A DNA stretch of 51,293 nucleotides, from positions 1 through 51,293 of the IMG/VR virus record IMGVR_UViG_3300020411_002386. The stretch is one strand, 5' to 3'. Below the pieces are notes generated by a model that had not been told where the DNA came from, did no database searches, and saw nothing but the letters and a program-made list of their open reading frames with translations. The DNA is from a virus. Of the stretch, positions 1 to 51,293 are shown piece after piece; positions within the stretch are counted from its first letter, which is position 1; each line of letters begins with the position of its first letter. Position numbers and translations under genes: made by a program.

Positions 1-88
1 ATTCTGGCCAAATATCTATAGACTCAACATAATCATTTAACATTAATCGATTATAATCTAATTTAATTGGTATTATTACATCATCCAT
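1..88 (-). CDS. 5' end of an unidentified protein, cut by the window edge
   Basis: An ATG at 88 opens a frame that stays open to the window edge (29 codons, beginning MDDVIIPIKLDYNRL). It overlaps the stop of the SDR-like gene upstream by 8 bases, the same tight packing as the rest of this block, so it is probably the next gene of the operon. Too little is visible to assign a function. Confidence 0.5.
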   Translation of the reverse strand, partial: MDDVIIPIKLDYNRLMLNDYVESIDIWPE

Positions 89-662
89 TCTCTGATGACC
101 TATCGGCTGTTAAAGTTATTTCTTCAATACACATTGGAGATTCTACAATATATTTAATACATTCGGCTACTTCTTCTACTGTTAATTTTTTTTCTTTGGG
201 GTGTAATTTATCAACATAAGGTGTATGCATATGACCTACGCTTATATAAGAACATTTAATACCTGGACTTACATTGGCTCTATTATGATTAATTGTCTGA
301 CATAAATTTTCAAGAGCTACTTTTTCAGCTCTATAACTAATATATTTTATCCAAGGTTGTTCTGTATTAATATGGTCTGTAATACTACCTATACCAATTA
401 AATGTCCAGAACGCCCTGACTCTTGCCAATTAACATATATTTTATGCATCATTCTTGCTTGAACATATGCTAATTTACCAACTAATGTATGAGCATTTAA
501 TATAACACCATCATATAAATCTGTATATTTTACAAATTTATTTTGTGTTTCTTCATCATTAAAATCCCAACCATTAGCTCTACTACAGAAATCACTATCT
601 AAAACTTTTGATATTCCAGATGCTAATCCGGTCTCTGGGTTACCGGTTGTTATAAATTTCAT
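81..662 (-). CDS. Short-chain dehydrogenase/reductase-like protein
   Basis: 193 aa, near the lower limit for the SDR family (about 250 aa). The N-terminus reads TGNPETGLASG (residues 6-16), matching the TGxxxGxG nucleotide-binding loop. VILNAHT (53-59) sits where SDRs have NNAG. Ser93 in GIGSIT and Y110-RAE-K114 match the Ser-Tyr-Lys catalytic set. It is therefore probably an NAD(P)-dependent oxidoreductase, though divergent. Its start overlaps the end of the sulfotransferase-like gene upstream by 23 bases. The substrate cannot be read from the sequence; the setting among nucleotide-sugar and oxygenase genes suggests a biosynthetic or decoration step. Confidence 0.65.
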   Translation of the reverse strand: MKFITTGNPETGLASGISKVLDSDFCSRANGWDFNDEETQNKFVKYTDLYDGVILNAHTLVGKLAYVQARMMHKIYVNWQESGRSGHLIGIGSITDHINTEQPWIKYISYRAEKVALENLCQTINHNRANVSPGIKCSYISVGHMHTPYVDKLHPKEKKLTVEEVAECIKYIVESPMCIEEITLTADRSSENG

Positions 663-1224
663 TTAATTCCTCATAAGTAGTATTTTTATATTCTAAGTCT
701 TCAGCTTTATACGGGCTTCTCTCAGGTGGTATATGATCAATATCCAAATCATAAGTTTTTATTTTATCTAATTGACTTGGATTATAATCTTCATATTCAA
801 TATGATATCTAGATCCCCATGGAAACAATTCAGATTCTAATTCAAGCATTCTGTCCCAATTTTTAATTGTGTCAATAGTTCTTAAATCAACTTCTAATGG
901 GGGAAGCTTTCGATTAGTATATTCGTGATCTTCTCTTATTAATCTTTCTATGGTATGACTTATTAATTGTTTTAATTTATTTTTTCTAGTAACTCTAATA
1001 TACACCCAATTTTCTGGATTGTCAACAACAAAAGGTCCATGAGCATGAATTACAAGAGGTGTTCTAGACATGTATAGGTCTTTCATGTTTTGCATAAAAC
1101 TAAAACCTGAGCTCATAAAAGAATTTCCTATAAAAAAAGGTGTGTAACCTTTTTGAGATAAATCATATGCTATTCTTTGTGTACCGCATCTACCGAAACT
1201 TTTTATCACGACATTCGTTAACAC
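640..1224 (-). CDS. Sulfotransferase-like protein
   Basis: 194 aa. Translation starts at a GTG; an AAAGGAG ribosome-binding site lies 7 bases before it. Residues 9-16 (SFGRCGTQ) resemble the PAPS 5'-phosphosulfate-binding loop of sulfotransferases (SxGRSGTT), and WVYIRVTRKNKLKQLISHT resembles the 3'-phosphate-binding Arg...Ser segment. Together these support a PAPS-dependent sulfotransferase fold, more divergent and shorter than cellular members. An APS-kinase-like gene at 47496-47957 of the same genome could supply PAPS (inference). A generic P-loop protein is the alternative. Confidence 0.5.
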   Translation of the reverse strand: MLTNVVIKSFGRCGTQRIAYDLSQKGYTPFFIGNSFMSSGFSFMQNMKDLYMSRTPLVIHAHGPFVVDNPENWVYIRVTRKNKLKQLISHTIERLIREDHEYTNRKLPPLEVDLRTIDTIKNWDRMLELESELFPWGSRYHIEYEDYNPSQLDKIKTYDLDIDHIPPERSPYKAEDLEYKNTTYEELNEIYNNR

Positions 1225-1927
1225 TTATGAACTCCTTTAAATATTTGTTTTCTTTACCATGTGCATAGTCTAATGCAGGATGTCTATTATACATTACTGG
1301 TATATAATCTGTTCTAGTACTATGTGCTACATGAGTCCAACCGCCTTCTCTACCAACTGCATATTTACAAGTAGCTAGATACATTACATTTTCTCTTATA
1401 CTCATATGAGATCCTAGTTCTATAGGATTATTCCATTCCTTGAGATTTTTATAAATTATTTCACAGTCTATATCATTTATATTTCTATTCATAGTATAGT
1501 CGTGACCATTATATTCTTGTACAGGACCTTGGAAATAAAAACATACAAAATCATTTGTTGCATTGCCATTAAAAGCAGATGGATAATATTCATGTCGTAA
1601 TGTACAAGGAACAGTTTGAATTTGTTCTTCTGTGTAATTAGGTATTTTTAAATCTTTTAAATTTTCTTTCCAAGTCTTTTGTGGGTCTTCATCTAAATGA
1701 ATAGTTGGTCTGCCAACAATATGTACTGGGCCTTTAGGTAAATCAAAGCATTGATATATTTCTACAAATCTATTAAAGTTATAATCATTTAAATGAAGGT
1801 TGATTTCAAGTTCTGTTTCATATTCTTGATTAGTTAATAACCAACTTATATTTTGCCATAATCCTCCAAGTCCCATATTATCATAATTAAAAAACATCAC
1901 TTTATTTTGATTCATAATATTGCTCAT
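1190..1927 (-). CDS. Glycosyltransferase-like protein, function uncertain
   Basis: 245 aa. The early segment NMGLGGLWQNISWLL resembles a glycine-rich donor-site loop. The late segment YLATCKYAVGREGGWTHVAHS resembles the GT9/heptosyltransferase pattern in which a glycine pair is followed by a His near the nucleotide-sugar site. These are weak, family-level resemblances; no exact family is recognised. It overlaps both neighbours (26 bases with the oxygenase-like gene, 35 with the sulfotransferase-like gene). The start is either the ATG at 1927 or the one at 1915, which has a weak GAG upstream. Confidence 0.4.
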   Translation of the reverse strand: MSNIMNQNKVMFFNYDNMGLGGLWQNISWLLTNQEYETELEINLHLNDYNFNRFVEIYQCFDLPKGPVHIVGRPTIHLDEDPQKTWKENLKDLKIPNYTEEQIQTVPCTLRHEYYPSAFNGNATNDFVCFYFQGPVQEYNGHDYTMNRNINDIDCEIIYKNLKEWNNPIELGSHMSIRENVMYLATCKYAVGREGGWTHVAHSTRTDYIPVMYNRHPALDYAHGKENKYLKEFISVNECRDKKFR

Positions 1928-2585
1928 AGTTTTTTGGTAAATTTATTCCTTCAAATCCAACATAGTGTTCATTGTATTTTTTATATGATCTATCTAATAA
2001 ATTCATATAATTTTTATCTTCTAAGTTACTATCCCATGGCGCACCAAAGGCAAGAGTAAATTTAGTATCAGTATGAGTATTCAACATATAGTGTGGCCAT
2101 CTGCCACTCATTATAAATGGTTTATCAATATCAGCTTCTAAATAAACATCGTCTTTATCAGACATGAATACTAAATCATCTACATGACCCTGTAGAACAC
2201 ATCTGAATTTATGTTGTAAGGTATTAAATTTTTTAGGGCTACAATCAATATGTGGTGGATTAGCTTCTCCGGGTAAAGTAGTTATTATCATTATTCTACT
2301 TTTTCCGGTTATTGGAAATAATACATCTTCACACCATTGTATTAATGTTGGAAATTCATTGGCTATTTCAGTCCAGGCATATGGTTCTCTATAAAGATCT
2401 AGATCAGATTTCTTAGCCCTTACATGATCTGTATCATGAAACATTAATGGTACATGCCAGCAATTTCTGAAATCATCTCTAATAATTTTTAAAAAATCTA
2501 CATCATTTAATTTTTCTAAACAATCTAATGGAGGATTTTCCATATCTAATGGTAAGTATAATAATTGTTTTATTTTGTCAAGCAT
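1902..2585 (-). CDS. 2-oxoglutarate/Fe(II) oxygenase-like protein (Asp/Asn hydroxylase type)
   Basis: 227 aa. H112-I-D114 inside NPPHIDCSP, followed by FRCVLQG and H165 in GRWPHYMLN, gives the His-x-Asp...His iron triad of the cupin-type aspartyl/asparaginyl beta-hydroxylase family. The usual C-terminal Arg that binds 2-oxoglutarate is not obvious; Lys175 (THTDTKF) lies near that place. Known relatives hydroxylate protein side chains or small molecules. This is the first of four such genes in 7.5 kb, overlapping the SET gene by 16 bases. The substrate is unknown. Confidence 0.7.
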   Translation of the reverse strand: MLDKIKQLLYLPLDMENPPLDCLEKLNDVDFLKIIRDDFRNCWHVPLMFHDTDHVRAKKSDLDLYREPYAWTEIANEFPTLIQWCEDVLFPITGKSRIMIITTLPGEANPPHIDCSPKKFNTLQHKFRCVLQGHVDDLVFMSDKDDVYLEADIDKPFIMSGRWPHYMLNTHTDTKFTLAFGAPWDSNLEDKNYMNLLDRSYKKYNEHYVGFEGINLPKNYEQYYESK

Positions 2586-3037
2586 TGTTTTTCTTTCTGT
2601 GCATACCAGCTTAATGGTAAATTTAAAAATTTATAATCTTCGCCCGTTACTTTTCCACGACAACTTTTAGTCCCACAATTACATGGATCAATTGGATTCT
2701 TTTTAGTTAACATAAATGTTCCATAATCTATTGTTAAATATTCATGAGCTCTTATATGTCTTAAAGCTCTAAACACTACTTGTCCATCTATATAAACATT
2801 AGGTTCACAGCTATGATTAATATATCCTTGATATTCTTCGCCTTCTGGTAAATCAATAACTAGATCTTTATCTATTAATAAACCTTTATACCATTTATGT
2901 TCTGATAAATGTCTAGCTAAACCACCTACAACAAATACTATATCATCTTTTTCTATTATATCAGTAGTAGTTCTACAAAGCCCGTGAACTTTATGTTTTC
3001 TTACAATTGTATTTTTATTGACGTGGAAAAAATGCAT
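2570..3037 (-). CDS. SET-domain protein lysine methyltransferase
   Basis: 155 aa from the ATG at 3037. The SET signature is complete: NHSCEPN at residues 74-80 (SAM site and pseudoknot), LTIDYG at 101-106 with the catalytic-type Tyr105, then a post-SET-like cysteine cluster C119-x-C121-x4-C126 (PCNCGTKSC). SET proteins transfer a methyl group from S-adenosylmethionine to lysine in proteins; small stand-alone viral examples such as chlorovirus vSET are known. It lies between two 2OG-oxygenase genes, overlapping both, so it is co-translated with them. Targets may be host or virion proteins (inference). The start is set by the first ATG; a GAGG lies 12 bases upstream, further than usual. Confidence 0.85.
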   Translation of the reverse strand: MHFFHVNKNTIVRKHKVHGLCRTTTDIIEKDDIVFVVGGLARHLSEHKWYKGLLIDKDLVIDLPEGEEYQGYINHSCEPNVYIDGQVVFRALRHIRAHEYLTIDYGTFMLTKKNPIDPCNCGTKSCRGKVTGEDYKFLNLPLSWYAQKEKQCLTK

Positions 3038-3779
3038 TGAATTTTGGATCCTCAAAATTAGCCATTACTAAGGCATGATATCTAACTGCTCCTGATTTAT
3101 TATTTACCGCATGATTATGCTGAGTATTAATTATCCATGCTTCATTTAAAGCATAATGTTGAAAGTGATGTTTACCATCCATATAAACAATCATCTCTGT
3201 ATCTTTTGTAGTTATAAGTGGAATATGTAAATAAGCATGAGTATAAATTTCTTCATAATAACAATGACTATGCCAATTAATTCTTTCACTATCATCTACT
3301 TTAGATACCATAATTCTATCACACATATCCCAAGTAACAAATCGTTCTATAATACTTCTAATGTATGGTAATTTTAATTTAGTATCAACTAAATGTTCTG
3401 GGGGAACTCTACCATTTTCTAATAAATGTTTCTTACCTAATACCTCTAAGAAATCTTTAGTTTCACCAAAACCAAAATCAGGATCATCACACCAATTTCT
3501 TAATATCTTCGAAGACCAATAATTACTAGTTCCAGCTCCTCTTACATTTTTAACATCATTATTATATCCACTCCATTGACCATTAAGATTTGATAATTCA
3601 TCTTTAATTTGTTTTTCATTTAAATTTAAATTATCTGCTAAACGATAATGAGGAGTATATAGTAATTCTTTGGCAATAGGATGTATAGCTCTATCAGGCG
3701 AACATCTAGGATTACAAGATGGATCAAAGGCAGGAGCAGATTCTACATTTTGTAATCGATCATGTAATTCGTAAGACAT
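3015..3779 (-). CDS. 2OG/Fe(II) oxygenase-like protein with HxH in place of HxD
   Basis: 254 aa. GGGGAGG eight bases before the ATG at 3779 fixes the start (MSYELHDRLQ). The C-terminal half follows the Asp/Asn hydroxylase-like pattern: INWHSHCYYEEIY...LHIPLIT, then NEAWIINTQHNHAVNN and RYHALV. The first iron motif is H170-S-H172, where the three related proteins in this cluster have His-x-Asp; the distal His is 221 or 223 and the 2-oxoglutarate Arg is 233. The change may alter metal binding or activity. The N-terminal 150 residues match nothing I recognise, apart from a short Cys-rich stretch (SCNPRCSPDR). Confidence 0.65.
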   Translation of the reverse strand: MSYELHDRLQNVESAPAFDPSCNPRCSPDRAIHPIAKELLYTPHYRLADNLNLNEKQIKDELSNLNGQWSGYNNDVKNVRGAGTSNYWSSKILRNWCDDPDFGFGETKDFLEVLGKKHLLENGRVPPEHLVDTKLKLPYIRSIIERFVTWDMCDRIMVSKVDDSERINWHSHCYYEEIYTHAYLHIPLITTKDTEMIVYMDGKHHFQHYALNEAWIINTQHNHAVNNKSGAVRYHALVMANFEDPKFNAFFPRQ

Positions 3780-4254
3780 ATTGATATCCTCCCCAATGAA
3801 GTTTCTCATGGGTTACATTCCAATTAAAACAAGAATGTTTAGCAAAATATTCTAATAATTTTGGACTTTCTTCTCTACTAACCCATATATTTTCATAACC
3901 AAAATTCATAGCTGTTTCTGTTAATTGGTCTAATGTATCTAAACCTCTATTTAGATCTGCCTTCCACCCTCCAAAATTATAATTTCTATCTCGAGTATGT
4001 CTAGACATAACTCTTATAGATCCATCATATTCTGGATGTTCTATTGCTGCACTATAATAAATTAAATACCATTTCTTTTGGTTTTTATAATAAGGTTCAA
4101 AGTCCCAACCTAATCGGGCAAACTTAGTGTATTCAAACCATGGTCTTTTAAAATAATTATCTTGAAGTCTATGACCATAAGTTTTTTCGAAAAGTCTTTT
4201 GACTTCTAATCTATGATCATTAATAGTACAAATTTTGTAAATCGCTCGTTCCAT
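3760..4254 (-). CDS. Unknown protein, possibly GNAT-like
   Basis: 164 aa, Trp- and Tyr-rich (KKWYLIYYSAAIEHPEYDGSIRVMSRHTRDRNYNF, split across two strands of a likely sheet). The plan of a strand pair, an arginine-rich turn, a helix (GLDTLDQLTETAMNFGYENIWV) and a final strand resembles N-acetyltransferases, but no clear acetyl-CoA loop is seen. The protein at 39167-39763 has a loosely similar plan. It is embedded in the oxygenase cluster with overlaps on both sides. There is no clear ribosome-binding site before the ATG at 4254, so translation may depend on coupling. Confidence 0.6.
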   Translation of the reverse strand: MERAIYKICTINDHRLEVKRLFEKTYGHRLQDNYFKRPWFEYTKFARLGWDFEPYYKNQKKWYLIYYSAAIEHPEYDGSIRVMSRHTRDRNYNFGGWKADLNRGLDTLDQLTETAMNFGYENIWVSREESPKLLEYFAKHSCFNWNVTHEKLHWGGYQYVLRIT

Positions 4255-4837
4255 CTAAACTAAACATTAATGCTATTCTGGGTTTATCTGACATATTAAT
4301 TACCGCATGAGGATACCCTATATTCAAGAAATAGGCAACACCATTTTCTAAATTATATGCTTCTAATTTATTATCTCTCCTAAAAAGATTTACAACGTTT
4401 CTATCACCATATATTGGAACAATACATCTTACTGCATATGATATATCATAATCAACATGAAAAGGAATAGTTTTACCTGGAGCAAGTTTTGTTATTCTTA
4501 CTCTACTAGCAGGAGCCGTTAATTGTGTTATTATCTCTTCAAAATAACTTCCCGTGTAATCTTCTGTAGGTATATTATATAAATGCTCTTCTCTGCGCTT
4601 TAAACGCTCTTTAATACTAGCTGTATAAGGTAATATCTCACTTGGAGTAGTTAAATTAATCTGTTCAAAGTTGTCGTATACTTGTTTAACTAATTCCATA
4701 TGATTATCACATAACATAGGATTAGCAGATCTTACATCTACAAATTTTTCTGCTAATAGATCAGTTGACTCTTGTAATCTTTTTAGATCAATATCTAAAT
4801 TAAAATCAGCTAGAGATGGTAAATCGTGTTTTTTCAT
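4220..4837 (-). CDS. 2OG/Fe(II) oxygenase-like protein (Asp/Asn hydroxylase type)
   Basis: 205 aa. All key positions are visible: H127-V-D129 in TIPFHVDYD, H177 in GYPHAVIN and R187 in KPRIAL, spaced as in cupin-type aspartyl/asparaginyl beta-hydroxylases. The N-terminal 100 residues are helical and specific to this protein. The ATG shares ATGA with the stop of the aminotransferase-like gene upstream, so the two are probably translationally coupled. Likely an active dioxygenase; substrate unknown. Confidence 0.75.
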   Translation of the reverse strand: MKKHDLPSLADFNLDIDLKRLQESTDLLAEKFVDVRSANPMLCDNHMELVKQVYDNFEQINLTTPSEILPYTASIKERLKRREEHLYNIPTEDYTGSYFEEIITQLTAPASRVRITKLAPGKTIPFHVDYDISYAVRCIVPIYGDRNVVNLFRRDNKLEAYNLENGVAYFLNIGYPHAVINMSDKPRIALMFSLDGTSDLQNLYY

Positions 4838-5616
4838 TCTCTATATAATTCCTCTATTGCATCTGTTAAACATAATCTTGCAGGGTTATTACCTCTTCTT
4901 TTAATATTATATATTGGATCTTCACTAGTGGCAAGCCATACTGTATCACTAGGAGTTATTTTTAATTCATTACAGAGTTGCTTTTGATATTTTTCTAGTG
5001 TATTATATACAAGGTCAATAGGAAGTTCTATAAGTTTTTCTCCTAAAGACATTGAATAATAATTATAATACTTAGCTGATCTAATTAAAAGTTCAAAGCC
5101 TCTTATTGGTTCTCTGGTCCAGGCCCAACCAATTCTATAATTCCTTACACCAAAACATTTACTTAAACTAAAGAATACCATTTCAACATTATCTGGTATT
5201 TCAAATTTTTTTATTTTAGTAGAAGCAACATATGCTAGGTCTAATATAACAGGTTTATGTGTTGGTATATCATGATAGTTACCATCAATAGAAGAGGGAT
5301 AACTCCAATATATCACATCACCTTCTGGCTTACCTTGAACCCATTGATAGTCACCTTCTCTCATTTCTATGGTTCTTTTTTCCATAAACATCCAATAATT
5401 AAGACCTTCTGTAATACCGTTTAAAGGATATTGATATTCAAAAGGACTTAAATCACAATAAGGTTCTAACCATTCAGTTATTCTATCAGCATTAAAATGA
5501 TTTACTTCATCATGTATTCTTAATGTATGAGCAGAGCAAATTAATTTTATAGGGTTAATTGGAAACCCTCTTATTGCATTACTTCTTTCTATTAGTTGTT
5601 TTGGTGTGATGGTCAT
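4834..5616 (-). CDS. PLP-dependent aminotransferase-like protein (fold type I)
   Basis: 260 aa from the ATG at 5616, placed 7 bases after AAGGA. GITEGL (67-72) fits the phosphate-binding turn, D126-L-A-Y129 fits the Asp and Tyr that contact the pyridine ring, and S150-L-S-K153-CFG-V with R161 fits the internal-aldimine lysine loop of class I/II aminotransferases. At 260 aa it is about 100 residues shorter than normal; the substrate-arginine C-terminal domain seems reduced. Acting as aminotransferase, decarboxylase or another PLP enzyme cannot be separated. The next gene starts on its ATGA, and the desaturase overlaps its start. Confidence 0.7.
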   Translation of the reverse strand: MTITPKQLIERSNAIRGFPINPIKLICSAHTLRIHDEVNHFNADRITEWLEPYCDLSPFEYQYPLNGITEGLNYWMFMEKRTIEMREGDYQWVQGKPEGDVIYWSYPSSIDGNYHDIPTHKPVILDLAYVASTKIKKFEIPDNVEMVFFSLSKCFGVRNYRIGWAWTREPIRGFELLIRSAKYYNYYSMSLGEKLIELPIDLVYNTLEKYQKQLCNELKITPSDTVWLATSEDPIYNIKRRGNNPARLCLTDAIEELYRE

Positions 5617-6151
5617 CGTGATTTCCTTCAAAAGGGGCGAAAATATTTACCCACCATCTATTCACTGGTCCGCTGTCATTATGACCTACAAGGTTTAACA
5701 TTCCATAAAATAGATAGGAAAATATAAACACCATGATTAAATAAAAAATTAATATAGGGTGTATAAAGAACGCAATTATATAAGTGAATACAAAAATTAT
5801 ATAACGATACTCGTGAAAAAATACTACTCTTGGATTATGATATAAATCTTTAACAAATTTTCTTGGTATGTTTTTTACTCTCCAAGTAGAGAATAATATC
5901 TCATGCCATTTTTTATATAATGGACTATGAGGATCATTTGGTGTATCGGGATTAGCATGATGCATTCGATGAACTCCGCACCAAGCAATAGGAGATTGAC
6001 AACCACATAATAGGCCGAGGTATAACATTATTGCTTCTTCAACTTTACCAGTTTTAAATTCCCGGTGAGCAAAGTATCTATGATACCCCATAGTAATTCC
6101 AATAGCAACTATAAAATAATATACAATATAAGATTGTAACAAATGAATCAT
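5579..6151 (-). CDS. Membrane fatty-acid (acyl) desaturase
   Basis: 190 aa. Three histidine boxes bind the di-iron centre: H24-RYFA-H29, H61-RM-H64-H65 and H178-DD-H181-H182, with hydrophobic spans around 5-20, 42-58, 116-136 and 136-155. This is the acyl-CoA/acyl-lipid delta-9 desaturase pattern; such enzymes put a double bond in a fatty acyl chain in the membrane. The protein stops 8 residues after the last box, so it lacks the C-terminal tail of cellular enzymes (about 290 aa). The start at 6151 uses ATGA overlap with the preceding gene. Electron donors would have to come from the host. Confidence 0.88.
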   Translation of the reverse strand: MIHLLQSYIVYYFIVAIGITMGYHRYFAHREFKTGKVEEAIMLYLGLLCGCQSPIAWCGVHRMHHANPDTPNDPHSPLYKKWHEILFSTWRVKNIPRKFVKDLYHNPRVVFFHEYRYIIFVFTYIIAFFIHPILIFYLIMVFIFSYLFYGMLNLVGHNDSGPVNRWWVNIFAPFEGNHDDHHTKTTNRKK

Positions 6152-6534
6152 TGAAGTATTTTGTCTCGTTCCTCTAATAATTCCCATGGCTGTTTACCTG
6201 TATATGGTAAAAACTTACTTCCTGGAAACAATAAACAAGCGGTTAAATCATTAAATAAAACCACTGCACTAAATGTTCCTGTATCTTGATTTACAAAAAG
6301 ACCAAATCTACCTGGATAAGATCTACCACTATTTGCTGCTTGTAAAAATCCAACTCCATCTATTAATAATTCCTCGTCTGCATTTTTAATAGTATCGAAT
6401 AAATCAGATCTTTCGGTACAATGTAACATAGCAAAAAATTTCATAGATTTAGGTGGAGGTTCTTCTGCAATGGCATCTGCACTTTCAAACCATACTGCTA
6501 AAAAAACTATTGTTAAAAATACAAGATTTCTCAT
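6148..6534 (-). CDS. Small exported protein of unknown function
   Basis: 128 aa with a strong AGGAGG site 4 bases before the ATG. The N-terminus (MRNLVFLTIVFLAVWFESADA) is a signal peptide, probably cleaved after the ADA or AIA near residue 21-23. The mature part has two Cys (HCTERSD and TACLLFPG) that could form a disulphide in the periplasm. No family recognised. It shares ATGA with the desaturase. Confidence 0.75.
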   Translation of the reverse strand: MRNLVFLTIVFLAVWFESADAIAEEPPPKSMKFFAMLHCTERSDLFDTIKNADEELLIDGVGFLQAANSGRSYPGRFGLFVNQDTGTFSAVVLFNDLTACLLFPGSKFLPYTGKQPWELLEERDKILQ

Positions 6535-6535
6535 T

Positions 6536-6946
6536 TCACCTCCTATAACTGCTGCTATTATTAATTTTCTCTCCGCCTATATTAAAGGCAAAAGATACTC
6601 TTGGGTGATTTTTAAATTCCATATATTCATAGATATTATCTTTATTTCTATCACCACCATTAGCAAAAACAATATCTTGTTTTTGTTTATCTAATAAATG
6701 ATATATTGCTTTATTTGCAGTGTTATCATCATCATTAAATGTTATAACTTGATCTACGCATCTAATACTTTCTAATATTTCTATTCTTTCTTCTATGTCT
6801 AACCAATGTATACCTTTTTTACGGACTAACCACCTATCACTATTTAAACCAACTACTAATGCATTTCCTAGCATTGATGCTGATTTAAGATATCTTATAT
6901 GACCATTATGAATTGGGTCAAAGCCACCTGTTACTAATACTATCAT
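6536..6946 (-). CDS. Cytidylyltransferase-like nucleotidyltransferase
   Basis: 136 aa from the ATG at 6946. TGGFDPIHNGHIRYL carries the HxGH signature of the cytidylyltransferase superfamily (TagD, RfaE C-domain), and NNSSSYRR near the end replaces the ISSTxxR nucleotide-binding motif. Members join a nucleotide to a phosphorylated alcohol or sugar. Substrate not predictable. The start overlaps the stop of a 28-codon membrane ORF (ATGA). Two other nucleotidyltransferases of this superfamily are in the window (29971-30420 and 47230-47601). Confidence 0.82.
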   Translation of the reverse strand: MIVLVTGGFDPIHNGHIRYLKSASMLGNALVVGLNSDRWLVRKKGIHWLDIEERIEILESIRCVDQVITFNDDDNTANKAIYHLLDKQKQDIVFANGGDRNKDNIYEYMEFKNHPRVSFAFNIGGEKINNSSSYRR

Positions 6947-7029
6947 TCTTCCATCCACAACCAAATTAAAAGACCTAAAAGAATACCAAATGATATTGGT
7001 AAAATTAAAAAAAAGAATATATTACTCAT
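6943..7029 (-). CDS. Tiny single-span membrane protein (28 aa)
   Basis: ATG at 7029 encodes MSNIFFFLILPISF followed by GILLGLLIWLWMEE, one hydrophobic helix. Its stop shares ATGA with the nucleotidyltransferase start and its ATG overlaps the end of the upstream oxygenase-like gene by 8 bases. That packing argues it is real, but there is no strong ribosome-binding site and it is very short. Confidence 0.45.
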   Translation of the reverse strand: MSNIFFFLILPISFGILLGLLIWLWMEE

Positions 7030-7516
7030 AAATACAGCCTACAATATGAACTCTAACTCCTTTACTAGCATTAAAAGCAGTATGTGGTAAAGTTGTATTT
7101 GTTAAATATATTTTTCCAAGATCTAACATATAAACTTTATCTTGTATTACCATTCGGCAATCAGGAGCAGTTATAAGTGGTATATGAATTCTCTTTGTCA
7201 TATCCGAATGCATAGTATAACATACTTTTGGATGCATAGGCATTATTCTAGACCTAACCATATTATATTTTTCAAATATACGATTAAGTTTAGGAAGATC
7301 CCACAAAGGATATTTAAAATAATTTTCTGGATATTGTAATTTAGATACTCTACCAGCAGAATTAATACATTCTTCTAGTGGATCTAAATCTGGTTTATGA
7401 CCTTGAAGACCTACTTGAGGAATAGTTGCCCATCCTTTTTTAAGAGCAACTTTAACTGTATTCACTTCATTTAATATTTCAGTTAAATTAATTTCTTCTA
7501 AGACTTCAATGTGCAT
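7022..7516 (-). CDS. 2OG/Fe(II) oxygenase-like protein (Asp/Asn hydroxylase type)
   Basis: 164 aa; GGAG six bases before the ATG at 7516 decides the start. H103-S-D105 in YTMHSDMTKRIHIPLIT, H145 in TLPHTAFN and R155 in GVRVHIVG give the full iron and 2-oxoglutarate set. Its catalytic half is close in layout to the HxH protein at 3015-3779 (both have HIPLIT), so these two may be diverged paralogues. It is the first gene after the structured intergenic region at 7530-7680. Confidence 0.75.
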   Translation of the reverse strand: MHIEVLEEINLTEILNEVNTVKVALKKGWATIPQVGLQGHKPDLDPLEECINSAGRVSKLQYPENYFKYPLWDLPKLNRIFEKYNMVRSRIMPMHPKVCYTMHSDMTKRIHIPLITAPDCRMVIQDKVYMLDLGKIYLTNTTLPHTAFNASKGVRVHIVGCIYE

Positions 7517-7529
7517 TATATTCTCCAAG

Positions 7530-7680
7530 ATAATGAGGGGCTAACCATGGCCCCTCGCGTGTTTATTAAGTAACAACCCTATACTTGTCGGTGGGCCGCA
7601 CCGATAAATTCTAAGATGTCTAACCATCCATGTACCAATAAAGGTCTACGAAGGCCTCGTACTGAACAAGTATTCTTAGA
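7530..7680 (-). ncRNA. Candidate structured RNA between the OMP-like and oxygenase-like genes
   Basis: No ORF covers this 150-base stretch, and it has several pairing segments: TACTTGT 7582-7588 with ACAAGTA 7666-7672; TCTAAGA 7610-7616 with TCTTAGA 7674-7680; a 5-bp hairpin at 7589-7603 (CGGTG/CACCG) next to the first; another at 7647-7661 (TACGA/TCGTA); and the GC hairpin at 7535-7556. The first two helices cross, giving a pseudoknot, and one arm runs into the stop codon of the gene upstream. It could be a small RNA or a processing element downstream of the tmRNA transcript. The strand is inferred from neighbours. Confidence 0.35.
7535..7556 (-). repeat. GC-rich hairpin in the leader of the oxygenase-like gene
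   Basis: GAGGGGC (7535-7541) and GCCCCTC (7550-7556) form a perfect 7-bp stem with an 8-base loop. On the minus strand no T-run follows, and the hairpin ends about 18 bases before the start codon at 7516, so it looks more like a leader or RNA-stabilising hairpin than a terminator. Confidence 0.6.
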
Positions 7681-8029
7681 ATGACAATGTTAATCCCATT
7701 GTCACATCTCCAAAATCATGGTCTGCATCTGATTTGATTTTACCATAAATTTCAAGATTATCCATAGCCATCATAGAAGCTTCCCAATTGATTCCTGTGA
7801 ATTCAGGATCATCAATCATTATAGAAGTATCTGCACTTAGTCCAATACCCCAAGGAGTAGAGTAACTCATTTCAGGTGTTAATTTATACACCCAAGCTTC
7901 TGTGCCTGTTGTATAATTAACATCTACGTCAGCACCTAGATTAATGCCATTTCCAATATCTGCAGCTGATGCAGATGCGCCATATGCTATACCCAAAGCG
8001 ATAGCAAAACTAGCTAAAATTTTCTTCAT
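7676..8029 (-). CDS. Small outer-membrane beta-barrel-like protein
   Basis: 117 aa from the ATG at 8029, preceded by GAGGAAAT. MKKILASFAIALGIAYGASASAA is a clear signal peptide. The mature part has alternating hydrophobic and polar residues, many Gly, Asp and aromatic residues, and ends in GLTLSF, a terminal Phe as in outer-membrane porins and barrel proteins. It resembles host porin-like exported proteins more than phage virion proteins. It may alter the infected cell surface, but the role is unknown. It lies directly after the tmRNA coding segment and is probably on the same late transcript. Confidence 0.65.
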   Translation of the reverse strand: MKKILASFAIALGIAYGASASAADIGNGINLGADVDVNYTTGTEAWVYKLTPEMSYSTPWGIGLSADTSIMIDDPEFTGINWEASMMAMDNLEIYGKIKSDADHDFGDVTMGLTLSF

Positions 8030-8093
8030 TCGATATTTCCTCTTTTTTAAAGTTTCTAATAGTGTCACTTTTCTGTTTCTAGGCAAGTGACCA

Positions 8094-8196
8094 GCCCAAC
8101 AGCATTATGCCGCTAAGGCGTAACCTGAAGGTGCAAAATTATCGTTTGCAGTTACTTTTTGTAGACTAAAATACCAGTCGATCCTGTTTCGCCCCC
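8094..8196 (-). ncRNA. ssrA: tmRNA, coding (5') piece of a permuted two-piece ssrA
   Basis: From 8196 the minus strand reads GGGGGCGAAACAGGATCGAC, the conserved tmRNA 5' end, in which GGGGGCG pairs with CGCCTCC of the acceptor piece (7 bp, with G3.U70, the alanine identity pair). The tag frame at 8149-8105 encodes ANDNFAPSGYALAA then TAA, and the stop lies in the 3-base loop of a hairpin at 8094-8119 (helix 5). TCTACAA after the D-like arm pairs with TTGTAGA of the acceptor piece (helix 2). Only 47 bases separate the 5' end from the resume codon GCA, so there seems to be no room for pseudoknot 1. A further hairpin, GTCACTT/AAGTGAC at 8064-8091, may mark the 3' end. Confidence 0.9.
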
Positions 8197-8207
8197 ATCA
8201 TAAATGC

Positions 8208-8440
8208 ACTAGCCAATAAAGTATTGATTAAAACCAAAAACTTCAAAGATCATAAAAGTAAAGAATAAAAGCATTATAGCCCATAAAATCATTTTACCAC
8301 TAAAGTTAGTAGAAGCCAATCTTATTCCTATAAACTCATTTCCTAATACTCGTAACATTAATTCAAATTCATTTGAATCATTTTTAATTTCAACAATTTT
8401 TTCTTTTTTCTCTTCTGCCATTTTCTTTCCAATGCATTTA
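8208..8440 (-). other. Intervening segment of the pre-tmRNA, with terminal inverted repeats
   Basis: The segment between the encoded CCA (8441) and the first G of the coding piece (8196) begins TAAATGCATT (8440-8431) and ends AGTGCATTTA (8210-8201). These pair over 10 bp, with one G.U, and would extend the acceptor stem in the precursor, as expected for a permuted tmRNA removed by RNase P and 3' processing. Unusually, the loop holds a complete ORF. Confidence 0.75.
8209..8421 (-). CDS. Single-span membrane protein encoded inside the tmRNA intervening segment
   Basis: 70 aa from the ATG at 8421, with GGAAAG a few bases upstream. The N-terminal 40 residues are charged (MAEEKKEKIVEIKNDSNEFE), followed by one membrane helix (MILWAIMLLFFTFMIFEVFGF). 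Its stop is 13 bases before the mature tmRNA coding piece. Translation must happen on the precursor or on a separate transcript, because tmRNA maturation would cut it out at both ends. No family recognised. Confidence 0.7.
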   Translation of the reverse strand: MAEEKKEKIVEIKNDSNEFELMLRVLGNEFIGIRLASTNFSGKMILWAIMLLFFTFMIFEVFGFNQYFIG

Positions 8441-8493
8441 TGGTGGAGGCGTTGGGTATCGCACCCAAGTCCTGTATATCCTCGATCATCTAC
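8441..8493 (-). ncRNA. ssrA: tmRNA, acceptor (3') piece of a permuted two-piece ssrA
   Basis: The minus strand has TTGTAGA (pairs with the coding piece), then a T-arm at 8468-8452 (stem TTGGG/CCCAA, loop TGCGATA), acceptor strand CGCCTCC at 8451-8445, A73 and an encoded CCA at 8443-8441. The acceptor strand pairs fully with GGGGGCG at 8196-8190. The order acceptor-first, tag-last is that of circularly permuted ssrA in alphaproteobacteria. The 5' end lies just after a TATAAATA late promoter, so transcription may start at or very near the mature end. Confidence 0.88.
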
Positions 8494-8498
8494 AAGTC

Positions 8499-8506
8499 TA
8501 TTTATA
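8499..8506 (-). promoter_or_regulatory. T4-type late promoter of the tmRNA operon
   Basis: TATAAATA on the minus strand matches the consensus recognised by gp55-type late sigma, whose gene is at 47954-48547. Initiation 5-7 bases downstream would fall at about 8493, the 5' end of the acceptor RNA. It is right after the terminator of the BMP gene. Confidence 0.8.
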
Positions 8507-8512
8507 TTATAT

Positions 8513-8537
8513 AAAAAAGGGTGACAAAAAGCCACCC
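8513..8537 (-). terminator. Rho-independent terminator after the BMP-family gene
   Basis: On the minus strand, GGGTGGC-TTTTT-GTCACCC followed by TTTTTT: a 7-position stem with one mismatch and a U-run. It separates the BMP transcript from the tmRNA operon. Its core is nearly the same as the hairpin at 9671-9696. Confidence 0.85.
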
Positions 8538-8562
8538 CTAATTTAATTTATTTTATTATTTT

Positions 8563-9579
8563 TTATGGTTTAGCTGCGTCTAAACCTGGAAGATAATCTG
8601 ACATACCTAATAGATCACCAATTGATTTACCAGGAAATATATCAAATTTTCCTGACATAATTGCTAATTCTATTTCTTCAGCTGCCATTCTTACCTCGGC
8701 AGGCATATTAGTATATGGAGCCATTTCAACCATTCCGGTATCCATTCCACCCCAAGTATCTTCAGACTTCCAAGTACCTTCTAATGCCGCCGCTACTCTT
8801 TCAACATAATAAGGACCCCATTGGTCTATAATAGCTGTCAATTGAGTTTCTGGTGCAAATTGAATCATATCAGATGCTTGGCCAAAAGCATAAACACCCT
8901 CTTTAGCGGCAACTTGTAAAGCGGCCGGAGAATCAGTATGCTGTGTTATAATATCAGCGCCTTGTTGAATTAATACAGTAGCAGCGTCTGCTTCTTTACC
9001 CGGATCATACCAAGTATTAACCCAAATAACATCGATATCAAAATCAGGATTTACAGAAGTAGCACCTAACCAAAATGCATTAATACCACGAATAACTTCA
9101 GGAATAGGGAATGAAGCAATGTAGCCTGCTTTGCCTTTTTCACTCATCATACCAGCAATTACTCCCTGTACATATCTTCCTTCATAGAACTTAGAAGAAT
9201 ATACAGCCATATTATCTGCAGTTTTATATCCTGTTGCATGTTCAAATTTTACATCTGGAAAATCTTTTGCAACTTTTAACATTTGCTCCATATATCCAAA
9301 TGATGTAGCAAATATAATATCATGACCAGATAGAGCCATTTGTCTCATAACTCTTTCAGCATCTGGACCTTCTGCAACTGATTCTACATATGTAGTTTCT
9401 ACAGCTTCTCCAAAAGCTTCTTCAACCATTTTACGACCTTGGTCATGCATATATGTCCAACCGTGATCACCTGTTGGCCCAACATAAACAAAGCCAACCT
9501 TTAAGGGGTCGGCCATAGCGGATGTAATTAGAAATAGTGGCATTATTAGGAACGCCAATCCTCTTATGAAAAATTTCAT
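8563..9579 (-). CDS. BMP/PnrA-family periplasmic solute-binding protein
   Basis: 338 aa, full length for the basic membrane protein family (ABC-importer receptors, many binding purine nucleosides). A signal peptide (residues 1-23, ending ITSAMA) precedes KVGFVYVGPTGDHGWTYMHDQGR, the typical N-terminal ligand-loop start. GPDAERVMRQMALSGHDIIF, IPEVIRGINAFWLGA and QQGADIITQHTDSP follow family order. The mature N-terminus has no lipobox Cys, so it is soluble in the periplasm. No permease or ATPase is in the window, so it probably serves a host transporter, like phage PstS proteins. It is flanked by two similar hairpins and has an AAAGGA site before the ATG. Likely host-derived. Confidence 0.9.
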   Translation of the reverse strand: MKFFIRGLAFLIMPLFLITSAMADPLKVGFVYVGPTGDHGWTYMHDQGRKMVEEAFGEAVETTYVESVAEGPDAERVMRQMALSGHDIIFATSFGYMEQMLKVAKDFPDVKFEHATGYKTADNMAVYSSKFYEGRYVQGVIAGMMSEKGKAGYIASFPIPEVIRGINAFWLGATSVNPDFDIDVIWVNTWYDPGKEADAATVLIQQGADIITQHTDSPAALQVAAKEGVYAFGQASDMIQFAPETQLTAIIDQWGPYYVERVAAALEGTWKSEDTWGGMDTGMVEMAPYTNMPAEVRMAAEEIELAIMSGKFDIFPGKSIGDLLGMSDYLPGLDAAKP

Positions 9580-9630
9580 AGGTATCCTTTCCGGGAATTA
9601 AAAGATTAAAATTGTAATTTGAAAAATAAG

Positions 9631-9648
9631 AATGTCCGTGGGGACATT
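9631..9648 (-). repeat. Leader hairpin upstream of the BMP-family gene
   Basis: AATGTCC (9631-9637) and GGACATT (9642-9648) form a perfect 7-bp stem with a 4-base loop within the 120-base gap 9580-9699. A weak -10-like TATAAT lies at 9661-9666 on the minus strand without a good -35. The rest of the gap holds only the hairpin at 9671-9696 and the ribosome-binding site. Confidence 0.5.
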
Positions 9649-9670
9649 AGTATATATCTTATTATACGGT

Positions 9671-9696
9671 AAAGTGGTGACAAAAGCCACCACTTT
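9671..9696 (-). terminator. Hairpin after the Na/Pi transporter gene, probable terminator
   Basis: AAAGTGGTG (9671-9679) pairs with CACCACTTT (9688-9696), a 9-bp stem with loop ACAAAAGC. On the minus strand only three T follow, so termination may be partial; on the plus strand TTTTT follows. The GGTGGCTTTTGTCACC core repeats that of the terminator at 8513-8537. Confidence 0.65.
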
Positions 9697-9699
9697 TTA

Positions 9700-10137
9700 T
9701 TAAAATTTTCCTAAAAATTTTGCTATGTGTCCTACAAAAGGTAATAGTGATAGAGCCATTAATAGATTAACTCCTGTGTGAGCCATAGCTATTCGTAATG
9801 TATCTCCTTTTGGCCAACCATCTGAAACAAAGAAACCTGCTAACCATATAGTCCCTGTTGTACCTATATTAGCTCCTAATACACAAGCGACTGCAGCTGG
9901 TAATGGTAATGCTCCAGATGCTACTAATGCAATAATTGCTGTAGTTGATAAAGATGATGATTGCCATGCGAGGGTCATAATAATTCCACCAAAGAACATA
10001 TAAATTGGATTACCTAAAAACCATTGTAAATGTTCTATGTTGCCCATTTCCTTCATACCACCAGAAAACATTTTAAGTCCAATATAAAAAACCACCAACC
10101 CTATTAGAGCAGTGATAACAGGATTACCTAATTCCAT
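9700..10137 (-). CDS. Half-size Na+/phosphate cotransporter-like protein (NptA/PF02690 type)
   Basis: 145 aa from the ATG at 10137, which has a strong AAGAGGT site. Q59-SSS and GANIGTT (88-94) are the two signature motifs of a single Na/Pi-cotransporter repeat; about four hydrophobic spans (5-25, 44-58, 63-80, 84-102) plus one at 118-135 are seen. Cellular members carry two inverted repeats and are over 300 aa, so this is one repeat and would need to dimerise to transport. Together with the BMP protein it suggests nutrient uptake during infection. It ends the operon synthetase-like/tRNA/pyrF/pyrD/transporter. Confidence 0.85.
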   Translation of the reverse strand: MELGNPVITALIGLVVFYIGLKMFSGGMKEMGNIEHLQWFLGNPIYMFFGGIIMTLAWQSSSLSTTAIIALVASGALPLPAAVACVLGANIGTTGTIWLAGFFVSDGWPKGDTLRIAMAHTGVNLLMALSLLPFVGHIAKFLGKF

Positions 10138-10168
10138 TTTAATTACCTCTTTCCAAAGCTTTTTGTAT

Positions 10169-10876
10169 TTATTTTTCATTCTTTAAATCTACCATGTTAA
10201 TGATTTTAGATATTTTCCATGGTGTAAAACATACAGTTCCTAAACTGAAATGATCTGCACCATAGTCGCGATAGCCTCGAACATCATCTATAGTAGTGAT
10301 GCCTCCACCAGCTATAACTTCTACATGTGGATGTACCTTTTTAATATACTTTAATATTCTTAAGGTATAAGGCATTATTTTTTTACCACTTAAACCCCCT
10401 TGAGGGACGGGTAAAGTATTACTTGCGTGGATTTGTTTAAATCCAGAATCTACAAGAAAATCTATTTCATCGTTCATAAATGTTGGGGGTATTTTGGCAA
10501 TACACCATCTTCTAGGACTTCTTGTAAAACTAGCAAAGCCTGGCCAAACATTAGGCGTAGTATTAGGACAACCTAAATTAATTTCAACATTTGCTTGCTT
10601 GGGAATTTTTCTATATAGTTCATGCCAATCAGACATTTCTATAGCGCTTATACTCATTACATCACGAGGATGTTTTAATCCATATTCAATACCTTGGTTT
10701 TTTAAACCTAGTTTATTAACCCAGCCATCTTTAGTATAACGTAATGTTTTTAAAATTTGTTTGAATCTTCCAGGCCTTGGTTTTAATGTCCAGGTTCCAG
10801 ATACTGAAAGAACATCCCAGCCTGCAGGTCTATTAGATTTTAAATAATTTCCAAAAGGTGCTGCTATAAAAAACAT
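10169..10876 (-). CDS. pyrD: Dihydroorotate dehydrogenase-like protein
   Basis: 235 aa, shorter than cellular PyrD (about 300-340). NLGCPNTTP, IAKIPP, HASNTLPVPQGGLSGKKI and VIAGGGITTIDDVRGYRDYGADHFSLGT are the FMN- and orotate-binding motifs in family order on a TIM barrel. It oxidises dihydroorotate to orotate in UMP synthesis. The shortened N-terminus lacks a membrane-anchor helix, so it resembles soluble class 1 enzymes. It overlaps the end of pyrF by 13 bases, giving two successive late steps of the pathway (the phosphoribosyl step could come from the host or from 36863-37342). Confidence 0.85.
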   Translation of the reverse strand: MFFIAAPFGNYLKSNRPAGWDVLSVSGTWTLKPRPGRFKQILKTLRYTKDGWVNKLGLKNQGIEYGLKHPRDVMSISAIEMSDWHELYRKIPKQANVEINLGCPNTTPNVWPGFASFTRSPRRWCIAKIPPTFMNDEIDFLVDSGFKQIHASNTLPVPQGGLSGKKIMPYTLRILKYIKKVHPHVEVIAGGGITTIDDVRGYRDYGADHFSLGTVCFTPWKISKIINMVDLKNEK

Positions 10877-11466
10877 TCTATTGGGTTATCCTTTAAAGGC
10901 CTTCCTATTACTAAATAATCAGCACCATTAGAAATTGCTTCTTCTGGCGTACTCACTCTTACTTGATCATCATTTGATTCTTTTAATCTTATTCCTGGAC
11001 AAATTCTTTTAAAAGAATGAACCCTATCATAGTAATTAAACAGTGATAAATCTTGAGGAGATAATACCATATTAAATTTATAATATAATAAATTATCACA
11101 TATTCTTTTATATATGTCACTCTGTTTTTCCCAATTACCAGGAAAAGAAGTTAAATGAGAAACAATAGCAATATTAATATCATTTTTTAAAGGAGATATA
11201 TGCTCTATACATTTTTCACCATTTTCGAAATGTATAGTAGTCATATAAACATTTTGTTTAATTAACCATTTAATAACGGTTTCAACTGTATTTGGAATAT
11301 CATATAATTTCAAATCAACAAATACTTTATAGTCTTTAAACTCATATAAATTAGGTAATAAAGTATGATTGATCTTTACACCATATATTTTATCTTTTAT
11401 TGGTTCTAAAAATTCGATAGCTTTATCGATTTCCATACCATCTAATGCAGCAAAAATTTTATTCAT
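10864..11466 (-). CDS. pyrF: Orotidine 5'-phosphate decarboxylase
   Basis: 200 aa, close to the bacterial norm of about 230. VDLKLYDIPNTV contains the catalytic Asp-Lys-x-x-Asp set, and CPGIRLKESNDDQVRVSTPEEAISNGADYLVIGRPL holds the phosphate-binding end of the barrel. It converts OMP to UMP. Its ATG is 14 bases after the encoded CCA of the tRNA, so the tRNA must be cut out of a polycistronic mRNA, or the gene has weak independent translation. It is transcribed from the late promoter at 12452-12459 as far as can be seen. Confidence 0.92.
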   Translation of the reverse strand: MNKIFAALDGMEIDKAIEFLEPIKDKIYGVKINHTLLPNLYEFKDYKVFVDLKLYDIPNTVETVIKWLIKQNVYMTTIHFENGEKCIEHISPLKNDINIAIVSHLTSFPGNWEKQSDIYKRICDNLLYYKFNMVLSPQDLSLFNYYDRVHSFKRICPGIRLKESNDDQVRVSTPEEAISNGADYLVIGRPLKDNPIECFL

Positions 11467-11480
11467 TATAAATACTCATT

Positions 11481-11567
11481 TGGCTTTGGGGGGTGGATTC
11501 GAACCACCACGTCCTTAAGGACAATACATGAACAGTGCATCGCGTCTACCGTTTCCGCCACCCCAAA
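11481..11567 (-). tRNA. Chimeric class II tRNA: Leu-like body, anticodon GUU (Asn)
   Basis: Cloverleaf: acceptor TTTGGGG/CCCCAAA, D-arm GCG..GCG with GAAACGGTAGAC loop, anticodon arm ATGCA-CTGTTCA-TGTAT (one G.U), long variable arm TGTCC-TTAA-GGACGT, T-arm GGTGG-TTCGAAT-CCACC, G73 and encoded CCA (11483-11481). D-arm and variable arm match bacterial tRNA-Leu almost exactly. The loop gives anticodon GTT (11533-11531), and U1-A72 and G73 are those of tRNA-Asn, not Leu (A73). Base 37 is C, where a purine is almost universal. It sits 9 bases after the aminoacyl-tRNA-synthetase-like gene on the same strand. Confidence 0.88.
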
Positions 11568-11576
11568 CTATTTAAC

Positions 11577-12428
11577 TCAATACGGATGCATTGGGTCTAT
11601 CTGTTGTTCTTTATTATCTAGGGCACTAATTAATCTTGTTAATCCTATTCCTCCACCGACTCGTGGAAAAAAGTTTAAGCCCAAGAAATCTTCTAATTCT
11701 TTTTCTACTCTATCTTTTCCGAATAGATCAAATAATAAATTAGCATACTCTCCGTTTGTAATAGTATGAAATGTATTTCTCATTTGTTCTACATCACATG
11801 ATCTTTCTGCTGATCCTATTGTTTCCATCCCACCTAATATAACATCAATCTTTTTACTATGAACACCGTTTTCATATCTACTCATATTCCAAAACGGTGA
11901 TGTGAATTCAGGAAAATCTGTTATCATAGTTGTACCGAATTCTTCATGCATTCTGTTTTCATGTTCTGCTTCTAGTTCAGCATTAGCATCTAATTCGAAA
12001 TGTCTTTGCCAAGCTTCATAAGTTCTTTCTTCTGGAGAATCAAATCCCATCCATTGAACTAATTCATATTCCATTCTTTTAAGATCATCTATTGTACCTG
12101 GCATTTCAAATTCAAACATTGGAAAGATTATATCATGTCTTCCAGGAATGGCATTTGGTTCTTGTCTATACGAAGTTGAGACACAAAAAAAACCCGGAGT
12201 GTCGGGCTTAGTGAGTAATTCGTGTTCTAACCACATTTGTCCTGTTTGAGGCAATGGCCAGACTTCGTTGGCGTACTTATATGTTGCAACATTGAATGGG
12301 TCTTCGCATGCTGCTAATATACTTAATCTGTTTTGTGTATGAACTTCTAGAAACCCTTTGCCCAAAAAAAAGGACCTGAGAAGGTCCGTGGCGTTTGTAA
12401 ATTTCTGTGGATCAATTAGCTGTGTCAT
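11577..12428 (-). CDS. Minimal class IIb aminoacyl-tRNA synthetase-like protein (AsnRS/AspRS type, no anticodon domain)
   Basis: 283 aa. Class II motifs are in order: GFLEVHTQ (25-32, motif 1 region), S86-YRQE-90 with R97-HD and FPMFEFE (103-109) as motif 2, and G258-GGIGLTR-265 as motif 3; PLPQTGQMWLEHELL fits the amino-acid site. The motif 2 and 3 arginines are present, so ATP chemistry should work. The N-terminal OB-fold anticodon-binding domain (about 100 aa) is absent. Similar free cores exist as archaeal AsnRS-related asparagine synthetases and as EpmA. The neighbouring odd Asn-anticodon tRNA suggests a matched pair, or amide synthesis. It has an AAAGGAAA site and a late promoter inside a dyad. 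Confidence 0.82.
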   Translation of the reverse strand: MTQLIDPQKFTNATDLLRSFFLGKGFLEVHTQNRLSILAACEDPFNVATYKYANEVWPLPQTGQMWLEHELLTKPDTPGFFCVSTSYRQEPNAIPGRHDIIFPMFEFEMPGTIDDLKRMEYELVQWMGFDSPEERTYEAWQRHFELDANAELEAEHENRMHEEFGTTMITDFPEFTSPFWNMSRYENGVHSKKIDVILGGMETIGSAERSCDVEQMRNTFHTITNGEYANLLFDLFGKDRVEKELEDFLGLNFFPRVGGGIGLTRLISALDNKEQQIDPMHPY

Positions 12429-12475
12429 AAAATATTTCCTTTTTTAAACTTTATTTATACATTTATGACACAGCT
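12418..12475 (-). promoter_or_regulatory. 14-bp inverted repeat enclosing late promoter, RBS and start codon of the synthetase-like gene
   Basis: AGCTGTGTCATAAA (12418-12431) and TTTATGACACAGCT (12462-12475) are perfect inverted copies. In a read-through minus transcript they form a 14-bp hairpin that buries the ATG, with the ribosome-binding site in the loop. A transcript from the late promoter would start near 12446 and lack the upstream arm, leaving the start free. This is the logic known for late genes such as e and soc in T4. Confidence 0.7.
12452..12459 (-). promoter_or_regulatory. T4-type late promoter for the synthetase-like/tRNA/pyrF/pyrD operon
   Basis: An exact TATAAATA on the minus strand, 24 bases before the ATG at 12428, between the arms of the inverted repeat. 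It would make the whole downstream operon late-expressed. Confidence 0.75.
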
Positions 12476-12481
12476 TTGTGA

Positions 12482-12943
12482 TTATTTTTTCTTCTTTTTA
12501 GGTTTATATTTCCATTCATAAAAATAGTGGTTGTCAATCTTTGCAACCCGTTTCTTTTGTTTAGCCCAAGCGGGTCTAATATAATCTGCATGATACCATA
12601 ATGAATTTCCTACTAAAGGATCTATTCGATTATTATAGACACCAAAGGCAATCAATTTAGCTTCTTCCCAAACCTCTTCGTCGATCTTTGGTACTTCATC
12701 AGATTTACCATCGCAATACCAACTAAATTGACATCTATTTTTTACAGGGATTCTTACTTCTGGATCTTTCCACGATTGTCTAGTAGGTCCCTGTTTTACT
12801 ACTTCGCAAACCGTATTTGGAAAATATTCCGATTCAACTCTATTCATAACTACTTGTGAAACCCCAATCATACCTTTATGACTTTGATTTCGTGCTTCCC
12901 AATACGCATTAAGGGCTAAGCACAATATTGCTTCAGCGATCAT
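12482..12943 (-). CDS. SleB/CwlJ-type cell-wall hydrolase (endolysin candidate)
   Basis: 153 aa from the ATG at 12943 after GGAGG (an ATG at 12961 is possible). LNAYWEARNQSHKGMIGVSQVVMNRV, FPNTVCEVVKQG and CQFSWYCDG match the SleB/Hydrolase_2 domain, with the catalytic-type Glu in YWEAR. Such enzymes cut the glycan strand of peptidoglycan and serve as endolysins in many marine phages. The first residues (MIAEAILCLALNAYW) are hydrophobic, so membrane association is possible. The lysine-rich tail ends KYKPKKKKK. A TTGCTA-N17-TATAAT promoter lies upstream at 12977-13005. Confidence 0.88.
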   Translation of the reverse strand: MIAEAILCLALNAYWEARNQSHKGMIGVSQVVMNRVESEYFPNTVCEVVKQGPTRQSWKDPEVRIPVKNRCQFSWYCDGKSDEVPKIDEEVWEEAKLIAFGVYNNRIDPLVGNSLWYHADYIRPAWAKQKKRVAKIDNHYFYEWKYKPKKKKK

Positions 12944-12976
12944 AGCGCCTCCATTTTTCATTCCACTCGATTATTT

Positions 12977-13005
12977 ATTATATTACAGTTTATTATAAAT
13001 AGCAA
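12977..13005 (-). promoter_or_regulatory. Sigma70-like promoter for the endolysin gene
   Basis: TTGCTA (13005-13000), 17-base spacer, TATAAT (12982-12977) on the minus strand. The spacer overlaps the plus-strand late promoter at 12994-13001, so this 70-base gap is a divergent, overlapping promoter region. Confidence 0.5.
12994..13001 (+). promoter_or_regulatory. T4-type late promoter of the plus-strand nuclease operon
   Basis: Exact TATAAATA, 33 bases before the ATG at 13034. It is the only promoter seen before the plus-strand run 13034-15337. Confidence 0.75.
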
Positions 13006-13033
13006 CATAAATATCAGAAAAAAGGTGTCAAAT

Positions 13034-13438
13034 ATGTATGAATATAGATGTAAAATAAGCAATGTAGTAGATGGAGATACTGTTGATATTGATATTGACT
13101 TAGGATTTGGTGTCTGGATGGCCAATCAAAGAATAAGATTATATGGTATTGATACTCCAGAATCTAGAACATCAGATGAAGAGGAAAAGAAATATGGCAT
13201 AGCAGCTAAGAATTTTTTAGAAAAGTGGCTGGCTCCGGGAAATATTATATTAAAAACTCATAAAGATGCTACTGGAAAGTTTGGTAGAATACTTGGAGAA
13301 CTATGGTATGGAGATGTAAATATTAATTTAAAATTAGTTGAAAATCATCATGCAGTAGAATATCATGGACAGTCTAAAAAAGAGATTGCAGAGATGCATA
13401 TAGCAAATAGAGAAAAGGTGGAGCTAAATGAAAGTTGA
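13034..13438 (+). CDS. Staphylococcal-nuclease-like (thermonuclease) protein
   Basis: 134 aa from the ATG at 13034, with AAAGG eight bases upstream. VVDGDTVDIDIDLG, RIRLYGIDTPESR (Arg and the Asp/Glu metal ligands), YGIAAKNFLEKWL and GKFGRILGELWY follow the SNase order, so it is probably a Ca-dependent nuclease. No signal peptide, so it acts in the cell, perhaps on host DNA. It overlaps the TauD-like gene by 11 bases, which would be made from the same late mRNA. Confidence 0.92.
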   Translation: MYEYRCKISNVVDGDTVDIDIDLGFGVWMANQRIRLYGIDTPESRTSDEEEKKYGIAAKNFLEKWLAPGNIILKTHKDATGKFGRILGELWYGDVNINLKLVENHHAVEYHGQSKKEIAEMHIANREKVELNES

Positions 13439-14327
13439 TAATTTGAAATTTGGTTATGAAGTAAGAGATGTAGATTATAGTAGTAAAAAGGACGCAAAAG
13501 AAATAGAGCAACTTATTGGTGATGGTAGATTTGTAATAGTAAAAAATCCTAAATTCGTAGAACCCGATACTGTAGCAGAATTGTATAGTAATATAGGTAT
13601 ACTTGGCTACCAGAATGATACTGTAGAATCAGCTGGTAGAGGTTTAGCTAAAGGAAATACAGCATTTGTTCGTGTTCGAACAGACTCTATGTTCGGCGGA
13701 GATCCAGAAAATGGTCACGAACTTAGGTGGCATAATGCTGCAGCTAATAGACACACAGCAGATCAAATTGTTTCTATGTATATGGTTGCTCCTAGTGAAA
13801 AAGGTTCTGGGTTAACAGGTTTTACAGATGCACAAACTGCTTTTTATGATTTACCAGAAGAGGAACGAGACTTATTAGAAATGTATACCATTGAATTTCC
13901 TGTATGGGACAATGATAAAAACTGGAGTAAAGGTGGTAAAGGATATTATAAGTTTATCTATAAAAACGATGAAGAACAATTAGCATTTCTAGATGCTGAT
14001 GGAAAAAGACCTCATGATAAACAAATACAACGTAGACCTTTAATAACAGAACATCCAGCTAATGGTAAAAACGGGTTTCAATGTAATTTTAATCTAGTTC
14101 ATAAAATTGTAGAATTAGGTACTGTAGAAAAAACTCAAGAATGGTTAAAATGGTTTAAAGAACATACATTACAAGATAAATACGTTTATTGGCACGACTG
14201 GGACATATATGATATAGCATTCAGTGACCAATTACATAGTTTACATAAAAGAACTCCTTATAAAGGTTATAGAGAATTATTCCGATCTGGAATTAATCAC
14301 GATGACGGAAAGGATTTTTGGTATTAA
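13428..14327 (+). CDS. TauD/TfdA-family protein with a halogenase-type HxA iron motif
   Basis: 299 aa, full length for TauD-like Fe(II)/2-oxoglutarate enzymes. LRWHNAAANRHTADQIVSMYMVAP aligns with the TauD stretch WHTDVTF, but the facial-triad Asp is Ala: H102-N-A104. The distal His273 (SDQLHSLH) and the 2-oxoglutarate Arg (282 or 286) are present. A His-x-Ala/Gly motif is the hallmark of Fe/2OG halogenases (SyrB2 type), where halide replaces the carboxylate. Loss of activity or a different use is possible. It overlaps the nuclease start-to-stop, and an ATG with GGAG is clear. Confidence 0.85.
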   Translation: MKVDNLKFGYEVRDVDYSSKKDAKEIEQLIGDGRFVIVKNPKFVEPDTVAELYSNIGILGYQNDTVESAGRGLAKGNTAFVRVRTDSMFGGDPENGHELRWHNAAANRHTADQIVSMYMVAPSEKGSGLTGFTDAQTAFYDLPEEERDLLEMYTIEFPVWDNDKNWSKGGKGYYKFIYKNDEEQLAFLDADGKRPHDKQIQRRPLITEHPANGKNGFQCNFNLVHKIVELGTVEKTQEWLKWFKEHTLQDKYVYWHDWDIYDIAFSDQLHSLHKRTPYKGYRELFRSGINHDDGKDFWY

Positions 14328-14329
14328 GA

Positions 14330-14728
14330 ATGACAAAAGCAAATCTAAGTGATAACACAGTAGTAGCAACTCCTTTAAGAAATATTATAAGTTTGATTGC
14401 AGCTGCTGCAATAGGAACGTGGGCCTATTTTGGTGTTATTGAAAGACTAAATCAGATTGAAACTAATATTACATTAATGAATACTGATTTAAAAGAAAAT
14501 ACAGAATTTAGAATTAAGTGGCCACGAGGGGAAATGGGTAGCTTACCTGCAGATAGTGAACAGTTTATGTTAATAGAACATATAGCTGGTCAGCTAGAAA
14601 AATTAGCTGAGGATATAGAAAGCGGTAATGCTCCTTACGATCAACAACAGAAACTCACTTTAGAATTCTTCGAAAAAAGGATAAGTAAATTAGAAGAAAG
14701 GATAGATGAGTTAAAGAACGGCGGATAA
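14330..14728 (+). CDS. Membrane-anchored coiled-coil protein
   Basis: 132 aa from the ATG at 14330. One hydrophobic segment (ISLIAAAAIGTWAYFGVI, about 20-37) is followed by heptad-like sequence (LNQIETNITLMNTDLKEN) and a second coiled coil at the C-terminus (FFEKRISKLEERIDELKNGG). No enzyme motif. Similar small proteins are common near lysis genes in marine T4-like phages, but no spanin or holin function can be shown. Confidence 0.65.
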   Translation: MTKANLSDNTVVATPLRNIISLIAAAAIGTWAYFGVIERLNQIETNITLMNTDLKENTEFRIKWPRGEMGSLPADSEQFMLIEHIAGQLEKLAEDIESGNAPYDQQQKLTLEFFEKRISKLEERIDELKNGG

Positions 14729-14731
14729 CTA

Positions 14732-14956
14732 ATGTTAGAAATATTTCAAGGTTTTATATTATTTTTATTTGTAGATGGAACTCCGTTAGAATATACACCA
14801 AAAGATTCTTTGTCTGATTGTTTAAAAACAAAAAGAGAAATTGTAAGAAATACTGGTGCAATGTCTAATAGATATAGGTGTGGTGAAGGACAAATACAAA
14901 TGAAAGAGATTGATGGGAAAATGCATCCTATAGATCTAATAGAAGGAGGCGGATAA
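14732..14956 (+). CDS. Small protein with hydrophobic N-terminus
   Basis: 74 aa. LEIFQGFILFLFVDG looks like a signal anchor; two Cys follow (SDCLKTKRE and YRCGEGQ), perhaps a disulphide outside the cytoplasm. It starts 3 bases after the previous stop and is directly followed by the EF-hand gene. Similar in plan to 24212-24433 and 42414-42602. Function unknown. Confidence 0.65.
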   Translation: MLEIFQGFILFLFVDGTPLEYTPKDSLSDCLKTKREIVRNTGAMSNRYRCGEGQIQMKEIDGKMHPIDLIEGGG

Positions 14957-15337
14957 ATGGCGGCTGCTAAAAAATTACAACCAGGATCCCAGTGGGCACA
15001 TCTAGATAGAGATGGTGATGGGATCGTATCAGATGATGAGATTGCAATGGAAGAAAGAATGATTCAACTTCAGGACATGCGTTCTGATATGGAAAATGAA
15101 GATAAGAAACAAGACGCTCAACGTAATATGGCTTGGTTTGCATTAGGAGGTATGTTACTATATCCTTTTGCGGTTGTATTAGCTATATGGTTGGGATTAG
15201 AACAAGCAGGCAATATCTTAGGTGATATGGCCGCTGTTTATTTTGTTTCAGTTGCTGCTATTGTTGCTGCTTTCTATGGAAAAGAAGCATATGCGGCTGG
15301 TAAGAAACCACCCGCAAGACCTATAGACGATCGTTAA
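14957..15337 (+). CDS. EF-hand membrane protein
   Basis: 126 aa. D17-R-D19-G-D21-G-I23-V-S25-D-D-E28 is a canonical 12-residue calcium loop. After a charged, Met-rich linker come two hydrophobic helices (about 55-80 and 88-112), ending in AAGKKPPARPIDDR. A two-span protein near an endolysin gene could be a holin, here with a calcium sensor, but that is inference. The stop overlaps the stop of the convergent gene at 15334. Confidence 0.8.
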   Translation: MAAAKKLQPGSQWAHLDRDGDGIVSDDEIAMEERMIQLQDMRSDMENEDKKQDAQRNMAWFALGGMLLYPFAVVLAIWLGLEQAGNILGDMAAVYFVSVAAIVAAFYGKEAYAAGKKPPARPIDDR

Positions 15338-15555
15338 CAGCCTAAGATACGACTAACAGTTTGTTTATCTTCAGTGAAGATAGATCCGCCATTACTAATG
15401 TGTTCTTCCACTTGTTCAAAGTAGAAGGCTGCATCCTCATTACCAGTATCTTCTAATAATTGTTTACTAGTACGAAAGAAATTTCTTAACTGCATATCTC
15501 TCAAACCATCATTAGCTCGAGCTCTATGTGTTTTACCTGCTCGTTGATTCGACAT
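15334..15555 (-). CDS. Small hypothetical protein
   Basis: 73 aa from the ATG at 15555, with GGGAGA eight bases upstream. Basic N-terminus (MSNQRAGKTHRARANDG) and a helical acidic remainder (QLLEDTGNEDAAFYFEQVEEH). No family recognised. Last gene of the early minus operon that starts at the promoter 16224-16252. Confidence 0.65.
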   Translation of the reverse strand: MSNQRAGKTHRARANDGLRDMQLRNFFRTSKQLLEDTGNEDAAFYFEQVEEHISNGGSIFTEDKQTVSRILGC

Positions 15556-15709
15556 TTCTGTTCTCCCTTTTATAAACTTTATATGCTTCAATAGTACTAT
15601 GCTTTACAGCATATGGATTACGTTCAATAAAGATACAGAGTTGATCAAATGTCATACCTAAGAATTCCATTTCCTTTTTAAGGACAGTCATAGCTCCTTT
15701 AATTCTCAT
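15533..15709 (-). CDS. Small hypothetical protein
   Basis: 58 aa from the ATG at 15709 after GGGGAGA; ATGA is shared with the preceding stop. MRIKGAMTVLKKEMEFLGMTFDQLCIFIERN is mostly helical and could be a small DNA- or protein-binding helix bundle. No family recognised. Confidence 0.6.
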   Translation of the reverse strand: MRIKGAMTVLKKEMEFLGMTFDQLCIFIERNPYAVKHSTIEAYKVYKRENRNVESTSR

Positions 15710-15915
15710 GCTGCGTCTCCCCAAGCTTCTTGCCATGATACATAGACGCCATCTTCGATTTGATTTTCATCTAGATGTGGAACTAACCATTTATCTTTAG
15801 CAAATTTTATAGAGTTCCCAACAGCTTCTTGATAAGATTCTGCTTCAAGAACAAATTCATCGACCTTATCCCAGAATTCTTCTTCTTGGTCTAATATCCA
15901 ACTTGACATTCCCAT
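15706..15915 (-). CDS. Small acidic hypothetical protein
   Basis: 69 aa, rich in Glu, Asp and Trp (WILDQEEEFWDKVDEFVLEAESYQEAVG). GGAGGG lies about 9 bases upstream of the ATG. Small acidic early proteins in phages often bind host enzymes, but no specific evidence is present. Confidence 0.65.
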   Translation of the reverse strand: MGMSSWILDQEEEFWDKVDEFVLEAESYQEAVGNSIKFAKDKWLVPHLDENQIEDGVYVSWQEAWGDAA

Positions 15916-15916
15916 A

Positions 15917-16189
15917 TTATTTTGCCCTCCTTGCTAATACTACTTTAATATCAAAAACTCCATATCGACGAGGCTTCTTTTCTTCTTTGCCTGTCTTAGG
16001 ATCTTTTTCTTTTACGAAGCGAACCAACTTCGCACTAGCTTTAAGTCCTTTTAAAGCTTTTCCTGAAATTCCATCAAGCTTGATAGCTTGCTTAAAAGTA
16101 ACGAATGCATCGTCTTCGTCATAACCTAGATCAAATAAGATTCCAGCGTTTTGACCTGTGTATTCGTTTCCTGTTACATAATTTATCAT
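15917..16189 (-). CDS. ArdC N-terminal-like (DUF1738-type) small ssDNA-binding protein
   Basis: 90 aa. NYVTGNEYTGQNAGIL, AFVTFKQAIKLDG and LKGLKASAKLVRFVK...RRYGVFDIKVV follow the order of the ArdC N-terminal domain (NxxTGxxYxGxN, WxTFKQA, GxKGxxVxxF, F). In ArdC antirestriction proteins this domain binds ssDNA and is followed by a protease-like domain, which is absent here. It is first in an operon with a perfect early promoter, as expected for a protein protecting incoming DNA or acting at once after entry. Confidence 0.72.
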   Translation of the reverse strand: MINYVTGNEYTGQNAGILFDLGYDEDDAFVTFKQAIKLDGISGKALKGLKASAKLVRFVKEKDPKTGKEEKKPRRYGVFDIKVVLARRAK

Positions 16190-16223
16190 AAAATTTCTTC
16201 CTCTTTTTTTATTTTATACTAAT

Positions 16224-16252
16224 AGTATAACTTATTTTTAACCTGATGTCAA
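16224..16252 (-). promoter_or_regulatory. Strong sigma70-type early promoter
   Basis: TTGACA (16252-16247), exactly 17 bases, TATACT (16229-16224) on the minus strand, about 35 bases before the ArdC-like gene. The rest of the 184-base gap holds the dyad at 16240-16258 and a plus-strand late promoter. Confidence 0.88.
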
Positions 16253-16263
16253 CAGGTTTTTTT
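16240..16263 (+). terminator. Dyad with T-run: plus-strand terminator or operator over the early promoter
   Basis: AACCTG (16240-16245) and CAGGTT (16253-16258) flank the -35 hexamer, and on the plus strand the second arm runs into seven T. It may end plus-strand transcripts, act as an operator over the early promoter, or both. A related shorter dyad (AAACT/AGTTT) frames the -35 at 20365-20370. Confidence 0.5.
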
Positions 16264-16339
16264 AATTATTTTTCACTTTTTTTAAATTAATTTAGTTACC
16301 GGGCCCAAAATGTCCCAGGTAAAATGAAGGCTGATTTTC

Positions 16340-16347
16340 GATAAATA
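16340..16347 (+). promoter_or_regulatory. Late promoter variant GATAAATA
   Basis: GATAAATA on the plus strand, 27 bases before the ATG at 16374; one mismatch to the late consensus. Confidence 0.6.
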
Positions 16348-16373
16348 CTCATACCTAAGAGAAGGAATAATAC

Positions 16374-16856
16374 ATGGTAGATCCAGTAACGGCTGTTGCT
16401 GCGGCGACAACTGCCTTTAATGCAATTAAAAAAGGCTTTCAGTTTGGTAGAGATATTGAATCAATGTCGGGTGACTTATCCAGGTGGATGGGCGCTTGTA
16501 GTGATATTAAGAAAGCTGAAGAATATTCAAAGAAGCCGCCTTTATTTAAAAAATTATTTGCAGCTGGTTCTGTAGAAGAAGAAGCTTTGCAAAGTCTTAT
16601 GGCTAAAAAGAAAGCTGAAGATATGCGTAATGAATTAAAAAATATAATATCATTTACGCGAGGGCCAAGTGCCTGGGAAGAGTTACTTCGTACTGAAGCC
16701 AACATTAGGAAGAAAAGACAACAAATGATTTATGATCAAGAAGAACGGCGACGTAAATTTTTTGAAATCGTTCTAGTTATATTAGGAGCATTATTGATAA
16801 CAGGAATGCTTGTAGGCGTGACATACTTAGTAATGTTGGATAGAGGTCTTGTCTAA
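16374..16856 (+). CDS. Conserved marine T4-like phage protein with C-terminal membrane helix
   Basis: 160 aa. The first part (MVDPVTAVAAATTAFNAIKKGFQFGRDIE) resembles a conserved protein of marine T4-like phages, from memory. A long charged helix with likely coiled coil (EANIRKKRQQMIYDQEERRRKF) leads to one membrane span (FEIVLVILGALLITGMLVGVTYLV). Function unknown; late promoter and virion-side orientation suggest a structural or assembly role. AAGGAA-type site upstream. Confidence 0.75.
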   Translation: MVDPVTAVAAATTAFNAIKKGFQFGRDIESMSGDLSRWMGACSDIKKAEEYSKKPPLFKKLFAAGSVEEEALQSLMAKKKAEDMRNELKNIISFTRGPSAWEELLRTEANIRKKRQQMIYDQEERRRKFFEIVLVILGALLITGMLVGVTYLVMLDRGLV

Positions 16857-17034
16857 AAATTATTATTATAAGGGAACTGATTATAGTTCCATGCATCCTC
16901 TACATTGGGATTTTTGGTATCATTTGTTTATACCATGGGATTATTTAAATTGGTGTATGTTGGTCTGTGTCCTAATAGTATTAGCAGTTCGACTTAATGA
17001 TTTGTTATTAGGACACAGACTTAATATAGATTAA
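16849..17034 (+). CDS. Small aromatic-rich membrane protein
   Basis: 61 aa if started at the TTG at 16849 overlapping the previous stop; the first ATG is at 16891. Trp/Tyr/His-rich N-half (HPLHWDFWYHLFIPWDYLNW) then one membrane span (CMLVCVLIVLAVRL). The start is uncertain because no ribosome-binding site fits well. Function unknown. Confidence 0.55.
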   Translation: MSKNYYYKGTDYSSMHPLHWDFWYHLFIPWDYLNWCMLVCVLIVLAVRLNDLLLGHRLNID

Positions 17035-17174
17035 TTTTTCTTTTTTCTTTCTCTTCGCCGTTTAGCGAATAAGTTTTCAGTTCTCTCAATGACTATTTCT
17101 TTTTTCTCTTTACGTCTTGCACGGGCGGCTCTTGATTTAAGAAGCCGTACTCCCTTCTTTATATTTTTCGTCAT
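17031..17174 (-). CDS. Small very basic protein
   Basis: 47 aa from the ATG at 17174 (GGGAAAG upstream): MTKNIKKGVRLLKSRAARAR then KEKKEIVIERTENLFAKRRR. Over a third Lys/Arg, suggesting nucleic-acid binding. It overlaps the end of the dCTP deaminase gene, whose stop is at 17137. Confidence 0.5.
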   Translation of the reverse strand: MTKNIKKGVRLLKSRAARARRKEKKEIVIERTENLFAKRRRERKKKN

Positions 17175-17652
17175 GTGCTTTCCCTTTCCCATAGTCGCCA
17201 TCATATTTTCCAATATTTTCAGCTTCGAAATTTAAATATTGGCCAATACGTGTTCCAGGTTTAAGTTTAAATAAGCCACAAGATACATGCATTACTCCTG
17301 CCATGACACCATTATATCCGGTATCATATAAACCAGTAGTTAGATGAACCCCATTACGATTAAGCGTACTTCTAGTTATAACAAATCCAGCTTCTCCATC
17401 GCCGACTTCGACTTCATTTTCCATAATGACTTCATAAGTACCTGGATATAAATTCCAATACCCATGATCATCAAGAGCCAATTGTTCAGAGCCCCTATGT
17501 TGTTTAGTATCATTATCTAACACAAAATCATTTTTAGATATTTCAAATACTTTACCGACACGTAAATCAACTGCATTAGGTTGTACATCTTTAGGATCTA
17601 CATGGGTAAGGGTAGATGTAGAACCCAAACCCATTATATGTCTCATACTCAT
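17137..17652 (-). CDS. dCTP deaminase/dUTPase-family protein
   Basis: 171 aa. QPNAVDLRVGKVF, LYPGTYEVIMENEVEVGDGEAGFVITRSTLNRNGVHLTTGLYDTGYNG and KPGTRIGQY match the trimeric DCD/DUT fold; GLYDTGYNG is the substrate-uracil loop and RSTLNRNG the phosphate-binding segment. It supplies dUMP or removes dUTP for thymidylate synthesis and so works with ThyX (25089-25760). Pure deaminase, dUTPase or bifunctional cannot be decided by eye. ATGA overlap with queC. Confidence 0.85.
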   Translation of the reverse strand: MSMRHIMGLGSTSTLTHVDPKDVQPNAVDLRVGKVFEISKNDFVLDNDTKQHRGSEQLALDDHGYWNLYPGTYEVIMENEVEVGDGEAGFVITRSTLNRNGVHLTTGLYDTGYNGVMAGVMHVSCGLFKLKPGTRIGQYLNFEAENIGKYDGDYGKGKAHDEKYKEGSTAS

Positions 17653-18455
17653 GCGGCATGTTCCTTTAATACTTGTTCAGCATGAGCCTTAGCAACAGAG
17701 TAAGATACAGGTCCTGTTTCATCAGCATAGGATACTGGATCATCTCTATCTAATTTAATAAAAGCTTCGATACGCTCTACAGAAGAAGAACTCTTATAAT
17801 CAGAATACCAATCATCTTCGATTAATATAGGTTTATAAGAAGTATTAGTTCTTTTATATACTTGATCAAAATCTATTCCTAGACTTTCACAGAGTTTCTC
17901 TCCGTCTTTAAGAATATCAAATTTATCACCTTTTAGATAAGGTGTAAAATAAGTTACTTTCTCAGCATCCCAATTACCTTCACGGAAAGCTTTATCATCA
18001 GCATCTCTAAACTCCTGTCTACAATCAGGATAGATAGCATGATCACCAGCATGGATACCCAATGCTATAGCAGTTTCCTCATTAGTATCTTTTACAACAG
18101 ATAATGCCACAGCCTGAACCAAAGAAGCAAAGATTTTATTACGATTAGGTACAACTGTTTCTTTCATATTATCTTCTGCATAATGTCCTTCAGGAACATC
18201 AGCACCTCCAGTAACTAGAGCTGAAGATAATAGCTCTTGTAAACCATCAAGTTTAATAACTTGATACTTAATCTTATGGCCATGTATAGCCAAATAGTTA
18301 ACTAAGTCTTGGGCTCTTTCTAATTCACATACATGTTTTTGCCCATAATTCATAGACAAAGCAGTTACATTTTCAGCGCCAACTTCATCAATGGCTCTTA
18401 ATAATAAGGTAGAAGAATCCATTCCACCAGATAAAGATACTACAATATTTTTCAT
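17649..18455 (-). CDS. queC: 7-cyano-7-deazaguanine (preQ0) synthase QueC, zinc cysteines lost
   Basis: 268 aa. SLSGGMDSST (7-16) is the ATP-pyrophosphatase loop; ALSMNYGQKHVCELERAQ and VPNRNKIFASLVQAVAL are QueC hallmarks. It makes preQ0 from 7-carboxy-7-deazaguanine. Cellular QueC binds zinc through four C-terminal Cys (SCY...CGxCxxCxxR); here the equivalent stretch is TSYKP...SDYKSSSSVER with Ser or Tyr in their place. Works with FolE, QueD, QueE and DpdA in this block; co-translated with DUF3310 and dCTP deaminase genes (ATGA joints). Confidence 0.9.
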   Translation of the reverse strand: MKNIVVSLSGGMDSSTLLLRAIDEVGAENVTALSMNYGQKHVCELERAQDLVNYLAIHGHKIKYQVIKLDGLQELLSSALVTGGADVPEGHYAEDNMKETVVPNRNKIFASLVQAVALSVVKDTNEETAIALGIHAGDHAIYPDCRQEFRDADDKAFREGNWDAEKVTYFTPYLKGDKFDILKDGEKLCESLGIDFDQVYKRTNTSYKPILIEDDWYSDYKSSSSVERIEAFIKLDRDDPVSYADETGPVSYSVAKAHAEQVLKEHAA

Positions 18456-18700
18456 TTATTTCCTTCCTGTAATTTTTTCAAACGTTTTACTTCTCTAAGA
18501 ATATACCAACCAGCTTTCTCTAGGTCTTCTACTTCTTTATCGATTGCTTCATAACCTTCTTCTTTTTTATTACCCGCTCGAAGAAGATACTTTACGGCAT
18601 TACCTCTGGCAAAGTTAAGACCAAACCATTCTATAATATCAATAGCTTGATAACCACCAGGTGCCTGATAATGTTGCGGATCAATTTTATCTGCGCTCAT
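18452..18700 (-). CDS. DUF3310 (T7 gp1.7-like) protein
   Basis: 82 aa. IDPQHYQAPGGYQAIDIIEWFGLNFARGNAVKYLLRAGNKK...DLEKAGWYI matches the DUF3310 pattern (HY, GNxxKYxxR, DLxKAxxY). The T7 member is a nucleotide kinase; others are unstudied. The place between dpdA-like and queC genes with ATGA joints suggests a nucleotide role here too. Confidence 0.82.
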   Translation of the reverse strand: MSADKIDPQHYQAPGGYQAIDIIEWFGLNFARGNAVKYLLRAGNKKEEGYEAIDKEVEDLEKAGWYILREVKRLKKLQEGNK

Positions 18701-19467
18701 CTTTTTACAGTCTCCTTAAATACTTTTACATTATACATTATATCATCAATATCAAAATCTGTCAACTTATAATCGACAAATGTATCAAAATTAATTTTAG
18801 GTTTATGGGAAAACGGATATCTATCACCTTCAATACCCGCAGCGATAGGATTAGAGGTATCTATAGAATAGACCCAATCGTAATCCTTATAGTGTGAAAA
18901 CTCTTTTATATGCCAAGTTCCTAATAAGTGATGCTTACGAGATTTATTTATATGTGGCTCTAATGCTTTTAAGAGTTTAACTCTTTCCATAGCATGTTCT
19001 CCAGGTTCAGATCCCTTAGCCCAATTAAAACAAAAAGGTATACCGATATATTCTACACCACCTAATTTATCAAACTCAAGATAACATTGAATAAACTCTT
19101 CATGACTATTACCTTGAATAACAGCCATAGCATCAGAATCTAAGTCAGGATACTCTCCCAGAAATTCGATAGTTCTGTCGACAGTTTGTTTATAATCTCC
19201 GAGGACATCAGGGAGGACAAAAACGTTTGGTTTAATTCTATCAACGTAGTCTGCAATGAGGGAGTTTGATAAAGCAGCACCAAGCTCAAAACAACTATTG
19301 TCAAGAATAGTAAACTTCTCGAGAGAATCCACGATACTACGGTAATGCCAGTCTTCAATATAACGATGCAAGAGAATAAAATGATAATCGTTAATAATAT
19401 ATTTTCCATCAGCCTCTGCCTCAGCTAGCGAATGAGGTATTTCGTGGGAGATAAGGGGTAAATTCAT
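18697..19467 (-). CDS. dpdA: DpdA-like DNA transglycosylase (TGT superfamily)
   Basis: 256 aa from the ATG at 19467 (GGAG 6 bases upstream). LDNSCFELG (55-63) and VLPDVLGDYKQTVD (84-97) match the base-exchange active-site segments of the tRNA-guanine transglycosylase fold as seen in phage DpdA proteins, with Asp56 and Asp87 as candidate catalytic residues; AVIQGNSHEEF and IGIPF follow barrel order. DpdA exchanges guanine in DNA for a 7-deazaguanine. Its location in a queC/folE/queE/queD block supports this. It is shorter than bacterial DpdA (about 400 aa). The start overlaps denV by 47 bases. Confidence 0.78.
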   Translation of the reverse strand: MNLPLISHEIPHSLAEAEADGKYIINDYHFILLHRYIEDWHYRSIVDSLEKFTILDNSCFELGAALSNSLIADYVDRIKPNVFVLPDVLGDYKQTVDRTIEFLGEYPDLDSDAMAVIQGNSHEEFIQCYLEFDKLGGVEYIGIPFCFNWAKGSEPGEHAMERVKLLKALEPHINKSRKHHLLGTWHIKEFSHYKDYDWVYSIDTSNPIAAGIEGDRYPFSHKPKINFDTFVDYKLTDFDIDDIMYNVKVFKETVKR

Positions 19468-19912
19468 TAAGGTCTCCATAATAATTAATTTTACTTATAA
19501 ACCGATCTTTATCTTTATACATATTCGGTTTTAAATATATACGTTCTAATATACGAGCTATAGCTATTTTATAATCTTCTTTTGTTGGTGAGTAATCACA
19601 CCACAGGTAATCATCGTATGCTTCTTTAAACCTCTGTCTATGCGCTTTATATCGCGTCTTATCTATGGTTATACCGCGGTTTATAAGATTATTATATAAC
19701 ATTTCATATCTTTTGTAAAGGTATAATCCTTTATTAAAAAAGAATTTACAATGTCCACCATTAAGAGTATATCTATCAGGAAGGTCATCCATAGGATGAT
19801 TCTTCTCAACTCTCTTCTTTACAATATGTAAGAATTGGGTTATTTCTTTATATTCAGCAACAGCATGAACTTGGGTTAGATGATCTGGATCAACTAGATT
19901 TATCCTAGTCAT
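19421..19912 (-). CDS. denV: Pyrimidine-dimer DNA glycosylase (T4 endonuclease V-like)
   Basis: 163 aa, T4 enzyme 138. MTRINLVDPDHLTQVHAVAEYKE matches T4 endonuclease V at the same numbers: Thr2 (catalytic amine), Arg3, His16 and Glu23. LNGGHCKFFFNKGLYLYKRYEMLYNNLINRGI continues the match. It excises UV-induced pyrimidine dimers and nicks the strand. The last 50 residues (RISKINYYGDLNEFTPYLPR region) are longer and different from T4. Sunlit surface water fits this gene. Confidence 0.92.
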   Translation of the reverse strand: MTRINLVDPDHLTQVHAVAEYKEITQFLHIVKKRVEKNHPMDDLPDRYTLNGGHCKFFFNKGLYLYKRYEMLYNNLINRGITIDKTRYKAHRQRFKEAYDDYLWCDYSPTKEDYKIAIARILERIYLKPNMYKDKDRFISKINYYGDLNEFTPYLPRNTSFAS

Positions 19913-20315
19913 TAATATGCTCTTCTAATTTATTAAGAAATATATTATGTCCTTTTGGTATAGTTTTAAATTGAAAACCATATTTTCTCTTAGACAAATC
20001 TTTATATACTTTTATTAAATCTTCTTTAGCTACTTTAGATAAATCATTTTCAATATCTATATACCAGCCAGCTACTTCAGATACCTCAGAAGATATCTTA
20101 GACGCAGCTTCAGAAAATAAAACTCTATCCCATCTATTTTTATATCCAAGAGCCGTCATTTGTAACCAATTAAGAACTCTTTTATAGTTATGATAATTTT
20201 TATTCTCTTCATAAAAATCCATAACATATTTAATCTTCTCACAGATATTCTTTATAGAACGAGCATTAACTCTAACTATCTGCCAATGTATATTAAACTT
20301 ATCAACTTTAGACAT
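19905..20315 (-). CDS. Conserved helical protein of marine T4-like phages
   Basis: 136 aa from the ATG at 20315 (GGAGAAGG upstream). NIHWQIVRVNARSIKNICEKI...NYKRVLNWLQMTALGYKNR is all-helical and resembles conserved cyanophage hypotheticals (from memory). First gene after the early promoter at 20342-20370. Function unknown. Confidence 0.7.
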   Translation of the reverse strand: MSKVDKFNIHWQIVRVNARSIKNICEKIKYVMDFYEENKNYHNYKRVLNWLQMTALGYKNRWDRVLFSEAASKISSEVSEVAGWYIDIENDLSKVAKEDLIKVYKDLSKRKYGFQFKTIPKGHNIFLNKLEEHIND

Positions 20316-20341
20316 TAAGACCTTCTCCATATTATATAATT

Positions 20342-20370
20342 ATAATAACACAGATTTAAACTAATGTCAA
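20342..20370 (-). promoter_or_regulatory. Sigma70-type early promoter
   Basis: TTGACA (20370-20365), 17 bases, TATTAT (20347-20342) on the minus strand, about 30 bases before the gene at 20315. The -35 lies in a small dyad (AAACT/AGTTT) and overlaps the end of the preceding gene at 20367. Confidence 0.85.
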
Positions 20371-20756
20371 CAGTTTTTTTCAAGATATTTTAAATTATTT
20401 TCCCAATCATCTTTAAACTTATGATATTTAGGTAATTCAATAAGTCTCTGCTTCTGTTTATAATTAATTGATCCGGGTTTAGATTTCATTCGCCAAAAAG
20501 ATTTTCTTTCTGGTCGAGGTAAATTAGCATCCGGATCATTAGCAAATTCTTTTAGAGGTCCGTTAAATGTCCATGTTTTTATTTCATGATTCCATAACGT
20601 CATAGTAGATCCATCTGGAGATATTAAATCAATACTATATCGATTAATACCTTTGCGTTGAGTATTAATAACTTCCCAATGTTTACCAGATGGATCTTTT
20701 AACTTAATATCTTTGACGACTTGTCCGCCTTTATCTTTTAATAAGACATATACCAT
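20367..20756 (-). CDS. Hypothetical protein
   Basis: 129 aa from the ATG at 20756, overlapping the folE stop as TAATG. KLKDPSGKHWEVINTQRKGINRYSIDLISPDG looks like beta-rich sequence, with a basic tail (RPERKSFWRMKSKPGS). Not QueF: no catalytic Cys in a QueF motif. Function unknown; it sits within the deazaguanine block. Confidence 0.65.
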   Translation of the reverse strand: MVYVLLKDKGGQVVKDIKLKDPSGKHWEVINTQRKGINRYSIDLISPDGSTMTLWNHEIKTWTFNGPLKEFANDPDANLPRPERKSFWRMKSKPGSINYKQKQRLIELPKYHKFKDDWENNLKYLEKNC

Positions 20757-21436
20757 TAACAAGCAAAGTTTTGTTGTAGTTTTATATTATCAAAGAATTC
20801 AGTCTTAGCATGTGATGTATTAAACAAACCTTTTACAACAGTTGTTTGTGTTAAAGAACTATGAGACTCGACGCCTCTATTCTCCATACATCCATGAGTA
20901 GCTTGAGTATAAACAGCTACGTTTTCTGATTCAGTTGCTTTCATTATTTCTCTACAAATATCATTAGTTAATTCTTCTTGTAGAGTTCCTCTACGAGCAC
21001 ACCACTGAACTATTCTAGTATACTTAGAAAGACCAATTACTTTCTCTGTAGGTATAACACCAATATAAGCAACTCCTTTTACTGTCTGATGATGATGACT
21101 ACATAAAGAAGTAAATTCAGCTCTAGCTGTAATCATACCATGATAACTATTCTTACCTGTATTAGGAAAAGAAGTTACATTAGGTGGTAAATGATAACGA
21201 CCAGCCATAATTTCATTAACATACATCTTAGCTAGTCTAGCGCCTGTATCTCTACTATTAGGATCATTCTTAGTATCAATAACTAAAGCATCTAATACTT
21301 CTGTAAACTTTTCAGCTACTTCATCTATTAAATGAGTCCTTTCACCAGGCTCTATATGTTTTGAAATATTATCACCAGCCCAAAAACTATCACCAGCTGC
21401 TAGGATTCTTTTTTTAATCTTTTCTGATACTTTCAC
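20756..21436 (-). CDS. folE: GTP cyclohydrolase I
   Basis: 226 aa. FTSLCSHHHQTVKGVAYIGVIPTEKVIGLSKYTRIVQWCARRGTLQEELTNDICREIM and THGCMENRGVE hold the zinc Cys/His and the catalytic residues of FolE. It turns GTP into dihydroneopterin triphosphate, the first step to preQ0. Start is a GTG at 21436 with AAGGAG five bases upstream, overlapping the preceding stop. First enzyme of the local deazaguanine pathway. Confidence 0.95.
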   Translation of the reverse strand: MKVSEKIKKRILAAGDSFWAGDNISKHIEPGERTHLIDEVAEKFTEVLDALVIDTKNDPNSRDTGARLAKMYVNEIMAGRYHLPPNVTSFPNTGKNSYHGMITARAEFTSLCSHHHQTVKGVAYIGVIPTEKVIGLSKYTRIVQWCARRGTLQEELTNDICREIMKATESENVAVYTQATHGCMENRGVESHSSLTQTTVVKGLFNTSHAKTEFFDNIKLQQNFAC

Positions 21437-21873
21437 ATTAACTCCTTTACAAAATCCATATTACTATGAACCCAAATAATTGTATCACCAAATTTATTTT
21501 CTTTGGCTCTACGCTCTTTTGCATAATCAACATAACTTTTCATGTCTTCTATATTATAACTGAAAATCTTTTCATTGTCAAGGTCTACTGCAAATATTTG
21601 TTCAGCTTCAGTTGTATATAACCAACCTTCTTCATTTTTTCTTTTATTATATAATTCGACACACATATATTCTTTAAACATATTTGTCTTAACATCAGTT
21701 ACTACACCATCAACTACACAGTCAATTTTTTTCTTAACCTGGCTATCATAATCATTTTTATCTACCCAAGAAATATTATTTTCTTTACAATACTCTTCAA
21801 CTAATTTTTCTCCTAGATCACCCTTCTTACCAGATGCTCCATATCTTCCTTCTGAATTTTTATACCAGGTCAT
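21433..21873 (-). CDS. PD-(D/E)XK nuclease-fold protein
   Basis: 146 aa from the ATG at 21873 after GGAG. GDLGEKLVEEYCKENN (helix with Glu), KIDCVVDGVVTDVKT (D...VxxDVK, the Asp-x-Lys catalytic strand) and KEYMCVELYNK fit a restriction-endonuclease-like core. Possible roles are a DNA nuclease or Holliday/flap enzyme; target unknown. Close relatives without known function occur in marine phages. ATG shares TAATG with the small ORF upstream. Confidence 0.7.
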   Translation of the reverse strand: MTWYKNSEGRYGASGKKGDLGEKLVEEYCKENNISWVDKNDYDSQVKKKIDCVVDGVVTDVKTNMFKEYMCVELYNKRKNEEGWLYTTEAEQIFAVDLDNEKIFSYNIEDMKSYVDYAKERRAKENKFGDTIIWVHSNMDFVKELM

Positions 21874-22043
21874 TATATACTCCAATTTTCAATTTGTATT
21901 TTTAATTCATTAATTCTTTCTTCTAATACACTTACTGTAGTTCGAAGATGTCCTGTATCTTCTGGCGTATACCTACTTCTTAATAAAGCAACTTCACGCA
22001 TTAATACATCTCTATATTCTAATATTTCTTTTATTGTTTCCAC
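21873..22043 (-). CDS. Small coiled-coil protein (56 aa)
   Basis: GTG at 22043 (overlapping the TAG of the AsnB-like gene; AGGA upstream) encodes VETIKEILEYRDVLMREVAL and on to LEERINELKIQIENWSI, a two-helix coiled coil with a RYTPEDTGHL linker. The stop overlaps the next ATG. A similar short protein is, from memory, common in cyanophage genomes. Coding packing on both sides argues strongly that it is real. Confidence 0.8.
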   Translation of the reverse strand: METIKEILEYRDVLMREVALLRSRYTPEDTGHLRTTVSVLEERINELKIQIENWSI

Positions 22044-22681
22044 TATTTTTTCCTATAGGATTTATTATTATTTTGTAATACTTCAAAGTTAATCTTTTTG
22101 GGTGTATATGGTAATCCCACATCTTTTATATACATTCCAAAAGCTTTTTTATATTTTAACTTATATTCAGGATCAAGGCAACCTAATTCTTTTACTATAT
22201 TAACATTTAATAATGGTGACCGCATATTTATTTTATGAAATGAATATGCTTGATCCGAAAATGTTAAAAAATCTACCATGCGACGAATGTTATTGGTATA
22301 ATATTCATCAGCACCTATACCACTTAATAATATTGGAGAACAATGCTTTGCTAGAAAATAATGACCTGTGGCTATTCCAATGCCGGTTTCTTTACCTAAT
22401 GAATATCCAGCTCTTGTCATTTCTTCTTGGATATTATTAATATCTTTTTGACTATAAGGACCTATTACAGAAGCTTTTTGTTTAAGAAATTTATGCCTTG
22501 CTTTTAAAATATCTAAATCTTCATTTCCAGTCATAGATACTATTTTAAATTTTTTATTTAACTTATGTAATGCCGCGGCAATTACTCCGCTATCTGTTCC
22601 ACTACTCAAAGATACTGTAGTTAAACCAGGTACATACCATTCTTCAACGGCATTTGTTATAGCATCGAAAAAATTTTTCAT
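22043..22681 (-). CDS. AsnB-like ATP-pyrophosphatase domain without a glutaminase domain
   Basis: 212 aa from the ATG at 22681. SLSSGTDSGVIAAAL (24-38) matches the AsnB/beta-lactam synthetase PP-loop (SGGxDS), and SGIGADEYY matches the second AsnB signature. AsnB itself is about 550 aa with an N-terminal Gln-amidotransferase domain, absent here. It could use free ammonia or another amine on an adenylated carboxylate. ATGA joint with the oxygenase upstream suggests they act on one pathway. A role in altering the deazaguanine base or in asparagine supply is speculative. Confidence 0.75.
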   Translation of the reverse strand: MKNFFDAITNAVEEWYVPGLTTVSLSSGTDSGVIAAALHKLNKKFKIVSMTGNEDLDILKARHKFLKQKASVIGPYSQKDINNIQEEMTRAGYSLGKETGIGIATGHYFLAKHCSPILLSGIGADEYYTNNIRRMVDFLTFSDQAYSFHKINMRSPLLNVNIVKELGCLDPEYKLKYKKAFGMYIKDVGLPYTPKKINFEVLQNNNKSYRKK

Positions 22682-23271
22682 TTTGTAATTGTCCATTCCG
22701 GTAATACTGCCTCTCTAGGTACTAGCCAGGTTACAAGAACCCGACGGAAACCCCTTTTTATTTTTGTTACGCCGTGTACCACACTTGCGTTATAAATTAT
22801 TGTTTCACCAACTTTAAGTGGTATTTTATGTTGATTAGCATGATCATTCGGATCAAAAGAGTTATTTTCTTTAATTGTAGGATCCCCATCTGATACATTA
22901 GCTTCTTGTATAATTACATCGCCTCCGACTAAATCTTCTTCTTCGACAAGTGTTACAAAACTCATACCACCAACAACTGAATGGCCATCGATGTGTAGTG
23001 CAGCTTCTCCTCCTGGATGATATTCAAGTAAGAAGACATTCTTTAATCTCCATTCTTGTTTAGTAAAAGCTGTTGCCCAATCTATTTTTTTCTTGATAAA
23101 AGATTCAACATACTTTTTGATAACTGGATCTTCGTGTTTAAAAATATTACTAATACGTTGCCAAGTACCTTTCACAGTTTCTAAATCACTATCAAATATT
23201 TCTTTGAGATATTTAATCTCAGGTTCATCAAATAGCCGTTTTACATATACCTGATTAAGACTTGATTTCAT
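22678..23271 (-). CDS. 2OG/Fe(II) oxygenase, prolyl-hydroxylase (PKHD) type
   Basis: 197 aa. YHPGGEAALHIDGHS (H93-x-D95), GGDVIIQ, GETIIYNASVVHGVTKIKRGFRRVLVTW (H166, R176) is the full 2OG-FeII_Oxy pattern. Such genes are frequent in marine T4-like phages. Distinct in fold layout from the four Asp/Asn-hydroxylase-like genes at the left end. It overlaps queE upstream (stop of queE at 23271) and the AsnB-like gene downstream. Confidence 0.88.
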   Translation of the reverse strand: MKSSLNQVYVKRLFDEPEIKYLKEIFDSDLETVKGTWQRISNIFKHEDPVIKKYVESFIKKKIDWATAFTKQEWRLKNVFLLEYHPGGEAALHIDGHSVVGGMSFVTLVEEEDLVGGDVIIQEANVSDGDPTIKENNSFDPNDHANQHKIPLKVGETIIYNASVVHGVTKIKRGFRRVLVTWLVPREAVLPEWTITK

Positions 23272-24212
23272 TAGGTACCAATCGCATTACCAAATAAGTA
23301 ACAATGCAATCTACCAGAAACATTATAGCCTCTTTCAAAAGCGATCTTAGCTACTTCCCCCGCTCCTCGTTCTTGTTCTTCTACTGTAGCTCCAACAGGC
23401 ATAATGTATACAGGCCAATTTATTTTTTCAGCTCTGAACATAGCAAGAACTTCTTCCATCTCTTCCCATTGTTCTTTATGAGGACCCATTACAAATTTTA
23501 ATTGTCCAATATGACTATCAGAGTTCTTATTAGCGTTAAGACCTACTAAATTATAATCTGCAACTGTCTTAGGTTGAATAGCTTTTTCTCTTTTCTCTCC
23601 AGCCACAGACCATAACTTAGGAGATACAGAAAAGAAAACAGGAGCCTGCCATACACCATTATTCATTACACTATTTTTAAAATCATCTGTTAATTCTTGT
23701 GTTCCATTAGTTTCAAATGTTATACGAGCTGGCCGTTTATTACTATGTCCTCTCATTTCCTCATTAATTTCTACGACAGCTTGTTGAGCATGTTTCATTA
23801 AAGGTTCACCACCTGTATAACAAAGATGAGCTCTTTGTCCCGATACAGGATGTACAAAACCACCTTCTGGATTACTTTCCGTTTTAGTAGTTTCAAATAT
23901 CTGTTGATATATTTCTTTAGCTGTTTTATGTCCCATTAAATGTCTAAACTTCTTAGACCATGTATAAGAACTATCACATCCCTTTTCCCATACAGGAAGA
24001 TCTTCAACTCTATTAACAGTTTTAGGATCAAAGTCTTGATAAGGTAATTCCCAAGTATCTGGTTTAGTAGGATGATCTTGTCCAAAGCCATCACATTGTA
24101 AATTACATAAAAAGAATCTTAACCAGAATGTATGCACTCCAGTATATAATCCTTCACCTTGTATAGAATTAAATATTTCTGAATAAAAATATTTTTTTTC
24201 TTTCTTCTCCAT
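23271..24212 (-). CDS. queE: 7-carboxy-7-deazaguanine synthase QueE with split iron-sulfur motif
   Basis: 313 aa, about 90 longer than many QueE. NSIQGEGLYTGVHTFWLRFFLCNLQCDGFG is the radical-SAM start, CYTGGEPLM the SAM-binding GGEP, FETNGTQ and VSPKL follow. The usual CxxxCxxC is broken: C36-x3-C40, then about 38 inserted residues before C79 in GCDSSYTW, which looks like the displaced third cysteine. It rearranges carboxy-tetrahydropterin to CDG, the substrate of QueC. Confidence 0.9.
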   Translation of the reverse strand: MEKKEKKYFYSEIFNSIQGEGLYTGVHTFWLRFFLCNLQCDGFGQDHPTKPDTWELPYQDFDPKTVNRVEDLPVWEKGCDSSYTWSKKFRHLMGHKTAKEIYQQIFETTKTESNPEGGFVHPVSGQRAHLCYTGGEPLMKHAQQAVVEINEEMRGHSNKRPARITFETNGTQELTDDFKNSVMNNGVWQAPVFFSVSPKLWSVAGEKREKAIQPKTVADYNLVGLNANKNSDSHIGQLKFVMGPHKEQWEEMEEVLAMFRAEKINWPVYIMPVGATVEEQERGAGEVAKIAFERGYNVSGRLHCYLFGNAIGT

Positions 24213-24433
24213 TAATCCTCCTTAACTGTAGCTTTTTCTGTAGGTGTAGGAATACAATAAGACACACCATTAAAATCTGGAACATTCATTAACGCGTGGT
24301 TAACATTATGGGCAGCTTCAGCACATTTATAATAATCATAATAAACCATTTTTCTAGACGCTTCTAAATCTCTACCACTACCATCTTCTATTACTAATGT
24401 CCATAATAGAATCATTCCCCATAACGTTTTCAT
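24212..24433 (-). CDS. Small exported-type protein
   Basis: 73 aa. A hydrophobic start (MKTLWGMILLWTLVI) like a signal peptide, then a polar domain with two Cys (KCAEAAH, SYCIPTP), the plan shared by 14732-14956, 25757-26008 and 42414-42602. ATGA joint with queD. Function unknown. Confidence 0.7.
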   Translation of the reverse strand: MKTLWGMILLWTLVIEDGSGRDLEASRKMVYYDYYKCAEAAHNVNHALMNVPDFNGVSYCIPTPTEKATVKED

Positions 24434-24876
24434 CTACTATAGATAGCGCTATTGGCTCCATGTTCTGAACATTCTACACTTTCTACCCAACAACGACCTT
24501 TAGACATACTGTCAATTAATTCTTGAGCAAAGTTAAAAGCATGTTCAGCAAATTTTTCTACTCCAACTCCGTCAACAATATTTAGTTCACAGAGTTCAGC
24601 TGATTCAAGATTTCTAAAATACGTCATCATAGGATCATCTTTATCTAATACAACTTTATGATCAAAACTATCTTCTAACCAGGCCTTTAATGGTTTAAGA
24701 CCGCCAAAATCAACGACCCAGTTTCTTTCATCTAATTCACTACATCCAAAAGTAAACTTAAACGCTAAAGCATAACCATGTAAAAATTTGCAATGACTAT
24801 GAGCTTTAGGTTGTCTAAAGCATGCACTTAAACCAATATTATGGCCATAAGTCTTAGTCGAATAATGTTTTCCCAT
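24430..24876 (-). CDS. queD: 6-pyruvoyl-tetrahydropterin/carboxy-tetrahydropterin synthase-like QueD
   Basis: 148 aa. SHCKFLHGYALAFKFTF, WVVDFGGLKPLKAWLEDSFDHKVVL and VESVECSEHGANSAIY follow PTPS/QueD order. The zinc site differs from E. coli QueD: AAH becomes ACF (18-20) and HGH becomes HGY (33-35), while H26 and H28 are available nearby. Cyanophage PTPS proteins share this look, so it may be a family trait. Second step of the preQ0 pathway. Confidence 0.85.
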   Translation of the reverse strand: MGKHYSTKTYGHNIGLSACFRQPKAHSHCKFLHGYALAFKFTFGCSELDERNWVVDFGGLKPLKAWLEDSFDHKVVLDKDDPMMTYFRNLESAELCELNIVDGVGVEKFAEHAFNFAQELIDSMSKGRCWVESVECSEHGANSAIYSR

Positions 24877-25099
24877 ACATAGGCTCCTCTATTTTTTTAA
24901 TACCATTACACCAATTAATAGCTGCATCTTCTACATAGTGTAATGACTTATTGGGAAACTCTTCTAAATGAAAGAATCCCGTTGCATCTTTATTTTTATA
25001 ATATTTAATATAAAACATTTCTTCCTTATAGTCAACATGTATTTCACATATTTCATCAGATTCTTCTTTTACATGTGTTTGTAATAGTTTACTTGCCAT
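24854..25099 (-). CDS. Small hypothetical protein
   Basis: 81 aa, GGAGG upstream of the ATG at 25099. Beta-rich middle (ICEIHVDYKEEMFYIKYY) then a helix (HYVEDAAINWCNGI). Overlaps thyX and queD. No family recognised. Confidence 0.7.
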   Translation of the reverse strand: MASKLLQTHVKEESDEICEIHVDYKEEMFYIKYYKNKDATGFFHLEEFPNKSLHYVEDAAINWCNGIKKIEEPMYGKTLFD

Positions 25100-25760
25100 G
25101 AAAATCCTCCATTAGTGGAAATATTTTGTTAATTGCTTTACCAATAGCTATAGCTAATTCCATATGTTCTTTTTGGGTTCCATTAGCTGATCTTAATTCA
25201 ACATAGTGAATCCAAGATCTAATAGTTCCATTAACATATAATCTTGATTTAGTATTGCCTTCTGGTAATATAACCCTTGCTTGTTCTTTGGCTATACCTT
25301 TATCTATAGCTTGTTTATAGATTCTTTGAACGTGTTCTATAATAAATTTCTGTTGTGCATCCCACCATATTTTAAGATCTAGATCGGTTGTATCTATACT
25401 ATTCTGTCTATTTTTTTCATCTTGTAATCTAGCTTCTCTAAGTTCAAAAGCTAAGTCATCAATGGGATCAGCATATCGTTGACTAAACTCTTGAAATGAA
25501 AATGATCTATGACGTAATAATTGTCTAGCAATATCTCTAGTGGTTTCTATTTCCATTACTACAGATGCTAATTCAAATGGAGACCAGTGTTTATTTTTAA
25601 TAAGATATTTTAATAATTTACCAGATGTCTCTGAATTATTTTGATTAGAAGGATTAGATACTCTTGCACAATAGGCTATTAAATTTTGAACGTCTGGTTT
25701 TTTAACTGCAACCGGATCGTCGTCATGGGTCATTGTATATCCAAGTAAATTTACTTTCAT
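25089..25760 (-). CDS. thyX: Flavin-dependent thymidylate synthase
   Basis: 223 aa. RQLLRHRSFSFQEFSQRYADP is the ThyX signature RHRxxSxxxxSxRY, and ARVILPEGNTKSRLYVNGTIRSWIHYVELR completes the FAD/dUMP site. It makes dTMP from dUMP using methylene-THF and NADPH. Fits with the dCTP deaminase/dUTPase gene of the same block. Confidence 0.95.
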   Translation of the reverse strand: MKVNLLGYTMTHDDDPVAVKKPDVQNLIAYCARVSNPSNQNNSETSGKLLKYLIKNKHWSPFELASVVMEIETTRDIARQLLRHRSFSFQEFSQRYADPIDDLAFELREARLQDEKNRQNSIDTTDLDLKIWWDAQQKFIIEHVQRIYKQAIDKGIAKEQARVILPEGNTKSRLYVNGTIRSWIHYVELRSANGTQKEHMELAIAIGKAINKIFPLMEDFHGK

Positions 25761-26008
25761 ACCTCAGGGGCTCCTTGTGCTTCTATAGCATCAACAGTGT
25801 CTTGATCAACACAAGATATTATATTTGGTGTATAGTCAGGACCAAATTCCATCCATAGCTTTGTCATAATTTCATCACTATAATCTACAGCAAATTGACT
25901 ACATTCTTCTCTTGAATTAAATACATGTGTTGTAAAAATATAGGCAACTGGAGGTTCAGCTACAGTGCCCATTAAGTGTGCCATTAACGCTACTAAATAA
26001 ATTTTCAT
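25757..26008 (-). CDS. Small exported-type protein
   Basis: 83 aa with a signal-like N-terminus (MKIYLVALMAHLMGTVA) and two Cys in the rest (EECSQF, IISCVDQ). Same plan as 24212-24433. ATGA joints on both sides. Function unknown. Confidence 0.7.
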   Translation of the reverse strand: MKIYLVALMAHLMGTVAEPPVAYIFTTHVFNSREECSQFAVDYSDEIMTKLWMEFGPDYTPNIISCVDQDTVDAIEAQGAPEV

Positions 26009-26148
26009 CTAGCTTTACCTTGACCTCTATATTTTTTATATTGTCTTCTTTTATGTTTATTCATCATAGTCTTAGAAAGATTTCTTCTACCTACAGATGT
26101 CTTCTTTGAAGAATATGGTTTCCATTTAGCAAATGAATATATTGCCAC
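26005..26148 (-). CDS. Small basic protein (47 aa)
   Basis: GTG at 26148 overlaps the previous TAG and the TGA overlaps the next ATG. Product VAIYSFAKWKPYSSKKTSVG then RRNLSKTMMNKHKRRQYKKY and RGQGKAR: strongly basic, likely RNA- or DNA-binding. Similar short proteins appear in marine T4-like phages, from memory. Confidence 0.75.
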   Translation of the reverse strand: MAIYSFAKWKPYSSKKTSVGRRNLSKTMMNKHKRRQYKKYRGQGKAR

Positions 26149-26309
26149 TATTCAGGCCTCTTATCTACAACTTCTTCAAGAACGCCTAGAGCTTCAGCAC
26201 ATAGTAATCCCCATGCTAAAAAGAATATGTTACCATTAATTATACATAATCCACATGCTATAATGCGCAAAGTGCTTTTTATCATTGAAATATTAAAATG
26301 ATTCATCAT
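26148..26309 (-). CDS. Small membrane protein (53 aa)
   Basis: ATG at 26309 overlaps the stop of the 39-aa ORF upstream (TAATG). Hydrophobic over most of its length (LRIIACGLCIINGNIFFLAW then GLLCAEALGVLEEV), two possible spans. Function unknown. Confidence 0.65.
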   Translation of the reverse strand: MMNHFNISMIKSTLRIIACGLCIINGNIFFLAWGLLCAEALGVLEEVVDKRPE

Positions 26310-26428
26310 TAGGACACCTGTACAGCAATATAAATGCAAAGTCCAAGGATTACTAGTTTGCCATAATCTAAATCAAACTTAGTTCCTTCTCCATAGGAAT
26401 CTTCCCACATTTCTCTTATCTTTTTCAT
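26309..26428 (-). CDS. Small single-span membrane protein (39 aa)
   Basis: ATG at 26428 with GGAG five bases upstream; product MKKIREMWEDSYGEGTKFDL then DYGKLVILGLCIYIAVQVS, with one C-terminal membrane helix. Directly follows gene 41. Too short for routine ORF calling but with good start signals and a TAATG joint. Confidence 0.75.
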   Translation of the reverse strand: MKKIREMWEDSYGEGTKFDLDYGKLVILGLCIYIAVQVS

Positions 26429-26430
26429 AC

Positions 26431-27795
26431 TTACTCCATTTTAAAGTTTTTAAATTTTTCATTAACAGCTGTATTATCAAATACAGGAGTATCATCAACG
26501 ATATCACTTTGATCGTCAACATCATGTAATCGCATTTTATTTCTATCAATACCGATTACAAATCTTTTATATTTTACTGGATCATTATAACGATTCTTTA
26601 ATTGCTTAACCATTATTTGTCCCTGAGCATCTAATTCTTCACTAGATATTAAAGCAAACATTAAGTCGGCAGTCGCGGGTAATCCAAAAGACTCGGACGT
26701 ATCTTCAAGCCCAGGATCAGAGCTAGTAAAACCCGAACGTGTCGTCTGTGTTGCAGACATAATCGGTACGTCGAACTCGACAGCGAGCCCACGCAACTCT
26801 TCAGCAATTGCTTTAATGTAAGTATAAGAATTGATGGCACCGCCCATTCCTTTCATTCTAGAACTTGCACATATATTAAGATAATCTACAAATATAATCT
26901 CAGGTACAAAGTTACGTTTAAGTTTTAATTCGTTTAATAAGGCTCTAAAGTGTCCTGTATGGGCAGAACCTGTGGGATATTCTTTAATAATTAATTTACC
27001 ATTAGTCTTAGCAGCTATATGATCTACCTTATCCATTAACATTTGTTTAGATAAGTGTTCAAGTTGGTCTAATGGTACATCTAAAAGATTAGCATCTATT
27101 CTTTCGGCTATTCTTTCTTCAGCCATTTCCATTGTAATATATAGGACATTTCTGCCTCTTGTTAGGCAGGAACTGGCGACGTGGCACATGAATAAAGACT
27201 TCCCAACACCAGTACCAGCCAAAGCAATATTGAGAGTTTTATTAGGTATTCCTCCTTTTGTAATCTTGTTAAGATATTCAAGATCAAATGGGATTCGTTC
27301 TTCTTGCTCATGATAAAAGTTATACCTTTCTTCTACATCTTCTATATAATCATGCCCCACAGTAGGATCAAATGTTATTGCCAAAGCATTTGATAATAAT
27401 TCTGGTAAAGCATTTTTAGTTAATGTTTTATGTTTACCATCAATAATAGAAATAGATTCCATGATAGCATTATAAATTCCTCTATCTTGGCACCATTTTT
27501 CAGTAGTATCTATTAACCACTTTTCATCTGATTTATCTTTAGTAAAAAGATTAGGAAGTATTTCTATTGCAGCTGTAAATTGATCATTATTAAATTTATC
27601 AGATTCTTCAATAGCTACTTTCAAAGATTCTTTTGTAGGCAAAGTATTATACTTAGCTACATACTTTGCTACTTCTTTAAATAAAAGATTATAAACACCT
27701 TGAAAGTATTCCGGCTTAATAAATGGTAAGACCTTACGCATATAAGGTTCATTACTTATTAAATTTCCTAATACTGTTTGCTCTACACTACTCAT
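26431..27795 (-). CDS. 41: Replicative DNA helicase gp41 (DnaB-like)
   Basis: 454 aa, T4 gp41 475. N-terminal helical domain (VEQTVLGNLISNEPYMRKVLPFI), Walker A LAGTGVGKS, VLYITMEMAEERIAERI, EIIFVDYLNIC (Walker B) and MSATQTTRSGF (H4-type) in RecA-fold order. Hexameric 5'-3' helicase of the replisome. ATGA joint with the small gene upstream. Confidence 0.95.
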   Translation of the reverse strand: MSSVEQTVLGNLISNEPYMRKVLPFIKPEYFQGVYNLLFKEVAKYVAKYNTLPTKESLKVAIEESDKFNNDQFTAAIEILPNLFTKDKSDEKWLIDTTEKWCQDRGIYNAIMESISIIDGKHKTLTKNALPELLSNALAITFDPTVGHDYIEDVEERYNFYHEQEERIPFDLEYLNKITKGGIPNKTLNIALAGTGVGKSLFMCHVASSCLTRGRNVLYITMEMAEERIAERIDANLLDVPLDQLEHLSKQMLMDKVDHIAAKTNGKLIIKEYPTGSAHTGHFRALLNELKLKRNFVPEIIFVDYLNICASSRMKGMGGAINSYTYIKAIAEELRGLAVEFDVPIMSATQTTRSGFTSSDPGLEDTSESFGLPATADLMFALISSEELDAQGQIMVKQLKNRYNDPVKYKRFVIGIDRNKMRLHDVDDQSDIVDDTPVFDNTAVNEKFKNFKME

Positions 27796-28052
27796 TTATC
27801 CATTATAACCCGATCGAAGATAGAAAGCAACACATTTCTTGTTACTGCGTGCCAATCTAAATCATTATGCCAATCCCAATCTCCCATTTGATGTTCAACT
27901 ACTTGAGTACCAAATCGAAGCTTGTCTTCGCCATCAATAATTTTTATACCTTTGAAATAAAAAACCGTTTCGACAAACGGTCCTGATAAAATTCGAATAT
28001 TCCAATGTTCTTCTTCAAAAGGAATTAATTCGAAATCTTTATTTTCGATCAT
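27792..28052 (-). CDS. Conserved hypothetical between uvsX and 41
   Basis: 86 aa: IPFEEEHWNIRILSGPFVET...DWDWHNDLDWHAVTRNVLLSIFDRVI. Beta-rich with a C-terminal helix and ATGA joints to both recombination and replication genes. Its fixed place suggests a role in the replisome, but no function is known to me. Confidence 0.75.
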   Translation of the reverse strand: MIENKDFELIPFEEEHWNIRILSGPFVETVFYFKGIKIIDGEDKLRFGTQVVEHQMGDWDWHNDLDWHAVTRNVLLSIFDRVIMDK

Positions 28053-29086
28053 ATTAGATCAGCTTCTACTATACTATCAAAAGGAACTTCTTGATTACCA
28101 CCTATCTGATATTGCTTTTTTATCCATTCTTTGAAATCAGTTTTTTCAAGGATAGGCTGCCAAAATTCTTCTTTAAGAGTTTCTGCAACTCTAACTTTAG
28201 ACTCCGAATCTTTGTAGCTGTACCATCCATTTGAAGGTTTAATAACGTAACCACCAGCCAAGGCACAATCAAGAAGACCACTATAACGCTGCACGCCACC
28301 TTCCCAAGAAACTGAAATAGGAATTTTAGATTTCTCTTTAACGTATCTTGATTTTTCAATATTGATAACAAAGTGATAACCTTTTATTTCTGTTCCAACT
28401 TTATCTTGTTGACGTCCAATAATCCAAATATTATCAGCACTATAATATATACCCGTTCCACCACCAACAATATCTTTTGGGAATAAACCTATTTCTTTAT
28501 ATGTGTGATTAACAGCTAGAACTGGAATATTCTTCATAGCCAAATAAGGTGTTGTCATTCTAAACAAACCTTTTAGAGCTTTTGCTCTAGACATATCGGC
28601 TACGGATTTTTCGTTGATCGCGTCTTCCAATTCTTTCTTAGACGCAAGATTACCGATACTATCAATAACAACAATTACTTTCTCGTCTCTTTCAAGTGCT
28701 TCTAATTGACCCACTAAATCAAATTTTAGTTCTTCTACATTAGTAATAGGAGTATGCAATACTCTATCTAAATCAATTTCAAAAGAATCAAAGTAAGATT
28801 GAGGAGAACCAAATTCTGAATCATAAAATAACATCACAGCTTCTGGATGGGCTTTAAGATAACTCCCAGCCATCATTAATGCAAATGAAGTTTTAAAATG
28901 TTTAGAAGGTCCTGCTAGGACTGTAAGACCTGAAGATAAGCCGCCATCAACATCGCCAGATAAAGCAACATTAACCATTGGAACATTAGTTTTTGTTTGT
29001 TCTTTTTCATTGTAAAATTTACTTTTGCTTAGAACTTCCGTTGTTTTTATCTTTGAGTTCTTCTTTAGCTTGTCCATAATTGACAT
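28049..29086 (-). CDS. uvsX: RecA-like recombinase UvsX
   Basis: 345 aa from the ATG at 29086 (GGGAGAAAG upstream). VLAGPSKHFKTS is the T4-type P-loop, VIVVIDSIGNLASKKE the Walker B, PVLAVNHTYKEIGLFP and GGGTGIYYSADNIW continue the UvsX match. It does strand exchange and recombination-dependent replication with UvsY and UvsW. Overlaps the sugar dehydrogenase by 68 bases. Confidence 0.95.
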   Translation of the reverse strand: MSIMDKLKKNSKIKTTEVLSKSKFYNEKEQTKTNVPMVNVALSGDVDGGLSSGLTVLAGPSKHFKTSFALMMAGSYLKAHPEAVMLFYDSEFGSPQSYFDSFEIDLDRVLHTPITNVEELKFDLVGQLEALERDEKVIVVIDSIGNLASKKELEDAINEKSVADMSRAKALKGLFRMTTPYLAMKNIPVLAVNHTYKEIGLFPKDIVGGGTGIYYSADNIWIIGRQQDKVGTEIKGYHFVINIEKSRYVKEKSKIPISVSWEGGVQRYSGLLDCALAGGYVIKPSNGWYSYKDSESKVRVAETLKEEFWQPILEKTDFKEWIKKQYQIGGNQEVPFDSIVEADLI

Positions 29087-29987
29087 TTTGTTCTTTCTCC
29101 CTTTCATTGAGTTCATATTGTGATCTAATTTCGTTATTAATAGCAGTTGTTTCTTTTAGCAATGATAAATCTACTCCGTTACTTTCTGCATAAGATATAA
29201 ATGCATTAACATCTTTAGGAAAGCAAGCCCCGCCATATCCTTCACGTCCATCTGGTCCCGGAATTTTAAAATGAGAATTTCCCATACGTGTATCAGCCAT
29301 TAAGCTTTTTTGTAATTGATTATAACTACCATAAGTATTATCCATCAACTGTTTTAGTTGATTTAAAAATGTTACCTTCATAGATAAAAATGAATTTACT
29401 GCATATTTAAAATAAGCAGCTTCTACAGGAGTTAAACTAACTGATGGGCATCCATCCGCGAGAGAATGGTACTGATACATTTGTTGTAAATACTGACCAG
29501 CTGATGGATCCTTAGCACCTATTACTCGATACTTTGGATGGCAAGCATCCTGTTTAGCATTAGCTTCAGTTAAAAACTCTGGTTCATATGCTAGTCTATC
29601 ACAAAGTTCAGATGCTTGTGCTACAAGATCAGGTGTTAATGTAGATTTAATAACAATAAAAGCTTTTGATTTAGTATTAATAGTTTTCACTGCATCTAAT
29701 ACTAAATCACCATTAATAGACCCATCATCATTACTAGGAGTTGGTAAACATATAAAAACTATATGAGGTCTTTCACCACATAAATCATCTATTGTAGTTT
29801 GACTATATTTTGGATCTACGATAACTTTCCTTACCCATTTAGTTGAAAATATATAATCTATAGACTTTCCAACAAATCCTAAACCTACTATTCCAAGAAT
29901 AAGTTCTTGTTGATGGGCCCATTCCATGTCTTCGGGAGACATCTCTTTAGGTGTTATTGTGGTTTGACGGTTAAGTGGTGCTTTCAT
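29019..29987 (-). CDS. UDP-glucose/GDP-mannose 6-dehydrogenase-like protein
   Basis: 322 aa, shorter than the usual 390-440. GIVGLGFVG (32-40) is the NAD loop; ICLPTPSNDDGS, VIKSTLTP, YEPEFLTEANA, EAAYFKYAVNSFLSMKVTFLNQL and EGYGGACFPKDVNAF with the catalytic Cys follow the family order. It oxidises the sugar C6 of a nucleotide sugar to the acid. The C-terminal UDP-binding domain is replaced by a short charged tail. Start at 29987 is uncertain by a few codons. Confidence 0.9.
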   Translation of the reverse strand: MKAPLNRQTTITPKEMSPEDMEWAHQQELILGIVGLGFVGKSIDYIFSTKWVRKVIVDPKYSQTTIDDLCGERPHIVFICLPTPSNDDGSINGDLVLDAVKTINTKSKAFIVIKSTLTPDLVAQASELCDRLAYEPEFLTEANAKQDACHPKYRVIGAKDPSAGQYLQQMYQYHSLADGCPSVSLTPVEAAYFKYAVNSFLSMKVTFLNQLKQLMDNTYGSYNQLQKSLMADTRMGNSHFKIPGPDGREGYGGACFPKDVNAFISYAESNGVDLSLLKETTAINNEIRSQYELNEREKEQNVNYGQAKEELKDKNNGSSKQK

Positions 29988-30420
29988 TTTTTTTACTTTC
30001 TTCTTCAATTACTCTTTGTCTAAGATCTGATGTTGAAAATCTATGATCTCTTTTATTAAAGTATAACTTAATATTGCGTTTTTGGCAAGCATCTTTTCCT
30101 GTAAAATTTTTCTGGCGATACTCTACACCAAGTATTCGAACATCAATATCATACATTGTTAAGATATCTACTACTTCTTCCTCTCTTTGATATGGAATAA
30201 TTTCATCTACATAACTAATAGCTTTTAGTTGTGTGTATCGTTCTACTAATGTTTGTACTGGTGAATTCTTAGAATTTCTATCAACACTAGGATCTACTTG
30301 GAGACCTACTATTAAATAATCGCATTGTGCTTTTGCTTCTCTTAACATTAAAACATGACCGGCATGTAATAGATCAAATGTACTAAAAGTAATACCTACT
30401 GTGTTTTTAGTACGTTCCAT
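29971..30420 (-). CDS. Cytidylyltransferase-like nucleotidyltransferase
   Basis: 149 aa from the ATG at 30420 (GGAGAG upstream). TFSTFDLLHAGHVLML (HxGH), VGLQVDPSVDR and RFSTSDLRQR (ISTSxxR) define the TagD/RfaE-C type, close to glycerol-3-phosphate cytidylyltransferases. It sits between a sugar dehydrogenase and a phosphomannomutase-like gene, suggesting activation of a sugar or polyol phosphate. Confidence 0.87.
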   Translation of the reverse strand: MERTKNTVGITFSTFDLLHAGHVLMLREAKAQCDYLIVGLQVDPSVDRNSKNSPVQTLVERYTQLKAISYVDEIIPYQREEEVVDILTMYDIDVRILGVEYRQKNFTGKDACQKRNIKLYFNKRDHRFSTSDLRQRVIEEESKKNESTT

Positions 30421-31094
30421 GTTTCTCTCCACGTTGATATTGTAAATACTTTTCCATTTCTTTTATCTACTGCATTGGCAATTTCATAATCATTACCGCC
30501 ATACATTGTTTTATCCCCAAAGAACCATATTATATCATCTTCTTTAAAATATTTTAGTATTTGAGATTTATTAGCACCCTTAGCCGTTATATCTATTCCG
30601 GTTTCACCAGCAACTTGTATATCATATTGCGGTTGTTTTTCTCTAAGTCTTTCAGCTATTATTTTTCTTTCGTCAGTATTCTTATCATATTTTACATATA
30701 CTTGTCGAGAATCGGGCCCGCAATTTCTTCCAACGATAGAAAAATTTACGAGCCCAGGTCTCTCTTCAATATGATTACCAAGTCTAAGTGGAAATTTACT
30801 TTTCTTTAATTCATAATGTAAATCTTGATAAAGAGAATCACTTATATCAAGGACACCAGAATGTAATCTCGTGTCTTTTTGCCAAACGTCATTTCCATTA
30901 CATTGATAAACATACTTAGCTCTATTATACAACATTATTCCTATTTGGTCAACGGTTTTTTCTCTATCGCTTCCGGTAACCAAATAAACATCATGAGAAT
31001 CCATAAATTTCCTCATGAATGTTCTAAATTCATTATGTATTTTTCCTCGACTAGGAGTTAGTGTCCCGTCAACGTCAAAAATATATTTAATCAT
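30396..31094 (-). CDS. Eukaryotic-type phosphomannomutase-like HAD protein
   Basis: 232 aa. FDVDGTLTPSR (D7-x-D9-x-T11) is the HAD nucleophile motif; IEERPGLVNFSIVGRNC matches the substrate cap of eukaryotic PMM (FRNGMLNVSPIGRSC), and IIWFFGDKTMYGGNDYEIA matches FFGDKTMPGGNDHEIF. It should interconvert mannose-6-P and mannose-1-P or a similar pair. Bacteria mostly use an unrelated PMM family, so this is an unusual gene in a phage, though HAD members occur in marine phages. Confidence 0.87.
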   Translation of the reverse strand: MIKYIFDVDGTLTPSRGKIHNEFRTFMRKFMDSHDVYLVTGSDREKTVDQIGIMLYNRAKYVYQCNGNDVWQKDTRLHSGVLDISDSLYQDLHYELKKSKFPLRLGNHIEERPGLVNFSIVGRNCGPDSRQVYVKYDKNTDERKIIAERLREKQPQYDIQVAGETGIDITAKGANKSQILKYFKEDDIIWFFGDKTMYGGNDYEIANAVDKRNGKVFTISTWRETWNVLKTQ

Positions 31095-31227
31095 TTATCT
31101 CATATTGATAATTTTGAATTATTTCTTTTACTTCAGCCACAGTTAAATTATATCTTTCTGCTAAAGCTGGAACATCTATTCCAGTTTCAAAATCTTTCAT
31201 TATTTTTTCTTTTATTTCTTCGGCCAT
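31087..31227 (-). CDS. Small helix-turn-helix-like protein (46 aa)
   Basis: ATG at 31227 encodes MAEEIKEKIMKDFETGIDVP then ALAERYNLTVAEVKEIIQNY, a sequence with the look of a short HTH (helix, ALAERYNLT turn, VAEVKEII recognition helix). Overlaps the cupin gene end and the start of the HAD gene. Perhaps a regulator of the sugar operon; speculative. Confidence 0.65.
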   Translation of the reverse strand: MAEEIKEKIMKDFETGIDVPALAERYNLTVAEVKEIIQNYQYEIND

Positions 31228-31658
31228 GTTACCTCGCTAGTATCTATGTTAATTGAAAGTGTATCACTATCAAGCAGTGGATAATAAAGATTTTGATTTT
31301 CTAAATTTAAATCATTTTTAGAATATCCAGTAGTTTCTCTTACTACGTCATTATGATTAATCTCTGCCCAATATATTTCAAATGCAACTCCATCTTCTAT
31401 GCATTCAAATTGATGATATAGTCCTGGTTTAACTTTAGTATACATTCCAGGCCCTACAATAGTTTCATCAACTAATTTATAGTCTTGTTGCCAAACCCTG
31501 ATAATAGCTTTACCAGATTCAGTATACCAACCATTCCATTTATATTCATGTTTATGTTTAGAACTTACGCCACCTTTTTTCATTTCAACCCTATGAAATT
31601 CTAAAGTATTATTACCTTCTAAAAGTTCTGTAGTTCCCCAAACTTTTCCAGCTTTCAT
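31212..31658 (-). CDS. Cupin protein (mannose-6-phosphate isomerase-type cupin)
   Basis: 148 aa, GGAG before the ATG. GGVSSKHKHEYKWNGWYTESGKAII...PGMYTKVKPGLYHQFECIEDGVAFEIYWAE holds cupin motifs 1 and 2 with His/Glu metal ligands. Similar single cupins act on or epimerise sugar phosphates; supports the PMM-like/dehydrogenase neighbours. Confidence 0.8.
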   Translation of the reverse strand: MKAGKVWGTTELLEGNNTLEFHRVEMKKGGVSSKHKHEYKWNGWYTESGKAIIRVWQQDYKLVDETIVGPGMYTKVKPGLYHQFECIEDGVAFEIYWAEINHNDVVRETTGYSKNDLNLENQNLYYPLLDSDTLSINIDTSEVTWPKK

Positions 31659-32596
31659 TGTATTACTCCATTTCTATATGCATATTCTAATGCATTATTA
31701 GCTTCTACTTCCATTGGTCTATTCTCATACCATTTACCCGTGTCATTATCGAATTGCCTACATAAATCTACTATTTGATTAGCAGTAATTGGATATCCTT
31801 TTTCTACTGCTTTACCGGCTACGGCAATCATAATACGATACATTTGTCTATACCAACCGGTTCCTGATATAGTTAAATATTCGGCTGCCATAGATTTTGG
31901 CCAAAAAGGACAATCTCTATAATCAGTCCAAACAAAATTTGTATTATCTAATTTAGTTTTACGATATTCTATTATTTGATCTTTCCATGCATCTGGTAGT
32001 CTATCTAAAAAATCTTTACTAGATTCTTTATCACTATATGCATGCTTTTCCATTAAATCATTTGGATCGATATCTGCCCCATTCGTATTACTGAATATAA
32101 AATTAAAAGCATTAGAATAAGATGCAGGAATGAAATACATCCTAGATAGATCCTTAGTTTGGCGATCTCCGATTTTCTCCATTTCAGTATTGAGAGCGAA
32201 CCAAAAATGTTTGATTCTAGACGCCTCAATTCTCTGTACAAGCGGGAATACCAATCTGAACTTAGGTGCCATATTAGTGCTGCTTGCAGTACTATAACAG
32301 ATAAAATTCCAATCTCTAAACCTGGTTCTAACATAATCTTCTATACTACCTTCCACTTCAATATCATCAACATCAACAGCACACCAAGATTCCCAAGCAA
32401 GAACATTTTTGTTGGCCCGAGTAGTATTAATTTCATATACAGCAGGCGAAATAAGTTCCGCATCTTTTTTTCCTCCTAATGGTCTCTTAGATAATTTATA
32501 TAAAAAATTAGAGAATTGATCCCAAGTATCAAAATTTAATTTTCTATGTGTTTTATTATCATATTGATTTTTAAATATAGTAAGCGAATATGTCAT
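31655..32596 (-). CDS. Primase-like (AEP-type?) conserved marine T4-like protein
   Basis: 313 aa from the ATG at 32596 sharing ATGA with gene 43. WCAVDVDDIEVEG offers an hDhD acidic pair, followed by FICYSTASSTNMAPKFRLVFPL and DLSRMYFIPA, an order like archaeo-eukaryotic-type primases and plasmid primase cores. The protein family is conserved next to gp43 in cyanophages (from memory). A replication role is likely; primase activity is not proven by sequence. Confidence 0.7.
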   Translation of the reverse strand: MTYSLTIFKNQYDNKTHRKLNFDTWDQFSNFLYKLSKRPLGGKKDAELISPAVYEINTTRANKNVLAWESWCAVDVDDIEVEGSIEDYVRTRFRDWNFICYSTASSTNMAPKFRLVFPLVQRIEASRIKHFWFALNTEMEKIGDRQTKDLSRMYFIPASYSNAFNFIFSNTNGADIDPNDLMEKHAYSDKESSKDFLDRLPDAWKDQIIEYRKTKLDNTNFVWTDYRDCPFWPKSMAAEYLTISGTGWYRQMYRIMIAVAGKAVEKGYPITANQIVDLCRQFDNDTGKWYENRPMEVEANNALEYAYRNGVIQ

Positions 32597-35115
32597 CCAA
32601 AAAATTCTTCTAGAGTAGCAACAGGTTCTACTTCCCATTGCAAAGCATCCAATAAATGTCTAAGAGGCTCAACAAAAGCCTTATCATATTGTTTATTATA
32701 ATCTATAAACGTATGTAAGTCAAGCTCTTTCGGTAATAAATTATTAAAAGCAATTACATTTTCTTTTATACCATTAGGCATTTTTAAATAAACGAATTTT
32801 ACTTTTTCTCCATTACCTATAGACTCATATTTTTTATCTAGTTTATTTTTCTTTATATGGTAGTTATATAATAATGCTCCTCGAACATGTATAGGACACG
32901 CTTTCTTATAAATGGTTTTTGAATCTTCCCAAGTACTAACTACTTTACCATTTTTCTCTTCTTGATAATTACACCCTCGAGGAAAGGATATATCTTCAGG
33001 TGGCAATTGATTCCATTCTTTTCTAAAGTCAGATATAAATTTTTGTGTAGCTTCTTCACCATCATTTATAATTACTTTAAATATTTCTTTAAATTTATCC
33101 CTACATACTTGAGGAGTAGAAGAACGTACAGCATCAACACCCATCATTTTCATTTTAGGTTCAGCGTATTGAACACCTTCATTATTATGAACATTTAAAA
33201 TATATCTTTTCTTAGCTATCCATACACCCTTATCAGCAATAACTTCTCTACCCATTTCCATACGGTTTTCCATTACATTCATTTTATCAGCTAGGGCTTT
33301 ATATGCTTGTGATAGTATTTTTTCAAAATGATCCTTACATATTGCATCTAAAAACTGCACAGGATTTTTAGGAGATAGTTTATCTATTAAAGGTTTCATA
33401 TTAACATATAATGAATCAGTATCAATAGCTATAACATAATCTTTACCGTCGGTCTCTAGCAATTTATTCAATTCTAAATTAATAGCTTCTTCTGCCCATC
33501 GAACTGATAATTGACCTGTTAATGTAATACCTTCTGCAACATGATTATTAAAATATCTAAACCATTTATTACCAAGAGCTCCATATAAACTATTCATTAG
33601 AATTTTAATAGACATCTGTTGATTTTCTAATGTGCTTATTTCATTTTCTAATTTCTTAGTTTTTCCCTGTTCATATTCTTTTTTAGCTTCGATCATTCGA
33701 TTTTTTATCTCTACTCTCTCATTATAATATTGTTTAATAACTTGAGGAATAGTTCCTATTTTATCTTTTCTAAATCGAATACCTGTAGCAGATATTGTAG
33801 CACCTTTAGTAATATTCACATCATTATTTTTTAATACATACTCAACCGACATTCCAGGTTCTTTACCTTGAATTAATGTTTCCGGTGACATATTATATTG
33901 AACAATTATATTAGGATATAGAGAGTTTAAATCAAAAGATACAATCCAATTATGCATACCTACTTGAGGTTCTTTTACATATGCTCCTTCGAATTCAGCC
34001 TTATCACCTTTATATTTTGGAGGAACAGCTATCTGTTGCTTGTATAGCATACGATATAAAATAGCATCCCATATTTGAACAGTACCAAAAGTCTCAGAGT
34101 AATTAACACCTCCTCGATAAGCCATAGTCATAGCTAATGTAATTAATCCTAATTTCTCTTCTAACTTATCAACTAACTGAACATCTTTTATATTATAATC
34201 AATAAATTTTTGGAAATCAGATTTATATAATGTAAATAAATTTCCATGTTCTTCATATGATAATTTACGTTCACCTAATACTACAAAAGCAATATGGTCT
34301 AGTCTATAAGATTCCTGAGCTCCATACGTATAACCAAACTTACGAAATAAATCATAATAATCTAATTGTTGAATACCAGATAGATCATAGGCCTGTTCTT
34401 CTCTTTTACCTATTTGAATTAATCGTTGATCTACTACTCCCCAAGGAGAGAACTTTTTATATACATCTCCACCGATAATATTCTTTACTCTGTTTATAAG
34501 ATAAGGAAAATCAAATAATCTAGTATTCCAACCTGTTACAATATCTGGACAATAGTCTGGGTGATTCCATACTTTTAGAAAACTTGTAAGTAATTCTATT
34601 TCATCATCACATTTAATATATTCTATTTTCTTTATATCTTTTACAGAACATTTCTTCGGATCATAATCATATAACCCCCATACACGATATACGTTATCAA
34701 TATTATTTTTCATAGTAATAGATATTACAGGATGTAAAGCCTGAGCGGGAAATGGAAAACCATCATCAGATGCTACTTCTATATCAATAGTAGTAACATT
34801 AACTATTTCTCTTTCGAATTTTGGGGATTCTGGAAATCTATCATTTATATATTGAGTAATATAATTATTAGATCCATATACAGTTACATTATCTACAAAT
34901 TCATATTCTTTTAAATAATTACTAGCATCACGCATAGTATCAAAAGTCTTTGGTAAGACATTATCGTTTTGTAGATTTTTCCAGCCTGTAGATTTATCAG
35001 ACTTAATAAATAGCGTAGGCATAAACTGAATCTTTTTAGCCACACGCTCTCCTCCATCATAACCACGATAGAGTATGTTATTGCCATAACGATTTACTGA
35101 TGTATAAAATTTCAT
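32593..35115 (-). CDS. 43: Family B DNA polymerase gp43
   Basis: 840 aa, T4 gp43 898. DIEVASDDGFPFP (Exo I), NTRLFDFPYLINR (Exo II), FDLNSLYPNII (motif A), KILMNSLYGALGNKWFRY (motif B) and AIDTDSLYVN (motif C) are all intact. C-terminal EPVATLEEFFG fits the clamp-binding tail. Has its own early promoter (35122-35150). Confidence 0.98.
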   Translation of the reverse strand: MKFYTSVNRYGNNILYRGYDGGERVAKKIQFMPTLFIKSDKSTGWKNLQNDNVLPKTFDTMRDASNYLKEYEFVDNVTVYGSNNYITQYINDRFPESPKFEREIVNVTTIDIEVASDDGFPFPAQALHPVISITMKNNIDNVYRVWGLYDYDPKKCSVKDIKKIEYIKCDDEIELLTSFLKVWNHPDYCPDIVTGWNTRLFDFPYLINRVKNIIGGDVYKKFSPWGVVDQRLIQIGKREEQAYDLSGIQQLDYYDLFRKFGYTYGAQESYRLDHIAFVVLGERKLSYEEHGNLFTLYKSDFQKFIDYNIKDVQLVDKLEEKLGLITLAMTMAYRGGVNYSETFGTVQIWDAILYRMLYKQQIAVPPKYKGDKAEFEGAYVKEPQVGMHNWIVSFDLNSLYPNIIVQYNMSPETLIQGKEPGMSVEYVLKNNDVNITKGATISATGIRFRKDKIGTIPQVIKQYYNERVEIKNRMIEAKKEYEQGKTKKLENEISTLENQQMSIKILMNSLYGALGNKWFRYFNNHVAEGITLTGQLSVRWAEEAINLELNKLLETDGKDYVIAIDTDSLYVNMKPLIDKLSPKNPVQFLDAICKDHFEKILSQAYKALADKMNVMENRMEMGREVIADKGVWIAKKRYILNVHNNEGVQYAEPKMKMMGVDAVRSSTPQVCRDKFKEIFKVIINDGEEATQKFISDFRKEWNQLPPEDISFPRGCNYQEEKNGKVVSTWEDSKTIYKKACPIHVRGALLYNYHIKKNKLDKKYESIGNGEKVKFVYLKMPNGIKENVIAFNNLLPKELDLHTFIDYNKQYDKAFVEPLRHLLDALQWEVEPVATLEEFFG

Positions 35116-35121
35116 ATAATT

Positions 35122-35150
35122 ATTATAACCGATTTTTACGGAAATGTCAC
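35122..35150 (-). promoter_or_regulatory. 43: Sigma70-type early promoter of gene 43
   Basis: GTGACA (35150-35145), 17 bases, TATAAT (35127-35122) on the minus strand, 7 bases before the ATG of gene 43, so the leader is very short. The -35 overlaps the nitroreductase stop. Confidence 0.85.
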
Positions 35151-35860
35151 GCTACTTTTATAGATTCCAGTGTTTTATCGTGAGAAGGAAATATTACATT
35201 ATGATCTTTATGATGTTCTCGTCTAGGTCTATTTTCATCTGCTATACCGACACCCATTAATAATATTGGCCGACCTGAACTTTTTATTATTCTACCAACA
35301 GCTTGAGGATCAAAACATGTGCAACAACCTGTTCTATATCCTAACATATTAGCTGCTAAGTTTACATAACCTGCTGCTAATCCTATAGACATTACTCTTT
35401 GAAAATCAATATTAGGATGTTCTTTACCTGATTCTATTTCTTTTTTAACTTCATCATTACGATATAGATGTGCAATATTATCTGACTCAACTTGTTTTAT
35501 ATATTCGTCTGACCAAGTAAATACAATAAGCAATTGGGCTAAACATTGAGGATTTAATTGAGGCTTACCATCTGGCCAATTATTTGAACCATCACTGGTA
35601 CAATGATATATTTTATCTATAGTCTCTCTATGAGTTATCATATAAGGTTTATAGAAAATATAATTTTGTTTACTTGGACAGGCAGTTAAAGCAGTTTCGA
35701 TAACGTTTAAATCTTGAATAGGAATTTTTTTATTTAAATTCCAATTTCGTTGGCATCTACTACTAGTATGAACGGCACTTTTAATCACTTTACCAAAAGC
35801 ATCATGTGCAGCATTGCCACGAAGATTCTTTTCTAACATTTGTTCTAATTTTTTATGCAT
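35147..35860 (-). CDS. Nitroreductase-family flavoprotein
   Basis: 237 aa. HTSSRCQRNWNLNKKIP, IETALTACPSKQNYIFYKPYMITHRE, VMSIGLAAGYVNLAANMLGYRTGCCTCFD and LLMGVGIADENRPRREHH are the FMN-site segments of nitroreductases. NAD(P)H-dependent flavin enzyme; seen in marine T4-like phages, role unknown. It could also supply reduced flavin for the halogenase at 40732 (inference). Late promoter variant 20 bases upstream. Confidence 0.87.
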   Translation of the reverse strand: MHKKLEQMLEKNLRGNAAHDAFGKVIKSAVHTSSRCQRNWNLNKKIPIQDLNVIETALTACPSKQNYIFYKPYMITHRETIDKIYHCTSDGSNNWPDGKPQLNPQCLAQLLIVFTWSDEYIKQVESDNIAHLYRNDEVKKEIESGKEHPNIDFQRVMSIGLAAGYVNLAANMLGYRTGCCTCFDPQAVGRIIKSSGRPILLMGVGIADENRPRREHHKDHNVIFPSHDKTLESIKVA

Positions 35861-35879
35861 AGTAGACCTTTTTTAAGTC

Positions 35880-35887
35880 TATTTATC
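35880..35887 (-). promoter_or_regulatory. Late promoter variant GATAAATA
   Basis: GATAAATA on the minus strand 20 bases before the nitroreductase ATG, right after the terminator at 35893-35914. Confidence 0.6.
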
Positions 35888-35892
35888 AATAT

Positions 35893-35914
35893 AAAAAGGG
35901 GCCATTACAGCCCC
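35893..35914 (-). terminator. Rho-independent terminator after the small gene at 35922
   Basis: GGGGC-TGTAATG-GCCCC stem followed by TTTTT on the minus strand. Ends the Hsp20 operon. Confidence 0.88.
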
Positions 35915-35921
35915 TCTTTGT

Positions 35922-36146
35922 TTACTTCAAACCCATTCGTTCGTTGAGCTCTGCAGTTAGAGATTCAACGGTATGATAAGGATAATCGCTTTTAGCCATT
36001 CTTAGCATTTGAATAGCACATTCTCTATTAGCTGATCTTTGGCGAGCGTTTTGCCAACCTATCATAATAGAAGTTAATATGCCTTTTAAAGCTGCTAAGA
36101 TACTTTCAAGCAGATTCGTTGAGTAGTTGAGAACTAGAGTTGTCAT
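35922..36146 (-). CDS. Small hypothetical downstream of Hsp20
   Basis: 74 aa from the ATG at 36146: an amphipathic N-half (LESILAALKGILTSIMIGWQ) and a basic, helical C-half ending LTAELNERMGLK. Overlaps the hsp20 end by 41 bases in another frame. Same terminator as hsp20. Function unknown. Confidence 0.65.
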   Translation of the reverse strand: MTTLVLNYSTNLLESILAALKGILTSIMIGWQNARQRSANRECAIQMLRMAKSDYPYHTVESLTAELNERMGLK

Positions 36147-36573
36147 TGGTTTTTCTCCCAGTTGTTCCAATTGAAATTTTCTGGGGTCGCATCTTTTCAG
36201 GTAGGACTACTTCAATAGAGACAGTAAGTATCCCGTCCTTTAAATCTGCACCACTGACTTCTGCGTATTCTGATAGCCTGAACGACTTATAGAATTTTCG
36301 AGCACTTATGCCTTTGTGAACATATTTGTCTTGATCTCGTCTAGCTTCACGTTCACCTTTAATAGATAACACGTGATCTTTGAGTTCAATATCAATATCC
36401 TCTTCAGAGAATCCTGCAATAGCCAATTCAATCTCATACTTCATGTCGTCATGTTTGACTACATTATGAGGTGGATAAGAATCTTTTGCGTGATTTGTTA
36501 CTCGTTCGAGTTCATCAAAGATGTGATCGAAACCTAAAAATGCGTTTCGTGGAAATACAAAATTACCAGTCAT
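36106..36573 (-). CDS. hsp20: Small heat-shock protein Hsp20
   Basis: 155 aa. Alpha-crystallin domain: PPHNVVKHDDMKYEIELAIAGFSEEDIDIELKDHVLSIKGERE...ARKFYKSFRLSEYAEVSGADLKDGILTVSIEVVLPE, with the GILTV-type strand typical for family AxxxNGVLxI. Chaperone that holds unfolding proteins; a marker of marine T4-like phages. Preceded by a sigma70-type promoter and a leader hairpin at 36609-36621. Confidence 0.95.
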   Translation of the reverse strand: MTGNFVFPRNAFLGFDHIFDELERVTNHAKDSYPPHNVVKHDDMKYEIELAIAGFSEEDIDIELKDHVLSIKGEREARRDQDKYVHKGISARKFYKSFRLSEYAEVSGADLKDGILTVSIEVVLPEKMRPQKISIGTTGRKTNDNSSSQLLNESA

Positions 36574-36608
36574 TGTTGCCTCCTATATTAGCAAGGTTAA
36601 TTTTGGAC

Positions 36609-36661
36609 CCGCACCATGCGGCATCCTATAATATATATAAGCCTTTTTATTTAAATGTCAC
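36609..36661 (-). promoter_or_regulatory. Early-type promoter and leader hairpin of hsp20
   Basis: GTGACA at 36661-36656 with TATATA 18 bases on (36637-36632) on the minus strand; a CCGCA/TGCGG hairpin at 36609-36621 follows in the leader. The rest of the 92-base gap holds only the ribosome-binding site. Confidence 0.55.
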
Positions 36662-36665
36662 GGGA

Positions 36666-36863
36666 TTATATCCCTTTTATTTGACCACTAGCCAAAACTG
36701 CTTCCCATGCGTCTTCAAAACCTTCAGCATGGATATATGCTTCTTCGTTATACCAAAGTCTTTTAAAGTATCCTGGATACATTTCCATAATAGTTTCATG
36801 ACTTGATTCTAGGTGTCCCTTACACATCCAAAAACATCTATAAGCATCTTTTACTTCATCCAC
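36666..36863 (-). CDS. Small hypothetical protein
   Basis: 65 aa. GTG start at 36863 overlapping the TAG of the upstream gene. Aromatic and acidic (YRCFWMCKGHLESSHETIME, FKRLWYNEEAYIHAEGFEDAW). Function unknown. Confidence 0.6.
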   Translation of the reverse strand: MDEVKDAYRCFWMCKGHLESSHETIMEMYPGYFKRLWYNEEAYIHAEGFEDAWEAVLASGQIKGI

Positions 36864-37342
36864 TAAGAAATCTCGGGCATAGTAAATAATGCGTTAATAT
36901 CTTCAAAGGGTTTTCTGGCAAATATAACCCATTTATATACTTCTGGATATGGACCATGAAATAATTCAAATTTTTCATTTATAAACTCTTGAAAACTTTT
37001 ACCTGTAGTAGCAACGTCGTCACATATTAAATAAGGTCGATGAACTATGTCACCTACTGAATTTATATATGTATCATCTGTACCATATTTATTCAATGCT
37101 TCAGCTAATTTTAATCCTCCTCGAGGAATTCCTAATGCTCTATAAAATGGTTTCTTTTGATAATCCATAATCATTTGTGCCAGGCAATCCCATTCAGAAT
37201 CACTTATAGCATCACATTCTATTTTCCAATTAAGTTCTAGGCCTGCATGAGAAATAAAATTACCTGATTGAAATAATCTTATAGGATCAAGTTTTAACTC
37301 TTCCGGTGTATAATCCATAGCATTTTTATTCCAATCTATCAT
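36863..37342 (-). CDS. Phosphoribosyltransferase-family protein
   Basis: 159 aa. ALGIPRGGLKLAEAL and RPYLICDDVATTGKSFQEFI are the PPi loop and PRPP-binding motif of type I PRTases. Could be an orotate PRTase-like salvage or biosynthesis enzyme, which would complete the pyrD/pyrF set, but substrate residues cannot be judged. Directly downstream of a second PRTase. Confidence 0.78.
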   Translation of the reverse strand: MIDWNKNAMDYTPEELKLDPIRLFQSGNFISHAGLELNWKIECDAISDSEWDCLAQMIMDYQKKPFYRALGIPRGGLKLAEALNKYGTDDTYINSVGDIVHRPYLICDDVATTGKSFQEFINEKFELFHGPYPEVYKWVIFARKPFEDINALFTMPEIS

Positions 37343-37866
37343 ACTACTGTTAAATTAGGTTTTTTAGCTATATCTTCAATTTGCATTGCTTCATATTTTT
37401 CCATCGGTTGATGTATCCATGGGTTATCAGGTAATAGATCAACGTAATAATCAGGAGTATATTCAGAACAACCTTTCATCCATAATACTGCTGTTCTAAT
37501 ATCTTCAATGAAGAAGCCATGATAATGTTTTAAATATTCTAAACTTTTTTCTATCGTTTTACCAGAGTCTGCTAAATCATCTACTAATATAACTTTACTG
37601 CCTAAATTAGGAGTAGTCTTAGCTAATGAATTTGAAAAGATTAATTGTCCCTGTTGATCTTTTACTGAATCCCCATGATAAGATTCTGCAGCCATAATAG
37701 CTAATGGAACATCGAATAGTCGTGCAAATATATCTCCTACTCTTAATCCGCCTTTAGCTATACATACAATTTGGTTGAAATCAAAACCATCATTATATAC
37801 TTTTTTTGCTAGTCTTTCAATATCATGTTCATAGCGTTCCCATGATATATGTAAGTCATTACTCAT
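37339..37866 (-). CDS. Phosphoribosyltransferase (xanthine/hypoxanthine type)
   Basis: 175 aa. IVCIAKGGLRVGDIFARLFDVPLAIMAAESYHGD, SKVILVDDLADSGKT (PRPP motif) and DYYVDLLPDNPWIHQPME (purine pocket, WxxxPWE-like) resemble Gpt/xanthine PRTases. Purine salvage during infection. ATGA-type joint with the second PRTase. Confidence 0.85.
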   Translation of the reverse strand: MSNDLHISWERYEHDIERLAKKVYNDGFDFNQIVCIAKGGLRVGDIFARLFDVPLAIMAAESYHGDSVKDQQGQLIFSNSLAKTTPNLGSKVILVDDLADSGKTIEKSLEYLKHYHGFFIEDIRTAVLWMKGCSEYTPDYYVDLLPDNPWIHQPMEKYEAMQIEDIAKKPNLTVV

Positions 37867-37876
37867 AACGTCCTCA

Positions 37877-38080
37877 TTATTTTAAAGCCAAAATTAATAC
37901 TACTGCTACTAATAGTATGTTAGTTATAATCATTTGTGAACATAATATTAAATGATACCATACCCATCTGTGTTTATATAAATTTTCTTTAGATAATTTT
38001 TCATCTACCCAAGTATCCGAAGATAATTCATCTCTTTCGACTGGGTGTTTTCTTATTCCTAATGTTGTTAATATATCCAT
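37877..38080 (-). CDS. Small C-terminally anchored membrane protein
   Basis: 67 aa; GAGGAG before the ATG. Polar N-half, then one hydrophobic helix (WYHLILCSQMIITNILLVAV). Function unknown. Confidence 0.65.
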   Translation of the reverse strand: MDILTTLGIRKHPVERDELSSDTWVDEKLSKENLYKHRWVWYHLILCSQMIITNILLVAVVLILALK

Positions 38081-38091
38081 GGCTCCTCATA

Positions 38092-38457
38092 CTACTTATT
38101 ACCGATATTATACTTGGGACACAATTCCCAATTATCTTTTTCTTTGAAAGATATAATTTTAATAAGCCTTAGAGGTGCACAGTCTAAATCAGATTTATTA
38201 ATTTCTACTAGTCCCCAATCGCTCATTAATGTTGCGATAGTATTGCGTCGTTGAACATCTGTAAGTTCAAGATTGGCTTTCTTACCATCTAACATGAATA
38301 ATTCTTTGAAGTGTACGATGAAGTATCTACCTTGTTTATGTAGAATATGACATGACTGATATAGCTTTTTATCTTTACGAGATGCTACACCAATTCTAGT
38401 TAAAGTTTCTCTAACTTTTAAAAAATCATCTGGTTCGTTTAAAGTCACTTCCAACAT
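38092..38457 (-). CDS. regA: Translational repressor RegA
   Basis: 121 aa from the ATG at 38457, which aligns with the T4 start (MIEITLKKPEDFLK versus MLEVTLNEPDDFLK). ETLTRIGVAS, KLYQSCHILHKQGRYFIVHFKELFMLDGK and ISFKEKDNWELCPKYNIGN match T4 RegA (122 aa) almost end to end. It binds AU-rich initiation regions of early mRNAs. Upstream in-frame GTG at 38496 is less likely. Confidence 0.95.
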   Translation of the reverse strand: MLEVTLNEPDDFLKVRETLTRIGVASRKDKKLYQSCHILHKQGRYFIVHFKELFMLDGKKANLELTDVQRRNTIATLMSDWGLVEINKSDLDCAPLRLIKIISFKEKDNWELCPKYNIGNK

Positions 38458-38482
38458 ATCCGCTGGAGACCATTCGACTATA

Positions 38483-38860
38483 TTACTTTCTTCCACCTTT
38501 ATTCACCTTTTTCTTTATTATAGTTATTTGTTCAGGTGACAAGAGTGGCATAATTTGACGAGCTTTTTCATTGCTATAGCCATAGTATTCTTTTACCACT
38601 TCAATATCACTTTCGGTTTCAGGTTTTAACCATTTTGAAAATCGTTTACGTTTACGAACTATATTTATAAGAAAGTGATATTGGAGTTTATTGTCAATAT
38701 GATGATACTGATTCATAATATTAGCCAAACCAACAGTATCATAAAAATAAGATAAAGATCTATTTGTAAGAAAAGAATTATAATCTTTCTCTGCTAAATC
38801 ATCGATCATTATATCTTTTTTATTAAGATTAATGCTATTTAAATAATCAAAAGGTTTCAA
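38483..38860 (-). CDS. 62: Clamp loader small subunit gp62
   Basis: 125 aa, T4 gp62 187. PFDYLNSINLNKKDIM, NSFLTNRSLSYFYDTVGLANIMNQ and KRFSKWLKP are gp62-type. The start appears to be a TTG overlapping the glutaredoxin stop (TTGA), giving weak translation; gp62 is needed at one copy per four gp44. Separated from gene 44 by about 3.7 kb, where T4 has them adjacent. Confidence 0.88.
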   Translation of the reverse strand: MKPFDYLNSINLNKKDIMIDDLAEKDYNSFLTNRSLSYFYDTVGLANIMNQYHHIDNKLQYHFLINIVRKRKRFSKWLKPETESDIEVVKEYYGYSNEKARQIMPLLSPEQITIIKKKVNKGGRK

Positions 38861-39156
38861 ACTGTATTTTCTATCCCGCTATCTTCCCAAGCCCATTTAT
38901 TGGATCTTTCAATAGCTTCATTAATTAATTTTGTCATTTTCTTTGCTGTATAGTTCATACTATCAGGGTCTATATTTACGTGAATATCTTCATAATATAA
39001 TTGCGGTACAGTTTTATGACCCTTCTCTTTCATAAAAGCCAATGCTTCAGGATCTTTTTGTACATCTTTAGTATAATATGAAAATTCAGATTCGTCAAGG
39101 AAATTTTTAAAAACATTACAATATGCGCAGGATTCTTGTGAATATAATATTAACAT
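38857..39156 (-). CDS. Glutaredoxin
   Basis: 99 aa. LILYSQESCAYCNVFKNFL has the CxxC redox site, HKTVPQLYYEDIHV the cis-Pro glutathione site. Probably reduces ribonucleotide reductase or other phage enzymes. GGAG upstream of the ATG. Confidence 0.92.
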   Translation of the reverse strand: MLILYSQESCAYCNVFKNFLDESEFSYYTKDVQKDPEALAFMKEKGHKTVPQLYYEDIHVNIDPDSMNYTAKKMTKLINEAIERSNKWAWEDSGIENTV

Positions 39157-39166
39157 TTATTAACTC

Positions 39167-39763
39167 CTATACTTTATGAAAGTTTAATACAAATGAATGA
39201 TCCATTATATGGTTTCTAGGTATTAGATCATGATAATGAACATTAGATAGAAATCCTTTTATCTTAATTCCATTCACTGAATACATCATTAAGTTTAATC
39301 TATTTAGTTGACGTCTTTGTCTCCATTTTATCTCTTTTGCACCATTAGCATCTACATGACGTGTAAAAAACATAATACTAATACCCTCTTTAGCTAATAT
39401 AGGGTTTAAACAATGTTCATATGCCCAATGTTCTGTTTTCCAAAATTGAGATAGTAATGGTTGCTTTTCTCTATTTAGGTTATATGCTCTTAATTTTCTT
39501 ATAACATGTGGTGCTACTTGAGGACATTTTTTAAGATAATATCCATACCAAGGTTTATTATCTTTTAAATATAATACATTATAATCTCTTTGATATGCTC
39601 TCATATATTCATAATGATATGGATTGTCATCCAGGCTCTGAGGCTGTCTATCTTTTGTTTCATGATGTGTCAGCCATAACCATTCATCGATTAAATCATC
39701 GTCATGGTCATCTGTAATATAAAATTTTACATTATCTTGATCTGTATCAAGCAGTTGCTTCAA
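39167..39763 (-). CDS. Unknown protein in the halogenase cluster
   Basis: 198 aa; TTG start at 39763 with AAGGA nine bases upstream, inside the end of the ligase gene. His-, Trp- and Tyr-rich, with NVLYLKDNKPWYGYYLKKCPQ and a C-terminal HYHDLIPRNHIMDHSFVLNF. The layout is loosely like the GNAT-like protein at 3760-4254. It may be an acyltransferase using the product of the ligase (speculative). Confidence 0.6.
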   Translation of the reverse strand: MKQLLDTDQDNVKFYITDDHDDDLIDEWLWLTHHETKDRQPQSLDDNPYHYEYMRAYQRDYNVLYLKDNKPWYGYYLKKCPQVAPHVIRKLRAYNLNREKQPLLSQFWKTEHWAYEHCLNPILAKEGISIMFFTRHVDANGAKEIKWRQRRQLNRLNLMMYSVNGIKIKGFLSNVHYHDLIPRNHIMDHSFVLNFHKV

Positions 39764-40748
39764 AGCTTTGATTCCTTTTTACCTTACGTAGATTATCATC
39801 AATTTTAATTTCATTAACTTTTATAGGATCTATTTCATAAGCGCATTTATGAGTTTTTGAAAATTCTTTTATATTCATGTCACCAGTATAATATAATACA
39901 CAGCGACTAGCCACCTTTCTACATAATGCCAAATCTGCTCCTGTTTCTGTAGCTACTTTTTCTATTTGTTCAGGATAAACTCTATCACCACAGTTTTCCA
40001 TTTTAAACATATTATGCTTACGACCAGCAAAAAAGAATTCACCATCGTCAGTATATTCTATTAGATCACCACTATGCCAATAATCACTTTGCCCTTTCCA
40101 TTTACATGCCCATTCAATAGTACCGTCATCATGATTAATATTTTTATAATCTATTTGTGGATGTATATTATTAAAGTGATAGATATCTTGTTTTTCAGTA
40201 CTCATAATAATTGGAGGGACTTCAGTGCTACCATATGCAGTTGTTACCTTTTGCGCTCCTTTTGCTCTGAGGTCTTCCATAAGTCCATTAGGAGTTACAT
40301 CACTACCAACTTGCATATGTTTAAGATTACTTAAATCTAAAGATTTCCATTTTTTATGTCTATGCCATGTTTTCCAAACATTAGGAAGTATTAACGTATA
40401 AGTTGGATTAATTTCTTTTATTTTATCTGGATAATTTGCTGCCGATGTTTCATAAAAAACATCACAATTAGTCACTGCACCTAGATATAAACTCATACTA
40501 GTAAAGCCAATACCTCTAGGATTATATAATGCTAATATAGTACTATTAGATGATAGATCTAGATACTCAGCATTATACTCAGCTATTGATCGCATTAACT
40601 TAGCATCGTGTACATATTTTTTAGGTTCACCTGTAGTACCACTAGTACTTACAGTTATATTCCAATCATTTAAATAATTTATTATTGCGGATCGAACTAT
40701 ATCATTATTACTTTCAAGATACTCAATACCGTCAATATAGATTTTCAT
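39747..40748 (-). CDS. ANL-superfamily adenylate-forming ligase, N-terminally reduced
   Basis: 333 aa. STSGTTGEPKK (34-44) is the ATP loop, TAYGSTEVPP the A5 motif, YWHSGDLIEYTDDGEFFFAGRKHNMFKM covers A7-A8, and LRKVKRNQ the end (A10-like Lys). Full acyl-CoA ligases or NRPS A-domains have about 130 more residues before the ATP loop; here it starts 33 residues before it. Likely activates a carboxylic acid as acyl-AMP. Overlaps the halogenase by 17 bases, so the two are probably one pathway. Confidence 0.85.
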   Translation of the reverse strand: MKIYIDGIEYLESNNDIVRSAIINYLNDWNITVSTSGTTGEPKKYVHDAKLMRSIAEYNAEYLDLSSNSTILALYNPRGIGFTSMSLYLGAVTNCDVFYETSAANYPDKIKEINPTYTLILPNVWKTWHRHKKWKSLDLSNLKHMQVGSDVTPNGLMEDLRAKGAQKVTTAYGSTEVPPIIMSTEKQDIYHFNNIHPQIDYKNINHDDGTIEWACKWKGQSDYWHSGDLIEYTDDGEFFFAGRKHNMFKMENCGDRVYPEQIEKVATETGADLALCRKVASRCVLYYTGDMNIKEFSKTHKCAYEIDPIKVNEIKIDDNLRKVKRNQSFEATA

Positions 40749-42417
40749 TTAATACCTCCTCATGAGATTTATTATTGTATAAATTTGTTTTACACCAATC
40801 GTATATGTTGGGAGCATAATCAGCTAAAGCTTTGCTTTTTTGTTTGGTGTTTATAAAATTTGCTTCTGCTAATGGTAATAGTTTTTCATCTATATCTAGT
40901 GTACATAATTCATTATCCCATTGCTGAAAATATAATTGTTGTTGAGCCCATTGAACATCAGTAAATATATTTGTAGCATTATATCCTATAGGATCTCTAT
41001 AACCTGCCCAATTCTTTTCTTTGTGATTATGTATACGTCCATACTCGCTCCATTTTTTCCATATGTTATGATCTGTTCTTTTAGATAAAGTAAAATGATA
41101 TGAAATAAAATCTGCAACTTGTTTTTCTAATTTTTGGACTTGTCGTGTATAACCTTTCTTAGCACTAGATGGAATTATATCTCTATCTTTATATTTGCCT
41201 ATAATTCGATCTAACATTTGTATACAAATTTGAGCTATATGTATACTATTAGCCTCCATAGGATCAACAAAACCTTGGCCCATACCAACACCAACTACAT
41301 TATTAATAAATGCTTCTTCATACCAACCGGAATCCCAACTAATATATCTAGGTTCTTTTATAAATTCATAACCATCCCAGTATTGTATAAACTTTTCTCT
41401 AGCTGTATCTTTATCTTCACAATCTTCATCAAAAATATATCCAGATCCCATACGACTATAAAGCGGTATGATAAAATTCCAGCCGTTGTCTTGACAATAA
41501 CTTTGGGTGTATGGTTTCATTTCTAGATATGGATCTTTATATTTTACCGGAGCCACCCATGAAGATTGTGTAGGAACATGCTGACATGTATGCCATTTCG
41601 TAGGCATATTTTTCATTAATAATCTAGTAAAACCAGAACAATCTGCATAAAGATCTGCTTGTAATACTTTACCATCAGTTAAATGAACAGACTTAATATT
41701 TTGTTTATCGTCTAATCTTATATTTTGAATATGGCCTTTTATCCATTCAACATTGTTAGGTATAGCTACCTTGTCTCTAATTATAGTAGGAAATTTTTCT
41801 GCGTCCACATGCCAAGCATAACTATGTGGTGCCATATATTGTCTTCTCTGAACATTACCTGTAAGAAGATCACCATTGTTATCATATGGGGATTTATTAT
41901 TAATAGCAAAATAATACGTATCACTCATATAAGCTGCGGCTTCGTGCCACGAATATTTTCCTCTTTTTACTAATTCTAACCAATAGTCATAGTTTTTATT
42001 ATCAACTCCAGGAGATCCATTATTACAATAGAAATAATCATCAGCCTCAATTGGATTAAAAAAAGACTTTTTAAAAGTATTAGTATTATATGAAAGGGTA
42101 AAGTGATTAAATTGTCGCTCCCAACTTGGAGCATTCCAATGATCAGTTACATGTTTTTTAGGACTTTCACTATTCCATCCTATAAAGTAATTACCAAGTT
42201 TATAGATAGCATTAGTTTCTTGCATCCATGTTTTTTCATCTATCTCAAGCCAATTAAATAAATCACCTAGATATGGTAATGTACTTTCACCTACACCTAA
42301 TATAGGAACTTGAGGTGATTCTATTAAAGTAACTTTTATATCATTATGTCGTTTAGCAATTAAAGCTGCCGTAGCCCATCCTACCACACCACCACCGACA
42401 ACAAGTAAACTTTTCAT
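40732..42417 (-). CDS. Flavin-dependent (tryptophan-type) halogenase
   Basis: 561 aa. VVGGGVVGWATAA (6-18) FAD loop, GVGEST (41-46), K73 in YKLGNYFIGW (the halide-carrying lysine position, K79 in PrnA), ADCSGFTRLL, GWNFIIP (312-318) and GFVDPMEANSI with E388 (E346 in PrnA). The family WxWxIP motif is WxFxIP here. Chlorinates or brominates an aromatic substrate with FADH2 and O2. A marine cyanophage halogenase (VirX1) is known, so the family is established in phages, but this one is fused to no reductase and sits with a ligase. Confidence 0.92.
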   Translation of the reverse strand: MKSLLVVGGGVVGWATAALIAKRHNDIKVTLIESPQVPILGVGESTLPYLGDLFNWLEIDEKTWMQETNAIYKLGNYFIGWNSESPKKHVTDHWNAPSWERQFNHFTLSYNTNTFKKSFFNPIEADDYFYCNNGSPGVDNKNYDYWLELVKRGKYSWHEAAAYMSDTYYFAINNKSPYDNNGDLLTGNVQRRQYMAPHSYAWHVDAEKFPTIIRDKVAIPNNVEWIKGHIQNIRLDDKQNIKSVHLTDGKVLQADLYADCSGFTRLLMKNMPTKWHTCQHVPTQSSWVAPVKYKDPYLEMKPYTQSYCQDNGWNFIIPLYSRMGSGYIFDEDCEDKDTAREKFIQYWDGYEFIKEPRYISWDSGWYEEAFINNVVGVGMGQGFVDPMEANSIHIAQICIQMLDRIIGKYKDRDIIPSSAKKGYTRQVQKLEKQVADFISYHFTLSKRTDHNIWKKWSEYGRIHNHKEKNWAGYRDPIGYNATNIFTDVQWAQQQLYFQQWDNELCTLDIDEKLLPLAEANFINTKQKSKALADYAPNIYDWCKTNLYNNKSHEEVLNENLY

Positions 42418-42602
42418 TGTTTTTTAAACTCATTCAAACATATATATTTTTTATTAGTATTAAAGTTAGCTACATTATACATTTGTCTTGCTTCGGCTGC
42501 TATTTGGCAAGATGGTTTATAGTTAAATCTATCTTCTGTTTTAGTAGTTATAGTACCATCAGAATTAAGCACTACTAATATTAATATCCACCACTCACTC
42601 AT
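42414..42602 (-). CDS. Small exported-type protein
   Basis: 62 aa: hydrophobic start (SEWWILILVVLNSDG) then a polar domain with two Cys (PSCQIAAEA, YICLNEF). Same plan as 14732-14956, 24212-24433 and 25757-26008. ATGA joints with gene 44 and the halogenase. Function unknown. Confidence 0.7.
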   Translation of the reverse strand: MSEWWILILVVLNSDGTITTKTEDRFNYKPSCQIAAEARQMYNVANFNTNKKYICLNEFKKQ

Positions 42603-43531
42603 TTAAACCCTATATTAGCCATGATTTCAGTTAGGCAAGCGACTGTATTTAATTCATGATCAGCGACAAAAGCATCTTTATATTGATAGTCAGCTAATAT
42701 TAATACTAACTGAGGAATACTTTTGGATTCTACTAATTCATTCATATTATCATATAGTCCTCTATAGATAGTGGCTGTATCAATATCCATATGATTAACT
42801 ACCCAAGATCTCATCTTTTTAAAGTCTTTTGCTTTTAAATAAACTGTAAGATCTTGAAAAGTATTATTACTAGTATTATTGGACCCCAGTAATTGATTAC
42901 CACCCATAAGTCTTCGTTGTGCTTCATTTAATACTCGTCTCCAATCTGGTGCATGTTTCATAATAAGATCAGCTGCATCTTTAGCATCTGCAGAGACTTT
43001 TTCTTTATTTAGTATATCTAAAAAATGTTTATGAAATTGAGCAGCCAGTTCAGCTAATTCTTTTTTAGTAGTATTAAATTCATATACACCACATCTGGAG
43101 TGTAGAGGATCTATAATTCTATTTTTAAAATTACAAGTAAGAATAAATCTACAATTACTAGCAAATTCTTCTATAAATGCACGAAGAGCTGGTTGAGTAG
43201 ATTGAGGGTTAAGGTAATCAGCCTCGTCGAGAATAACTACCTTAACCCCACCTGACAACGATACGCTAGAAGCAAATTGTTTTATTTTACCCCTTAGCGT
43301 ATCGATGTTGCCTTCCTCTGAGCCGTTAATCATTATATAATCCAGGTTCAGTTCATTACAAAGTGCCTTTGCTACTGTTGTTTTTCCAGTACCAGCGGTG
43401 CCGCTGAAAAGCATATTAGGCAGATCACCATTCTTTACAATCTCAAGAAACGTTTGTTTAAGAGAAGGAGGAAGAATCGTTTCTTCGATCGTTGCAGGAC
43501 GATACTTTTCTACCCAGAGGAAGTGTTCCAT
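42599..43531 (-). CDS. 44: Clamp loader ATPase subunit gp44
   Basis: 310 aa, T4 gp44 319. WVEKYRPATIEETILPPSL, SGTAGTGKTTVAKAL (Walker A), VVILDEADYLNPQSTQPALRAFIEEF (Walker B, DExx) and CNFKNRIIDPLHSRC (SRC) are the RFC-type signatures. Loads the gp45 clamp with gp62. Confidence 0.97.
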   Translation of the reverse strand: MEHFLWVEKYRPATIEETILPPSLKQTFLEIVKNGDLPNMLFSGTAGTGKTTVAKALCNELNLDYIMINGSEEGNIDTLRGKIKQFASSVSLSGGVKVVILDEADYLNPQSTQPALRAFIEEFASNCRFILTCNFKNRIIDPLHSRCGVYEFNTTKKELAELAAQFHKHFLDILNKEKVSADAKDAADLIMKHAPDWRRVLNEAQRRLMGGNQLLGSNNTSNNTFQDLTVYLKAKDFKKMRSWVVNHMDIDTATIYRGLYDNMNELVESKSIPQLVLILADYQYKDAFVADHELNTVACLTEIMANIGFK

Positions 43532-43792
43532 TTATTTCTTTGGATTCGCAGGAGTTGGAGCAGGTTGTTCAGTATTAGCTGCCTGATCTTGTTGATAGGT
43601 TTCTACCATCTGAATCATCTGTACGGCTTGATCTCTTAGTTGACCAAGAGTAGATAATTCTTCTCCTTTAATGGCTCCGCGTTGAACCATTGTATCAATA
43701 ACTGCTACAGTGGATCTACAAATGCGATTGCCCAAATCATACACAGGAGCGTGCGATTCGTGGGCTAATTTTACTTCATCATCTTTTGACAT
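43532..43792 (-). CDS. Conserved small protein between 45 and 44
   Basis: 86 aa from the ATG at 43792 (GGGAG upstream). Helical (VIDTMVQRGAIKGEELSTLG, QLRDQAVQMIQMVETYQQ) with a Pro/Ala-rich tail. T4 has rpbA near 45, but I see no clear match. Fixed place in marine relatives suggests a replication or transcription partner. Confidence 0.7.
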   Translation of the reverse strand: MSKDDEVKLAHESHAPVYDLGNRICRSTVAVIDTMVQRGAIKGEELSTLGQLRDQAVQMIQMVETYQQDQAANTEQPAPTPANPKK

Positions 43793-43794
43793 AT

Positions 43795-44469
43795 TTAACT
43801 CCCATAGGTTGATGATTTTTCTAGCGCAATCCAATAAGTTAAATTATCACTAGAGTTGGTGAATTGTGAGATAAGTTTAGAAGATATCTTAACATTATAC
43901 TCGTCAGGAACCATTTTTAGGTTCGCTATGTTAAGTATAAATTTAAATGAATCTTCTTTATATCCTCCATCTACATCTATACTATACTGATTAGCAGTTG
44001 CATTTTCTGGATCATGTACAGTAAGTTTTACAGATCCATTATCTGGTTCTATAATAACTTGACCATGTCCGAATATACTAGCTGCTCGTTTTATACTTGA
44101 AAGAGTATTTTCATCTAGAGTAAACCAGACATCGGCATCTGGCATTACTATAGGTTTAGTTGGTGCGGTTAACATTTCAGTATCAGCATAATAATACTTA
44201 ACTAATTCTCGACCACTTTGACTACCAACATGTAAATAATTCTCTTCGAATTTTACTTTAGGTTGATCTACTAGATCTAATATATTTAAAAACTCTTGTA
44301 AATCATATATGCCTACTATCGACATAAATTCTTCTGGAACCGTAGCCTCAGCCAAAATATTTTTAGCTTCAGATATGGTCATTAATTTCTTTCCGGGTTT
44401 TATAATAATATTAGAATTAACAGACGCGAAGTTTTTTAATATATTAACTGTATTAGCACTTATTTCCAT
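43795..44469 (-). CDS. 45: Sliding clamp gp45
   Basis: 224 aa, T4 gp45 228. MEISANTVNILKNFASVNSNIIIKPG, VGIYDLQEFLNILDLV and the two-domain repeat with YWIALE near the end match the gp45 trimeric clamp. Also links to late transcription through gp55. AAGGAAA upstream. Confidence 0.95.
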   Translation of the reverse strand: MEISANTVNILKNFASVNSNIIIKPGKKLMTISEAKNILAEATVPEEFMSIVGIYDLQEFLNILDLVDQPKVKFEENYLHVGSQSGRELVKYYYADTEMLTAPTKPIVMPDADVWFTLDENTLSSIKRAASIFGHGQVIIEPDNGSVKLTVHDPENATANQYSIDVDGGYKEDSFKFILNIANLKMVPDEYNVKISSKLISQFTNSSDNLTYWIALEKSSTYGS

Positions 44470-44478
44470 ATTTTTTCC

Positions 44479-46194
44479 TTAACATTTTATCTTACTAAAG
44501 TTTTTTTGTTTTACCATCTCAATTTTATTAGCAAATCTACCTTCAAGCAAGTCACCTTTATGTGATATGATGAATACATTTGTATCATCTTTTAAATTAT
44601 AAATGATTTTCATCAAATTGTCAACCCCTTCGTGGTCTAAAGATGAATCAAATGTTTCGTCTAGCAGTAAAAGATTAGTTGCTACACTATGTTTCATCTT
44701 AGCTATTTGCCGCCAAGTAAACAATAATGCTAAATCTATACGTTGTTTTTCACCTTCGGAAAAAGAATCGTATGTAAAATTATCTCGGAACCTAGACCTG
44801 ATTGTCTCTTGAAATGTTTCGTCTAAATTAAATGAAACGAAGAAATCTAATATCTGTAAATATTGATTGCATAATTTATTTATAACCGGTAAATACTGCT
44901 TTACTATTTTGGTCTTAATACCAGTATCTCTAAGCATTTGAGAGATAACTTGATCATAATTATATTGTTCATTATAAGATAATTTTTCTTCTATGAGATC
45001 AGCTTTAGTATTGTTTAAATCTTCTAAGTCATTTTTAGCAGCTTCTACATCTGCTGCTTGACCTATATTTTCTATTTCTTCTAAAGTTCTATCAATATAA
45101 GATTGATATTGGTCTATAGATTGATTATTAGAATGTAGACTTGTTTGATTTTTTCTAATATCTTTTAAAGATTCTTCTACTATTCGTAATGCTTTTTCTT
45201 TATTATTAAGATTAGCATCTGCCTTATCCATAGCTTCTTTTAATTCAGAAGCTTTTGATTTACCTAAAGATATACGTTGATTTTTAAGTTCTGATGTTAT
45301 AGATTGATCACATGTAGGACATATATCATTATCTTCAAAGAATTTAACTTCTTTTACTATTTTATTAGCTTGAGTAGAAAATTTAGTCTTATAGTTGTTG
45401 AGTTGAGATATAGAAGATTCTATTTGTTTCTTTTTAGTTTCAGTAGGTTCTAAATTTTCAGTAATATTATTAGATAAAACAGTATTATCTTTTTGTAAAG
45501 TTTTTATTTCTTTTCTATAATCATCTATAAGTTTTTTCTTTTCAGCTTTTGCTTCTAAATTAATAGCTTGAATGTCTTTTATATATTTCTTTTGAGCATC
45601 GATTTTAGTATTATTAACTTCAATCTGGTGGGTAGTATTCTTTATATTTTCTTTTAATATAGAAATCTTTTCTTTTAATAAAGAATTCATTTTACTGAAT
45701 ACATTCATGTCCAGAAGATCCTCGATAACATCTCTCCTATGTTGCGCTGAGAGTTGCATGAAGGGAATGAAGGAGGAGGATCCCAGCACCACAATTTGAT
45801 GAAAACTTTTATGATTAAGCTTCAAAATGTTTTGCTCGAGGACCTTCTGGTACTCTTTGGCGTGTGAATTTTGGTTCATCATCACATCACCTTTCCAAAT
45901 TTCAAAGATGTTTGGCTTAATACCTCTCACTACTTTAAAATCTGAACCCAATGCGTTAAATTCTACAATAACTTTAGTTCCTTTATTATTAATAGAATTA
46001 ACTAACTGTGTTTTAGAAATGTTACGATGCGCCTTTGCAAATAAAGCAAAAGACAATGCATCTAACATTGTTGACTTACCTGAGCCATTATGCCCGACTA
46101 CTAGTGTCGTCGGAGATTTAATAAAGTCTATCTCAGACCAATTGTTTCCGGTGGAAAGGAAATTTTTCCACCTCAGCGATTTAAACGTTATCAT
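44479..46194 (-). CDS. 46: Recombination nuclease subunit gp46 (SbcC/Rad50-like)
   Basis: 571 aa, T4 gp46 560. VVGHNGSGKSTMLDALSFALF (Walker A), long coiled coils with a CPTC zinc hook in ICPTCDQ, then FSEGEKQRIDLALLF (signature) and LLLDETFDSSLD (Walker B). With gp47 it resects DNA ends for recombination-dependent replication. ATGA joint with gene 47. Confidence 0.97.
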   Translation of the reverse strand: MITFKSLRWKNFLSTGNNWSEIDFIKSPTTLVVGHNGSGKSTMLDALSFALFAKAHRNISKTQLVNSINNKGTKVIVEFNALGSDFKVVRGIKPNIFEIWKGDVMMNQNSHAKEYQKVLEQNILKLNHKSFHQIVVLGSSSFIPFMQLSAQHRRDVIEDLLDMNVFSKMNSLLKEKISILKENIKNTTHQIEVNNTKIDAQKKYIKDIQAINLEAKAEKKKLIDDYRKEIKTLQKDNTVLSNNITENLEPTETKKKQIESSISQLNNYKTKFSTQANKIVKEVKFFEDNDICPTCDQSITSELKNQRISLGKSKASELKEAMDKADANLNNKEKALRIVEESLKDIRKNQTSLHSNNQSIDQYQSYIDRTLEEIENIGQAADVEAAKNDLEDLNNTKADLIEEKLSYNEQYNYDQVISQMLRDTGIKTKIVKQYLPVINKLCNQYLQILDFFVSFNLDETFQETIRSRFRDNFTYDSFSEGEKQRIDLALLFTWRQIAKMKHSVATNLLLLDETFDSSLDHEGVDNLMKIIYNLKDDTNVFIISHKGDLLEGRFANKIEMVKQKNFSKIKC

Positions 46195-47252
46195 GCAACC
46201 TCTAGAGCCTGAGCCTCTGTCATTAAATTAGACACTTGTTGTTTTATACGATCTTTATCTAAATCTGTATCAACAGCGTCTATATAAGTATACAACAAAG
46301 TAGAAGTATCGTCAACAGAAATTTCACTATCTTCTACATTTTCTCCTAAAAATTCATTAAAATTTTCTGCTATCTTTAATTCTAATATATCTTGATCTTG
46401 AATACGATCAATAAATCTATCGAATGTATAAGTATCTTTTTTATTAACTACTACTACTTTAACGAATTTTTTATCCACAGGCGTAAAATCATATGATGTA
46501 TAATCTGTTTTAGAATCATCATATATTATACGATAAAATAATGTATGTGGATTTTTAATAGCGGTTAATTCTCTAGTATCAGTATCTAATACATGAAAAT
46601 GTTTTTGATCGTGAGCATCATTCCAAAAGAATTCCATTTGAGAACCTAGATACATTATATTACCATCTTCTGATTTACAATGAAAATGACCTGATAATAC
46701 TTTTTCAAATCTTTTAAATATATTTTTATCTAATCCATGTTCATTCTTAATACCTCTTAACATCTCAAAACCTTTTATTTCAAAATGTCCGGCTAGCCAA
46801 TCACATTTAGCATTATTAATAAAATCCATACATTGCTTTTCATTCTCAGCATCTATCCACGGAACTAAACCTAATTTAAAACCATCGTAATCCATTACTT
46901 TGGGGTTATGGAGAATAGTTACTTCATTCATATAGTGACCCAATAATTCTTTTAAAGAATTGATATCACCAGTGTTTTTATAGTAGGTGTCATGATTCCC
47001 ACGAATAATGTCCATGTGGATGCCGTGTTCTCGTAATGGTTTAAGAAAGTGATACCTGTTACGATTAAGAGCCCTGAAATTAATGAACTTCCGATTATCG
47101 TAATAATCACCAAGGTGCAGCACATGACGAATATTGTTTTCCAAAAGATAAGGAAAAAATACATCATCATAAAATTTCTCTGCATTATCGATAAATATGT
47201 CGCTGCTATTGCGAATGCCACAATGGGTATCATTTATTATTGCTATCTTCAT
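46191..47252 (-). CDS. 47: Recombination nuclease subunit gp47 (SbcD/Mre11-like)
   Basis: 353 aa, T4 gp47 339. NDTHCGIR, VLHLGDYYDNR, IIRGNHDTYYKN and VLSGHFHCK are the metallophosphoesterase motifs I-V. Start overlaps the nucleotidyltransferase end by 23 bases. Confidence 0.97.
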   Translation of the reverse strand: MKIAIINDTHCGIRNSSDIFIDNAEKFYDDVFFPYLLENNIRHVLHLGDYYDNRKFINFRALNRNRYHFLKPLREHGIHMDIIRGNHDTYYKNTGDINSLKELLGHYMNEVTILHNPKVMDYDGFKLGLVPWIDAENEKQCMDFINNAKCDWLAGHFEIKGFEMLRGIKNEHGLDKNIFKRFEKVLSGHFHCKSEDGNIMYLGSQMEFFWNDAHDQKHFHVLDTDTRELTAIKNPHTLFYRIIYDDSKTDYTSYDFTPVDKKFVKVVVVNKKDTYTFDRFIDRIQDQDILELKIAENFNEFLGENVEDSEISVDDTSTLLYTYIDAVDTDLDKDRIKQQVSNLMTEAQALEVA

Positions 47253-47601
47253 AATTTTGCTTTCTTATATTCGTGGCAGATATCTTATGGATATCTTCTC
47301 CTAGATCATGTTTAGTTATTGTATATCCAACATCACGACCATATGAAATGTCAACAATGTTTGGAACACTATAGATTTCATAATCTGTGCCATATACAAA
47401 TCCGGCTATATTTAAGGAATTCATTATAAAAGATCTTATTTCATGATAGTTATATGGATTCTGTTCGCTGGTTGGCATATGCCTAACTTGAATTGCTACC
47501 TGACCAGTTTTACCATGAGCTCTTTTAAATAATTCTGTGTGACCTTTATGCCACGGTTGCCATCGTCCCAGTAACTGGACAGTTGGTCTTGACTTATCCA
47601 T
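47230..47601 (-). CDS. Nucleotidyltransferase (HxGH type)
   Basis: 123 aa. LLGRWQPWHKGHTELFKRA holds the HxGH site and KISATNIRKQ the ISxTxIR end motif. Small adenylyl- or cytidylyltransferase; not a full ATP sulfurylase (about 400 aa). Its first 35 codons, including the active-site motif, overlap in another frame the C-terminal end of the kinase gene. Confidence 0.82.
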   Translation of the reverse strand: MDKSRPTVQLLGRWQPWHKGHTELFKRAHGKTGQVAIQVRHMPTSEQNPYNYHEIRSFIMNSLNIAGFVYGTDYEIYSVPNIVDISYGRDVGYTITKHDLGEDIHKISATNIRKQNYEDSNNK

Positions 47602-47957
47602 TCTGTAAACCTCGCATCATAAGACTCTGGAGGTTCGAATATATTATTTGTGTCTTCATACTTACTTTTTTCAATTGTATCCATCCATATTGTAAAGTCT
47701 GCATTAAATATATATCGTGTTAAATCAGTAGGACAAACAAAGTCACATATTACATTATGACCACATTTCTTTTCAAAGTCAGCATAATGAGCCATTCTAT
47801 TTGCTTGTCGTATTCTTGCTTCATTATCAAACTGCCAATCATTAGTTATTCTTCTAACATCATCTGCATTAAACCATGCACATTTTAAATGATCATAAAG
47901 TCTTTGAGCAAGCCAAGTTTTACCACTACCTGGTAAGCCCATTATTAATATCTTCAT
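47496..47957 (-). CDS. APS-kinase-like P-loop kinase
   Basis: 153 aa. MGLPGSGKTWLAQRL (P-loop), WFNADDVRR, DWQFDNEARIRQANRMAHYADF and VICDFVCPTDLTRYIF follow adenylylsulfate kinase (CysC) order: LDGDNVR, GFSxxDRxENIRR, ISPxxxxR. Would make PAPS, the donor for the sulfotransferase-like gene at 640 (inference), or phosphorylate another small molecule. ATGA joint with gp55. Confidence 0.8.
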   Translation of the reverse strand: MKILIMGLPGSGKTWLAQRLYDHLKCAWFNADDVRRITNDWQFDNEARIRQANRMAHYADFEKKCGHNVICDFVCPTDLTRYIFNADFTIWMDTIEKSKYEDTNNIFEPPESYDARFTEWISQDQLSSYWDDGNRGIKVTQNYLKELMVKLVR

Positions 47958-48547
47958 AGAAATTCACTTAAATCACTGTCTGCGCTGTTACGTCTAATCT
48001 TTTTTTGTTTCTTTTTTTCTTCTGTAACAAATTCTTTAAGTTCACTATCTCTTGCTTTAACATCATCTATTCTATCTTTTAGAGTATCAACAAAGTTTCT
48101 TACTACAGTCTCAGCGGTTGGGTCTCCACTGGGATCGTATATGTATTCTTCTATACCAGAAGATTTTATATACTTCATTTTAATATCTTGTTGTTTCTTT
48201 TCTTTAGCTATTCGTCTTAGAAATGCATACCATGTTATTTGTGTAAAATAAGCAAAGGCATTTGGGTTACCAGTTCTAGTAGCTGCTTTTATATCATAAT
48301 TTTCTATAGCCTTTAAACAATTTTCGACAGCATCCATAACCATTTCTTCTCTATACGTATATCGTATAAAGTTAGATTTGTGTGATAAACCTTCTGCTAT
48401 TTTAAGAAAACACTGAGCAATGTAATCAGGTACTATAGGTAAATCAGAATTGCTTTTCTTAGCATTACCTAAGTCTGTACAATAATCAACTACAGCTTGT
48501 GAGAAGTCTTTATTATTAACATAATGTATGTTTCGTTTTTTGGCCAT
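47954..48547 (-). CDS. 55: Late-transcription sigma factor gp55
   Basis: 197 aa, T4 gp55 185. HYVNNKDFSQAVVDY, MVMDAVENCLKAIENYD and GNPNAFAYFTQITWYAFLRRIAKEKKQQ match gp55. It directs host RNA polymerase to TATAAATA promoters, several of which are in this window. GAGG upstream of the ATG and a promoter at 48568-48596. Confidence 0.95.
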   Translation of the reverse strand: MAKKRNIHYVNNKDFSQAVVDYCTDLGNAKKSNSDLPIVPDYIAQCFLKIAEGLSHKSNFIRYTYREEMVMDAVENCLKAIENYDIKAATRTGNPNAFAYFTQITWYAFLRRIAKEKKQQDIKMKYIKSSGIEEYIYDPSGDPTAETVVRNFVDTLKDRIDDVKARDSELKEFVTEEKKKQKKIRRNSADSDLSEFL

Positions 48548-48567
48548 GATCTACCTCAATTATTAAT

Positions 48568-48596
48568 ATTATAACAAATTTTCAAATAAAATTCAA
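48568..48596 (-). promoter_or_regulatory. Sigma70-type promoter of the gp55-gp47-gp46 operon
   Basis: TTGAAT (48596-48591), 17 bases, TATAAT (48573-48568) on the minus strand, 20 bases before gp55. The 141-base gap 48548-48688 otherwise shows an A-rich tract and no ORF. Confidence 0.75.
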
Positions 48597-48688
48597 CTAA
48601 AAAAAATTAAAAAAAAATTATTTTCCGGGGTGCCAAAAGTGGATTTTGGGTATATAATTAATTAAGGATTTGGGCGGGAGGTATATCC

Positions 48689-49093
48689 CTAATGAATTGT
48701 GGTCTTACCGGGAGGGGCAAATGGTATGATATTATCATATTCATCTAACTCTTCATTCAATTTCTTAGTTAATCTTTCTACTCTTTTTTCTACTTCTGAC
48801 TCAGTTAACTCTGATTCTTTAACGGCATGTTTATAATGCTGTATTACTTTTTTGGCAGGATTTGCCTCAGCCATTATATGCATTGTATTTAATGATATAT
48901 AGTTTTCTTTACCCTCTTGTAAAGCCATCCATGGTTTTAAAATATAAAACCTAGTATTATCAGGGGCTAATATAGTTTTTATTTCAAAGGCTCTTCTTAT
49001 TAATAAATCGGCATATTCGTCATCTGCCCATTCTATAACTTCACAGACTATTTCAGTATCGCCATTTATTTTAAATTGTTTTAAATCAGTCAT
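48689..49093 (-). CDS. Conserved hypothetical downstream of uvsW
   Basis: 134 aa: a compact beta-rich N-half (EIVCEVIEWADDEYADLLIR, FYILKPWMALQ) and a charged helical C-half ending IIPFAPPGKTTIH. Its N-terminal half has an Sm-like look, but this is weak. Overlaps uvsW by 8 bases. Function unknown. Confidence 0.72.
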   Translation of the reverse strand: MTDLKQFKINGDTEIVCEVIEWADDEYADLLIRRAFEIKTILAPDNTRFYILKPWMALQEGKENYISLNTMHIMAEANPAKKVIQHYKHAVKESELTESEVEKRVERLTKKLNEELDEYDNIIPFAPPGKTTIH

Positions 49094-50567
49094 TAATGTC
49101 TACCTGAATTACTTTAAATTTAAATTTTTCTTTTTTATATATCTTTAATCTTTCAGCACCATGAAGGAGCGTATAATTTTGTCTTTTTTTCCAATGTAAG
49201 TCATCTGTTAAGTCGAAGAGTTTTGTTTCTCTGTCTGATTTCCGTAATCCTCTGCCAATCGACTGTAATACTCTAATTTGTGACTTGCTTGGGCTAGCGA
49301 AGATAATGTTGTGCAAGTTCCTAATATTAATACCAGTAGAAAAAGTACCGAGACTAGCAACAATAATGGCATTTTTTTGTTTCTCCACTATACCTCTAAT
49401 TGCTTCACGATCAGCTGTATCTACTTCACCTGATACAAAAAAGGCTTTTCTTTGTTCTTCTTTATTAGTATTTATAAGATCATATAACACTTTACCATGA
49501 GCATCTACCCTAGAAAATAATATTAAAGTATTTCCTTCTAACTTTAATGCTAACTTGTATATAAATTTATTTCTGGCATTATGAGATATTATAAAATCAA
49601 TTTCTTCTTGATAAGTCTTTTTACCGAAATCTTTTTTTACAGCCTCCGGATAATTTAATAATAATACTTTAATATCTAATGGAGCTAATGTTTCATTGTC
49701 TTGTAATGCTTTAGTAGTTGTAACCTCATATACTGGACCAAATAAACTTTCTAACATTAATTCATGTGTTTGTGTGCCATCCAAAGTCCCCGTTGTTCCA
49801 ATTCTATATTTCGCATTAACAGATTTGTTCATTATAGATGATAATGATTTAGATTTAAATCCATGACATTCATCTCCAAATACCATTCCATATTGTTCAA
49901 ACCATTTTCTGGGAAATTTATATATTGATTGCCAGGTAGATATTGTAATTAATTTTTTAGTAACCTTATCTTTACCTGAATATATTCTATGACAATGTTT
50001 ATTTACATCTAATTTATAGCTATCAAAATCAGAATACATTTGTTCTACTAGAGATGTAGTGGGAACTATTATTAATATTTTTTTAGAACTTATAAGATAA
50101 TCCATATAATATCTTATTATCATGTATATAATATAAGATTTACCAGAACCAGTAGGAGATAATAATAAAGATCTATAACGCTTTAATGCTATCCAAGCAG
50201 CTTCTAATTGATATGCTCTTGGCTTTAATGGTAGATTAGCTTCTGAAAAGAAATCTCTAAAATCTTTCGGATCATCTTTACCAAAAGGAATTCCATAGTC
50301 ATTATCAATAACTTCTAATTCATATTGTCTATCATTACAAAAACCTTTTAAATGTAACCAAAGACCTGCACCTAATTCATTAGTTAGTCTATTAAATAGT
50401 CTTATTTTTCCATCCCAGACTTTATGTCTATAGGCTGGCATAAATTTATATCCAGGAACGTAAAATGAAAAGGCCTCTGCAAGCTCGGCAGCAATACCGG
50501 GCTCTAATTCCAATTTCATCATACTTTGATCTTTTAATTCACATATTATATTAGCCACCGGCTTCAA
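49086..50567 (-). CDS. uvsW: DNA/RNA helicase UvsW
   Basis: 493 aa, T4 UvsW 503. SPTGSGKSYIIYMIIRYYM (I), GMVFGDECHGFKSKSL (DECH, II), RIGTTGTLDG (III), ASLGTFSTGINIRN and RVLQSIGRGLRKSD (V-VI). Start TTG at 50567 with GGAG upstream, overlapping uvsY. Remodels branched DNA and R-loops. Confidence 0.96.
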   Translation of the reverse strand: MKPVANIICELKDQSMMKLELEPGIAAELAEAFSFYVPGYKFMPAYRHKVWDGKIRLFNRLTNELGAGLWLHLKGFCNDRQYELEVIDNDYGIPFGKDDPKDFRDFFSEANLPLKPRAYQLEAAWIALKRYRSLLLSPTGSGKSYIIYMIIRYYMDYLISSKKILIIVPTTSLVEQMYSDFDSYKLDVNKHCHRIYSGKDKVTKKLITISTWQSIYKFPRKWFEQYGMVFGDECHGFKSKSLSSIMNKSVNAKYRIGTTGTLDGTQTHELMLESLFGPVYEVTTTKALQDNETLAPLDIKVLLLNYPEAVKKDFGKKTYQEEIDFIISHNARNKFIYKLALKLEGNTLILFSRVDAHGKVLYDLINTNKEEQRKAFFVSGEVDTADREAIRGIVEKQKNAIIVASLGTFSTGINIRNLHNIIFASPSKSQIRVLQSIGRGLRKSDRETKLFDLTDDLHWKKRQNYTLLHGAERLKIYKKEKFKFKVIQVDIND

Positions 50568-50994
50568 ATTGTCTCCATCTTATCATATTACCAATAGTTT
50601 GATGTCGCCAATTAAGATTATTAACGATCTCATTTAATGTATCTATCATAGTTTTTAAGTATTGAATTTTTAATTCTGAGGCTTGTATCTCTGGATCTGA
50701 ATCATAATAATGATCCATATCACCTTTCATTATCTTTAAACCATCTAAAGGATCAGGATTCCAACCTAATTCTTTTATCTTTTCTTCTGACATTTTACCA
50801 TTATACCAAAGCCATTTTTCTTTTAGTAATGTCTTTTGATCCATTTCCTGCTTTTTCATCTTTAATTTAGCATTAACTAATAAAGATAGATACTTGGCAT
50901 GTAAGGCTGGTGTTTTTCTAGATACTTCATCCAGATCAGTTTTTTCTATCAATGAATCAATCGTCCATTGATTAAGGACTTCTTCCAATGTCAT
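50551..50994 (-). CDS. uvsY: Recombination mediator UvsY
   Basis: 147 aa, T4 137. TLEEVLNQWTIDSLI, LHAKYLSLLVNAKLKMKKQEM, LKEKWLWYNGKM and the end NMIRWRQFEAGG match UvsY. Loads UvsX on gp32-coated ssDNA. Confidence 0.93.
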   Translation of the reverse strand: MTLEEVLNQWTIDSLIEKTDLDEVSRKTPALHAKYLSLLVNAKLKMKKQEMDQKTLLKEKWLWYNGKMSEEKIKELGWNPDPLDGLKIMKGDMDHYYDSDPEIQASELKIQYLKTMIDTLNEIVNNLNWRHQTIGNMIRWRQFEAGG

Positions 50995-51006
50995 TATATA
51001 CTCCTA

Positions 51007-51293
51007 TTATCTCAATTCAAACGTAGTAAATCTAAAAGTAGCTGGAAATGTAATATATTGATTATCTCCACTTGTAGATTCTAAAGTCATGTCTCCTAAA
51101 CTTGTTGGTAAGCAATCTTTATATTTTATGGATCGGTTTTTGTTATTATGACTACTTAAAATTTGTAATGTCATATCACAATAAGTAGGGGGTTTAGTAG
51201 TATCTCTTTTCGTAGGGCCTACGTCAGGCTGTAATACTGACCTTTGCATCCAATTATACATTTCCGTATATGAATTCATATTTTCATCTACTA
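51007..51293 (-). CDS. C-terminal part of a tail-tube or baseplate protein (partial)
   Basis: The frame is open through the window edge; the ATG at 51279 is probably internal (preceded by codons for V-D-E-N). NSYTEMYNWMQRSVLQPD...TYCDMTLQILSSHNNKNRSIKYKDCLPTSLGDMTL...ITFPATFRFTTFEL looks like the C-terminal half of a T4-like tail tube or tube-initiator protein. Exact gene number not assigned. Confidence 0.6.
   Translation of the reverse strand, partial: VDENMNSYTEMYNWMQRSVLQPDVGPTKRDTTKPPTYCDMTLQILSSHNNKNRSIKYKDCLPTSLGDMTLESTSGDNQYITFPATFRFTTFELR

Follow-up and report, generated by a model that had tools for sequence, protein, structure and literature searches.

Many ocean phages carry a four-gene module, DES-AT-GNAT-OG2, which encodes a desaturase, a small aminotransferase, a GNAT-like protein and a 2-oxoglutarate (2OG) oxygenase and is either present or missing as a unit. 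The existence of the module is well supported; its chemistry we infer. The window, i.e. the whole 51,293-nucleotide stretch of virus record IMGVR_UViG_3300020411_002386 analyzed here, is part of the genome of an uncultured marine phage of the T4-like type, with genes for DNA polymerase B, a DnaB-type helicase, UvsW, and other T4-type proteins; its DNA polymerase gp43 is 55% identical to that of Phage C48C1 and 46% to those of cyanophages. Positions 81 to 7528 are filled by 13 minus-strand ORFs of 128–265 amino acids each. On its left side, the cassette is cut by the end of the contig and may extend further. The initial annotation had counted fourteen overlapping genes here; the overlaps were found in 10 of 12 adjacent pairs, but the count is 13, and because overlap is not enriched versus the rest of the window (44 of 67 pairs, Fisher p 0.32), it does not point to coordinated expression as had been suggested. 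The region had also been taken for an island serving modification or biosynthesis and not for an ordinary phage module, which agrees with the recurrence of its genes together, but they do not form a single set: two submodules (DES-AT-OG2-GNAT and OG3-SET-(GT)-SDR) were distinguished, with OG1 and PP belonging to the backbone. In comparison with two related contigs, dN/dS was below 0.55 for all island genes (0.05–0.13 for OG2, SET, and SDR); the genes are thus real, and purifying selection acts on them.

OG2 has 118 relatives in IMG/VR contigs, and linkage was counted in 33 nonredundant OG2 loci with usable flanks at a distance limit of 9 kb. The same small AT accompanied OG2 in 33/33 loci, exactly one of three GNAT-like families in 33/33, and DES in 32/33, and a reciprocal search started from AT gave OG2 in 50 of 55 well-flanked loci. 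Homologues that are scattered and never co-occur, the pattern initially named as speaking against an island, were not seen, the SET loci being linked as well (9/9). Seven records, which had been selected for OG2, carry both OG2 and AT, and 19 other contigs related by gp43 carry neither. In a syntenic, cassette-less relative (G002), PP, OG1, OMP, BMP, AsnS, and Cwl are kept in order, and the genes from DES to SDR are missing. At the matching places, it has homologues of PP (6148..6534, minus strand; a small protein with a signal peptide-like start; 43% identity) and of OG1 (7022..7516, ORF 7022–7528, minus strand; a PF05118-type oxygenase, Pfam 5.2e-10, 39.8 bits; 65% identity); as both are kept there, they were assigned to the backbone and not to the cassette. 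That unrelated auxiliary genes gathered in a recombination-prone region with no common function is very improbable and already disfavored. The surroundings are mosaic, OG4, ST, and CTT are not common to the nearest relatives, and the window's AT is nearer to that of two loci with the other module variant (L035 and L054, 60–62% identity) than to that of the near relatives L003 and L007 (45–46%). However, the 33/33 linkage, the both-or-neither presence, and the replacement of GNAT types by each other with no loss argue against such hitch-hiking, as does the fact that order and strand of the module genes differ from locus to locus.

OG2 (4220..4837, minus strand) is a PF05118-type 2OG oxygenase (Pfam 4.9e-6, 26.9 bits, above the family cut-off of 22.6 bits) and the most conserved gene of the module, with a mean identity of 79% in 32 phages and an HxD...H...R motif that is invariant in its relatives. 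By score, OG2, OG1, and OG3 are members of the PF05118 Asp/Asn hydroxylase family, whereas OG4, the last of four proteins originally assigned to this type, had no match in Pfam; Asp/Asn hydroxylation remains putative. Profile searches of the PDB with OG2 or NAT yielded chance matches only. AT (4834..5616, minus strand; 260 amino acids from ATG) is a miniature PLP enzyme that alone matched no Pfam family; PF00155 was matched by 12 of 41 AT relatives, and NCBIfam gave only a weak GntC match (0.047). Its AlphaFold2 model (pLDDT 92) superimposed on a 389-amino acid aminotransferase over 248 residues (Z 18.7). In the family alignment, G67, T69, D126, K153, R161, and R247 are invariant and Y129 nearly so, including the Schiff-base lysine K153 and the PLP-binding D126 and R161. 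AT is thus predicted to be a complete, shortened fold-type-I aminotransferase. An assignment of its substrate from the structure was rejected, since every fold-type-I aminotransferase scored about equally, near Z 18. DES (5579..6151, minus strand) is a membrane fatty-acid desaturase (PF00487, FA_desaturase, 1.8e-7) with the histidine boxes HRYFAH, HRMHH, and HDDHH; its match to the DesA family (4.5e-11) was below cut-off.

The GNAT-like protein of the window, NAT (3760..4254, minus strand), belongs to one of three mutually exclusive families found beside OG2. NAT had no match in Pfam, and its GNAT fold was assigned from an AlphaFold2 model (pLDDT 92; Z 12.1, rmsd 3.5 over 141 residues to 1xeb). 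Structural matches included RimI and N-terminal acetyltransferases but tied at Z 10–12, and a subfamily assignment was rejected. Inspection of the alignment by eye showed no pyrophosphate loop R/Q-x-x-G-x-G/A (RxxGxG/A), so acyl transfer by NAT stays putative. Homology of the three GNAT-like families was not demonstrable by profile comparison, and they could therefore be analogous or distantly related. Among 50 loci having a GNAT, 19 had the NAT type, and two GNAT types never occurred in one locus. A methyltransferase accompanied the GNAT2/GNAT3 type in 25 of 31 loci and the window's NAT type in 0 of 19, giving two module variants: the NAT type without methyltransferase, as in the window, and the GNAT2/3 type with a SAM methyltransferase. 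The latter often also occurs with FMN reductase, peroxiredoxin, and further oxygenases; FMN reductase and methyltransferase are naturally fused in three loci. The TauD-type profile family is present in 33 of the 50 loci. The window's TauD-type protein (13428..14327, plus strand), of the kind accompanying OG2 in other phages, has HxA at the iron site, where its WHNA aligns with the WHSD of a dioxygenase of solved structure.

One group of phages has a second unit, OG3-SET-(GT)-SDR, in addition. The SET-domain methyltransferase (2570..3037, minus strand; PF00856, 2e-9, 38.2 bits, cut-off 22.4 bits) has NHSC and DY motifs, invariant in six relatives, and post-SET cysteines. Its orthologues were found in nine contigs, and no SET protein similar to it was found in deposited phages. 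OG3 (3015..3779, ORF 3015–3809, minus strand; PF05118-type oxygenase, Pfam 1.5e-5, 25.3 bits), in which HSH replaces HxD, lies upstream of SET in all nine loci. SDR (81..662, minus strand), which adjoins SET in 9/9 loci and has counterparts of 94% and 85% identity on two related contigs, is short-chain dehydrogenase-like, with TGxxxG and YxxxK motifs and below-cut-off matches to PF00106 (0.0025) and NCBIfam SDR (1e-4). GT (1190..1927, minus strand), a possible glycosyltransferase judged by eye, is conserved in five of the nine loci, with 60–63% identity at the matching place in relatives. Of the enzyme types initially listed, SET and the desaturase were corroborated by Pfam, and AT by its model and the PF00155 matches of its relatives; the glycosyltransferase- and sulfotransferase-like proteins matched no family.

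Of 50,697 deposited phage records, only that of Pelagibacter phage Mosig had the core, and among 84,980 cellular genomes OG2 occurred on one short MAG contig only. Given its recurrence in many ocean phages, the core looks like an undescribed virus-specific pathway; literature searches found no description of such a combined gene set, in line with the initial statement that none was known. In Mosig EXVC030M (MT647606), Mosig_00072-00080 include OG2 (71% identity), AT (47%), DES (35%), and a GNAT, with TauD, methyltransferase, FMN-reductase, and peroxiredoxin genes in the same run. Unlike the window, Mosig has the GNAT2/methyltransferase variant beside tail-fiber genes and no SET; its genes are annotated singly, and no mention of the module was found in its announcement. 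Mosig on Pelagibacter ubique HTCC1062 is a cultured phage–host pair with the module, in which the product can be sought directly. The hemO-pcyA/X-alaS cassette of aquatic phages is likewise a small set of enzyme genes found intact or broken up in uncultured marine and freshwater phages (PMC11480375), but it comprises other enzymes, with known product and activity. For pelagimyophages, the parts of the report available to us describe a large hypervariable island, an Asp/Asn β-hydroxylase called core to all, and a stearoyl-CoA desaturase in one group; those parts report no linked AT-GNAT-DES-oxygenase module (PMC7029224).

We tentatively favor, at somewhat less than even odds, the reading that a metabolic cassette of mosaic makeup was acquired horizontally in a variable region and would, in the course of infection, tailor one small molecule derived from an amino acid or acyl group. 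The four core enzymes, whose PLP residues, GNAT fold, histidine boxes, and HxD...H are retained, would act in series on a molecule built from an amino acid, an acyl chain, or both: AT would make or exchange the amino group, the GNAT protein acylate it, DES act on an acyl chain or a lipid-bound intermediate, and OG2 hydroxylate the product, which the variable partners (TauD-type, methyltransferase, SET, SDR) may tailor. Most likely, the membrane or surface of the infected cell would be changed, or a product needed by the phage supplied. The FMN reductase, methyltransferase, peroxiredoxin, and ScoE-like TauD partners at other loci favor a small-molecule product. 2OG oxygenases of unexplained purpose abound in marine T4-like phages; the strictly co-inherited module ties one to fixed partners and turns such oxygenases into a testable pathway. 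If SAR11 membranes or surfaces are remodeled, this bears on the infection of some of the ocean's most abundant bacteria. Several neighboring proteins have no family match.

The ornithine-lipid pathway (OlsB/OlsA, OlsC, OlsE) similarly uses a GNAT-fold acyltransferase, a PF05118-type oxygenase (OlsC), and an FA-desaturase-superfamily enzyme (OlsE) on one acyl-amino acid, but unlike the module it has no aminotransferase. Ornithine-lipid biosynthesis was rejected because the OlsB and OlsA types were missing: PF13444 (OlsB) matched in 0/8 records (the window and seven other OG2 records) with controls matched, and PF01553 (OlsA) in 0/8 with controls matched in 10/14, the eight records being possibly incomplete.

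Proteins are the substrates of SET enzymes and of many members of PF05118. That SET normally methylates protein lysines was counted against a small-molecule product. The main rival, somewhat unlikely in our judgment, is a protein-modification island in which the Asp/Asn-hydroxylase-type, SET, glycosyltransferase-like, and sulfotransferase-like proteins would hydroxylate, methylate, or otherwise decorate tail-fiber, other virion, or host-envelope proteins and thereby alter receptor binding or block superinfection. These protein targets of the SET and PF05118 families suit it, as does the strong constraint on OG2, SET, and SDR; that these evolve slowly would likewise be expected if their target were a conserved macromolecule, a further point against the small-molecule reading. 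The variable islands of pelagimyophages have been tied to host recognition (PMC7029224). Yet desaturase, aminotransferase, and FMN reductase are rarely protein modifiers, DES and AT are constant companions, and no substrate-like gene was seen conserved with the module. Tail-fiber or fiber-like genes lie in the fetched flanks of 22 of 50 loci, Mosig included, but in the window's clade the cassette sits in the replication half, near gp41 and ThyX; replication genes are near the module in seven loci, and never together with fiber genes. Two alternative locations are easier to reconcile with diffusible metabolism than with the modification of a single neighboring protein, a partial argument because in 21/50 loci the fetched flank contained no marker of either kind, replication or structural.

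It is quite improbable that OG2 modifies conserved host translation or nucleic-acid machinery (RNA, a ribosomal or similar protein), with AT, GNAT, and DES supplying or completing the modification. OG2 is 71–88% identical to the window's across phages whose AT is 27–71% identical, as expected if OG2 contacts a conserved host target, and the structural matches of NAT to RimI-type enzymes point the same way; however, these are fold-level ties, the desaturase would have no obvious role, and no RNA- or DNA-binding domain was seen. Returning to the small-molecule pathway, a bolder version, which we consider unlikely, holds that a virus-specific pathway with no cellular counterpart found makes a new acyl- or amino acid-derived compound in infected marine bacteria via HxN/HxA TauD-type enzymes. 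Among solved structures, the best match to a TauD-type partner is the isonitrile synthase ScoE (E 2e-5), whose iron site is HxD as opposed to HxN in the partner (HxA in the window); with such sites, chemistry other than hydroxylation is possible, e.g. halogenation, desaturation, or isonitrile-type oxidation.

A defense or counter-defense role was rejected, as PADLOC profiles gave no match to 10 island proteins at 0.001, and so was a RiPP (peptide) product, because by inspection the overlapping cassette genes leave no space for a precursor gene. A PHROGs search gave no match of known function, and the T4 late-promoter motif TATAAATA was absent from the cassette, its occurrences being below chance expectation. 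ST (640..1224, minus strand), with a sulfotransferase-like P-loop (KSFGRCGT, by eye), occurs among OG2 loci in the window only. For OG4 (1902..2585, minus strand), the only signs of a 2OG-like protein are the residues HID...PHYMLN and a weak resemblance to OG2; it has homologues in L016 and L036, but its nearest relatives do not conserve it at this position. CTT (6536..6964, minus strand), which is missing beside PP in G002 and lies outside the conserved core, is a nucleotidyltransferase (PF01467, CTP_transf_like, 1.6e-16) nearest to RfaE domain II, with a below-cut-off match to TIGR02199 (5e-21).

With 51.3 kb at approximately 32% G+C, the window represents part of the genome of an uncultured T4-like phage. 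Its T4-type genes include those for a family B DNA polymerase, 55% identical to that of Phage C48C1 and 46% to those of cyanophages, a DnaB-type helicase, and UvsW. On the minus strand at 81-7528, an island of thirteen genes, rather than the fourteen of the initial annotation, is transcribed in the order OG1, CTT (nucleotidyltransferase), PP (small protein with a signal-peptide-like start), DES (desaturase), AT (aminotransferase), OG2, NAT (GNAT fold), OG3, SET, OG4, GT (glycosyltransferase-like), ST (sulfotransferase-like), and SDR (short-chain dehydrogenase-like). Pfam supported SET, the desaturase, the nucleotidyltransferase, and three PF05118 oxygenases (OG1 to OG3), the SDR match being weak; a fourth Asp/Asn hydroxylase-type protein claimed initially, OG4, gave no family match above the cut-off. 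The same was true for PP, GT, and ST and, when searched with their own sequences, for AT and NAT, and the putative functions of GT, ST, and OG4 derive from motifs read by eye. Purifying selection acts on the island genes, most strongly on OG2, SET, and SDR. Gene overlaps, previously taken as a sign of coordinated expression, are frequent throughout the window genome and hence no special sign.

When 2.9 million viral contigs were scanned with OG2, 118 relatives emerged, the best 80 of which (73-88% identity) were fetched; as scans yield at most the best 80 loci, far relatives are under-sampled. IMG/VR contigs are fragments and partly redundant. Loci at least 97% identical in OG2 were collapsed, giving 51 non-redundant loci. 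Among the 33 with at least 5 kb on either side, including the window with its slightly shorter left flank, AT and a GNAT-like gene were located within 9 kb of OG2 in 33/33 and the desaturase in 32/33. Thus, the homologues co-occur rather than being scattered, with varying gene order and strand. In the reverse scan with AT, OG2 was present in 50 of the 55 well-flanked loci among the matches listed. Both genes occurred in 7/7 whole records, which had been picked for OG2, whereas none of OG2, AT, and SET was present in any of 19 whole records with a related DNA polymerase. Searches of 50,697 deposited phages with OG2, AT, and DES each matched only Pelagibacter phage Mosig EXVC030M; among 84,980 genomes, OG2 was found in a single 8.6 kb MAG contig, together with the module.

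Exactly one of three GNAT-like families (NAT, GNAT2, or GNAT3) was present in 50 of the 51 non-redundant loci from the best 80 of 118, and two together in none; the only locus lacking one lies on a contig of 5 kb. A SAM methyltransferase accompanied GNAT2/GNAT3 in 25/31 loci and NAT in 0/19 (p = 1e-8, an optimistic value because related phages were counted as independent). An FMN reductase showed the same split, with the same optimism in p, and is fused to the methyltransferase in three loci (L030:11874-13148, L039:2308-3591, and L045:11887-13170).

OG3, SET, and SDR form a second unit. The SET orthologue was found on nine fetched contigs, the window's arrangement being common to four; SET lay between OG3 and SDR in 9/9, and OG2 plus AT lay within the fetched flank in 8/9, the ninth contig ending early. 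Contigs L002/L006 and L003/L004/L007/L008 share the order DES-AT-OG2-NAT-OG1-type-OG3-SET-GT-SDR, which the window matches except for the OG1 position and the extra OG4 and ST. In some loci, remoter SET proteins (~30% identity, or 89-98 aa) lie close to the core. The tiny SET-like proteins (89-98 aa) of L118, L124, L135, and L136 immediately precede SDR, in runs that include several 2OG-oxygenase-like genes and a sulfotransferase-like gene. Both sub-modules also occur on one viral contig of 518,643 bases (IMGVR_UViG_3300017917_001342), which is either the genome of a jumbo phage or the result of misassembly.

The cassette-less relative G002, a 147 kb record with a polymerase 70% identical to the window's, is broadly syntenic from the DNA polymerase through PP. 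It retains Cwl, AsnS, BMP, OMP, OG1 (65%), and PP (43%) and lacks CTT and the DES-to-SDR stretch, where an unlike SDR and other small genes are found instead. This assigns OG1 and PP to the backbone and marks the cassette as a block that can be exchanged; the left end of the cassette lies outside the window.

The AlphaFold2 model of AT (pLDDT 92) aligned over its full length with 390-aa enzymes, and its PLP residues are invariant, which makes AT a miniature aminotransferase. NAT has a GNAT fold in which the usual CoA loop is missing. The iron-site motif is HxD...H in OG2 and HxH in OG3. A TauD-type protein of the window (13428-14327) has HxA where HxD is expected, and nearly all TauD-type partners of OG2 loci have HxN. 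In alignments to the isonitrile synthase ScoE and to a solved dioxygenase, this residue coincides with the iron-binding Asp, which suggests that these proteins may catalyze chemistry other than plain hydroxylation.

Of the loci with a marker gene in the flank, 7, including those of the window's clade, have replication genes close to the module and 22 have tail-fibre or fibre-like genes there; none has both. The constant partners (desaturase, aminotransferase, and GNAT) are metabolic enzymes, and the variable methyltransferase, FMN reductase, and peroxiredoxin fit the tailoring of a small molecule. Given these partners and the varied location, we tentatively prefer a small-molecule or lipid pathway to the main rival, modification of virion or host proteins. 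The nearest known scheme to such a pathway is that of ornithine lipids; the likeness is at most an analogy, because both acyltransferases (OlsB, PF13444; OlsA, PF01553) were absent from the eight records examined. Single genes of these kinds are already known from marine phages: PMC7029224 terms an Asp/Asn hydroxylase core to pelagimyophages, and PMC11480375 cites earlier reports of phage desaturases. In line with the initial annotation, which knew of no such combined set, searches of openly available literature revealed no description of the linked module, which we file among phage metabolic cassettes.

At 8563-10179, a BMP/PnrA-type substrate-binding protein (77-85% conserved among relatives) and a Na/Pi cotransporter-like gene represent cell-like transport in the phage backbone. 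Dihydroorotate dehydrogenase-like (PyrD) and orotidine decarboxylase-like (PyrF) phage genes follow at 10169-11466; they are adjacent in L002 too, and the PyrD homologue of G002 is located elsewhere. At 11481-12428, a tRNA-Asn gene adjoins a 283-aa class II synthetase-like protein (conserved at 65% in L002 and 82% in G002), too short for an anticodon-binding domain and possibly an asparagine synthetase of the AsnRS-paralogue kind. A tryptophan halogenase (PF04820, 3e-83), an AMP-binding ligase-like gene, and a 198-aa gene of unknown function at 39167-42417, in an order kept in G002, possibly constitute a second biosynthetic set.

Follow-up and report, generated by a model that had tools for sequence, protein, structure and literature searches.

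The histone-lysine methyltransferases MLL, ASH1L, and NSD carry the catalytic residues of the SET fold together with a post-SET zinc cluster. SET proteins have also been reported in published bacterial surveys (PMC3980110), and one set from Actinomycetota (e.g., L020 to L028 and L089 to L098), which RefSeq names "SET domain-containing protein-lysine N-methyltransferase," combines NHSC[DE]PN, DY, and CxCx4C motifs with a 16-residue hairpin and a CRGxVTGxD[WY] tail motif (here, VTGxDW-tail SETs). BurB/MSMT, a SET enzyme able to methylate a free amino acid, couples the SET fold, post-SET zinc cysteines, and a catalytic-site Tyr with a reduced SET-I region and a biosynthetic gene context (PMC12542666).

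The window analyzed here is a 51,293-nucleotide IMG/VR virus fragment (IMGVR_UViG_3300020411_002386) with T4-like replication genes, and its DNA polymerase shares 55% identity with that of Phage C48C1. It encodes a 155-amino-acid SET protein with the motifs, hairpin length, and tail motif of the VTGxDW-tail SETs, although overall identity to these is 25 to 30% and SET-I spans 34 residues in the phage protein versus 40 to 48 in the bacterial ones. The protein has the same catalytic residues and zinc cluster as MLL, ASH1L, and NSD, its best solved-structure matches, but its SET-I and hairpin are shorter, it carries no pre-SET, AWS, or other domains, and it belongs to a bacterial virus without histone. 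Compared with BurB, it keeps the catalytic Asn that BurB has lost, has neither the LDM nor the TED motif, and does not conserve the BurB ligand-contact residues.

The cultured Pelagibacter (SAR11) phage Mosig EXVC030M resembles the window in having a desaturase, an aminotransferase, and a relative of the window 2OG oxygenase gene 15 in an operon-like block. The Mosig block also holds a TauD oxygenase, a class I methyltransferase, and a GNAT gene and lies beside annotated tail-fiber genes; it differs from the window in the TauD and class I methyltransferase genes and in having no gene annotated as SET. What is new in the window is the setting, namely, a SET clade tied to one 2OG oxygenase inside a conserved phage tailoring cassette.

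Conserved features of the SET protein

The SET gene is a genuine ORF under purifying selection, with dN/dS of 0.05 to 0.17 between homologs, and its product matched the Pfam SET profile with 38.2 bits (E value, 2e−9; cutoff, 22.4). N74, H75, S76, C77, P79, N80, D104, Y105, C119, C121, and C126 were invariant across six phage homologs and invariant or near-invariant among 41 diverse SETs. Within NHSCEPN, every position except the E was invariant in the six homologs, and the N, H, and C were invariant in the 41 SETs. The sequence-only reading of a phage SET-domain methyltransferase with intact NHSCEPN, DYG, and CxCx4C motifs thus held up, as did retention of its Tyr/Asn motif in homologs.

AlphaFold predicted a SET fold with a pLDDT of 79 from a 41-row alignment, compared with a pLDDT of 32 from the six close homologs only. 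Against solved SET structures (VIA), the model gave Z scores of 12.2 for ASH1L, 11.7 for MLL1, and 10.9 for BurB. Because of the selection on the gene and this structural match, the ORF and its motifs are not attributable to chance. A significant profile match, NHxC and DY conserved in homologs, and the predicted fold place the product in the SET superfamily. Canonical features of protein-lysine methyltransferases were kept as well (N74, Y105, and the post-SET zinc residues C77, C119, C121, and C126). SET-I comprised 34 residues, compared with 46 in MLL1 and 28 in BurB, and the hairpin after it 16 residues, compared with 23 and 17, respectively.

In the clade of the window, the position of the SAM-binding GxG motif reads HGLC, with an invariant Cys in place of the second G. 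This replacement would fit an inactive SET-fold protein that serves as a zinc-bound scaffold or binds the 2OG oxygenase encoded by the overlapping gene 3, and the fixed one-to-one pairing with gene 3 described below would suit such a complex. However, the remaining catalytic residues were all invariant, and two related phage clades (B and C) retain GxG in similar cassettes, making loss of activity quite improbable. Judged by its residues and its model, the product is predicted to be an intact-looking, working SAM-dependent SET methyltransferase, and it enters the preferred reading below as such.

Occurrence and phylogeny of SET proteins

Close homologs were identified in nine viral contigs (66 to 89% identity to the window SET), which together with the window make up the ten-contig clade A. 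At least 45 SET relatives were present in viral contigs, many of them within very large contigs. Among the bacterial genomes sampled, SET was present in 19 of 198 Actinomycetota and 11 of 96 Patescibacteria (about 10%), and bacterial plasmids also bear SET. The window SET protein had no match in a tblastn search over 50,697 annotated phages, and a single-sequence genome scan found nothing. A weak tblastn lead (E value, 8) led to a true SET protein in the cultured Synechococcus phage RN05-S (Pfam 3e−13, 50.5 bits), and the same match was found in S-B05, S-B43, and RB11-B. The RN05-S gene (L015:1969-2343) adjoins baseplate wedge gene 25, is annotated only as "methyltransferase" or hypothetical, and differs from the window gene in having no post-SET cluster. 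Among the papers searched in full text, none mentioned SET proteins of cyanophages or listed SET among phage auxiliary genes. A SET protein in a phage is less strange than the sequence-only reading supposed, as bacteria and cultured cyanophages have SET too, and its description of these proteins as mainly eukaryotic does not fit the genome counts or the published bacterial surveys.

A tree was built from 64 SETs. Phage groups A, B (L041 to L043), and C (L044 and L045) formed one clade (support, 100/98), which sat with the bacterial VTGxDW-tail SETs (98/95). BurB relatives made up their own clade (100/99), and neither the cyanophage SET nor those from very large contigs fell within the phage clade. 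AU tests did not reject trees in which the phage clade was joined to the BurB relatives (P = 0.22), the cyanophage SET (P = 0.11), or the large-contig SETs (P = 0.20), so that the separate position of the cyanophage SET is not significant. Kinship with the large-contig SETs was considered and set aside on their separate clade, despite the AU result. Nothing supported recent acquisition from a eukaryote, as read from a tree without eukaryotic SETs. The suggestion of chromatin silencing like that by viral vSET also found no support, the phage clade grouping with bacterial SETs in a tree that did not contain chlorovirus vSET.

BurB was examined as a solved-structure match, and its signature residues rule against membership. 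The phage protein could in principle be a BurB-like methionine S-methyltransferase yielding S-methylmethionine for dimethylsulfoniopropionate (DMSP)-type chemistry, given the common SET fold (rmsd of 2.7 over 120 residues), the marine setting, and the nearby aminotransferase. However, in BurB and its relatives (L016, L108, and L109) the catalytic Asn is replaced by L, A, or T, SET-I has 28 residues, and LDM and TED motifs are present, none of which applies to the phage clade, and the BurB relatives form a separate clade, although the AU test did not reject their joining with the phages. A methionine S-methyltransferase is therefore highly improbable, and BurB is an analogy rather than a family member because its signature is missing from the phage SET.

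The BurB relatives have settings of their own. In Eleftheria terrae (L016), a bur-like setting places a PKS, TauD, an aminotransferase, and an aldehyde dehydrogenase alongside the BurB-like SET gene, and in Sphingomonas paeninsulae (L109), also bur-like, the SET gene adjoins a PLP decarboxylase. On Rhizobium plasmid p7 (L108:3952-5864), the BurB-related SET gene overlaps an asparagine-synthase-related gene and is followed by a SAM decarboxylase, an arrangement that echoes phage clade B.

A conserved tailoring cassette around the SET gene

By neighbor-ORF clustering, each of the ten clade A loci contained gene 3, SET, and the SDR-like gene 4. In most of them, gene 3 lay directly before SET and overlapped it; in L029 and L030, it was farther upstream, at a distance of two or three genes. 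When gene 3 was used to scan the viral collection, nine loci matched, and these were the same nine contigs that make up clade A together with the window, so in that collection it never occurred apart from SET. A PDB search with this partner oxygenase found no relative, and no constant substrate-protein gene was found alongside SET across loci.

Table 1 Features of the SET locus in the window and of mini-SET proteins in other contigs; the family names given for genes 4, 14, 16, and 22 and for the 194- and 227-aa proteins are weak or assigned by eye
Feature	Position	Strand	Evidence or remark
SET-domain SAM methyltransferase, predicted, 155 aa	2570..3037	-	ATG at 3037, stop at 2570; Pfam SET 38.2 bits; AlphaFold SET fold; dN/dS about 0.1
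HGLCR, position of SAM-binding GxG motif	2972..2986	-	Alignments of six phage homologs and 41 diverse SETs
NHSCEPN, catalytic and SAM motif, residues 74-80	2798..2818	-	Alignments; C77 doubles as first zinc ligand
DYG, catalytic Tyr motif, residues 104-106	2720..2728	-	Alignment; Y105 equivalent to Tyr124 of BurB
Post-SET CxCx4C zinc cluster CNCGTKSC, residues 119-126	2660..2683	-	Alignments; C119, C121, C126
Partner 2OG-Fe(II) oxygenase, gene 3, Asp/Asn beta-hydroxylase family	3015..3809	-	PF05118 25.3 bits; overlaps SET gene
227-aa protein after SET	1902..2585	-	2OG-like by motif only; no Pfam match; relatives in other cassettes
245-aa protein, gene 22	1190..1927	-	Conserved beside SET in six loci
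194-aa protein	640..1224	-	Sulfotransferase-like by eye only; no Pfam or PHROG match
Short SDR-like protein, gene 4	81..662	-	adh_short 17.8 bits, under cutoff of 26.6; in 10/10 clade A loci
164-aa protein, gene 16, conserved unit	3760..4254	-	No family match
2OG oxygenase, gene 15, conserved unit	4220..4837	-	PF05118 26.9 bits; 71% identity to Mosig protein
PLP aminotransferase-like, gene 14, conserved unit	4834..5631	-	47% identity to Mosig "putative aminotransferase"
Membrane desaturase, gene 13, conserved unit	5579..6187	-	PF00487 31.6 bits
Small 2OG oxygenase, gene 2	7022..7528	-	PF05118 39.8 bits
Mini-SET protein (89-98 aa)	L153:14064-14333
Mini-SET protein (89-98 aa)	L159:11779-12075
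Mini-SET protein (89-98 aa)	L168:13330-13599

Upstream of SET, genes 13 to 16 formed a unit (desaturase, aminotransferase, 2OG oxygenase, and 164-aa protein) in the window and in L002 to L005, and the unit likewise preceded the clade C SETs (L044 to L046), which are 27 to 32% identical to the window SET. In clade B, the SET gene overlaps one of QueC/Asn-synthase type and lies opposite an aminotransferase gene and radical SAM genes, and extra radical SAM, nitroreductase, and further oxygenase genes were found in L029, L030, L039, and L040. Relatives of gene 14, which match Aminotran_1_2 close to its cutoff, were found in at least 91 viral contigs, in neighborhoods with many genes of the 2OG, radical SAM, TauD, GNAT, and nitroreductase types.

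Eighty of these aminotransferase loci were kept, with gene presence scored inside 6- to 7-kb flanks, so that a gene counted as absent may sit farther away. Gene 15 was present in 69, a gene-13-like desaturase in 55, a Mosig-like class I methylase in 34, and SET in 11. The SET and the methylase never occurred together, the latter being present in 0 of 11 SET loci versus 34 of the 69 others. After dereplication by aminotransferase identity, the exclusion gave P values of 0.021 (at 100%), 0.034 (at 90%, with 7 SET and 19 class I methylase cassettes and none with both), and 0.29 (at 70%); because of the last value, mutual exclusion is suggestive but not proven. Near the same aminotransferase cassette, three further lineages (L153, L159, and L168) encode a mini-SET without the post-SET cysteines.

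Candidate substrates of the phage SET

Because the SET gene sits in a conserved block of chemical-tailoring genes, its product probably decorates some molecule or protein in the course of infection rather than silencing chromatin. The reading favored here, tentatively and at slightly less than an even chance, is that a working SAM-dependent SET methyltransferase carries out an exchangeable step in a tailoring cassette borne by phages and N-methylates an amine made or hydroxylated by that cassette. SAM would sit in the SET pocket, and an amine-bearing amino acid or side chain would enter the channel past Tyr105 and be N-methylated. The aminotransferase would probably supply this amine, or the 2OG partner with the overlapping gene would hydroxylate it, and the phage may use the product in infection, with virion or cell-surface components as candidate sites of decoration, and not as a chromatin mark. 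This reading is preferred since the company of the SET gene points to amino-acid and small-molecule chemistry. The short SET-I and hairpin argue mildly for a smaller substrate; short SET-I regions are known in protein methyltransferases too, vSET being about equally small. Evidence against a cassette amine includes the lysine-methyltransferase catalytic Asn kept in the phage SET and lost in BurB; the histone-lysine methyltransferases as top sequence and structure matches, though all SETs score alike; and the loss of significance of the SET-methylase exclusion at 70% dereplication.

Methylation of a protein lysine, marking a tail fiber, ribosomal, nucleoid, or other protein of phage or host that the PF05118 neighbors would also hydroxylate, is almost as likely as tailoring of a cassette amine, and by itself a serious though less than even prospect. 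Every canonical lysine-methyltransferase residue is kept, including Asn74, Tyr105, and the post-SET zinc site; MLL1, ASH1L, and NSD are the best matches; PF05118 takes its name from a protein hydroxylase family; and the Mosig cassette adjoins annotated tail-fiber genes. However, much of the peptide groove is formed by SET-I and the hairpin, and these fall short of their MLL1 counterparts by 12 and 7 residues, respectively; the aminotransferase, desaturase, and SDR-like neighbors fit small molecules better than proteins; and the SET has no constant companion substrate-protein gene. Of the "lysine methyltransferase" proposed by the sequence-only reading, the catalytic Asn and Tyr and the zinc site stood; lysine as the target is unproven, as BurB shows that a SET can act on small molecules (PMC12542666) and the neighborhood is of a tailoring type. 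None of the large proteins next to the cassette received a tail annotation from PHROGs, and a fiber-like N-terminal pattern was seen in just 5 of 80 cassette loci; tail-fiber decoration is therefore a lead that derives from the Mosig annotation.

Within the cassette-amine reading, it is possible, if on balance doubtful, that the methylation step in marine T4-like phages, including SAR11-phage relatives, is filled by either a SET (class V) or a Rossmann (class I) enzyme, with the SET acting on an amino acid that is hydroxylated and either free or carrier-bound. If true, it would be the first SET enzyme of a phage to act on a non-protein amine. SET is usually seen as a chromatin modifier, and the phage cassette offers a second setting, besides BurB, in which its chemistry may serve non-histone ends. 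The cassette also points to a widespread, undescribed marine phage pathway, given the number of viral contigs with its aminotransferase.

Other metabolic genes were identified elsewhere in the window. A PnrA-like ABC substrate-binding protein and a Na/Pi cotransporter-family protein (8563 to 10179) are followed by adjacent homologs of dihydroorotate dehydrogenase and OMP decarboxylase (10169 to 11466), which correspond to late steps of de novo pyrimidine synthesis, and by a class II tRNA-synthetase-like catalytic core with no obvious anticodon domain (11577 to 12428). Between 17649 and 24876 lie 7-deazaguanine genes for QueC, GTP cyclohydrolase I, and a QueD-like PTPS, together with a QueE-like ORF with no Pfam match (23271 to 24212), a possible sign of DNA modification. 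An Asn_synthase-domain protein is encoded at 22043 to 22696. At 39747 to 42417, a member of the tryptophan-halogenase family (Pfam, 280 bits) and, directly after it, an AMP-binding ligase-like protein form another natural-product-like pair.

Follow-up and report, generated by a model that had tools for sequence, protein, structure and literature searches.

The stretch of DNA analysed here (the window) is a viral contig of 51,293 bases, possibly incomplete. Covariance model analysis of the window showed a match to RF04321 (tmRNA_permuted) at 8493-8105 on the minus strand with 57.1 bits against a gathering score of 47, covering the full length of the model (positions 1-213) with an E value of 1.5e-8 over the whole window, in agreement with the initial annotation of a permuted two-piece tmRNA gene at this locus. 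The T-arm, CCA, 7-bp acceptor stem with G3.U70, helix-2 halves and tag named in that annotation could all be read directly from the sequence (Table 1). The acceptor piece lies 5' of the coding piece and carries CCA, and the tag reading frame ANDNFAPSGYALAA ends in AA followed by a stop, while the 3' end of the coding piece perhaps lies beyond 8105, near 8060. RF01849 (alpha_tmRNA; gathering cut-off 50 bits), the model initially put forward for this gene, gave no match over its cut-off in the window and was not listed there at E<=10, a search in which one overlapping match of the same clan was dropped; two relatives (L002 and L006) did reach the cut-off. ARAGORN run on the window did not report the permuted tmRNA at 8493-8105. 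A tmRNA gene of the group I intron form was considered and rejected, as the T-loop is uninterrupted and no intron family exceeded its cut-off in the window.

Table 1. Features of the permuted tmRNA locus, in window coordinates
Feature	Position	Strand	Remarks
Intrinsic terminator-like hairpin of upstream gene	8517..8539	-	9 pairs, T tail; 1 found, shuffles 0.4
TATAAATA, T4-late-promoter-like	8499..8506	-	read directly; overlaps TATAAT at 8511-8506
Acceptor piece	8441..8493	-	helix-2 3' strand, T-arm, acceptor 3' strand, ACCA; RF04321 match and direct reading
Helix-2 halves	8493-8472 and 8177-8161	-	paired in covariance model alignment
T-arm UUGGG/CCCAA	8468-8452	-	read directly
Acceptor 3' strand CGCCUCC	8451-8445	-	followed by ACCA at 8444-8441
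Intervening sequence (IVS), 244 nt	8197..8440	-	absent from mature tmRNA in family model
UAAAUGCA, 5' strand of acceptor-extending helix	8433..8440	-	complementary to UGCAUUUA
Cargo gene, 70 codons, family A	8209..8421	-	predicted helical membrane protein P0001; GGAAAG upstream of ATG
UGCAUUUA, 3' strand of acceptor-extending helix	8201..8208	-	complementary to UAAAUGCA
Acceptor 5' strand GGGGGCG	8196-8190	-	7 pairs with CGCCUCC, G3.U70
Coding piece	8105..8196	-	acceptor 5' strand, D-arm, helix 2, tag, stop; RF04321 match
Tag reading frame ANDNFAPSGYALAA and stop	8105..8149	-	stop codon 8107-8105

T4-like replication genes encoding a DNA polymerase, SbcCD-like nuclease subunits, a DnaB-like helicase, a UvsX-like recombinase and a clamp loader were identified on the same record and corroborate the phage setting of the tmRNA; no SmpB was found in this record. 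A candidate for the late promoter claimed upstream of the gene is TATAAATA at 8506-8499, the only promoter-like element there, with no sigma-70-type site listed at that position; the T4 late promoter motif is given as TATAAAT in the methods of PMC9004378. Among the viral relatives listed, TATAAATA was found upstream of 136 of 211 genes (4.1 in shuffles) and a sigma-70-like site upstream of 144 of 211 (13.7 in shuffles). Elsewhere in the window, a protein encoded at 40732-42417 and adjoining the replication genes matches a PHROGs family annotated as tryptophan halogenase, and an 87-nt tRNA-Asn (GUU) gene is located at 11481-11567. PHROGs families, including single-strand binding protein and exonuclease, were matched by 15 of 20 proteins neighbouring tmRNA loci with nested genes.

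The initial account of a phage-borne tmRNA thus stands, although it overlooked a 70-codon open reading frame (ORF) between the two pieces. None of 200 shuffles of the IVS contained an ORF as long (p 0.005), and relatives of the encoded protein, P0001, were found at seven loci in a tblastn-confirmed search. At one of these (L006) the cargo gene occupies the same position inside a permuted tmRNA, and comparison with the window copy gave a pN/pS of 0.16 (synonymous 0.63, nonsynonymous 0.10), the first, second and third codon positions differing 10, 3 and 29 times. Comparisons of the window cargo with five other nested copies gave pN/pS values of 0.24-0.34. The records of the window and L006 each contained a single family A match, which in both is the nested copy. 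Purifying selection on the window cargo gene is well supported by these sequence comparisons, as are the nesting and the coding nature of the ORF, and we infer that the cargo is functional. P0001 matched no Pfam family and showed one weak match to PHROGs (E 0.067); its predicted structure is a weak model (pLDDT 67.6, pTM 0.39) with two long helices. A homing endonuclease as cargo was rejected, as Pfam yielded no family for P0001 and none above cut-off for nine other cargoes.

The coding-piece start GGGGGCGAANNNGGATCGAC served as search pattern in viral contigs, along with two more restrictive variants, and was also used on bacterial genomes; all loci were therefore chosen by pattern and their frequencies are not estimates for nature. 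Among the matches listed, a permuted gene could be reconstructed at 264 of 277 viral loci and 99 of 117 bacterial ones, the remaining 13 and 18 being missed by the finder and outside all counts. The 213 distinct viral spacers among these matches had a median of 95 nt and a maximum of 499, with 56 of at least 150 nt, and the 98 distinct bacterial spacers a median of 34 nt and a maximum of 116, with none of at least 150 nt. As a control, RF04321 matched 359 of 385 genomes of one bacterial class, and the longest span among 150 of its places listed there was 351 nt, versus 389 in the window. Twelve cargo families were defined by mutual similarity, and ORFs belonging to them were present in 67 of the 213 viral spacers and in 47 of the 56 with at least 150 nt (among matches listed), so that the nested arrangement recurs with a dozen families and is widespread in viral contigs, which the initial annotation did not record. 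Such nesting was not seen in the bacterial permuted tmRNAs examined, among the matches listed. Cargo ORFs occupy 73-93% of the IVS, depending on the family, and summed pN/pS was 0.13-0.52 in ten families including A (G2 and G3 are not among them); the final codons of the ORFs in E, H, J, D and G1 are also part of the tmRNA, where conservation of the RNA adds to this count. Single ORFs in the 100-180 nt IVS classes were longer than chance in 14 of 80 cases at p<0.05; since most are not, the case for nesting in spacers of this size rests on conservation. A clear Shine-Dalgarno sequence is missing at several cargo starts (present in 0 of 2 in each of families C and D and in 1 of 3 in I). A long spacer can contain two genes, as at L033 and L581. 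A motif like (I/V)PKYLSG was common to several spacer ORFs (the first of L033, L077, L096, L247, L254 and L540), from which several cargo families may form one superfamily. Outside the main counts, a second pattern (UUUCGAC D-arm) yielded 78 stretches, of which 69 had a permuted tmRNA and 9 were missed; the spacer reached at least 115 nt in 10 of the 69, and one further family J copy was seen.

Searches started from cargo protein alignments, in which loci are not picked by the presence of a tmRNA, gave 329 relatives for family B and at least 470 for family A, 80 of each being kept. For family B, the script placed 59 of 80 inside a tmRNA, 6 just upstream of one and 15 without; reading 12 of these 15 by eye placed four more inside a tmRNA, and three more ran directly into the coding piece on a contig cut upstream. 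For family A, 10 of 80 were inside a tmRNA, 17 had a tmRNA elsewhere in the locus and 53 were without, among the matches listed. One of the latter (L581) was in fact inside a spacer of about 440 nt, with a compensatory change in its acceptor stem (GGGGGAG/CTCCTCC). These locus counts indicate that members of the cargo families also occur outside tmRNAs, frequently with a tmRNA nearby. In family B two frames form a unit, in which a short frame ending like ...GDSDEEPLSTRGK precedes and overlaps the membrane-protein frame, and both frames are seemingly conserved (L068, L126, L352, L415, L442 and others). Two free-standing family B genes (L415, L418) have a leader resembling an acceptor-piece remnant, such as might be left by a cargo that had moved out of a tmRNA.

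No INPHARED record was matched by families A, B, C, F and I, and we consequently found no cultured phage with a nested cargo of these families. The window tmRNA had no blastn match in INPHARED; the coding pieces of its relatives had none in one search and short matches to eight records in another, mostly roseophages and rhizobial or Rhodobacter phages. Seven of these eight have spacers of 93-111 nt with no annotated gene in them, and the eighth, an unverified faecal clone without annotation, has a 14-nt spacer. Families A and B matched 0 of 289 genomes each in one class, a search that had no positive control genome. ARAGORN detected 2 of 15 viral permuted tmRNAs with spacers of at least 200 nt and 81 of 85 bacterial ones with spacers below 50 nt, and its misses among long spacers are part of why surveys miss such genes.

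The ends of the spacer are themselves conserved in pairing. Among the matches listed, 178 viral spacers of at least 40 nt showed a mean uninterrupted run of 10.47 pairs between their ends, compared with 4.43 (sd 0.14) after ends were swapped among genes, and 31 bacterial spacers a run of 4.97 versus 2.88 when swapped. The IVS ends covary, and 48 of 56 viral IVSs of at least 150 nt retain the end helix, again among matches listed. In the minimum free energy fold of the window this helix joins the acceptor stem, giving 8 plus 14 pairs around one mismatch, with a fold z-score of -5.3. As modelled, the spacer-end helix looks like a processing hairpin with the cargo gene in its loop.

In its form, the window tmRNA departs from bacterial relatives by having 47 nt of coding piece before the tag, where alphaproteobacterial permuted tmRNAs have 82-96 nt among the matches listed. 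About 35 nt present in 96 of 96 listed bacterial relatives are absent here, a shortening that the initial annotation did not record, and fewer than 70 nt before the tag were found in 28 of 180 viral genes (the window and 27 others) and 0 of 96 bacterial ones among the matches listed. With this stretch absent, full activity of the window tmRNA is not assured; it presumably corresponds to the place of the first tmRNA pseudoknot. Among the listed ORF-bearing viral genes, G3.U70 is present in 67 of 67 and the tag ends in AA in 53 of 58, indicating that tmRNAs with nested cargo are kept functional in form; they may also be active in tagging. The T-loop has GGC in place of UUC in 98 of 98 bacterial relatives listed, most of their records being titled alphaproteobacterial, and TGC or GGC in 67 of 67 listed ORF-bearing phage genes. 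This shared non-canonical T-loop is in line with an alphaproteobacterial origin of the phage tmRNA; of the capture from such a host that had been proposed, the affinity fits, the T-loop comparison being the evidence for it.

The window feature belongs to the known family RF04321, and carriage of permuted tmRNA by phages is already published. The paper on the ssrA gene of phage Melnitz is that of Buchholz et al. 2022. The accessible portion of PMC9004378 describes the two-piece ssrA of phage Melnitz and reports 53 two-piece tmRNAs in phage genomes suggested by ARAGORN; these Melnitz and pelagimyophage genes are likewise permuted tmRNAs of marine T4-like phages but, unlike the window, no spacer gene is mentioned for them in that portion. 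The HTVC008M match of 210 nt implies a short spacer. Permuted alphaproteobacterial tmRNAs (RF04321/RF01849) share with the window the gene order, G3.U70, the non-canonical T-loop, a tag of the type ANDN...AA and CCA, but have a median IVS of 34 nt among the matches listed, as opposed to 244 nt with a conserved protein gene. In the sections available, the tmRNA database article (PMC11915505) puts the number of phage sequences at 79; it also mentions two permuted genes with unusual spacers, one containing a tRNA and the other a repeat. The former, from GCA-2688965 sp002688965, also has a gene in the IVS, although this is a single tRNA-Ala gene in a metagenome-assembled genome labelled archaeal, as opposed to protein genes of 12 families in phages. 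The same sections report group I introns encoding homing endonucleases in 36 of 883 tmRNA genes, likewise a protein gene inside a tmRNA gene, but located in the T-loop and spliced out, whereas in the window the T-loop is intact and the gene lies in the permutation spacer. Our literature search, which covered few subscription papers, found no report of a protein gene in a permuted-tmRNA spacer. Within its reach, the use of this spacer to accommodate varying small protein genes, which sequence supports well, is unreported.

Several interpretations of this arrangement can be considered. An ordinary phage permuted tmRNA with an accidental ORF in an AT-rich spacer would be compatible with the weakness of length as evidence in IVSs below 180 nt, but is contradicted by the purifying selection and the surplus of third-position changes seen in ten families, A among them, and by the recovery of families A and B, inside and outside tmRNAs, through protein searches, leaving this explanation with next to no credibility. 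Another reading, in which the phage copy acts against host trans-translation as a decoy or inhibitor and its spacer does no more than house a gene, is also very improbable. The loss of sequence ahead of the tag in 28 of 180 viral forms listed could be read in this way, and expression of the tag-less tmRNA of phage DS6A inhibits the tmRNA of E. coli, according to the available sections of PMC11915505; the retention of the AA tag end and of G3.U70 in the listed ORF-bearing genes argues against it.

Alternatively, the spacer may be a safe harbour for selfish or mobile small genes, their nesting being unlinked to tmRNA function or regulation. The many dissimilar cargoes, the free family members (6 of 80 family B loci have the gene just upstream of a tmRNA, and 17 of 80 listed family A loci have a tmRNA elsewhere in the locus) and the precedent of homing endonuclease genes in tmRNA group I introns (PMC11915505, available sections) all agree with this reading. 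We nevertheless consider it distinctly unlikely, as the ORFs leave little of the slot unused, most long IVSs listed retain the end helix, and ten representative cargoes had no Pfam match above cut-off, so that none looks like a nuclease or recombinase.

The explanation that we favour, and consider likely, is a phage permuted tmRNA whose IVS serves as a cargo slot, co-transcribed with the tmRNA and probably freed by its maturation. An alpha-type circularly permuted tmRNA gene of a T4-like marine phage would have had its IVS turned into a slot for small protein genes. The locus would form one transcription unit, with a single transcript from a promoter upstream of 8499, in which the paired IVS ends would lengthen the acceptor helix into a long hairpin presenting tRNA-like ends. 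By analogy with established tRNA and tmRNA processing, RNase P would cut at G8196 and 3' trimming would reach the CCA at 8441, yielding the two-piece tmRNA and freeing the IVS as a short mRNA. The 70-aa membrane protein would be translated from the precursor or from the freed fragment, and tmRNA and protein would in either case be co-expressed.

A further role of the spacer slot as a regulatory device is conceivable, although we regard it as rather unlikely. The cargo stop codon lies inside the mature tmRNA in 19 of 67 listed ORF-bearing spacers (families E, H, J, G1, D and one F), for example AUGAUGGGGGCGAAAUAG, which reads MMGAK-stop. Excision of the tmRNA would turn such a cargo message into a non-stop mRNA, a substrate of that same tmRNA, and tmRNA production would thereby both silence the nested cargo and mark it with the tag. 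The window cargo keeps its stop (8211-8209) within the IVS, so that the link there would be restricted to co-expression and helix-gated translation. The capacity of the spacer to carry genes may represent a testable advantage for permuted tmRNA, and the arrangement adds overlooked small phage proteins hidden within an RNA gene.

Follow-up and report, generated by a model that had tools for sequence, protein, structure and literature searches.

A tRNA-linked synthetase-like enzyme of marine phages and its probable place in pyrimidine synthesis

We found that a virus-encoded protein resembling the catalytic core of AsnRS is a member of a hitherto undescribed family of cores resembling class II synthetases, which probably belongs to a pyrimidine route that bypasses CarAB and PyrB. 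In phages, the gene for this enzyme is nearly always followed by a dedicated tRNA. The best overall explanation, to which we assign a probability of about 0.5, is that the enzyme feeds UMP synthesis and that the phage tRNA probably supplies or carries asparagine. The pair was analyzed in a 51,293-base IMG/VR virus record that contains T4-like replication genes (the window). An earlier note on this DNA had proposed an orthogonal translation pair, a reading that is less likely than a pyrimidine route with a tRNA partner.

The enzyme and its locus

The synthetase-like gene heads a tight row on the minus strand of the window, where it is followed by 9 nt, the tRNA, 15 nt, and then pyrF-like and pyrD-like genes (Table 1). 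The only Pfam match of its 283-aa product was to the class II D/K/N synthetases (PF00152; E = 2.5e-16). Domain match, structural model, and coordinates agreed with the description in the earlier note of a minimal class II core ending 9 bases before a tRNA. In a structural ranking, the AlphaFold model (pLDDT 91.6, pTM 0.89) was closest to AsnRS, followed by AspRS, EpmA, and AS-AR, and the nearest structures were those of AsnRS with Asn-adenylate. Residues 1-275 of the model align to the catalytic domain of AsnRS only (Z = 26.4), and we therefore conclude that the enzyme has no anticodon-binding domain. The length of 283 aa, the lack of a second Pfam domain, and the catalytic-domain-only alignment all indicate that the N-terminal OB-fold is absent. 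Individual AsnRS structures (class IIb; 8h53, 2xti, and 1x54) share the catalytic fold over residues 1-275 (Z = 25 to 26) together with motifs 2 and 3, at about 20% identity.

In the HMM comparison proposed in the earlier note, the protein stayed well under the cut-offs of all named synthetase and asparagine synthetase models, those for AsnRS, AspRS, and EpmA among them. The best score against the asnS/aspS equivalogs was 26.1 bits (cut-off, 353), EpmA (GenX) models gave 13 of 264-287 bits, and the asparagine synthetase A model NF005055 gave 16.7 of 389 bits, although some other family members match asparagine synthetase A models weakly. The family corresponds to phrog_29758, whose function is not annotated, and its members are named "tRNA ligase" in cyanophages. 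Across the alignment, R88 and E90 of motif 2, E202, and R265 of motif 3 are invariant, and Q64, E106, and R209 are retained. We take R88, E90, E202, and R265 to be ATP-binding residues and Q64 and E106 to hold the alpha-amine. In AspRS, a lysine at the position matching L67 binds the Asp side chain; the enzyme has leucine there, as in AsnRS, with which it shares an Asn-type residue in the side-chain-holding loop. Judged from these aligned residues, the pocket is of the AsnRS type. A Glu-to-Ile change before F102 was considered as a loss of amino-group recognition and dropped, since both presumed alpha-amine holders are retained.

Another possibility, that the enzyme works by itself as an asparagine synthetase like archaeal AS-AR and serves to provide Asn, would suit the structural similarity to AS-AR (Z = 23.2) and the weak asparagine synthetase A matches of some members. 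We consider it very unlikely: the score of the window enzyme is far under the cut-off, the Asp-binding lysine is absent, and the loss of CarB and PyrB and the pyrD/pyrF neighborhoods described below would be left unexplained. AS-AR, AsnA, EpmA, and HisZ have in common with the enzyme a class II core without tRNA-binding parts, a metabolic use, and adenylating chemistry. They are a different sequence family, however, whereas the enzyme described here is linked to UMP synthesis and its phage forms also to a tRNA.

The pyrF-like protein scored 92.5 bits against TIGR01740 (cut-off, 92.3), and the pyrD-like protein is divergent and falls under equivalog cut-offs; almost no relatives of either were found among isolated phages. 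A phosphoribosyltransferase-like protein, which Pfam and NCBIfam did not recognize, has homologs that adjoin the enzyme in Pasteurella atlantica, Midichloriaceae, and several phages, and it is a candidate orotate phosphoribosyltransferase. A stand-alone Asn_synthase protein, far under the TIGR01536 cut-off, could speculatively be an accessory and a conceivable source of Asn. Genes for QueC, GTP cyclohydrolase I, and a QueD-like protein (17649-24876, minus strand) suggest 7-deazaguanine DNA modification. The window also encodes a permuted (two-piece) tmRNA (8105-8493, minus strand; RF04321 in Rfam, 57.1 bits; tag ANDNFAPSGYALAA); a short open frame in its intervening part (within ORF 8209-8535) is predicted to encode a membrane segment. 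Permuted tmRNAs of the alphaproteobacterial type are also present in relatives L022, L043, L048, L052, and L064.

Table 1. Features of the window that relate to the enzyme-tRNA pair and to pyrimidine synthesis
Feature	Position	Strand	Basis
Synthetase-like enzyme, 283 aa, class II (AsnRS/AspRS-like) catalytic core alone	11577..12428	-	ORF, PF00152, AlphaFold model
Spacer from enzyme stop codon to tRNA 5' end, 9 nt	11568..11576	-	Sequence
Dedicated tRNA: Leu-type body, 15-nt variable arm, GUU, U1-A72, G73, C37	11481..11567	-	ARAGORN and hand parsing
Encoded CCA of dedicated tRNA	11481-11483	-	Hand parsing
pyrF-like orotidine-5'-phosphate decarboxylase, start 15 nt past tRNA	10864..11466	-	PF00215, E = 3e-20
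pyrD-like dihydroorotate dehydrogenase, 13-nt overlap with pyrF	10169..10876	-	PF01180, E = 1.5e-13
Phosphoribosyltransferase-like protein, PRPP-loop motif LICDDVATTGKS read by eye	36863..37342	-	Motif and homolog context
Stand-alone Asn_synthase (AsnB synthetase) domain, no glutaminase part	22043..22696	-	PF00733, E = 9e-7

The dedicated tRNA and its linkage to the enzyme gene

ARAGORN called the 87-nt window tRNA as tRNA-Asn(GUU), and hand parsing verified each element of the chimera described in the earlier note, including the Leu-type D-arm, the long variable arm, U1-A72, G73, and the encoded CCA. Of tRNA-Asn it has GUU, G73, and U1-A72 and lacks the short variable loop and A37; of tRNA-Leu it has the D-arm and the long variable arm and lacks a Leu anticodon and A73. 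The anticodon and G73 specify asparagine identity for AsnRS or a non-discriminating AspRS, and U1-A72 specifies amidation by GatCAB (PMC9976931, PMC4206432). These Asn determinants, which the note had recognized in the window, were constant in all 99 distinct tRNAs of the family. The family tRNAs also keep the D-loop GG, the T-loop, and the full L-shape. Compensatory changes were found in 18 of 24 base pairs, 99.6% of cells were paired, and every arm was supported. Two features of the anticodon loop set the family apart. A pyrimidine (U or C) occupies position 37 in 92 of the 99 tRNAs (C37 of the window tRNA is one instance), with A37 and a normal loop retained in the other seven, and U33 is lost to C or G in 7/99. 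Neither C37 nor the neighboring pyrF and pyrD had been mentioned in the earlier note. Other tRNAs in the same phage loci had U33 with a purine at position 37 in 54/54 cases and a pyrimidine in 0/54 (Fisher P of about 5e-34).

The pair is conserved well beyond the window. Relatives of the enzyme are encoded in at least 599 stretches of viral contigs. Of 166 viral loci examined, one of them the window, 151 carried the tRNA, 7 ended too soon, and 8 lacked it, so that the tRNA was present at 151 of 159 testable genes, in nearly all cases 4-12 nt past the stop codon. In the reverse direction, a tRNA pattern search of viral contigs returned 119 loci. The gene was directly upstream in all 113 that were testable, while the other 6 loci start no more than 127 bases from the tRNA, and the tRNA was not found loose among tRNA clusters. 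Separate occurrence of the two partners in most related phages, which the earlier note had named as the outcome that would count against its pair, was thus not what we found; neither a lone tRNA nor a lone gene is the usual state, and a gene-tRNA linkage could hardly be tighter. Because of the long variable arms, ARAGORN misnames or misses many family tRNAs, for which hand parsing recovered the same GUU tRNA. The sharing of the tRNA among 151 of 159 loci and the compensatory changes in 18 of 24 pairs mean that the window tRNA is not a chance match.

Isolated cyanophages have the same arrangement. The gene is present in P-SSM2, P-SSM5, and P-SSM7, at 62-66% identity and under the name "tRNA ligase," and is immediately followed by a tRNA-Asn. 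The pair is annotated in GenBank with no assigned function, and the papers that we found do not discuss it. More broadly, literature searches on the pair, on a route with missing PyrB, and on AsnRS paralogs with pyr genes returned nothing relevant. In P-SSM2 (AY939844.2, PSSM2_199), the tRNA-Asn is annotated at 164094-164179, while ARAGORN places it at about 162082-162169, behind the "tRNA ligase"; the coordinates in the record look shifted. The eight loci without the tRNA are two jumbo-phage records, L043/L044 (the same phage, with no such tRNA in its 187-kb record), L018, L056, L077, and L080. A search of viral contigs started from the jumbo-phage homolog L006 found nothing. In L170, an acceptor-like hairpin alone (TCCGGGG...CCCCGGAGCCA) takes the place of the tRNA just past the enzyme stop codon and could represent decay of the tRNA, a collapsed assembly, or a minihelix. 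One phage contig carrying the pair (L022) has a glutamine riboswitch (RF01739) at 3260-3308 on the plus strand.

Since the enzyme has no anticodon domain, it cannot by itself explain the constant GUU, which must come from host AsnRS, a non-discriminating AspRS, or the ribosome. The t6A modification at position 37 helps the reading of ANN codons, and a pyrimidine at this position removes the t6A site. The loss of purine 37, and in some cases of U33, would argue against the ribosome as the main reader. With a complete Asn identity set but an altered anticodon loop, the tRNA looks built for charging by the host and not for good decoding.

The tRNA could instead be an independent translation aid, a spare nuclease-resistant tRNA-Asn that stands beside the enzyme through shared transcription only. 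Altered anticodon loops are a reported mark of phage tRNAs that resist host anticodon nucleases (PMC10264068). The loop changes seen here fit such resistance, and GUU, the D-loop GG, and the T-loop are intact. We regard this possibility as decidedly improbable, however, because the tRNA is tied exclusively to one gene (113/113), other tRNAs of the same phages lack such loop changes, the pyrimidine at position 37 takes away the t6A site, and U33 is lost in 7 of 99.

The earlier note also raised the possibility that the long variable arm, in place of the anticodon, is what the enzyme recognizes. This did not hold up as a general rule, given that arm lengths span 11 to 37 nt among the 99 distinct tRNAs and that close cellular homologs have no such tRNA. 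Subclades do share arm motifs. One group (L007, L008, L037, L047, L064, L065, and others) has arms of 28-37 nt with a common arm-loop motif, GCAA...TATTT, which something may read in that group.

Cellular relatives and missing pyrimidine genes

Scanning bacterial and archaeal genomes yielded 125 relatives of the enzyme, of which a few look like binned phage contigs. The cellular homologs are 52-63% identical and have the same catalytic residues. In 20 whole cellular genomes, the special tRNA was not found with tRNA model R1, whose best matches reached 56-74 bits versus 83-93 bits for family members. The anticodon was inspected among the best matches of each genome; these were ordinary tRNA-Leu, and a hidden special tRNA was rejected. 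Enzyme and tRNA co-occur nearly always in phages and never in the 20 cellular genomes tested.

The genomic neighborhoods of the enzyme point to pyrimidine synthesis, and this linkage holds across phyla. In P. atlantica, the enzyme, pyrF, and a phosphoribosyltransferase gene stand in order, with pyrD divergent. In Midichloriaceae, the order is enzyme, pyrF, phosphoribosyltransferase, and pyrD (and prs), as it is in a Rhodospirillaceae MAG, while Aureispira and other Bacteroidota have pyrD or a pyrEF fusion beside the enzyme. Near most phage loci no pyr gene is present, but L007, L054, and L055 have pyrD just upstream and a phosphoribosyltransferase gene just downstream of the pair, and P-SSM7 has an annotated orotate phosphoribosyltransferase.

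For all life, pyrimidine synthesis is taught as starting with CarAB, PyrB, and PyrC. Using family cut-offs to call presence, we compared 30 enzyme-bearing cellular genomes with 14 controls; absence calls are soft because most of the enzyme-bearing genomes are MAGs. PyrB was over the cut-off in 2/30 enzyme genomes versus 14/14 controls (Fisher P of about 1e-9) and CarB in 3/30 versus 14/14 (about 6e-9). PyrF was present in 26 of the 30, with no match in 4, and 21 of the 30 had PyrF with neither PyrB nor CarB over the cut-off. Thirteen of these 21 had no PyrC-like match. PyrC of both types was absent in many enzyme genomes, and a PyrC-like amidohydrolase was retained in eight or nine Bacteroidota and other genomes. 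PyrD had no match in 11/30, mostly small MAGs. One genome (G008) had CarB, PyrB, PyrC, and the enzyme together. The complete chromosome of P. atlantica encodes PyrD, PyrF, a phosphoribosyltransferase, and the enzyme; CarB and PyrC are absent, and the one PyrB-family match is weak and under the cut-off. In a sample of 100 Saprospiraceae, PyrB was absent in 3/3 genomes with the enzyme and present in 90/97 without it (P = 7e-4). Furthermore, at least 12 of the 30 enzyme-bearing genomes have a separate full AsnRS. Given the absence of CarB and PyrB, the retention of PyrF, and the separate AsnRS, the enzyme most likely replaces the entry steps of UMP synthesis.

In a quick tree of 116 enzyme sequences, all tRNA-bearing enzymes fell in one clade of 43 (SH-aLRT 93) nested among tRNA-less cellular enzymes. 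This single nested clade indicates that the tRNA was gained once, on this tree by marine phages. Several members of the phage clade lack the tRNA without obvious change in the enzyme, and its occasional loss implies that it is helpful and not essential. When phage enzymes were compared with cellular ones, the tRNA clade showed no conserved basic residues of its own, an argument against a surface for tRNA binding having evolved anew. Mean net charge is -19 for phage and -10 for cellular enzymes, a weak argument against RNA binding since cellular members vary widely. In L171, a phage-clade copy without the tRNA lies between transporter/acetyltransferase and DegP/HflC genes, apparently a phage-to-cell transfer into an alphaproteobacterial chromosome without the tRNA.

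These data bear on whether the two partners form a phage aminoacylation pair, in which the core would charge the tRNA for translation, with Asn or some other amino acid, by reading its acceptor end and body. The AsnRS-like fold with its catalytic residues, the near-perfect linkage, and the full L-shape with constant GUU and acceptor determinants all favor such a pair, and PylRS with tRNA-Pyl offers a precedent, being likewise a small class II enzyme encoded with a dedicated odd tRNA. Here, however, the tRNA has a normal Asn anticodon and the full host identity set, the enzyme has tRNA-free cellular relatives, and, unlike for tRNA-Pyl, there is no evidence of recoding. We therefore consider the pair unlikely. 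Homologs with identical invariant residues occur in tRNA-less cells, where they adjoin pyrimidine genes and coexist with a real AsnRS; the enzyme has no anticodon domain to keep GUU; the variable arm varies from 11 to 37 nt, and 92/99 tRNAs have a pyrimidine at position 37. Neither tRNA-clade-specific basic residues nor a tRNA in every clade member was seen. The orthogonal translation pair of the earlier note gave way to the same evidence, namely the tRNA-less cellular homologs, the pyr context, the separate AsnRS in at least 12/30 genomes, and the tRNA losses.

A proposed entry into UMP synthesis

We propose that the enzyme would be the entry to de novo UMP synthesis, replacing CarAB, PyrB, and, in many organisms, PyrC, to which it has no sequence or fold kinship despite the same inferred place in the pathway. 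Tentatively, the reaction would be Asn + CO2 + ATP -> dihydroorotate, the simplest single reaction that could replace CarAB, PyrB, and PyrC starting from Asn. The enzyme would bind asparagine and ATP as AsnRS does and take up bicarbonate or CO2. Carbamylation of the alpha-amine would be followed by adenylation, and the side-chain amide would then close the ring to give L-dihydroorotate, with the amide nitrogen becoming N3 and CO2 becoming C2. PyrD, orotate phosphoribosyltransferase, and PyrF would convert L-dihydroorotate to UMP. BioD (dethiobiotin synthetase), in which an ATP-activated carbamate of an amine is ring-closed by a neighboring nitrogen, has the proposed chemistry; its fold is unrelated to that of the enzyme, and the similarity is an analogy only. 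Against this reaction, a side-chain amide is a poor nucleophile, and the PyrC-like enzyme of eight or nine genomes would be superfluous if dihydroorotate were made directly.

For the tRNA, the earlier note had raised the donation of an amino acid outside translation, which was a fair direction. Marine phages would have taken the gene from cells and then gained the tRNA directly behind it. Host AsnRS, or AspRS with GatCAB, would load the phage tRNA with Asn, and the poorly decoding charged tRNA could supply Asn to the enzyme, by release or directly. In many bacteria, Asn is made solely on tRNA-Asn (PMC4206432), and tRNA-supplied Asn would matter in such hosts. That the tRNA makes or holds Asn for the enzyme is a more doubtful proposal than the reaction itself, and the tRNA losses in L043/L044, L056, L077, L080, and L018 need explanation under it.

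A stricter form would be tRNA-dependent pyrimidine synthesis, in which the substrate of the enzyme is the dedicated tRNA charged with Asn (or Asp), much as Glu-tRNA is the substrate of HemA in tetrapyrrole synthesis. The linkage data, the pyr genes that flank the pair in the window, L007, L054, and L055, the tRNA-Asn-type acceptor end, and the retention of only an acceptor-like hairpin in L170 are consistent with it. Cells, however, use the family without a special tRNA (although ordinary tRNA-Asn could serve), the enzyme persists past tRNA loss, and the product carboxylate would have to be freed from the tRNA; we find this form unlikely. By analogy, a dihydroorotate-forming enzyme derived from a synthetase and a non-decoding tRNA that presents Asn could constitute a tRNA-dependent UMP entry that bypasses CarAB, PyrB, and PyrC, to which we give a rather low probability.

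If the proposed role of the enzyme in UMP synthesis is correct, Patescibacteria, Bacteroidota, Rickettsiales-type symbionts, and other groups would use an unrecognized replacement of CarAB/PyrB/PyrC, which would account for UMP formation in many small genomes that lack CarAB and PyrB. Ocean phages of Prochlorococcus, and probably of alphaproteobacteria, would carry this replacement route. A common phage gene listed as "unknown" would gain a function, and its tRNA would be one retained for metabolism, not decoding. The pair may thus represent an undescribed route to the letters of DNA and RNA rather than a second translation system.

Follow-up and report, generated by a model that had tools for sequence, protein, structure and literature searches.

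The stretch of viral DNA analysed here (the window) is the 51,293 nt of IMG/VR record IMGVR_UViG_3300020411_002386, from an uncultured T4-like phage. It carries five genes between those for the clamp-loader proteins gp44 and gp62 (Table 1), which in T4 are coupled. The 44–62 spacing, calculated from the ORF coordinates, is 3,738 nt and is filled by overlapping or nearly touching genes, all on the minus strand, just as an earlier sequence-only reading had placed them. That reading listed a halogenase (HAL), a ligase (LIG), a 198-aa protein (T198) and a glutaredoxin (GRX), all of which we find; it left out a 62-aa ORF that overlaps the gp44 and HAL genes by 4 nt each and has a 63-aa counterpart, 40% identical, at the same position in contig L040. 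HAL and LIG overlap by 17 nt, as do LIG and T198, while GRX lies 10 nt from T198 and runs 4 nt into gp62. The block looks like a single polycistronic unit. Between 38861 and 42602 the coding strand shows no terminator-like site, TATAAATA does not occur, and promoter, terminator, late-promoter and Rfam scans of the block gave nothing above chance. Homologues of HAL, LIG and T198 stand in the same order at the 44/62 site in 16 contig clusters including the window, as far as the sequence reaches, and dN/dS is about 0.06 to 0.17 for the closest informative pairs of these homologues; the frames are therefore not chance ones. A deazaguanine gene set is also present in the window.

Table 1. Genes in and around the 44–62 interval of the window.
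Feature	Position	Strand	Basis
gp44 clamp-loader ATPase, left border of the insertion site	42599-43531	-	phrog_168 1.5e-109, PF00004
62-aa ORF, hydrophobic N-terminus	42414-42602	-	weak phrog_3766 0.0021
HAL, flavin-dependent halogenase, 561 aa	40732-42417	-	PF04820 3.2e-83
LIG, short AMP-forming ligase, 333 aa	39747-40748	-	PF00501 2.4e-14
T198, 198 aa, TTG start, predicted GNAT-fold acyltransferase	39167-39763	-	AlphaFold2, Foldseek, VIA
GRX, glutaredoxin-like	38857-39156	-	PF00462 3.3e-12
gp62 clamp-loader subunit, right border	38483-38860	-	PF16790 3.3e-13, phrog_225 1.6e-43
RegA translational regulator, anchor of the junction sample	38092-38496	-	PF01818 1.7e-43

Predicted activities of the three enzymes

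By its sequence HAL is a member of the flavin-dependent (tryptophan) halogenase family, with the corresponding activity predicted. It scores 280.5 bits against Pfam Trp_halogenase (curated cutoff, 21) over residues 4-491, and its profile matches PDB entries including Thal, RebH, PrnA and VirX1. The FAD-binding motif GGGVVG (GxGxxG) and the catalytic residues K73 and E388 are present, the latter two aligned to Thal, and G8, G10, G13, K73 and E388 are invariant in all 14 phage halogenases aligned. Flavin-dependent halogenases carry a WxWxIP motif, which in HAL reads WNFIIP, with the first Trp, the Ile and the Pro retained and the second Trp replaced by Phe. A weak hit to the nitroreductase family at 35147-35860 (0.00087, below cutoff) is a candidate for the flavin reductase partner.

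LIG belongs on sequence grounds to the AMP-binding (ANL) superfamily (53.4 bits against Pfam AMP-binding; curated cutoff, 29.9). The match spans positions 170-336 of the 384 in the PF00501 profile, with about 170 N-terminal profile positions missing; judged by this incomplete N-terminal domain, it is a short AMP-binding enzyme only and not a full-length acyl-CoA or acyl-ACP synthetase, and NCBIfam acyl-CoA ligase models score far below their cutoffs. The suggestion that the ligase would activate an acid is consistent with the adenylation motifs, since all five patterns are retained (TSGTTGEPK, YGSTEVPP, SGD, GRKHNMFK and NLRKVKRNQ). They are complete in 23 of the 25 LIGs examined, the exceptions being L016 (shortened) and L029 (cut before the last motif); the first motif in the LIGs of L030, L032 and L048 lacks its final Lys. 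In the L016 cluster (L074 and L152) the ligase frame has only 215 aa and lacks the TSGTTG loop and the C-terminal motifs, while HAL and T198 are intact, and L154 has the same split-score ligase pattern, with HAL off the contig. An active ligase may thus be dispensable in some cases or supplied otherwise. A search of bacterial genome contigs with a broad ligase alignment returned three relatives at only 22-26% identity, and so no close cellular source of LIG at that sensitivity. Among deposited phages, the window LIG matched two Acinetobacter phage records (20%) and no cyanophage record, the L031 ligase one faecal record and the L048 ligase five faecal records (18-23%).

Pfam and NCBIfam return nothing for T198 at E values up to 1, and it has no PHROG match and no match in deposited phage records. 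T198 diverges fast (mean distance, 0.62), with dN/dS saturated for distant pairs. Its AlphaFold2 model (pLDDT, 85.9; pTM, 0.83) runs strand, two helices, three strands, helix, strand, helix, two strands; Foldseek gave 238 PDB matches at an E value of ≤0.001 (best, 2.5e-06), and the 50 listed were all of the GNAT type. From this model T198 is predicted to be a GNAT-fold acyltransferase, which agrees with the earlier suggestion of a transferase. The best VIA Z score was 10.4, and since rows within 1 Z unit are tied, the scores neither choose nor exclude a GNAT subfamily, either for T198 or for the tail-locus protein described below. Canonical acetyl-CoA GNATs have a pyrophosphate loop, [RQ]xxGx[GA]. 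This loop was found in 0 of 14 T198 proteins and 0 of 10 proteins of the tail-locus type, and by that sequence criterion T198 would not be a canonical acetyl-CoA-dependent GNAT.

The 44–62 junction and linkage of the genes

Junctions were sampled with regA as the anchor (the 80 most similar of at least 594 matches), and 63 were complete, 17 having been dropped because they were cut before gp44 (13) or had no gp62 (4). HAL, LIG and T198 were all present in 5 of the 63 and all absent from 58, with one or two of them in none; one of the five, L074, carries the shortened ligase. The spacing between 44 and 62 exceeded 150 nt in 50 of the 58 trio-less junctions and 450 nt in 33, and the cargo of these 33, judged by eye, includes an oxidase plus SHMT-like, exonuclease-like and GuaB-like genes. 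The 44–62 site is a general cargo hotspot. GRX occurs at 45 of the 63 complete junctions, 40 of them trio-less, and its distances follow those of gp62 (r = 0.47) and not those of LIG (r = -0.04). The proposed place of the glutaredoxin in the pathway is therefore not supported; GRX is a resident of the site and probably takes no part in the pathway.

Viral contig searches with a single HAL or T198 protein found no relative, while alignment queries did. Among 27 contigs anchored on T198 (including L002, L017, L019, L035, L037, L041, L053 and L090), LIG lay directly upstream in 25/25 testable cases and HAL upstream of LIG in 21/21; a frame-level HMM search placed LIG in L019-L021 and T198 in L037. 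Protein distances were compared over 11 loci, those dropped including L016 (short LIG) and L002 and L041 (partial HAL). The distances were correlated for HAL and LIG (r = 0.40, p = 0.02), HAL and T198 (r = 0.61, p = 0.002) and LIG and T198 (r = 0.44, p = 0.002), with values against gp62 of -0.03 for LIG and 0.06 for T198. HAL distances also track regA (r = 0.35, p = 0.02) and GRX (r = 0.34, p = 0.04), and T198 distances track GRX (r = 0.33, p = 0.03), so the trio is not cleanly separate from the backbone. The combination of all three genes is absent from all 50,697 phage records searched.

Ligase and halogenase also meet elsewhere, and HAL was found in 9 of 22 ligase-bearing records searched for it. 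The order is HAL-LIG in L030 and HAL, two genes, LIG in L032; a GNAT suspected by eye upstream of HAL in these two had no Pfam, NCBIfam or PHROG match (L032 in fewer searches). L031 has HAL convergent with a short LIG and a 195-aa ORF, the latter with no match in deposited phage records. A tail-locus lineage has LIG after a repetitive tail-like gene in 9/9 contig clusters and a protein of about 200 aa, GN209, after LIG in 8/8 clusters in view (L014 is cut); in L048, HAL stands between them, giving LIG-HAL-GN209 behind the tail-like gene. The name of that gene comes from weak tail-fibre PHROG matches (0.0067 and 0.037); at 480-580 aa it had been considered as a second halogenase, which was rejected in favour of a repetitive tail-like protein. 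Thirteen of the 14 tail-locus records (G001-G014; fragments, several near-copies) have no HAL, and the only HAL in the 14th is a fragment about 42 kb away, where that record ends. GN209 also models as a GNAT, at low confidence, and its match to T198 is weak (hhalign E value, 0.0074; probability, 5%), which does not support T198 and GN209 as the same third enzyme. The tail-locus LIG nests inside the 44/62 LIGs, indicating that LIG has moved horizontally.

What the three genes may make together

With a probability of about 0.6, we read HAL-LIG-T198 as a mobile three-gene biosynthetic module in the 44–62 cargo hotspot, read with the clamp-loader genes, for acid adenylation, acyl transfer to an amine and aromatic halogenation. 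Computation shows the order of the genes, their complete-or-absent pattern at the site, joint inheritance, retained motifs, the predicted fold of T198 and purifying selection, which all point this way, and we infer the chemical steps, their order, co-expression and a small-molecule product. The short ANL-type LIG would use ATP to convert a carboxylic acid to an acyl-adenylate, or onward to a thioester. T198, a predicted GNAT fold without the usual acetyl-CoA loop, would then move the acyl group onto an amine to give an amide, and HAL would halogenate an electron-rich aromatic ring of either partner or of the product. Further tailoring of that product might fall to desaturases, 2OG-type oxygenases or AhpD-like proteins, which are swapped among relatives. 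Since the three genes travel and evolve together in relatives, the phage probably makes a halogenated product during infection. At about 1.7, 1.0 and 0.6 kb, the three genes lend themselves to co-expression in a laboratory strain, which makes the question of a module directly testable.

The best placed of the rival explanations, still an unlikely one, is decoration of a macromolecule such as the phage tail fibre or a host protein, where LIG would charge the acyl group, the GNAT would acylate protein amino groups and HAL would halogenate Trp or Tyr. The tail-locus gene order argues for it, as do the short LIG and 195-aa ORF of L031, which follow another repetitive structural-type gene, and the tandem cyanophage halogenases of S-RIM44, a few genes past an annotated structural protein. 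However, no tail gene lies near the 44/62 site, the neighbours of the halogenases in HTVC008M and S-B64 are terminase genes and a gene for a gp46-type recombination endonuclease, and orthology of T198 with the tail-locus GNAT-like protein is not demonstrable.

We give somewhat less credence to a virus-encoded synthase whose product is a halogenated N-acyl compound with a signalling or antibiotic role. The stripped-down LIG would here pass an acyl-adenylate, with no CoA or carrier protein, to an acyl-homoserine lactone (AHL)-synthase-like GNAT, and the product would be halogenated, optionally desaturated and released by infected cells, the module moving between unrelated phage lineages. FeeM-type N-acyl amino acid synthases have a GNAT-like fold and make N-acyl aromatic amino acids. 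In fold, T198 matches the AHL synthases LasI (1ro5; Foldseek, 2.5e-06) and BjaI (5w8a; 3.0e-06) best, LasI with a VIA Z of 10.4 and an rmsd of 4.2 over 155 aligned residues, but identity is 9-14% and the Z scores are tied with many other GNATs. Because T198 lacks a family-level match, we do not place it in the LuxI family, and the likeness is one of fold only.

A shade more doubtful again is a mere cargo hotspot in which the three genes hitchhike with no shared pathway. The shortened ligases that persist alongside intact HAL and T198 would suit it, as would the 33 of 58 trio-less junctions in which other sequence takes up over 450 nt. Against it, the trio is present complete or not at all, keeps one gene order and has mutually correlated distances, and LIG accompanies HAL in three further contexts. 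The sequence-only reading had itself named a plain insertion hotspot without pathway logic as what would count against a pathway; the hotspot is real, but the pathway logic survives because the trio is all-or-none and moves as a unit and because the ligase-halogenase pairing recurs in other contexts. Nucleic-acid modification, with T198 as a Mom-like GNAT whose target is DNA or tRNA, would fit the replication-cluster position, the deazaguanine genes and the appearance of Mu Mom among the T198 Foldseek matches (8bv8; E value, 3.9e-05; rank 47), but it is very improbable, as many GNATs that act on proteins or small molecules rank above Mom and LIG is found beside a GNAT-fold protein outside replication clusters too.

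Comparison with known halogenating phages

Phage halogenases are already known, and so is a different predicted halogenating cluster in cyanophages. Excerpts of one paper call a suggested protective role of phage halogenases speculative (PMC2984593), and the open-licence PMC literature yielded no paper on halogenase biosynthetic clusters in viral contigs or on AHL synthases in phage genomes, which does not imply their absence from print. The excerpted account of VirX1 describes it as a flavin-dependent halogenase of cyanophage Syn10 (PDB 6qgm) (PMC8407142). Like HAL, whose profile matches 6qgm at 1.3e-62, it is a phage flavin-dependent halogenase. However, identity between the window HAL and the tandem pair of Syn10 halogenases is only 22-23%, and no ligase is annotated beside that pair. 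For LIG, the only solved structures matching its profile at an E value of ≤0.001 are those of coronafacate ligase Cfl (7a9j and 7a9i), weakly (5.3e-05); Cfl has 537 aa against the 333 aa of LIG, which is without the N-terminal part.

Pelagibacter phage HTVC008M, also a marine T4-like phage, has a halogenase and a phytanoyl-CoA dioxygenase between its terminase genes, again with the halogenase lodged between two core genes and overlapping the genes beside it. That halogenase, in contrast, is 26% identical to HAL and sits at another site with no ligase and no T198, and the 44–62 gap of HTVC008M holds one hypothetical and one 2OG gene. In the jumbo cyanophage S-SSM6a, a 10-gene halogenating cluster with a halogenase and 2OG oxygenases has been predicted and proposed to serve a halogenated secondary metabolite or polysaccharide decoration; the excerpts of that source describe carbamoyl transferases, a HemK-like methylase and cupins and name no AMP-ligase or GNAT (PMC7824862). 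Here, by contrast, LIG and T198 form the core, and the hotspot that holds it lies between replication genes. The window thus ties a phage halogenase to two further enzymes, narrowing the chemistry to adenylation, acyl transfer and halogenation of some compound; if this is correct, phages would carry mobile pathways, beyond single auxiliary genes, within their replication gene clusters.

Gene content of the clamp-loader junction

The T4-type replication genes on the minus strand of the window read gp47, gp46, gp45, a 100-aa ORF, gp44, a 62-aa ORF, a flavin-dependent halogenase (HAL), a short AMP-forming ligase (LIG), a 198-aa ORF (T198), a glutaredoxin (GRX), gp62 and regA, with the names gp45 to gp47 assigned by inspection of the translations. 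The distance from gp44 to gp62 is 3,738 nt, and adjacent genes of the block overlap by 4 or 17 nt, the sole exception being a 10-nt gap before GRX. A scan of this interval found no terminator-like sites on the coding strand and no TATAAATA sites. The gene order, spacing and overlaps described in the sequence-only reading are thereby confirmed. The window, an IMG/VR virus record in its own right with 51,293 bases, is probably a fragment; a relative (L040) sits in a record of 146,762 bases.

That reading also took the block for a small biosynthetic pathway, a claim that the junction comparison supports in part. The comparison used the 80 top-scoring loci among at least 594 that matched the translational regulator RegA, and the complete junction is visible in 63 of them. 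HAL, LIG and T198 were all present in 5 of the 63 junctions (L019, L063, L067, L074 and L076, with a shortened ligase in L074) and all absent from 58, and no junction had only one or two of them, so that the trio is all-or-none. Of the trio-less junctions, 8 measure at most 150 nt and 50 are longer, 33 of these exceeding 450 nt and carrying other cargo. GRX occurred in 45 of the 63, including 40 without the trio. The 44/62 site is therefore an insertion hotspot, and GRX is a resident of it. Among named phages, 44 and 62 are separated by 131 nt in C48C1, by a single 60-aa ORF in Melnitz-3, and by one hypothetical and one 2OG gene in HTVC008M. By eye, cargo in L092, L107, L117, L136 and L096 includes an FAD oxidase with an SHMT-like gene, exonuclease-like and GuaB-like genes, and a glutaredoxin fused to a HAD-type domain.

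The trio as a unit

With T198 as the anchor, 27 contigs were found, L002, L017, L019, L035, L037, L041, L053 and L090 among them; to the extent that each can be followed, all carry the cassette at the 44/62 site. The gene immediately upstream of T198 is LIG in 25 of the 25 contigs that reach that far (L148 and L156 end before it), and HAL lies upstream of LIG in 21 of 21 where visible (L035, L153, L154 and L158 are also cut there). Counting the window, 16 contig clusters have the cassette or its visible part at this site.

Pairwise protein distances over 11 loci were correlated within the trio by Mantel test (HAL-LIG r 0.40, p 0.02; HAL-T198 r 0.61, p 0.002; LIG-T198 r 0.44, p 0.002). Neither LIG (r -0.03) nor T198 (r 0.06) tracked gp62, which GRX did (r 0.47, p 0.006). 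Against a clean split from the backbone, however, HAL also tracked regA (r 0.35, p 0.02) and GRX (r 0.34, p 0.04), and T198 tracked GRX (r 0.33, p 0.03). Since near-pair dN/dS is 0.06-0.08 for HAL, 0.06-0.13 for LIG and 0.07-0.17 for T198, all three genes are kept by selection.

The LIG match to the AMP-binding profile begins only at profile position 170, with the adenylation motifs kept. All five motif patterns are found in 23 of the 25 ligases examined, counting L030, L032 and L048, which lack the Lys ending the first motif; L029 is cut before the last. The ligase frame of L016 is shortened to 215 aa and has lost the first loop together with the C-terminal motifs; L074 and L152 share its cluster, and L154 shows the same pattern. 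An active ligase is therefore dispensable or replaced in some phages.

Other settings and a possible product

In a second setting, seen in 9 contig clusters, a repetitive tail-like gene is followed by LIG and then by GN209, a protein of about 200 aa (visible in 8 of the 9, L014 being truncated). The seven close tail-locus ligases nest within those of the 44/62 site, with starred branches forcing two changes, and LIG has therefore moved between lineages. In the 14 tail-locus records tested, all of them fragments, neither a T4-type gp23 nor a match to the gp43 of the window was found. HAL was found in 9 of 22 LIG-bearing records searched; of the tail-locus records G001-G014 only G011 was positive, and there the gene is a fragment that runs off the contig next to genes resembling gp46 and gp47. 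A halogenase likewise follows a recombination endonuclease gene in S-B64. L048 has this tail locus too, with LIG overlapping a HAL (30% to the window HAL) and GN209 next in order. A third setting, L030 and L032, has HAL then LIG, with two genes intervening in L032. In L031, where a repetitive gene precedes a 195-aa ORF and a LIG of 223 aa, HAL (22% to the window HAL) converges on these two. Accessory genes vary among relatives: a desaturase, an AhpD-like protein or, by eye, small 2OG-oxygenase-like proteins.

T198 had no family match in Pfam, NCBIfam or PHROG. Its structure, predicted from 14 homologues (pLDDT 85.9), has GNAT topology, and its best PDB matches are the AHL synthases BjaI and LasI (Foldseek 2.5e-06 and 3.0e-06; LasI VIA Z 10.4, rmsd 4.2, 155 aligned, other GNATs tied within Z 1). 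The poorer GN209 model (pLDDT 64) also matches GNATs, and in sequence GN209 resembles T198 weakly. The canonical CoA loop was found in 0 of 14 T198 and 0 of 10 GN209-type proteins. Pfam, together with profile matches to Thal, RebH, PrnA and VirX1, identifies HAL as a flavin-dependent halogenase, and its K73 and E388 are invariant in 14 diverse phage halogenases. The nitroreductase-like gene is a possible flavin reductase for it.

On the simplest reading of these families, LIG would activate an acid, T198 would form an amide from it, and HAL would halogenate an aromatic part, in an order that is itself conjectural. The linkage to a tail gene at the second LIG locus lends some weight to a less likely rival, namely that the module would decorate a protein.

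Further genes and known phage halogenases

The QueC-, DpdA-, FolE-, QueE- and QueD-like set likely specifies 7-deazaguanine DNA modification, judging from profile matches.

Features in the window and in related records
Feature	Record	Coordinates	Evidence	Remark
SET-domain protein	window	2570-3055	PF00856 2e-09	in a phage, among several oxygenase-like genes
Fatty acid desaturase	window	5579-6187	PF00487 1.8e-07	homologous to desaturase inserted in cassette of several relatives
PnrA-like ABC transporter substrate-binding protein	window	8563-9579	PF02608 1.1e-54	phage-encoded
Class II aminoacyl-tRNA-synthetase-like	window	11577-12428	NCBIfam aspartate-tRNA ligase 3.7e-06, under cutoff	283 aa, shorter than full enzyme
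QueC-like	window	17649-18455	NCBIfam E 2.7e-36, under curated cutoff	
DpdA-like	window	18697-19479	NCBIfam E 1.5e-04, under curated cutoff	
FolE-like	window	20756-21436	NCBIfam E 3.7e-44, under curated cutoff	
QueE-like	window	23271-24212	NCBIfam E 9.6e-10, under curated cutoff	
QueD-like	window	24430-24876	NCBIfam E 5.3e-09, under curated cutoff	
Nitroreductase-like	window	35147-35860	weak family match, 0.00087, below cutoff	of the loci retrieved, shared with L041 alone
Four small ORFs	window	14732-14956, 24212-24433, 25757-26008, 42414-42602	by eye	hydrophobic N-terminus and Cys; perhaps one paralogous family
Shortened LIG	L016	2910-3557		no nucleotide loop; open between intact partners
Shortened LIG	L154	38-682		no nucleotide loop; open between intact partners
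Region with halogenase fragment	L144	7440-10736		tail-locus lineage; after gp47/gp46-like genes
Two desaturase-like genes	L145	12736-13455, 16074-16835	by eye	tail-locus record; near structural-type genes

Among 50,697 phage records, 66 matched HAL (two named 'Bacteriophage sp.', MT835646 and MT837902) and seven, two Acinetobacter and five faecal, matched the ligase of the window, L031 or L048. MT835646 and MT837902 are not among these seven, and hence no record had both matches at the thresholds used. Cyanophage halogenases have long been noted: published accounts give them in 20 of 153 cyanophages (PMC10452541), mention antibiotic protection as a speculative role (PMC2984593) and describe VirX1 as a cyanophage halogenase (PMC8407142). 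The halogenating cluster predicted in S-SSM6a is different from the one described here (PMC7824862).
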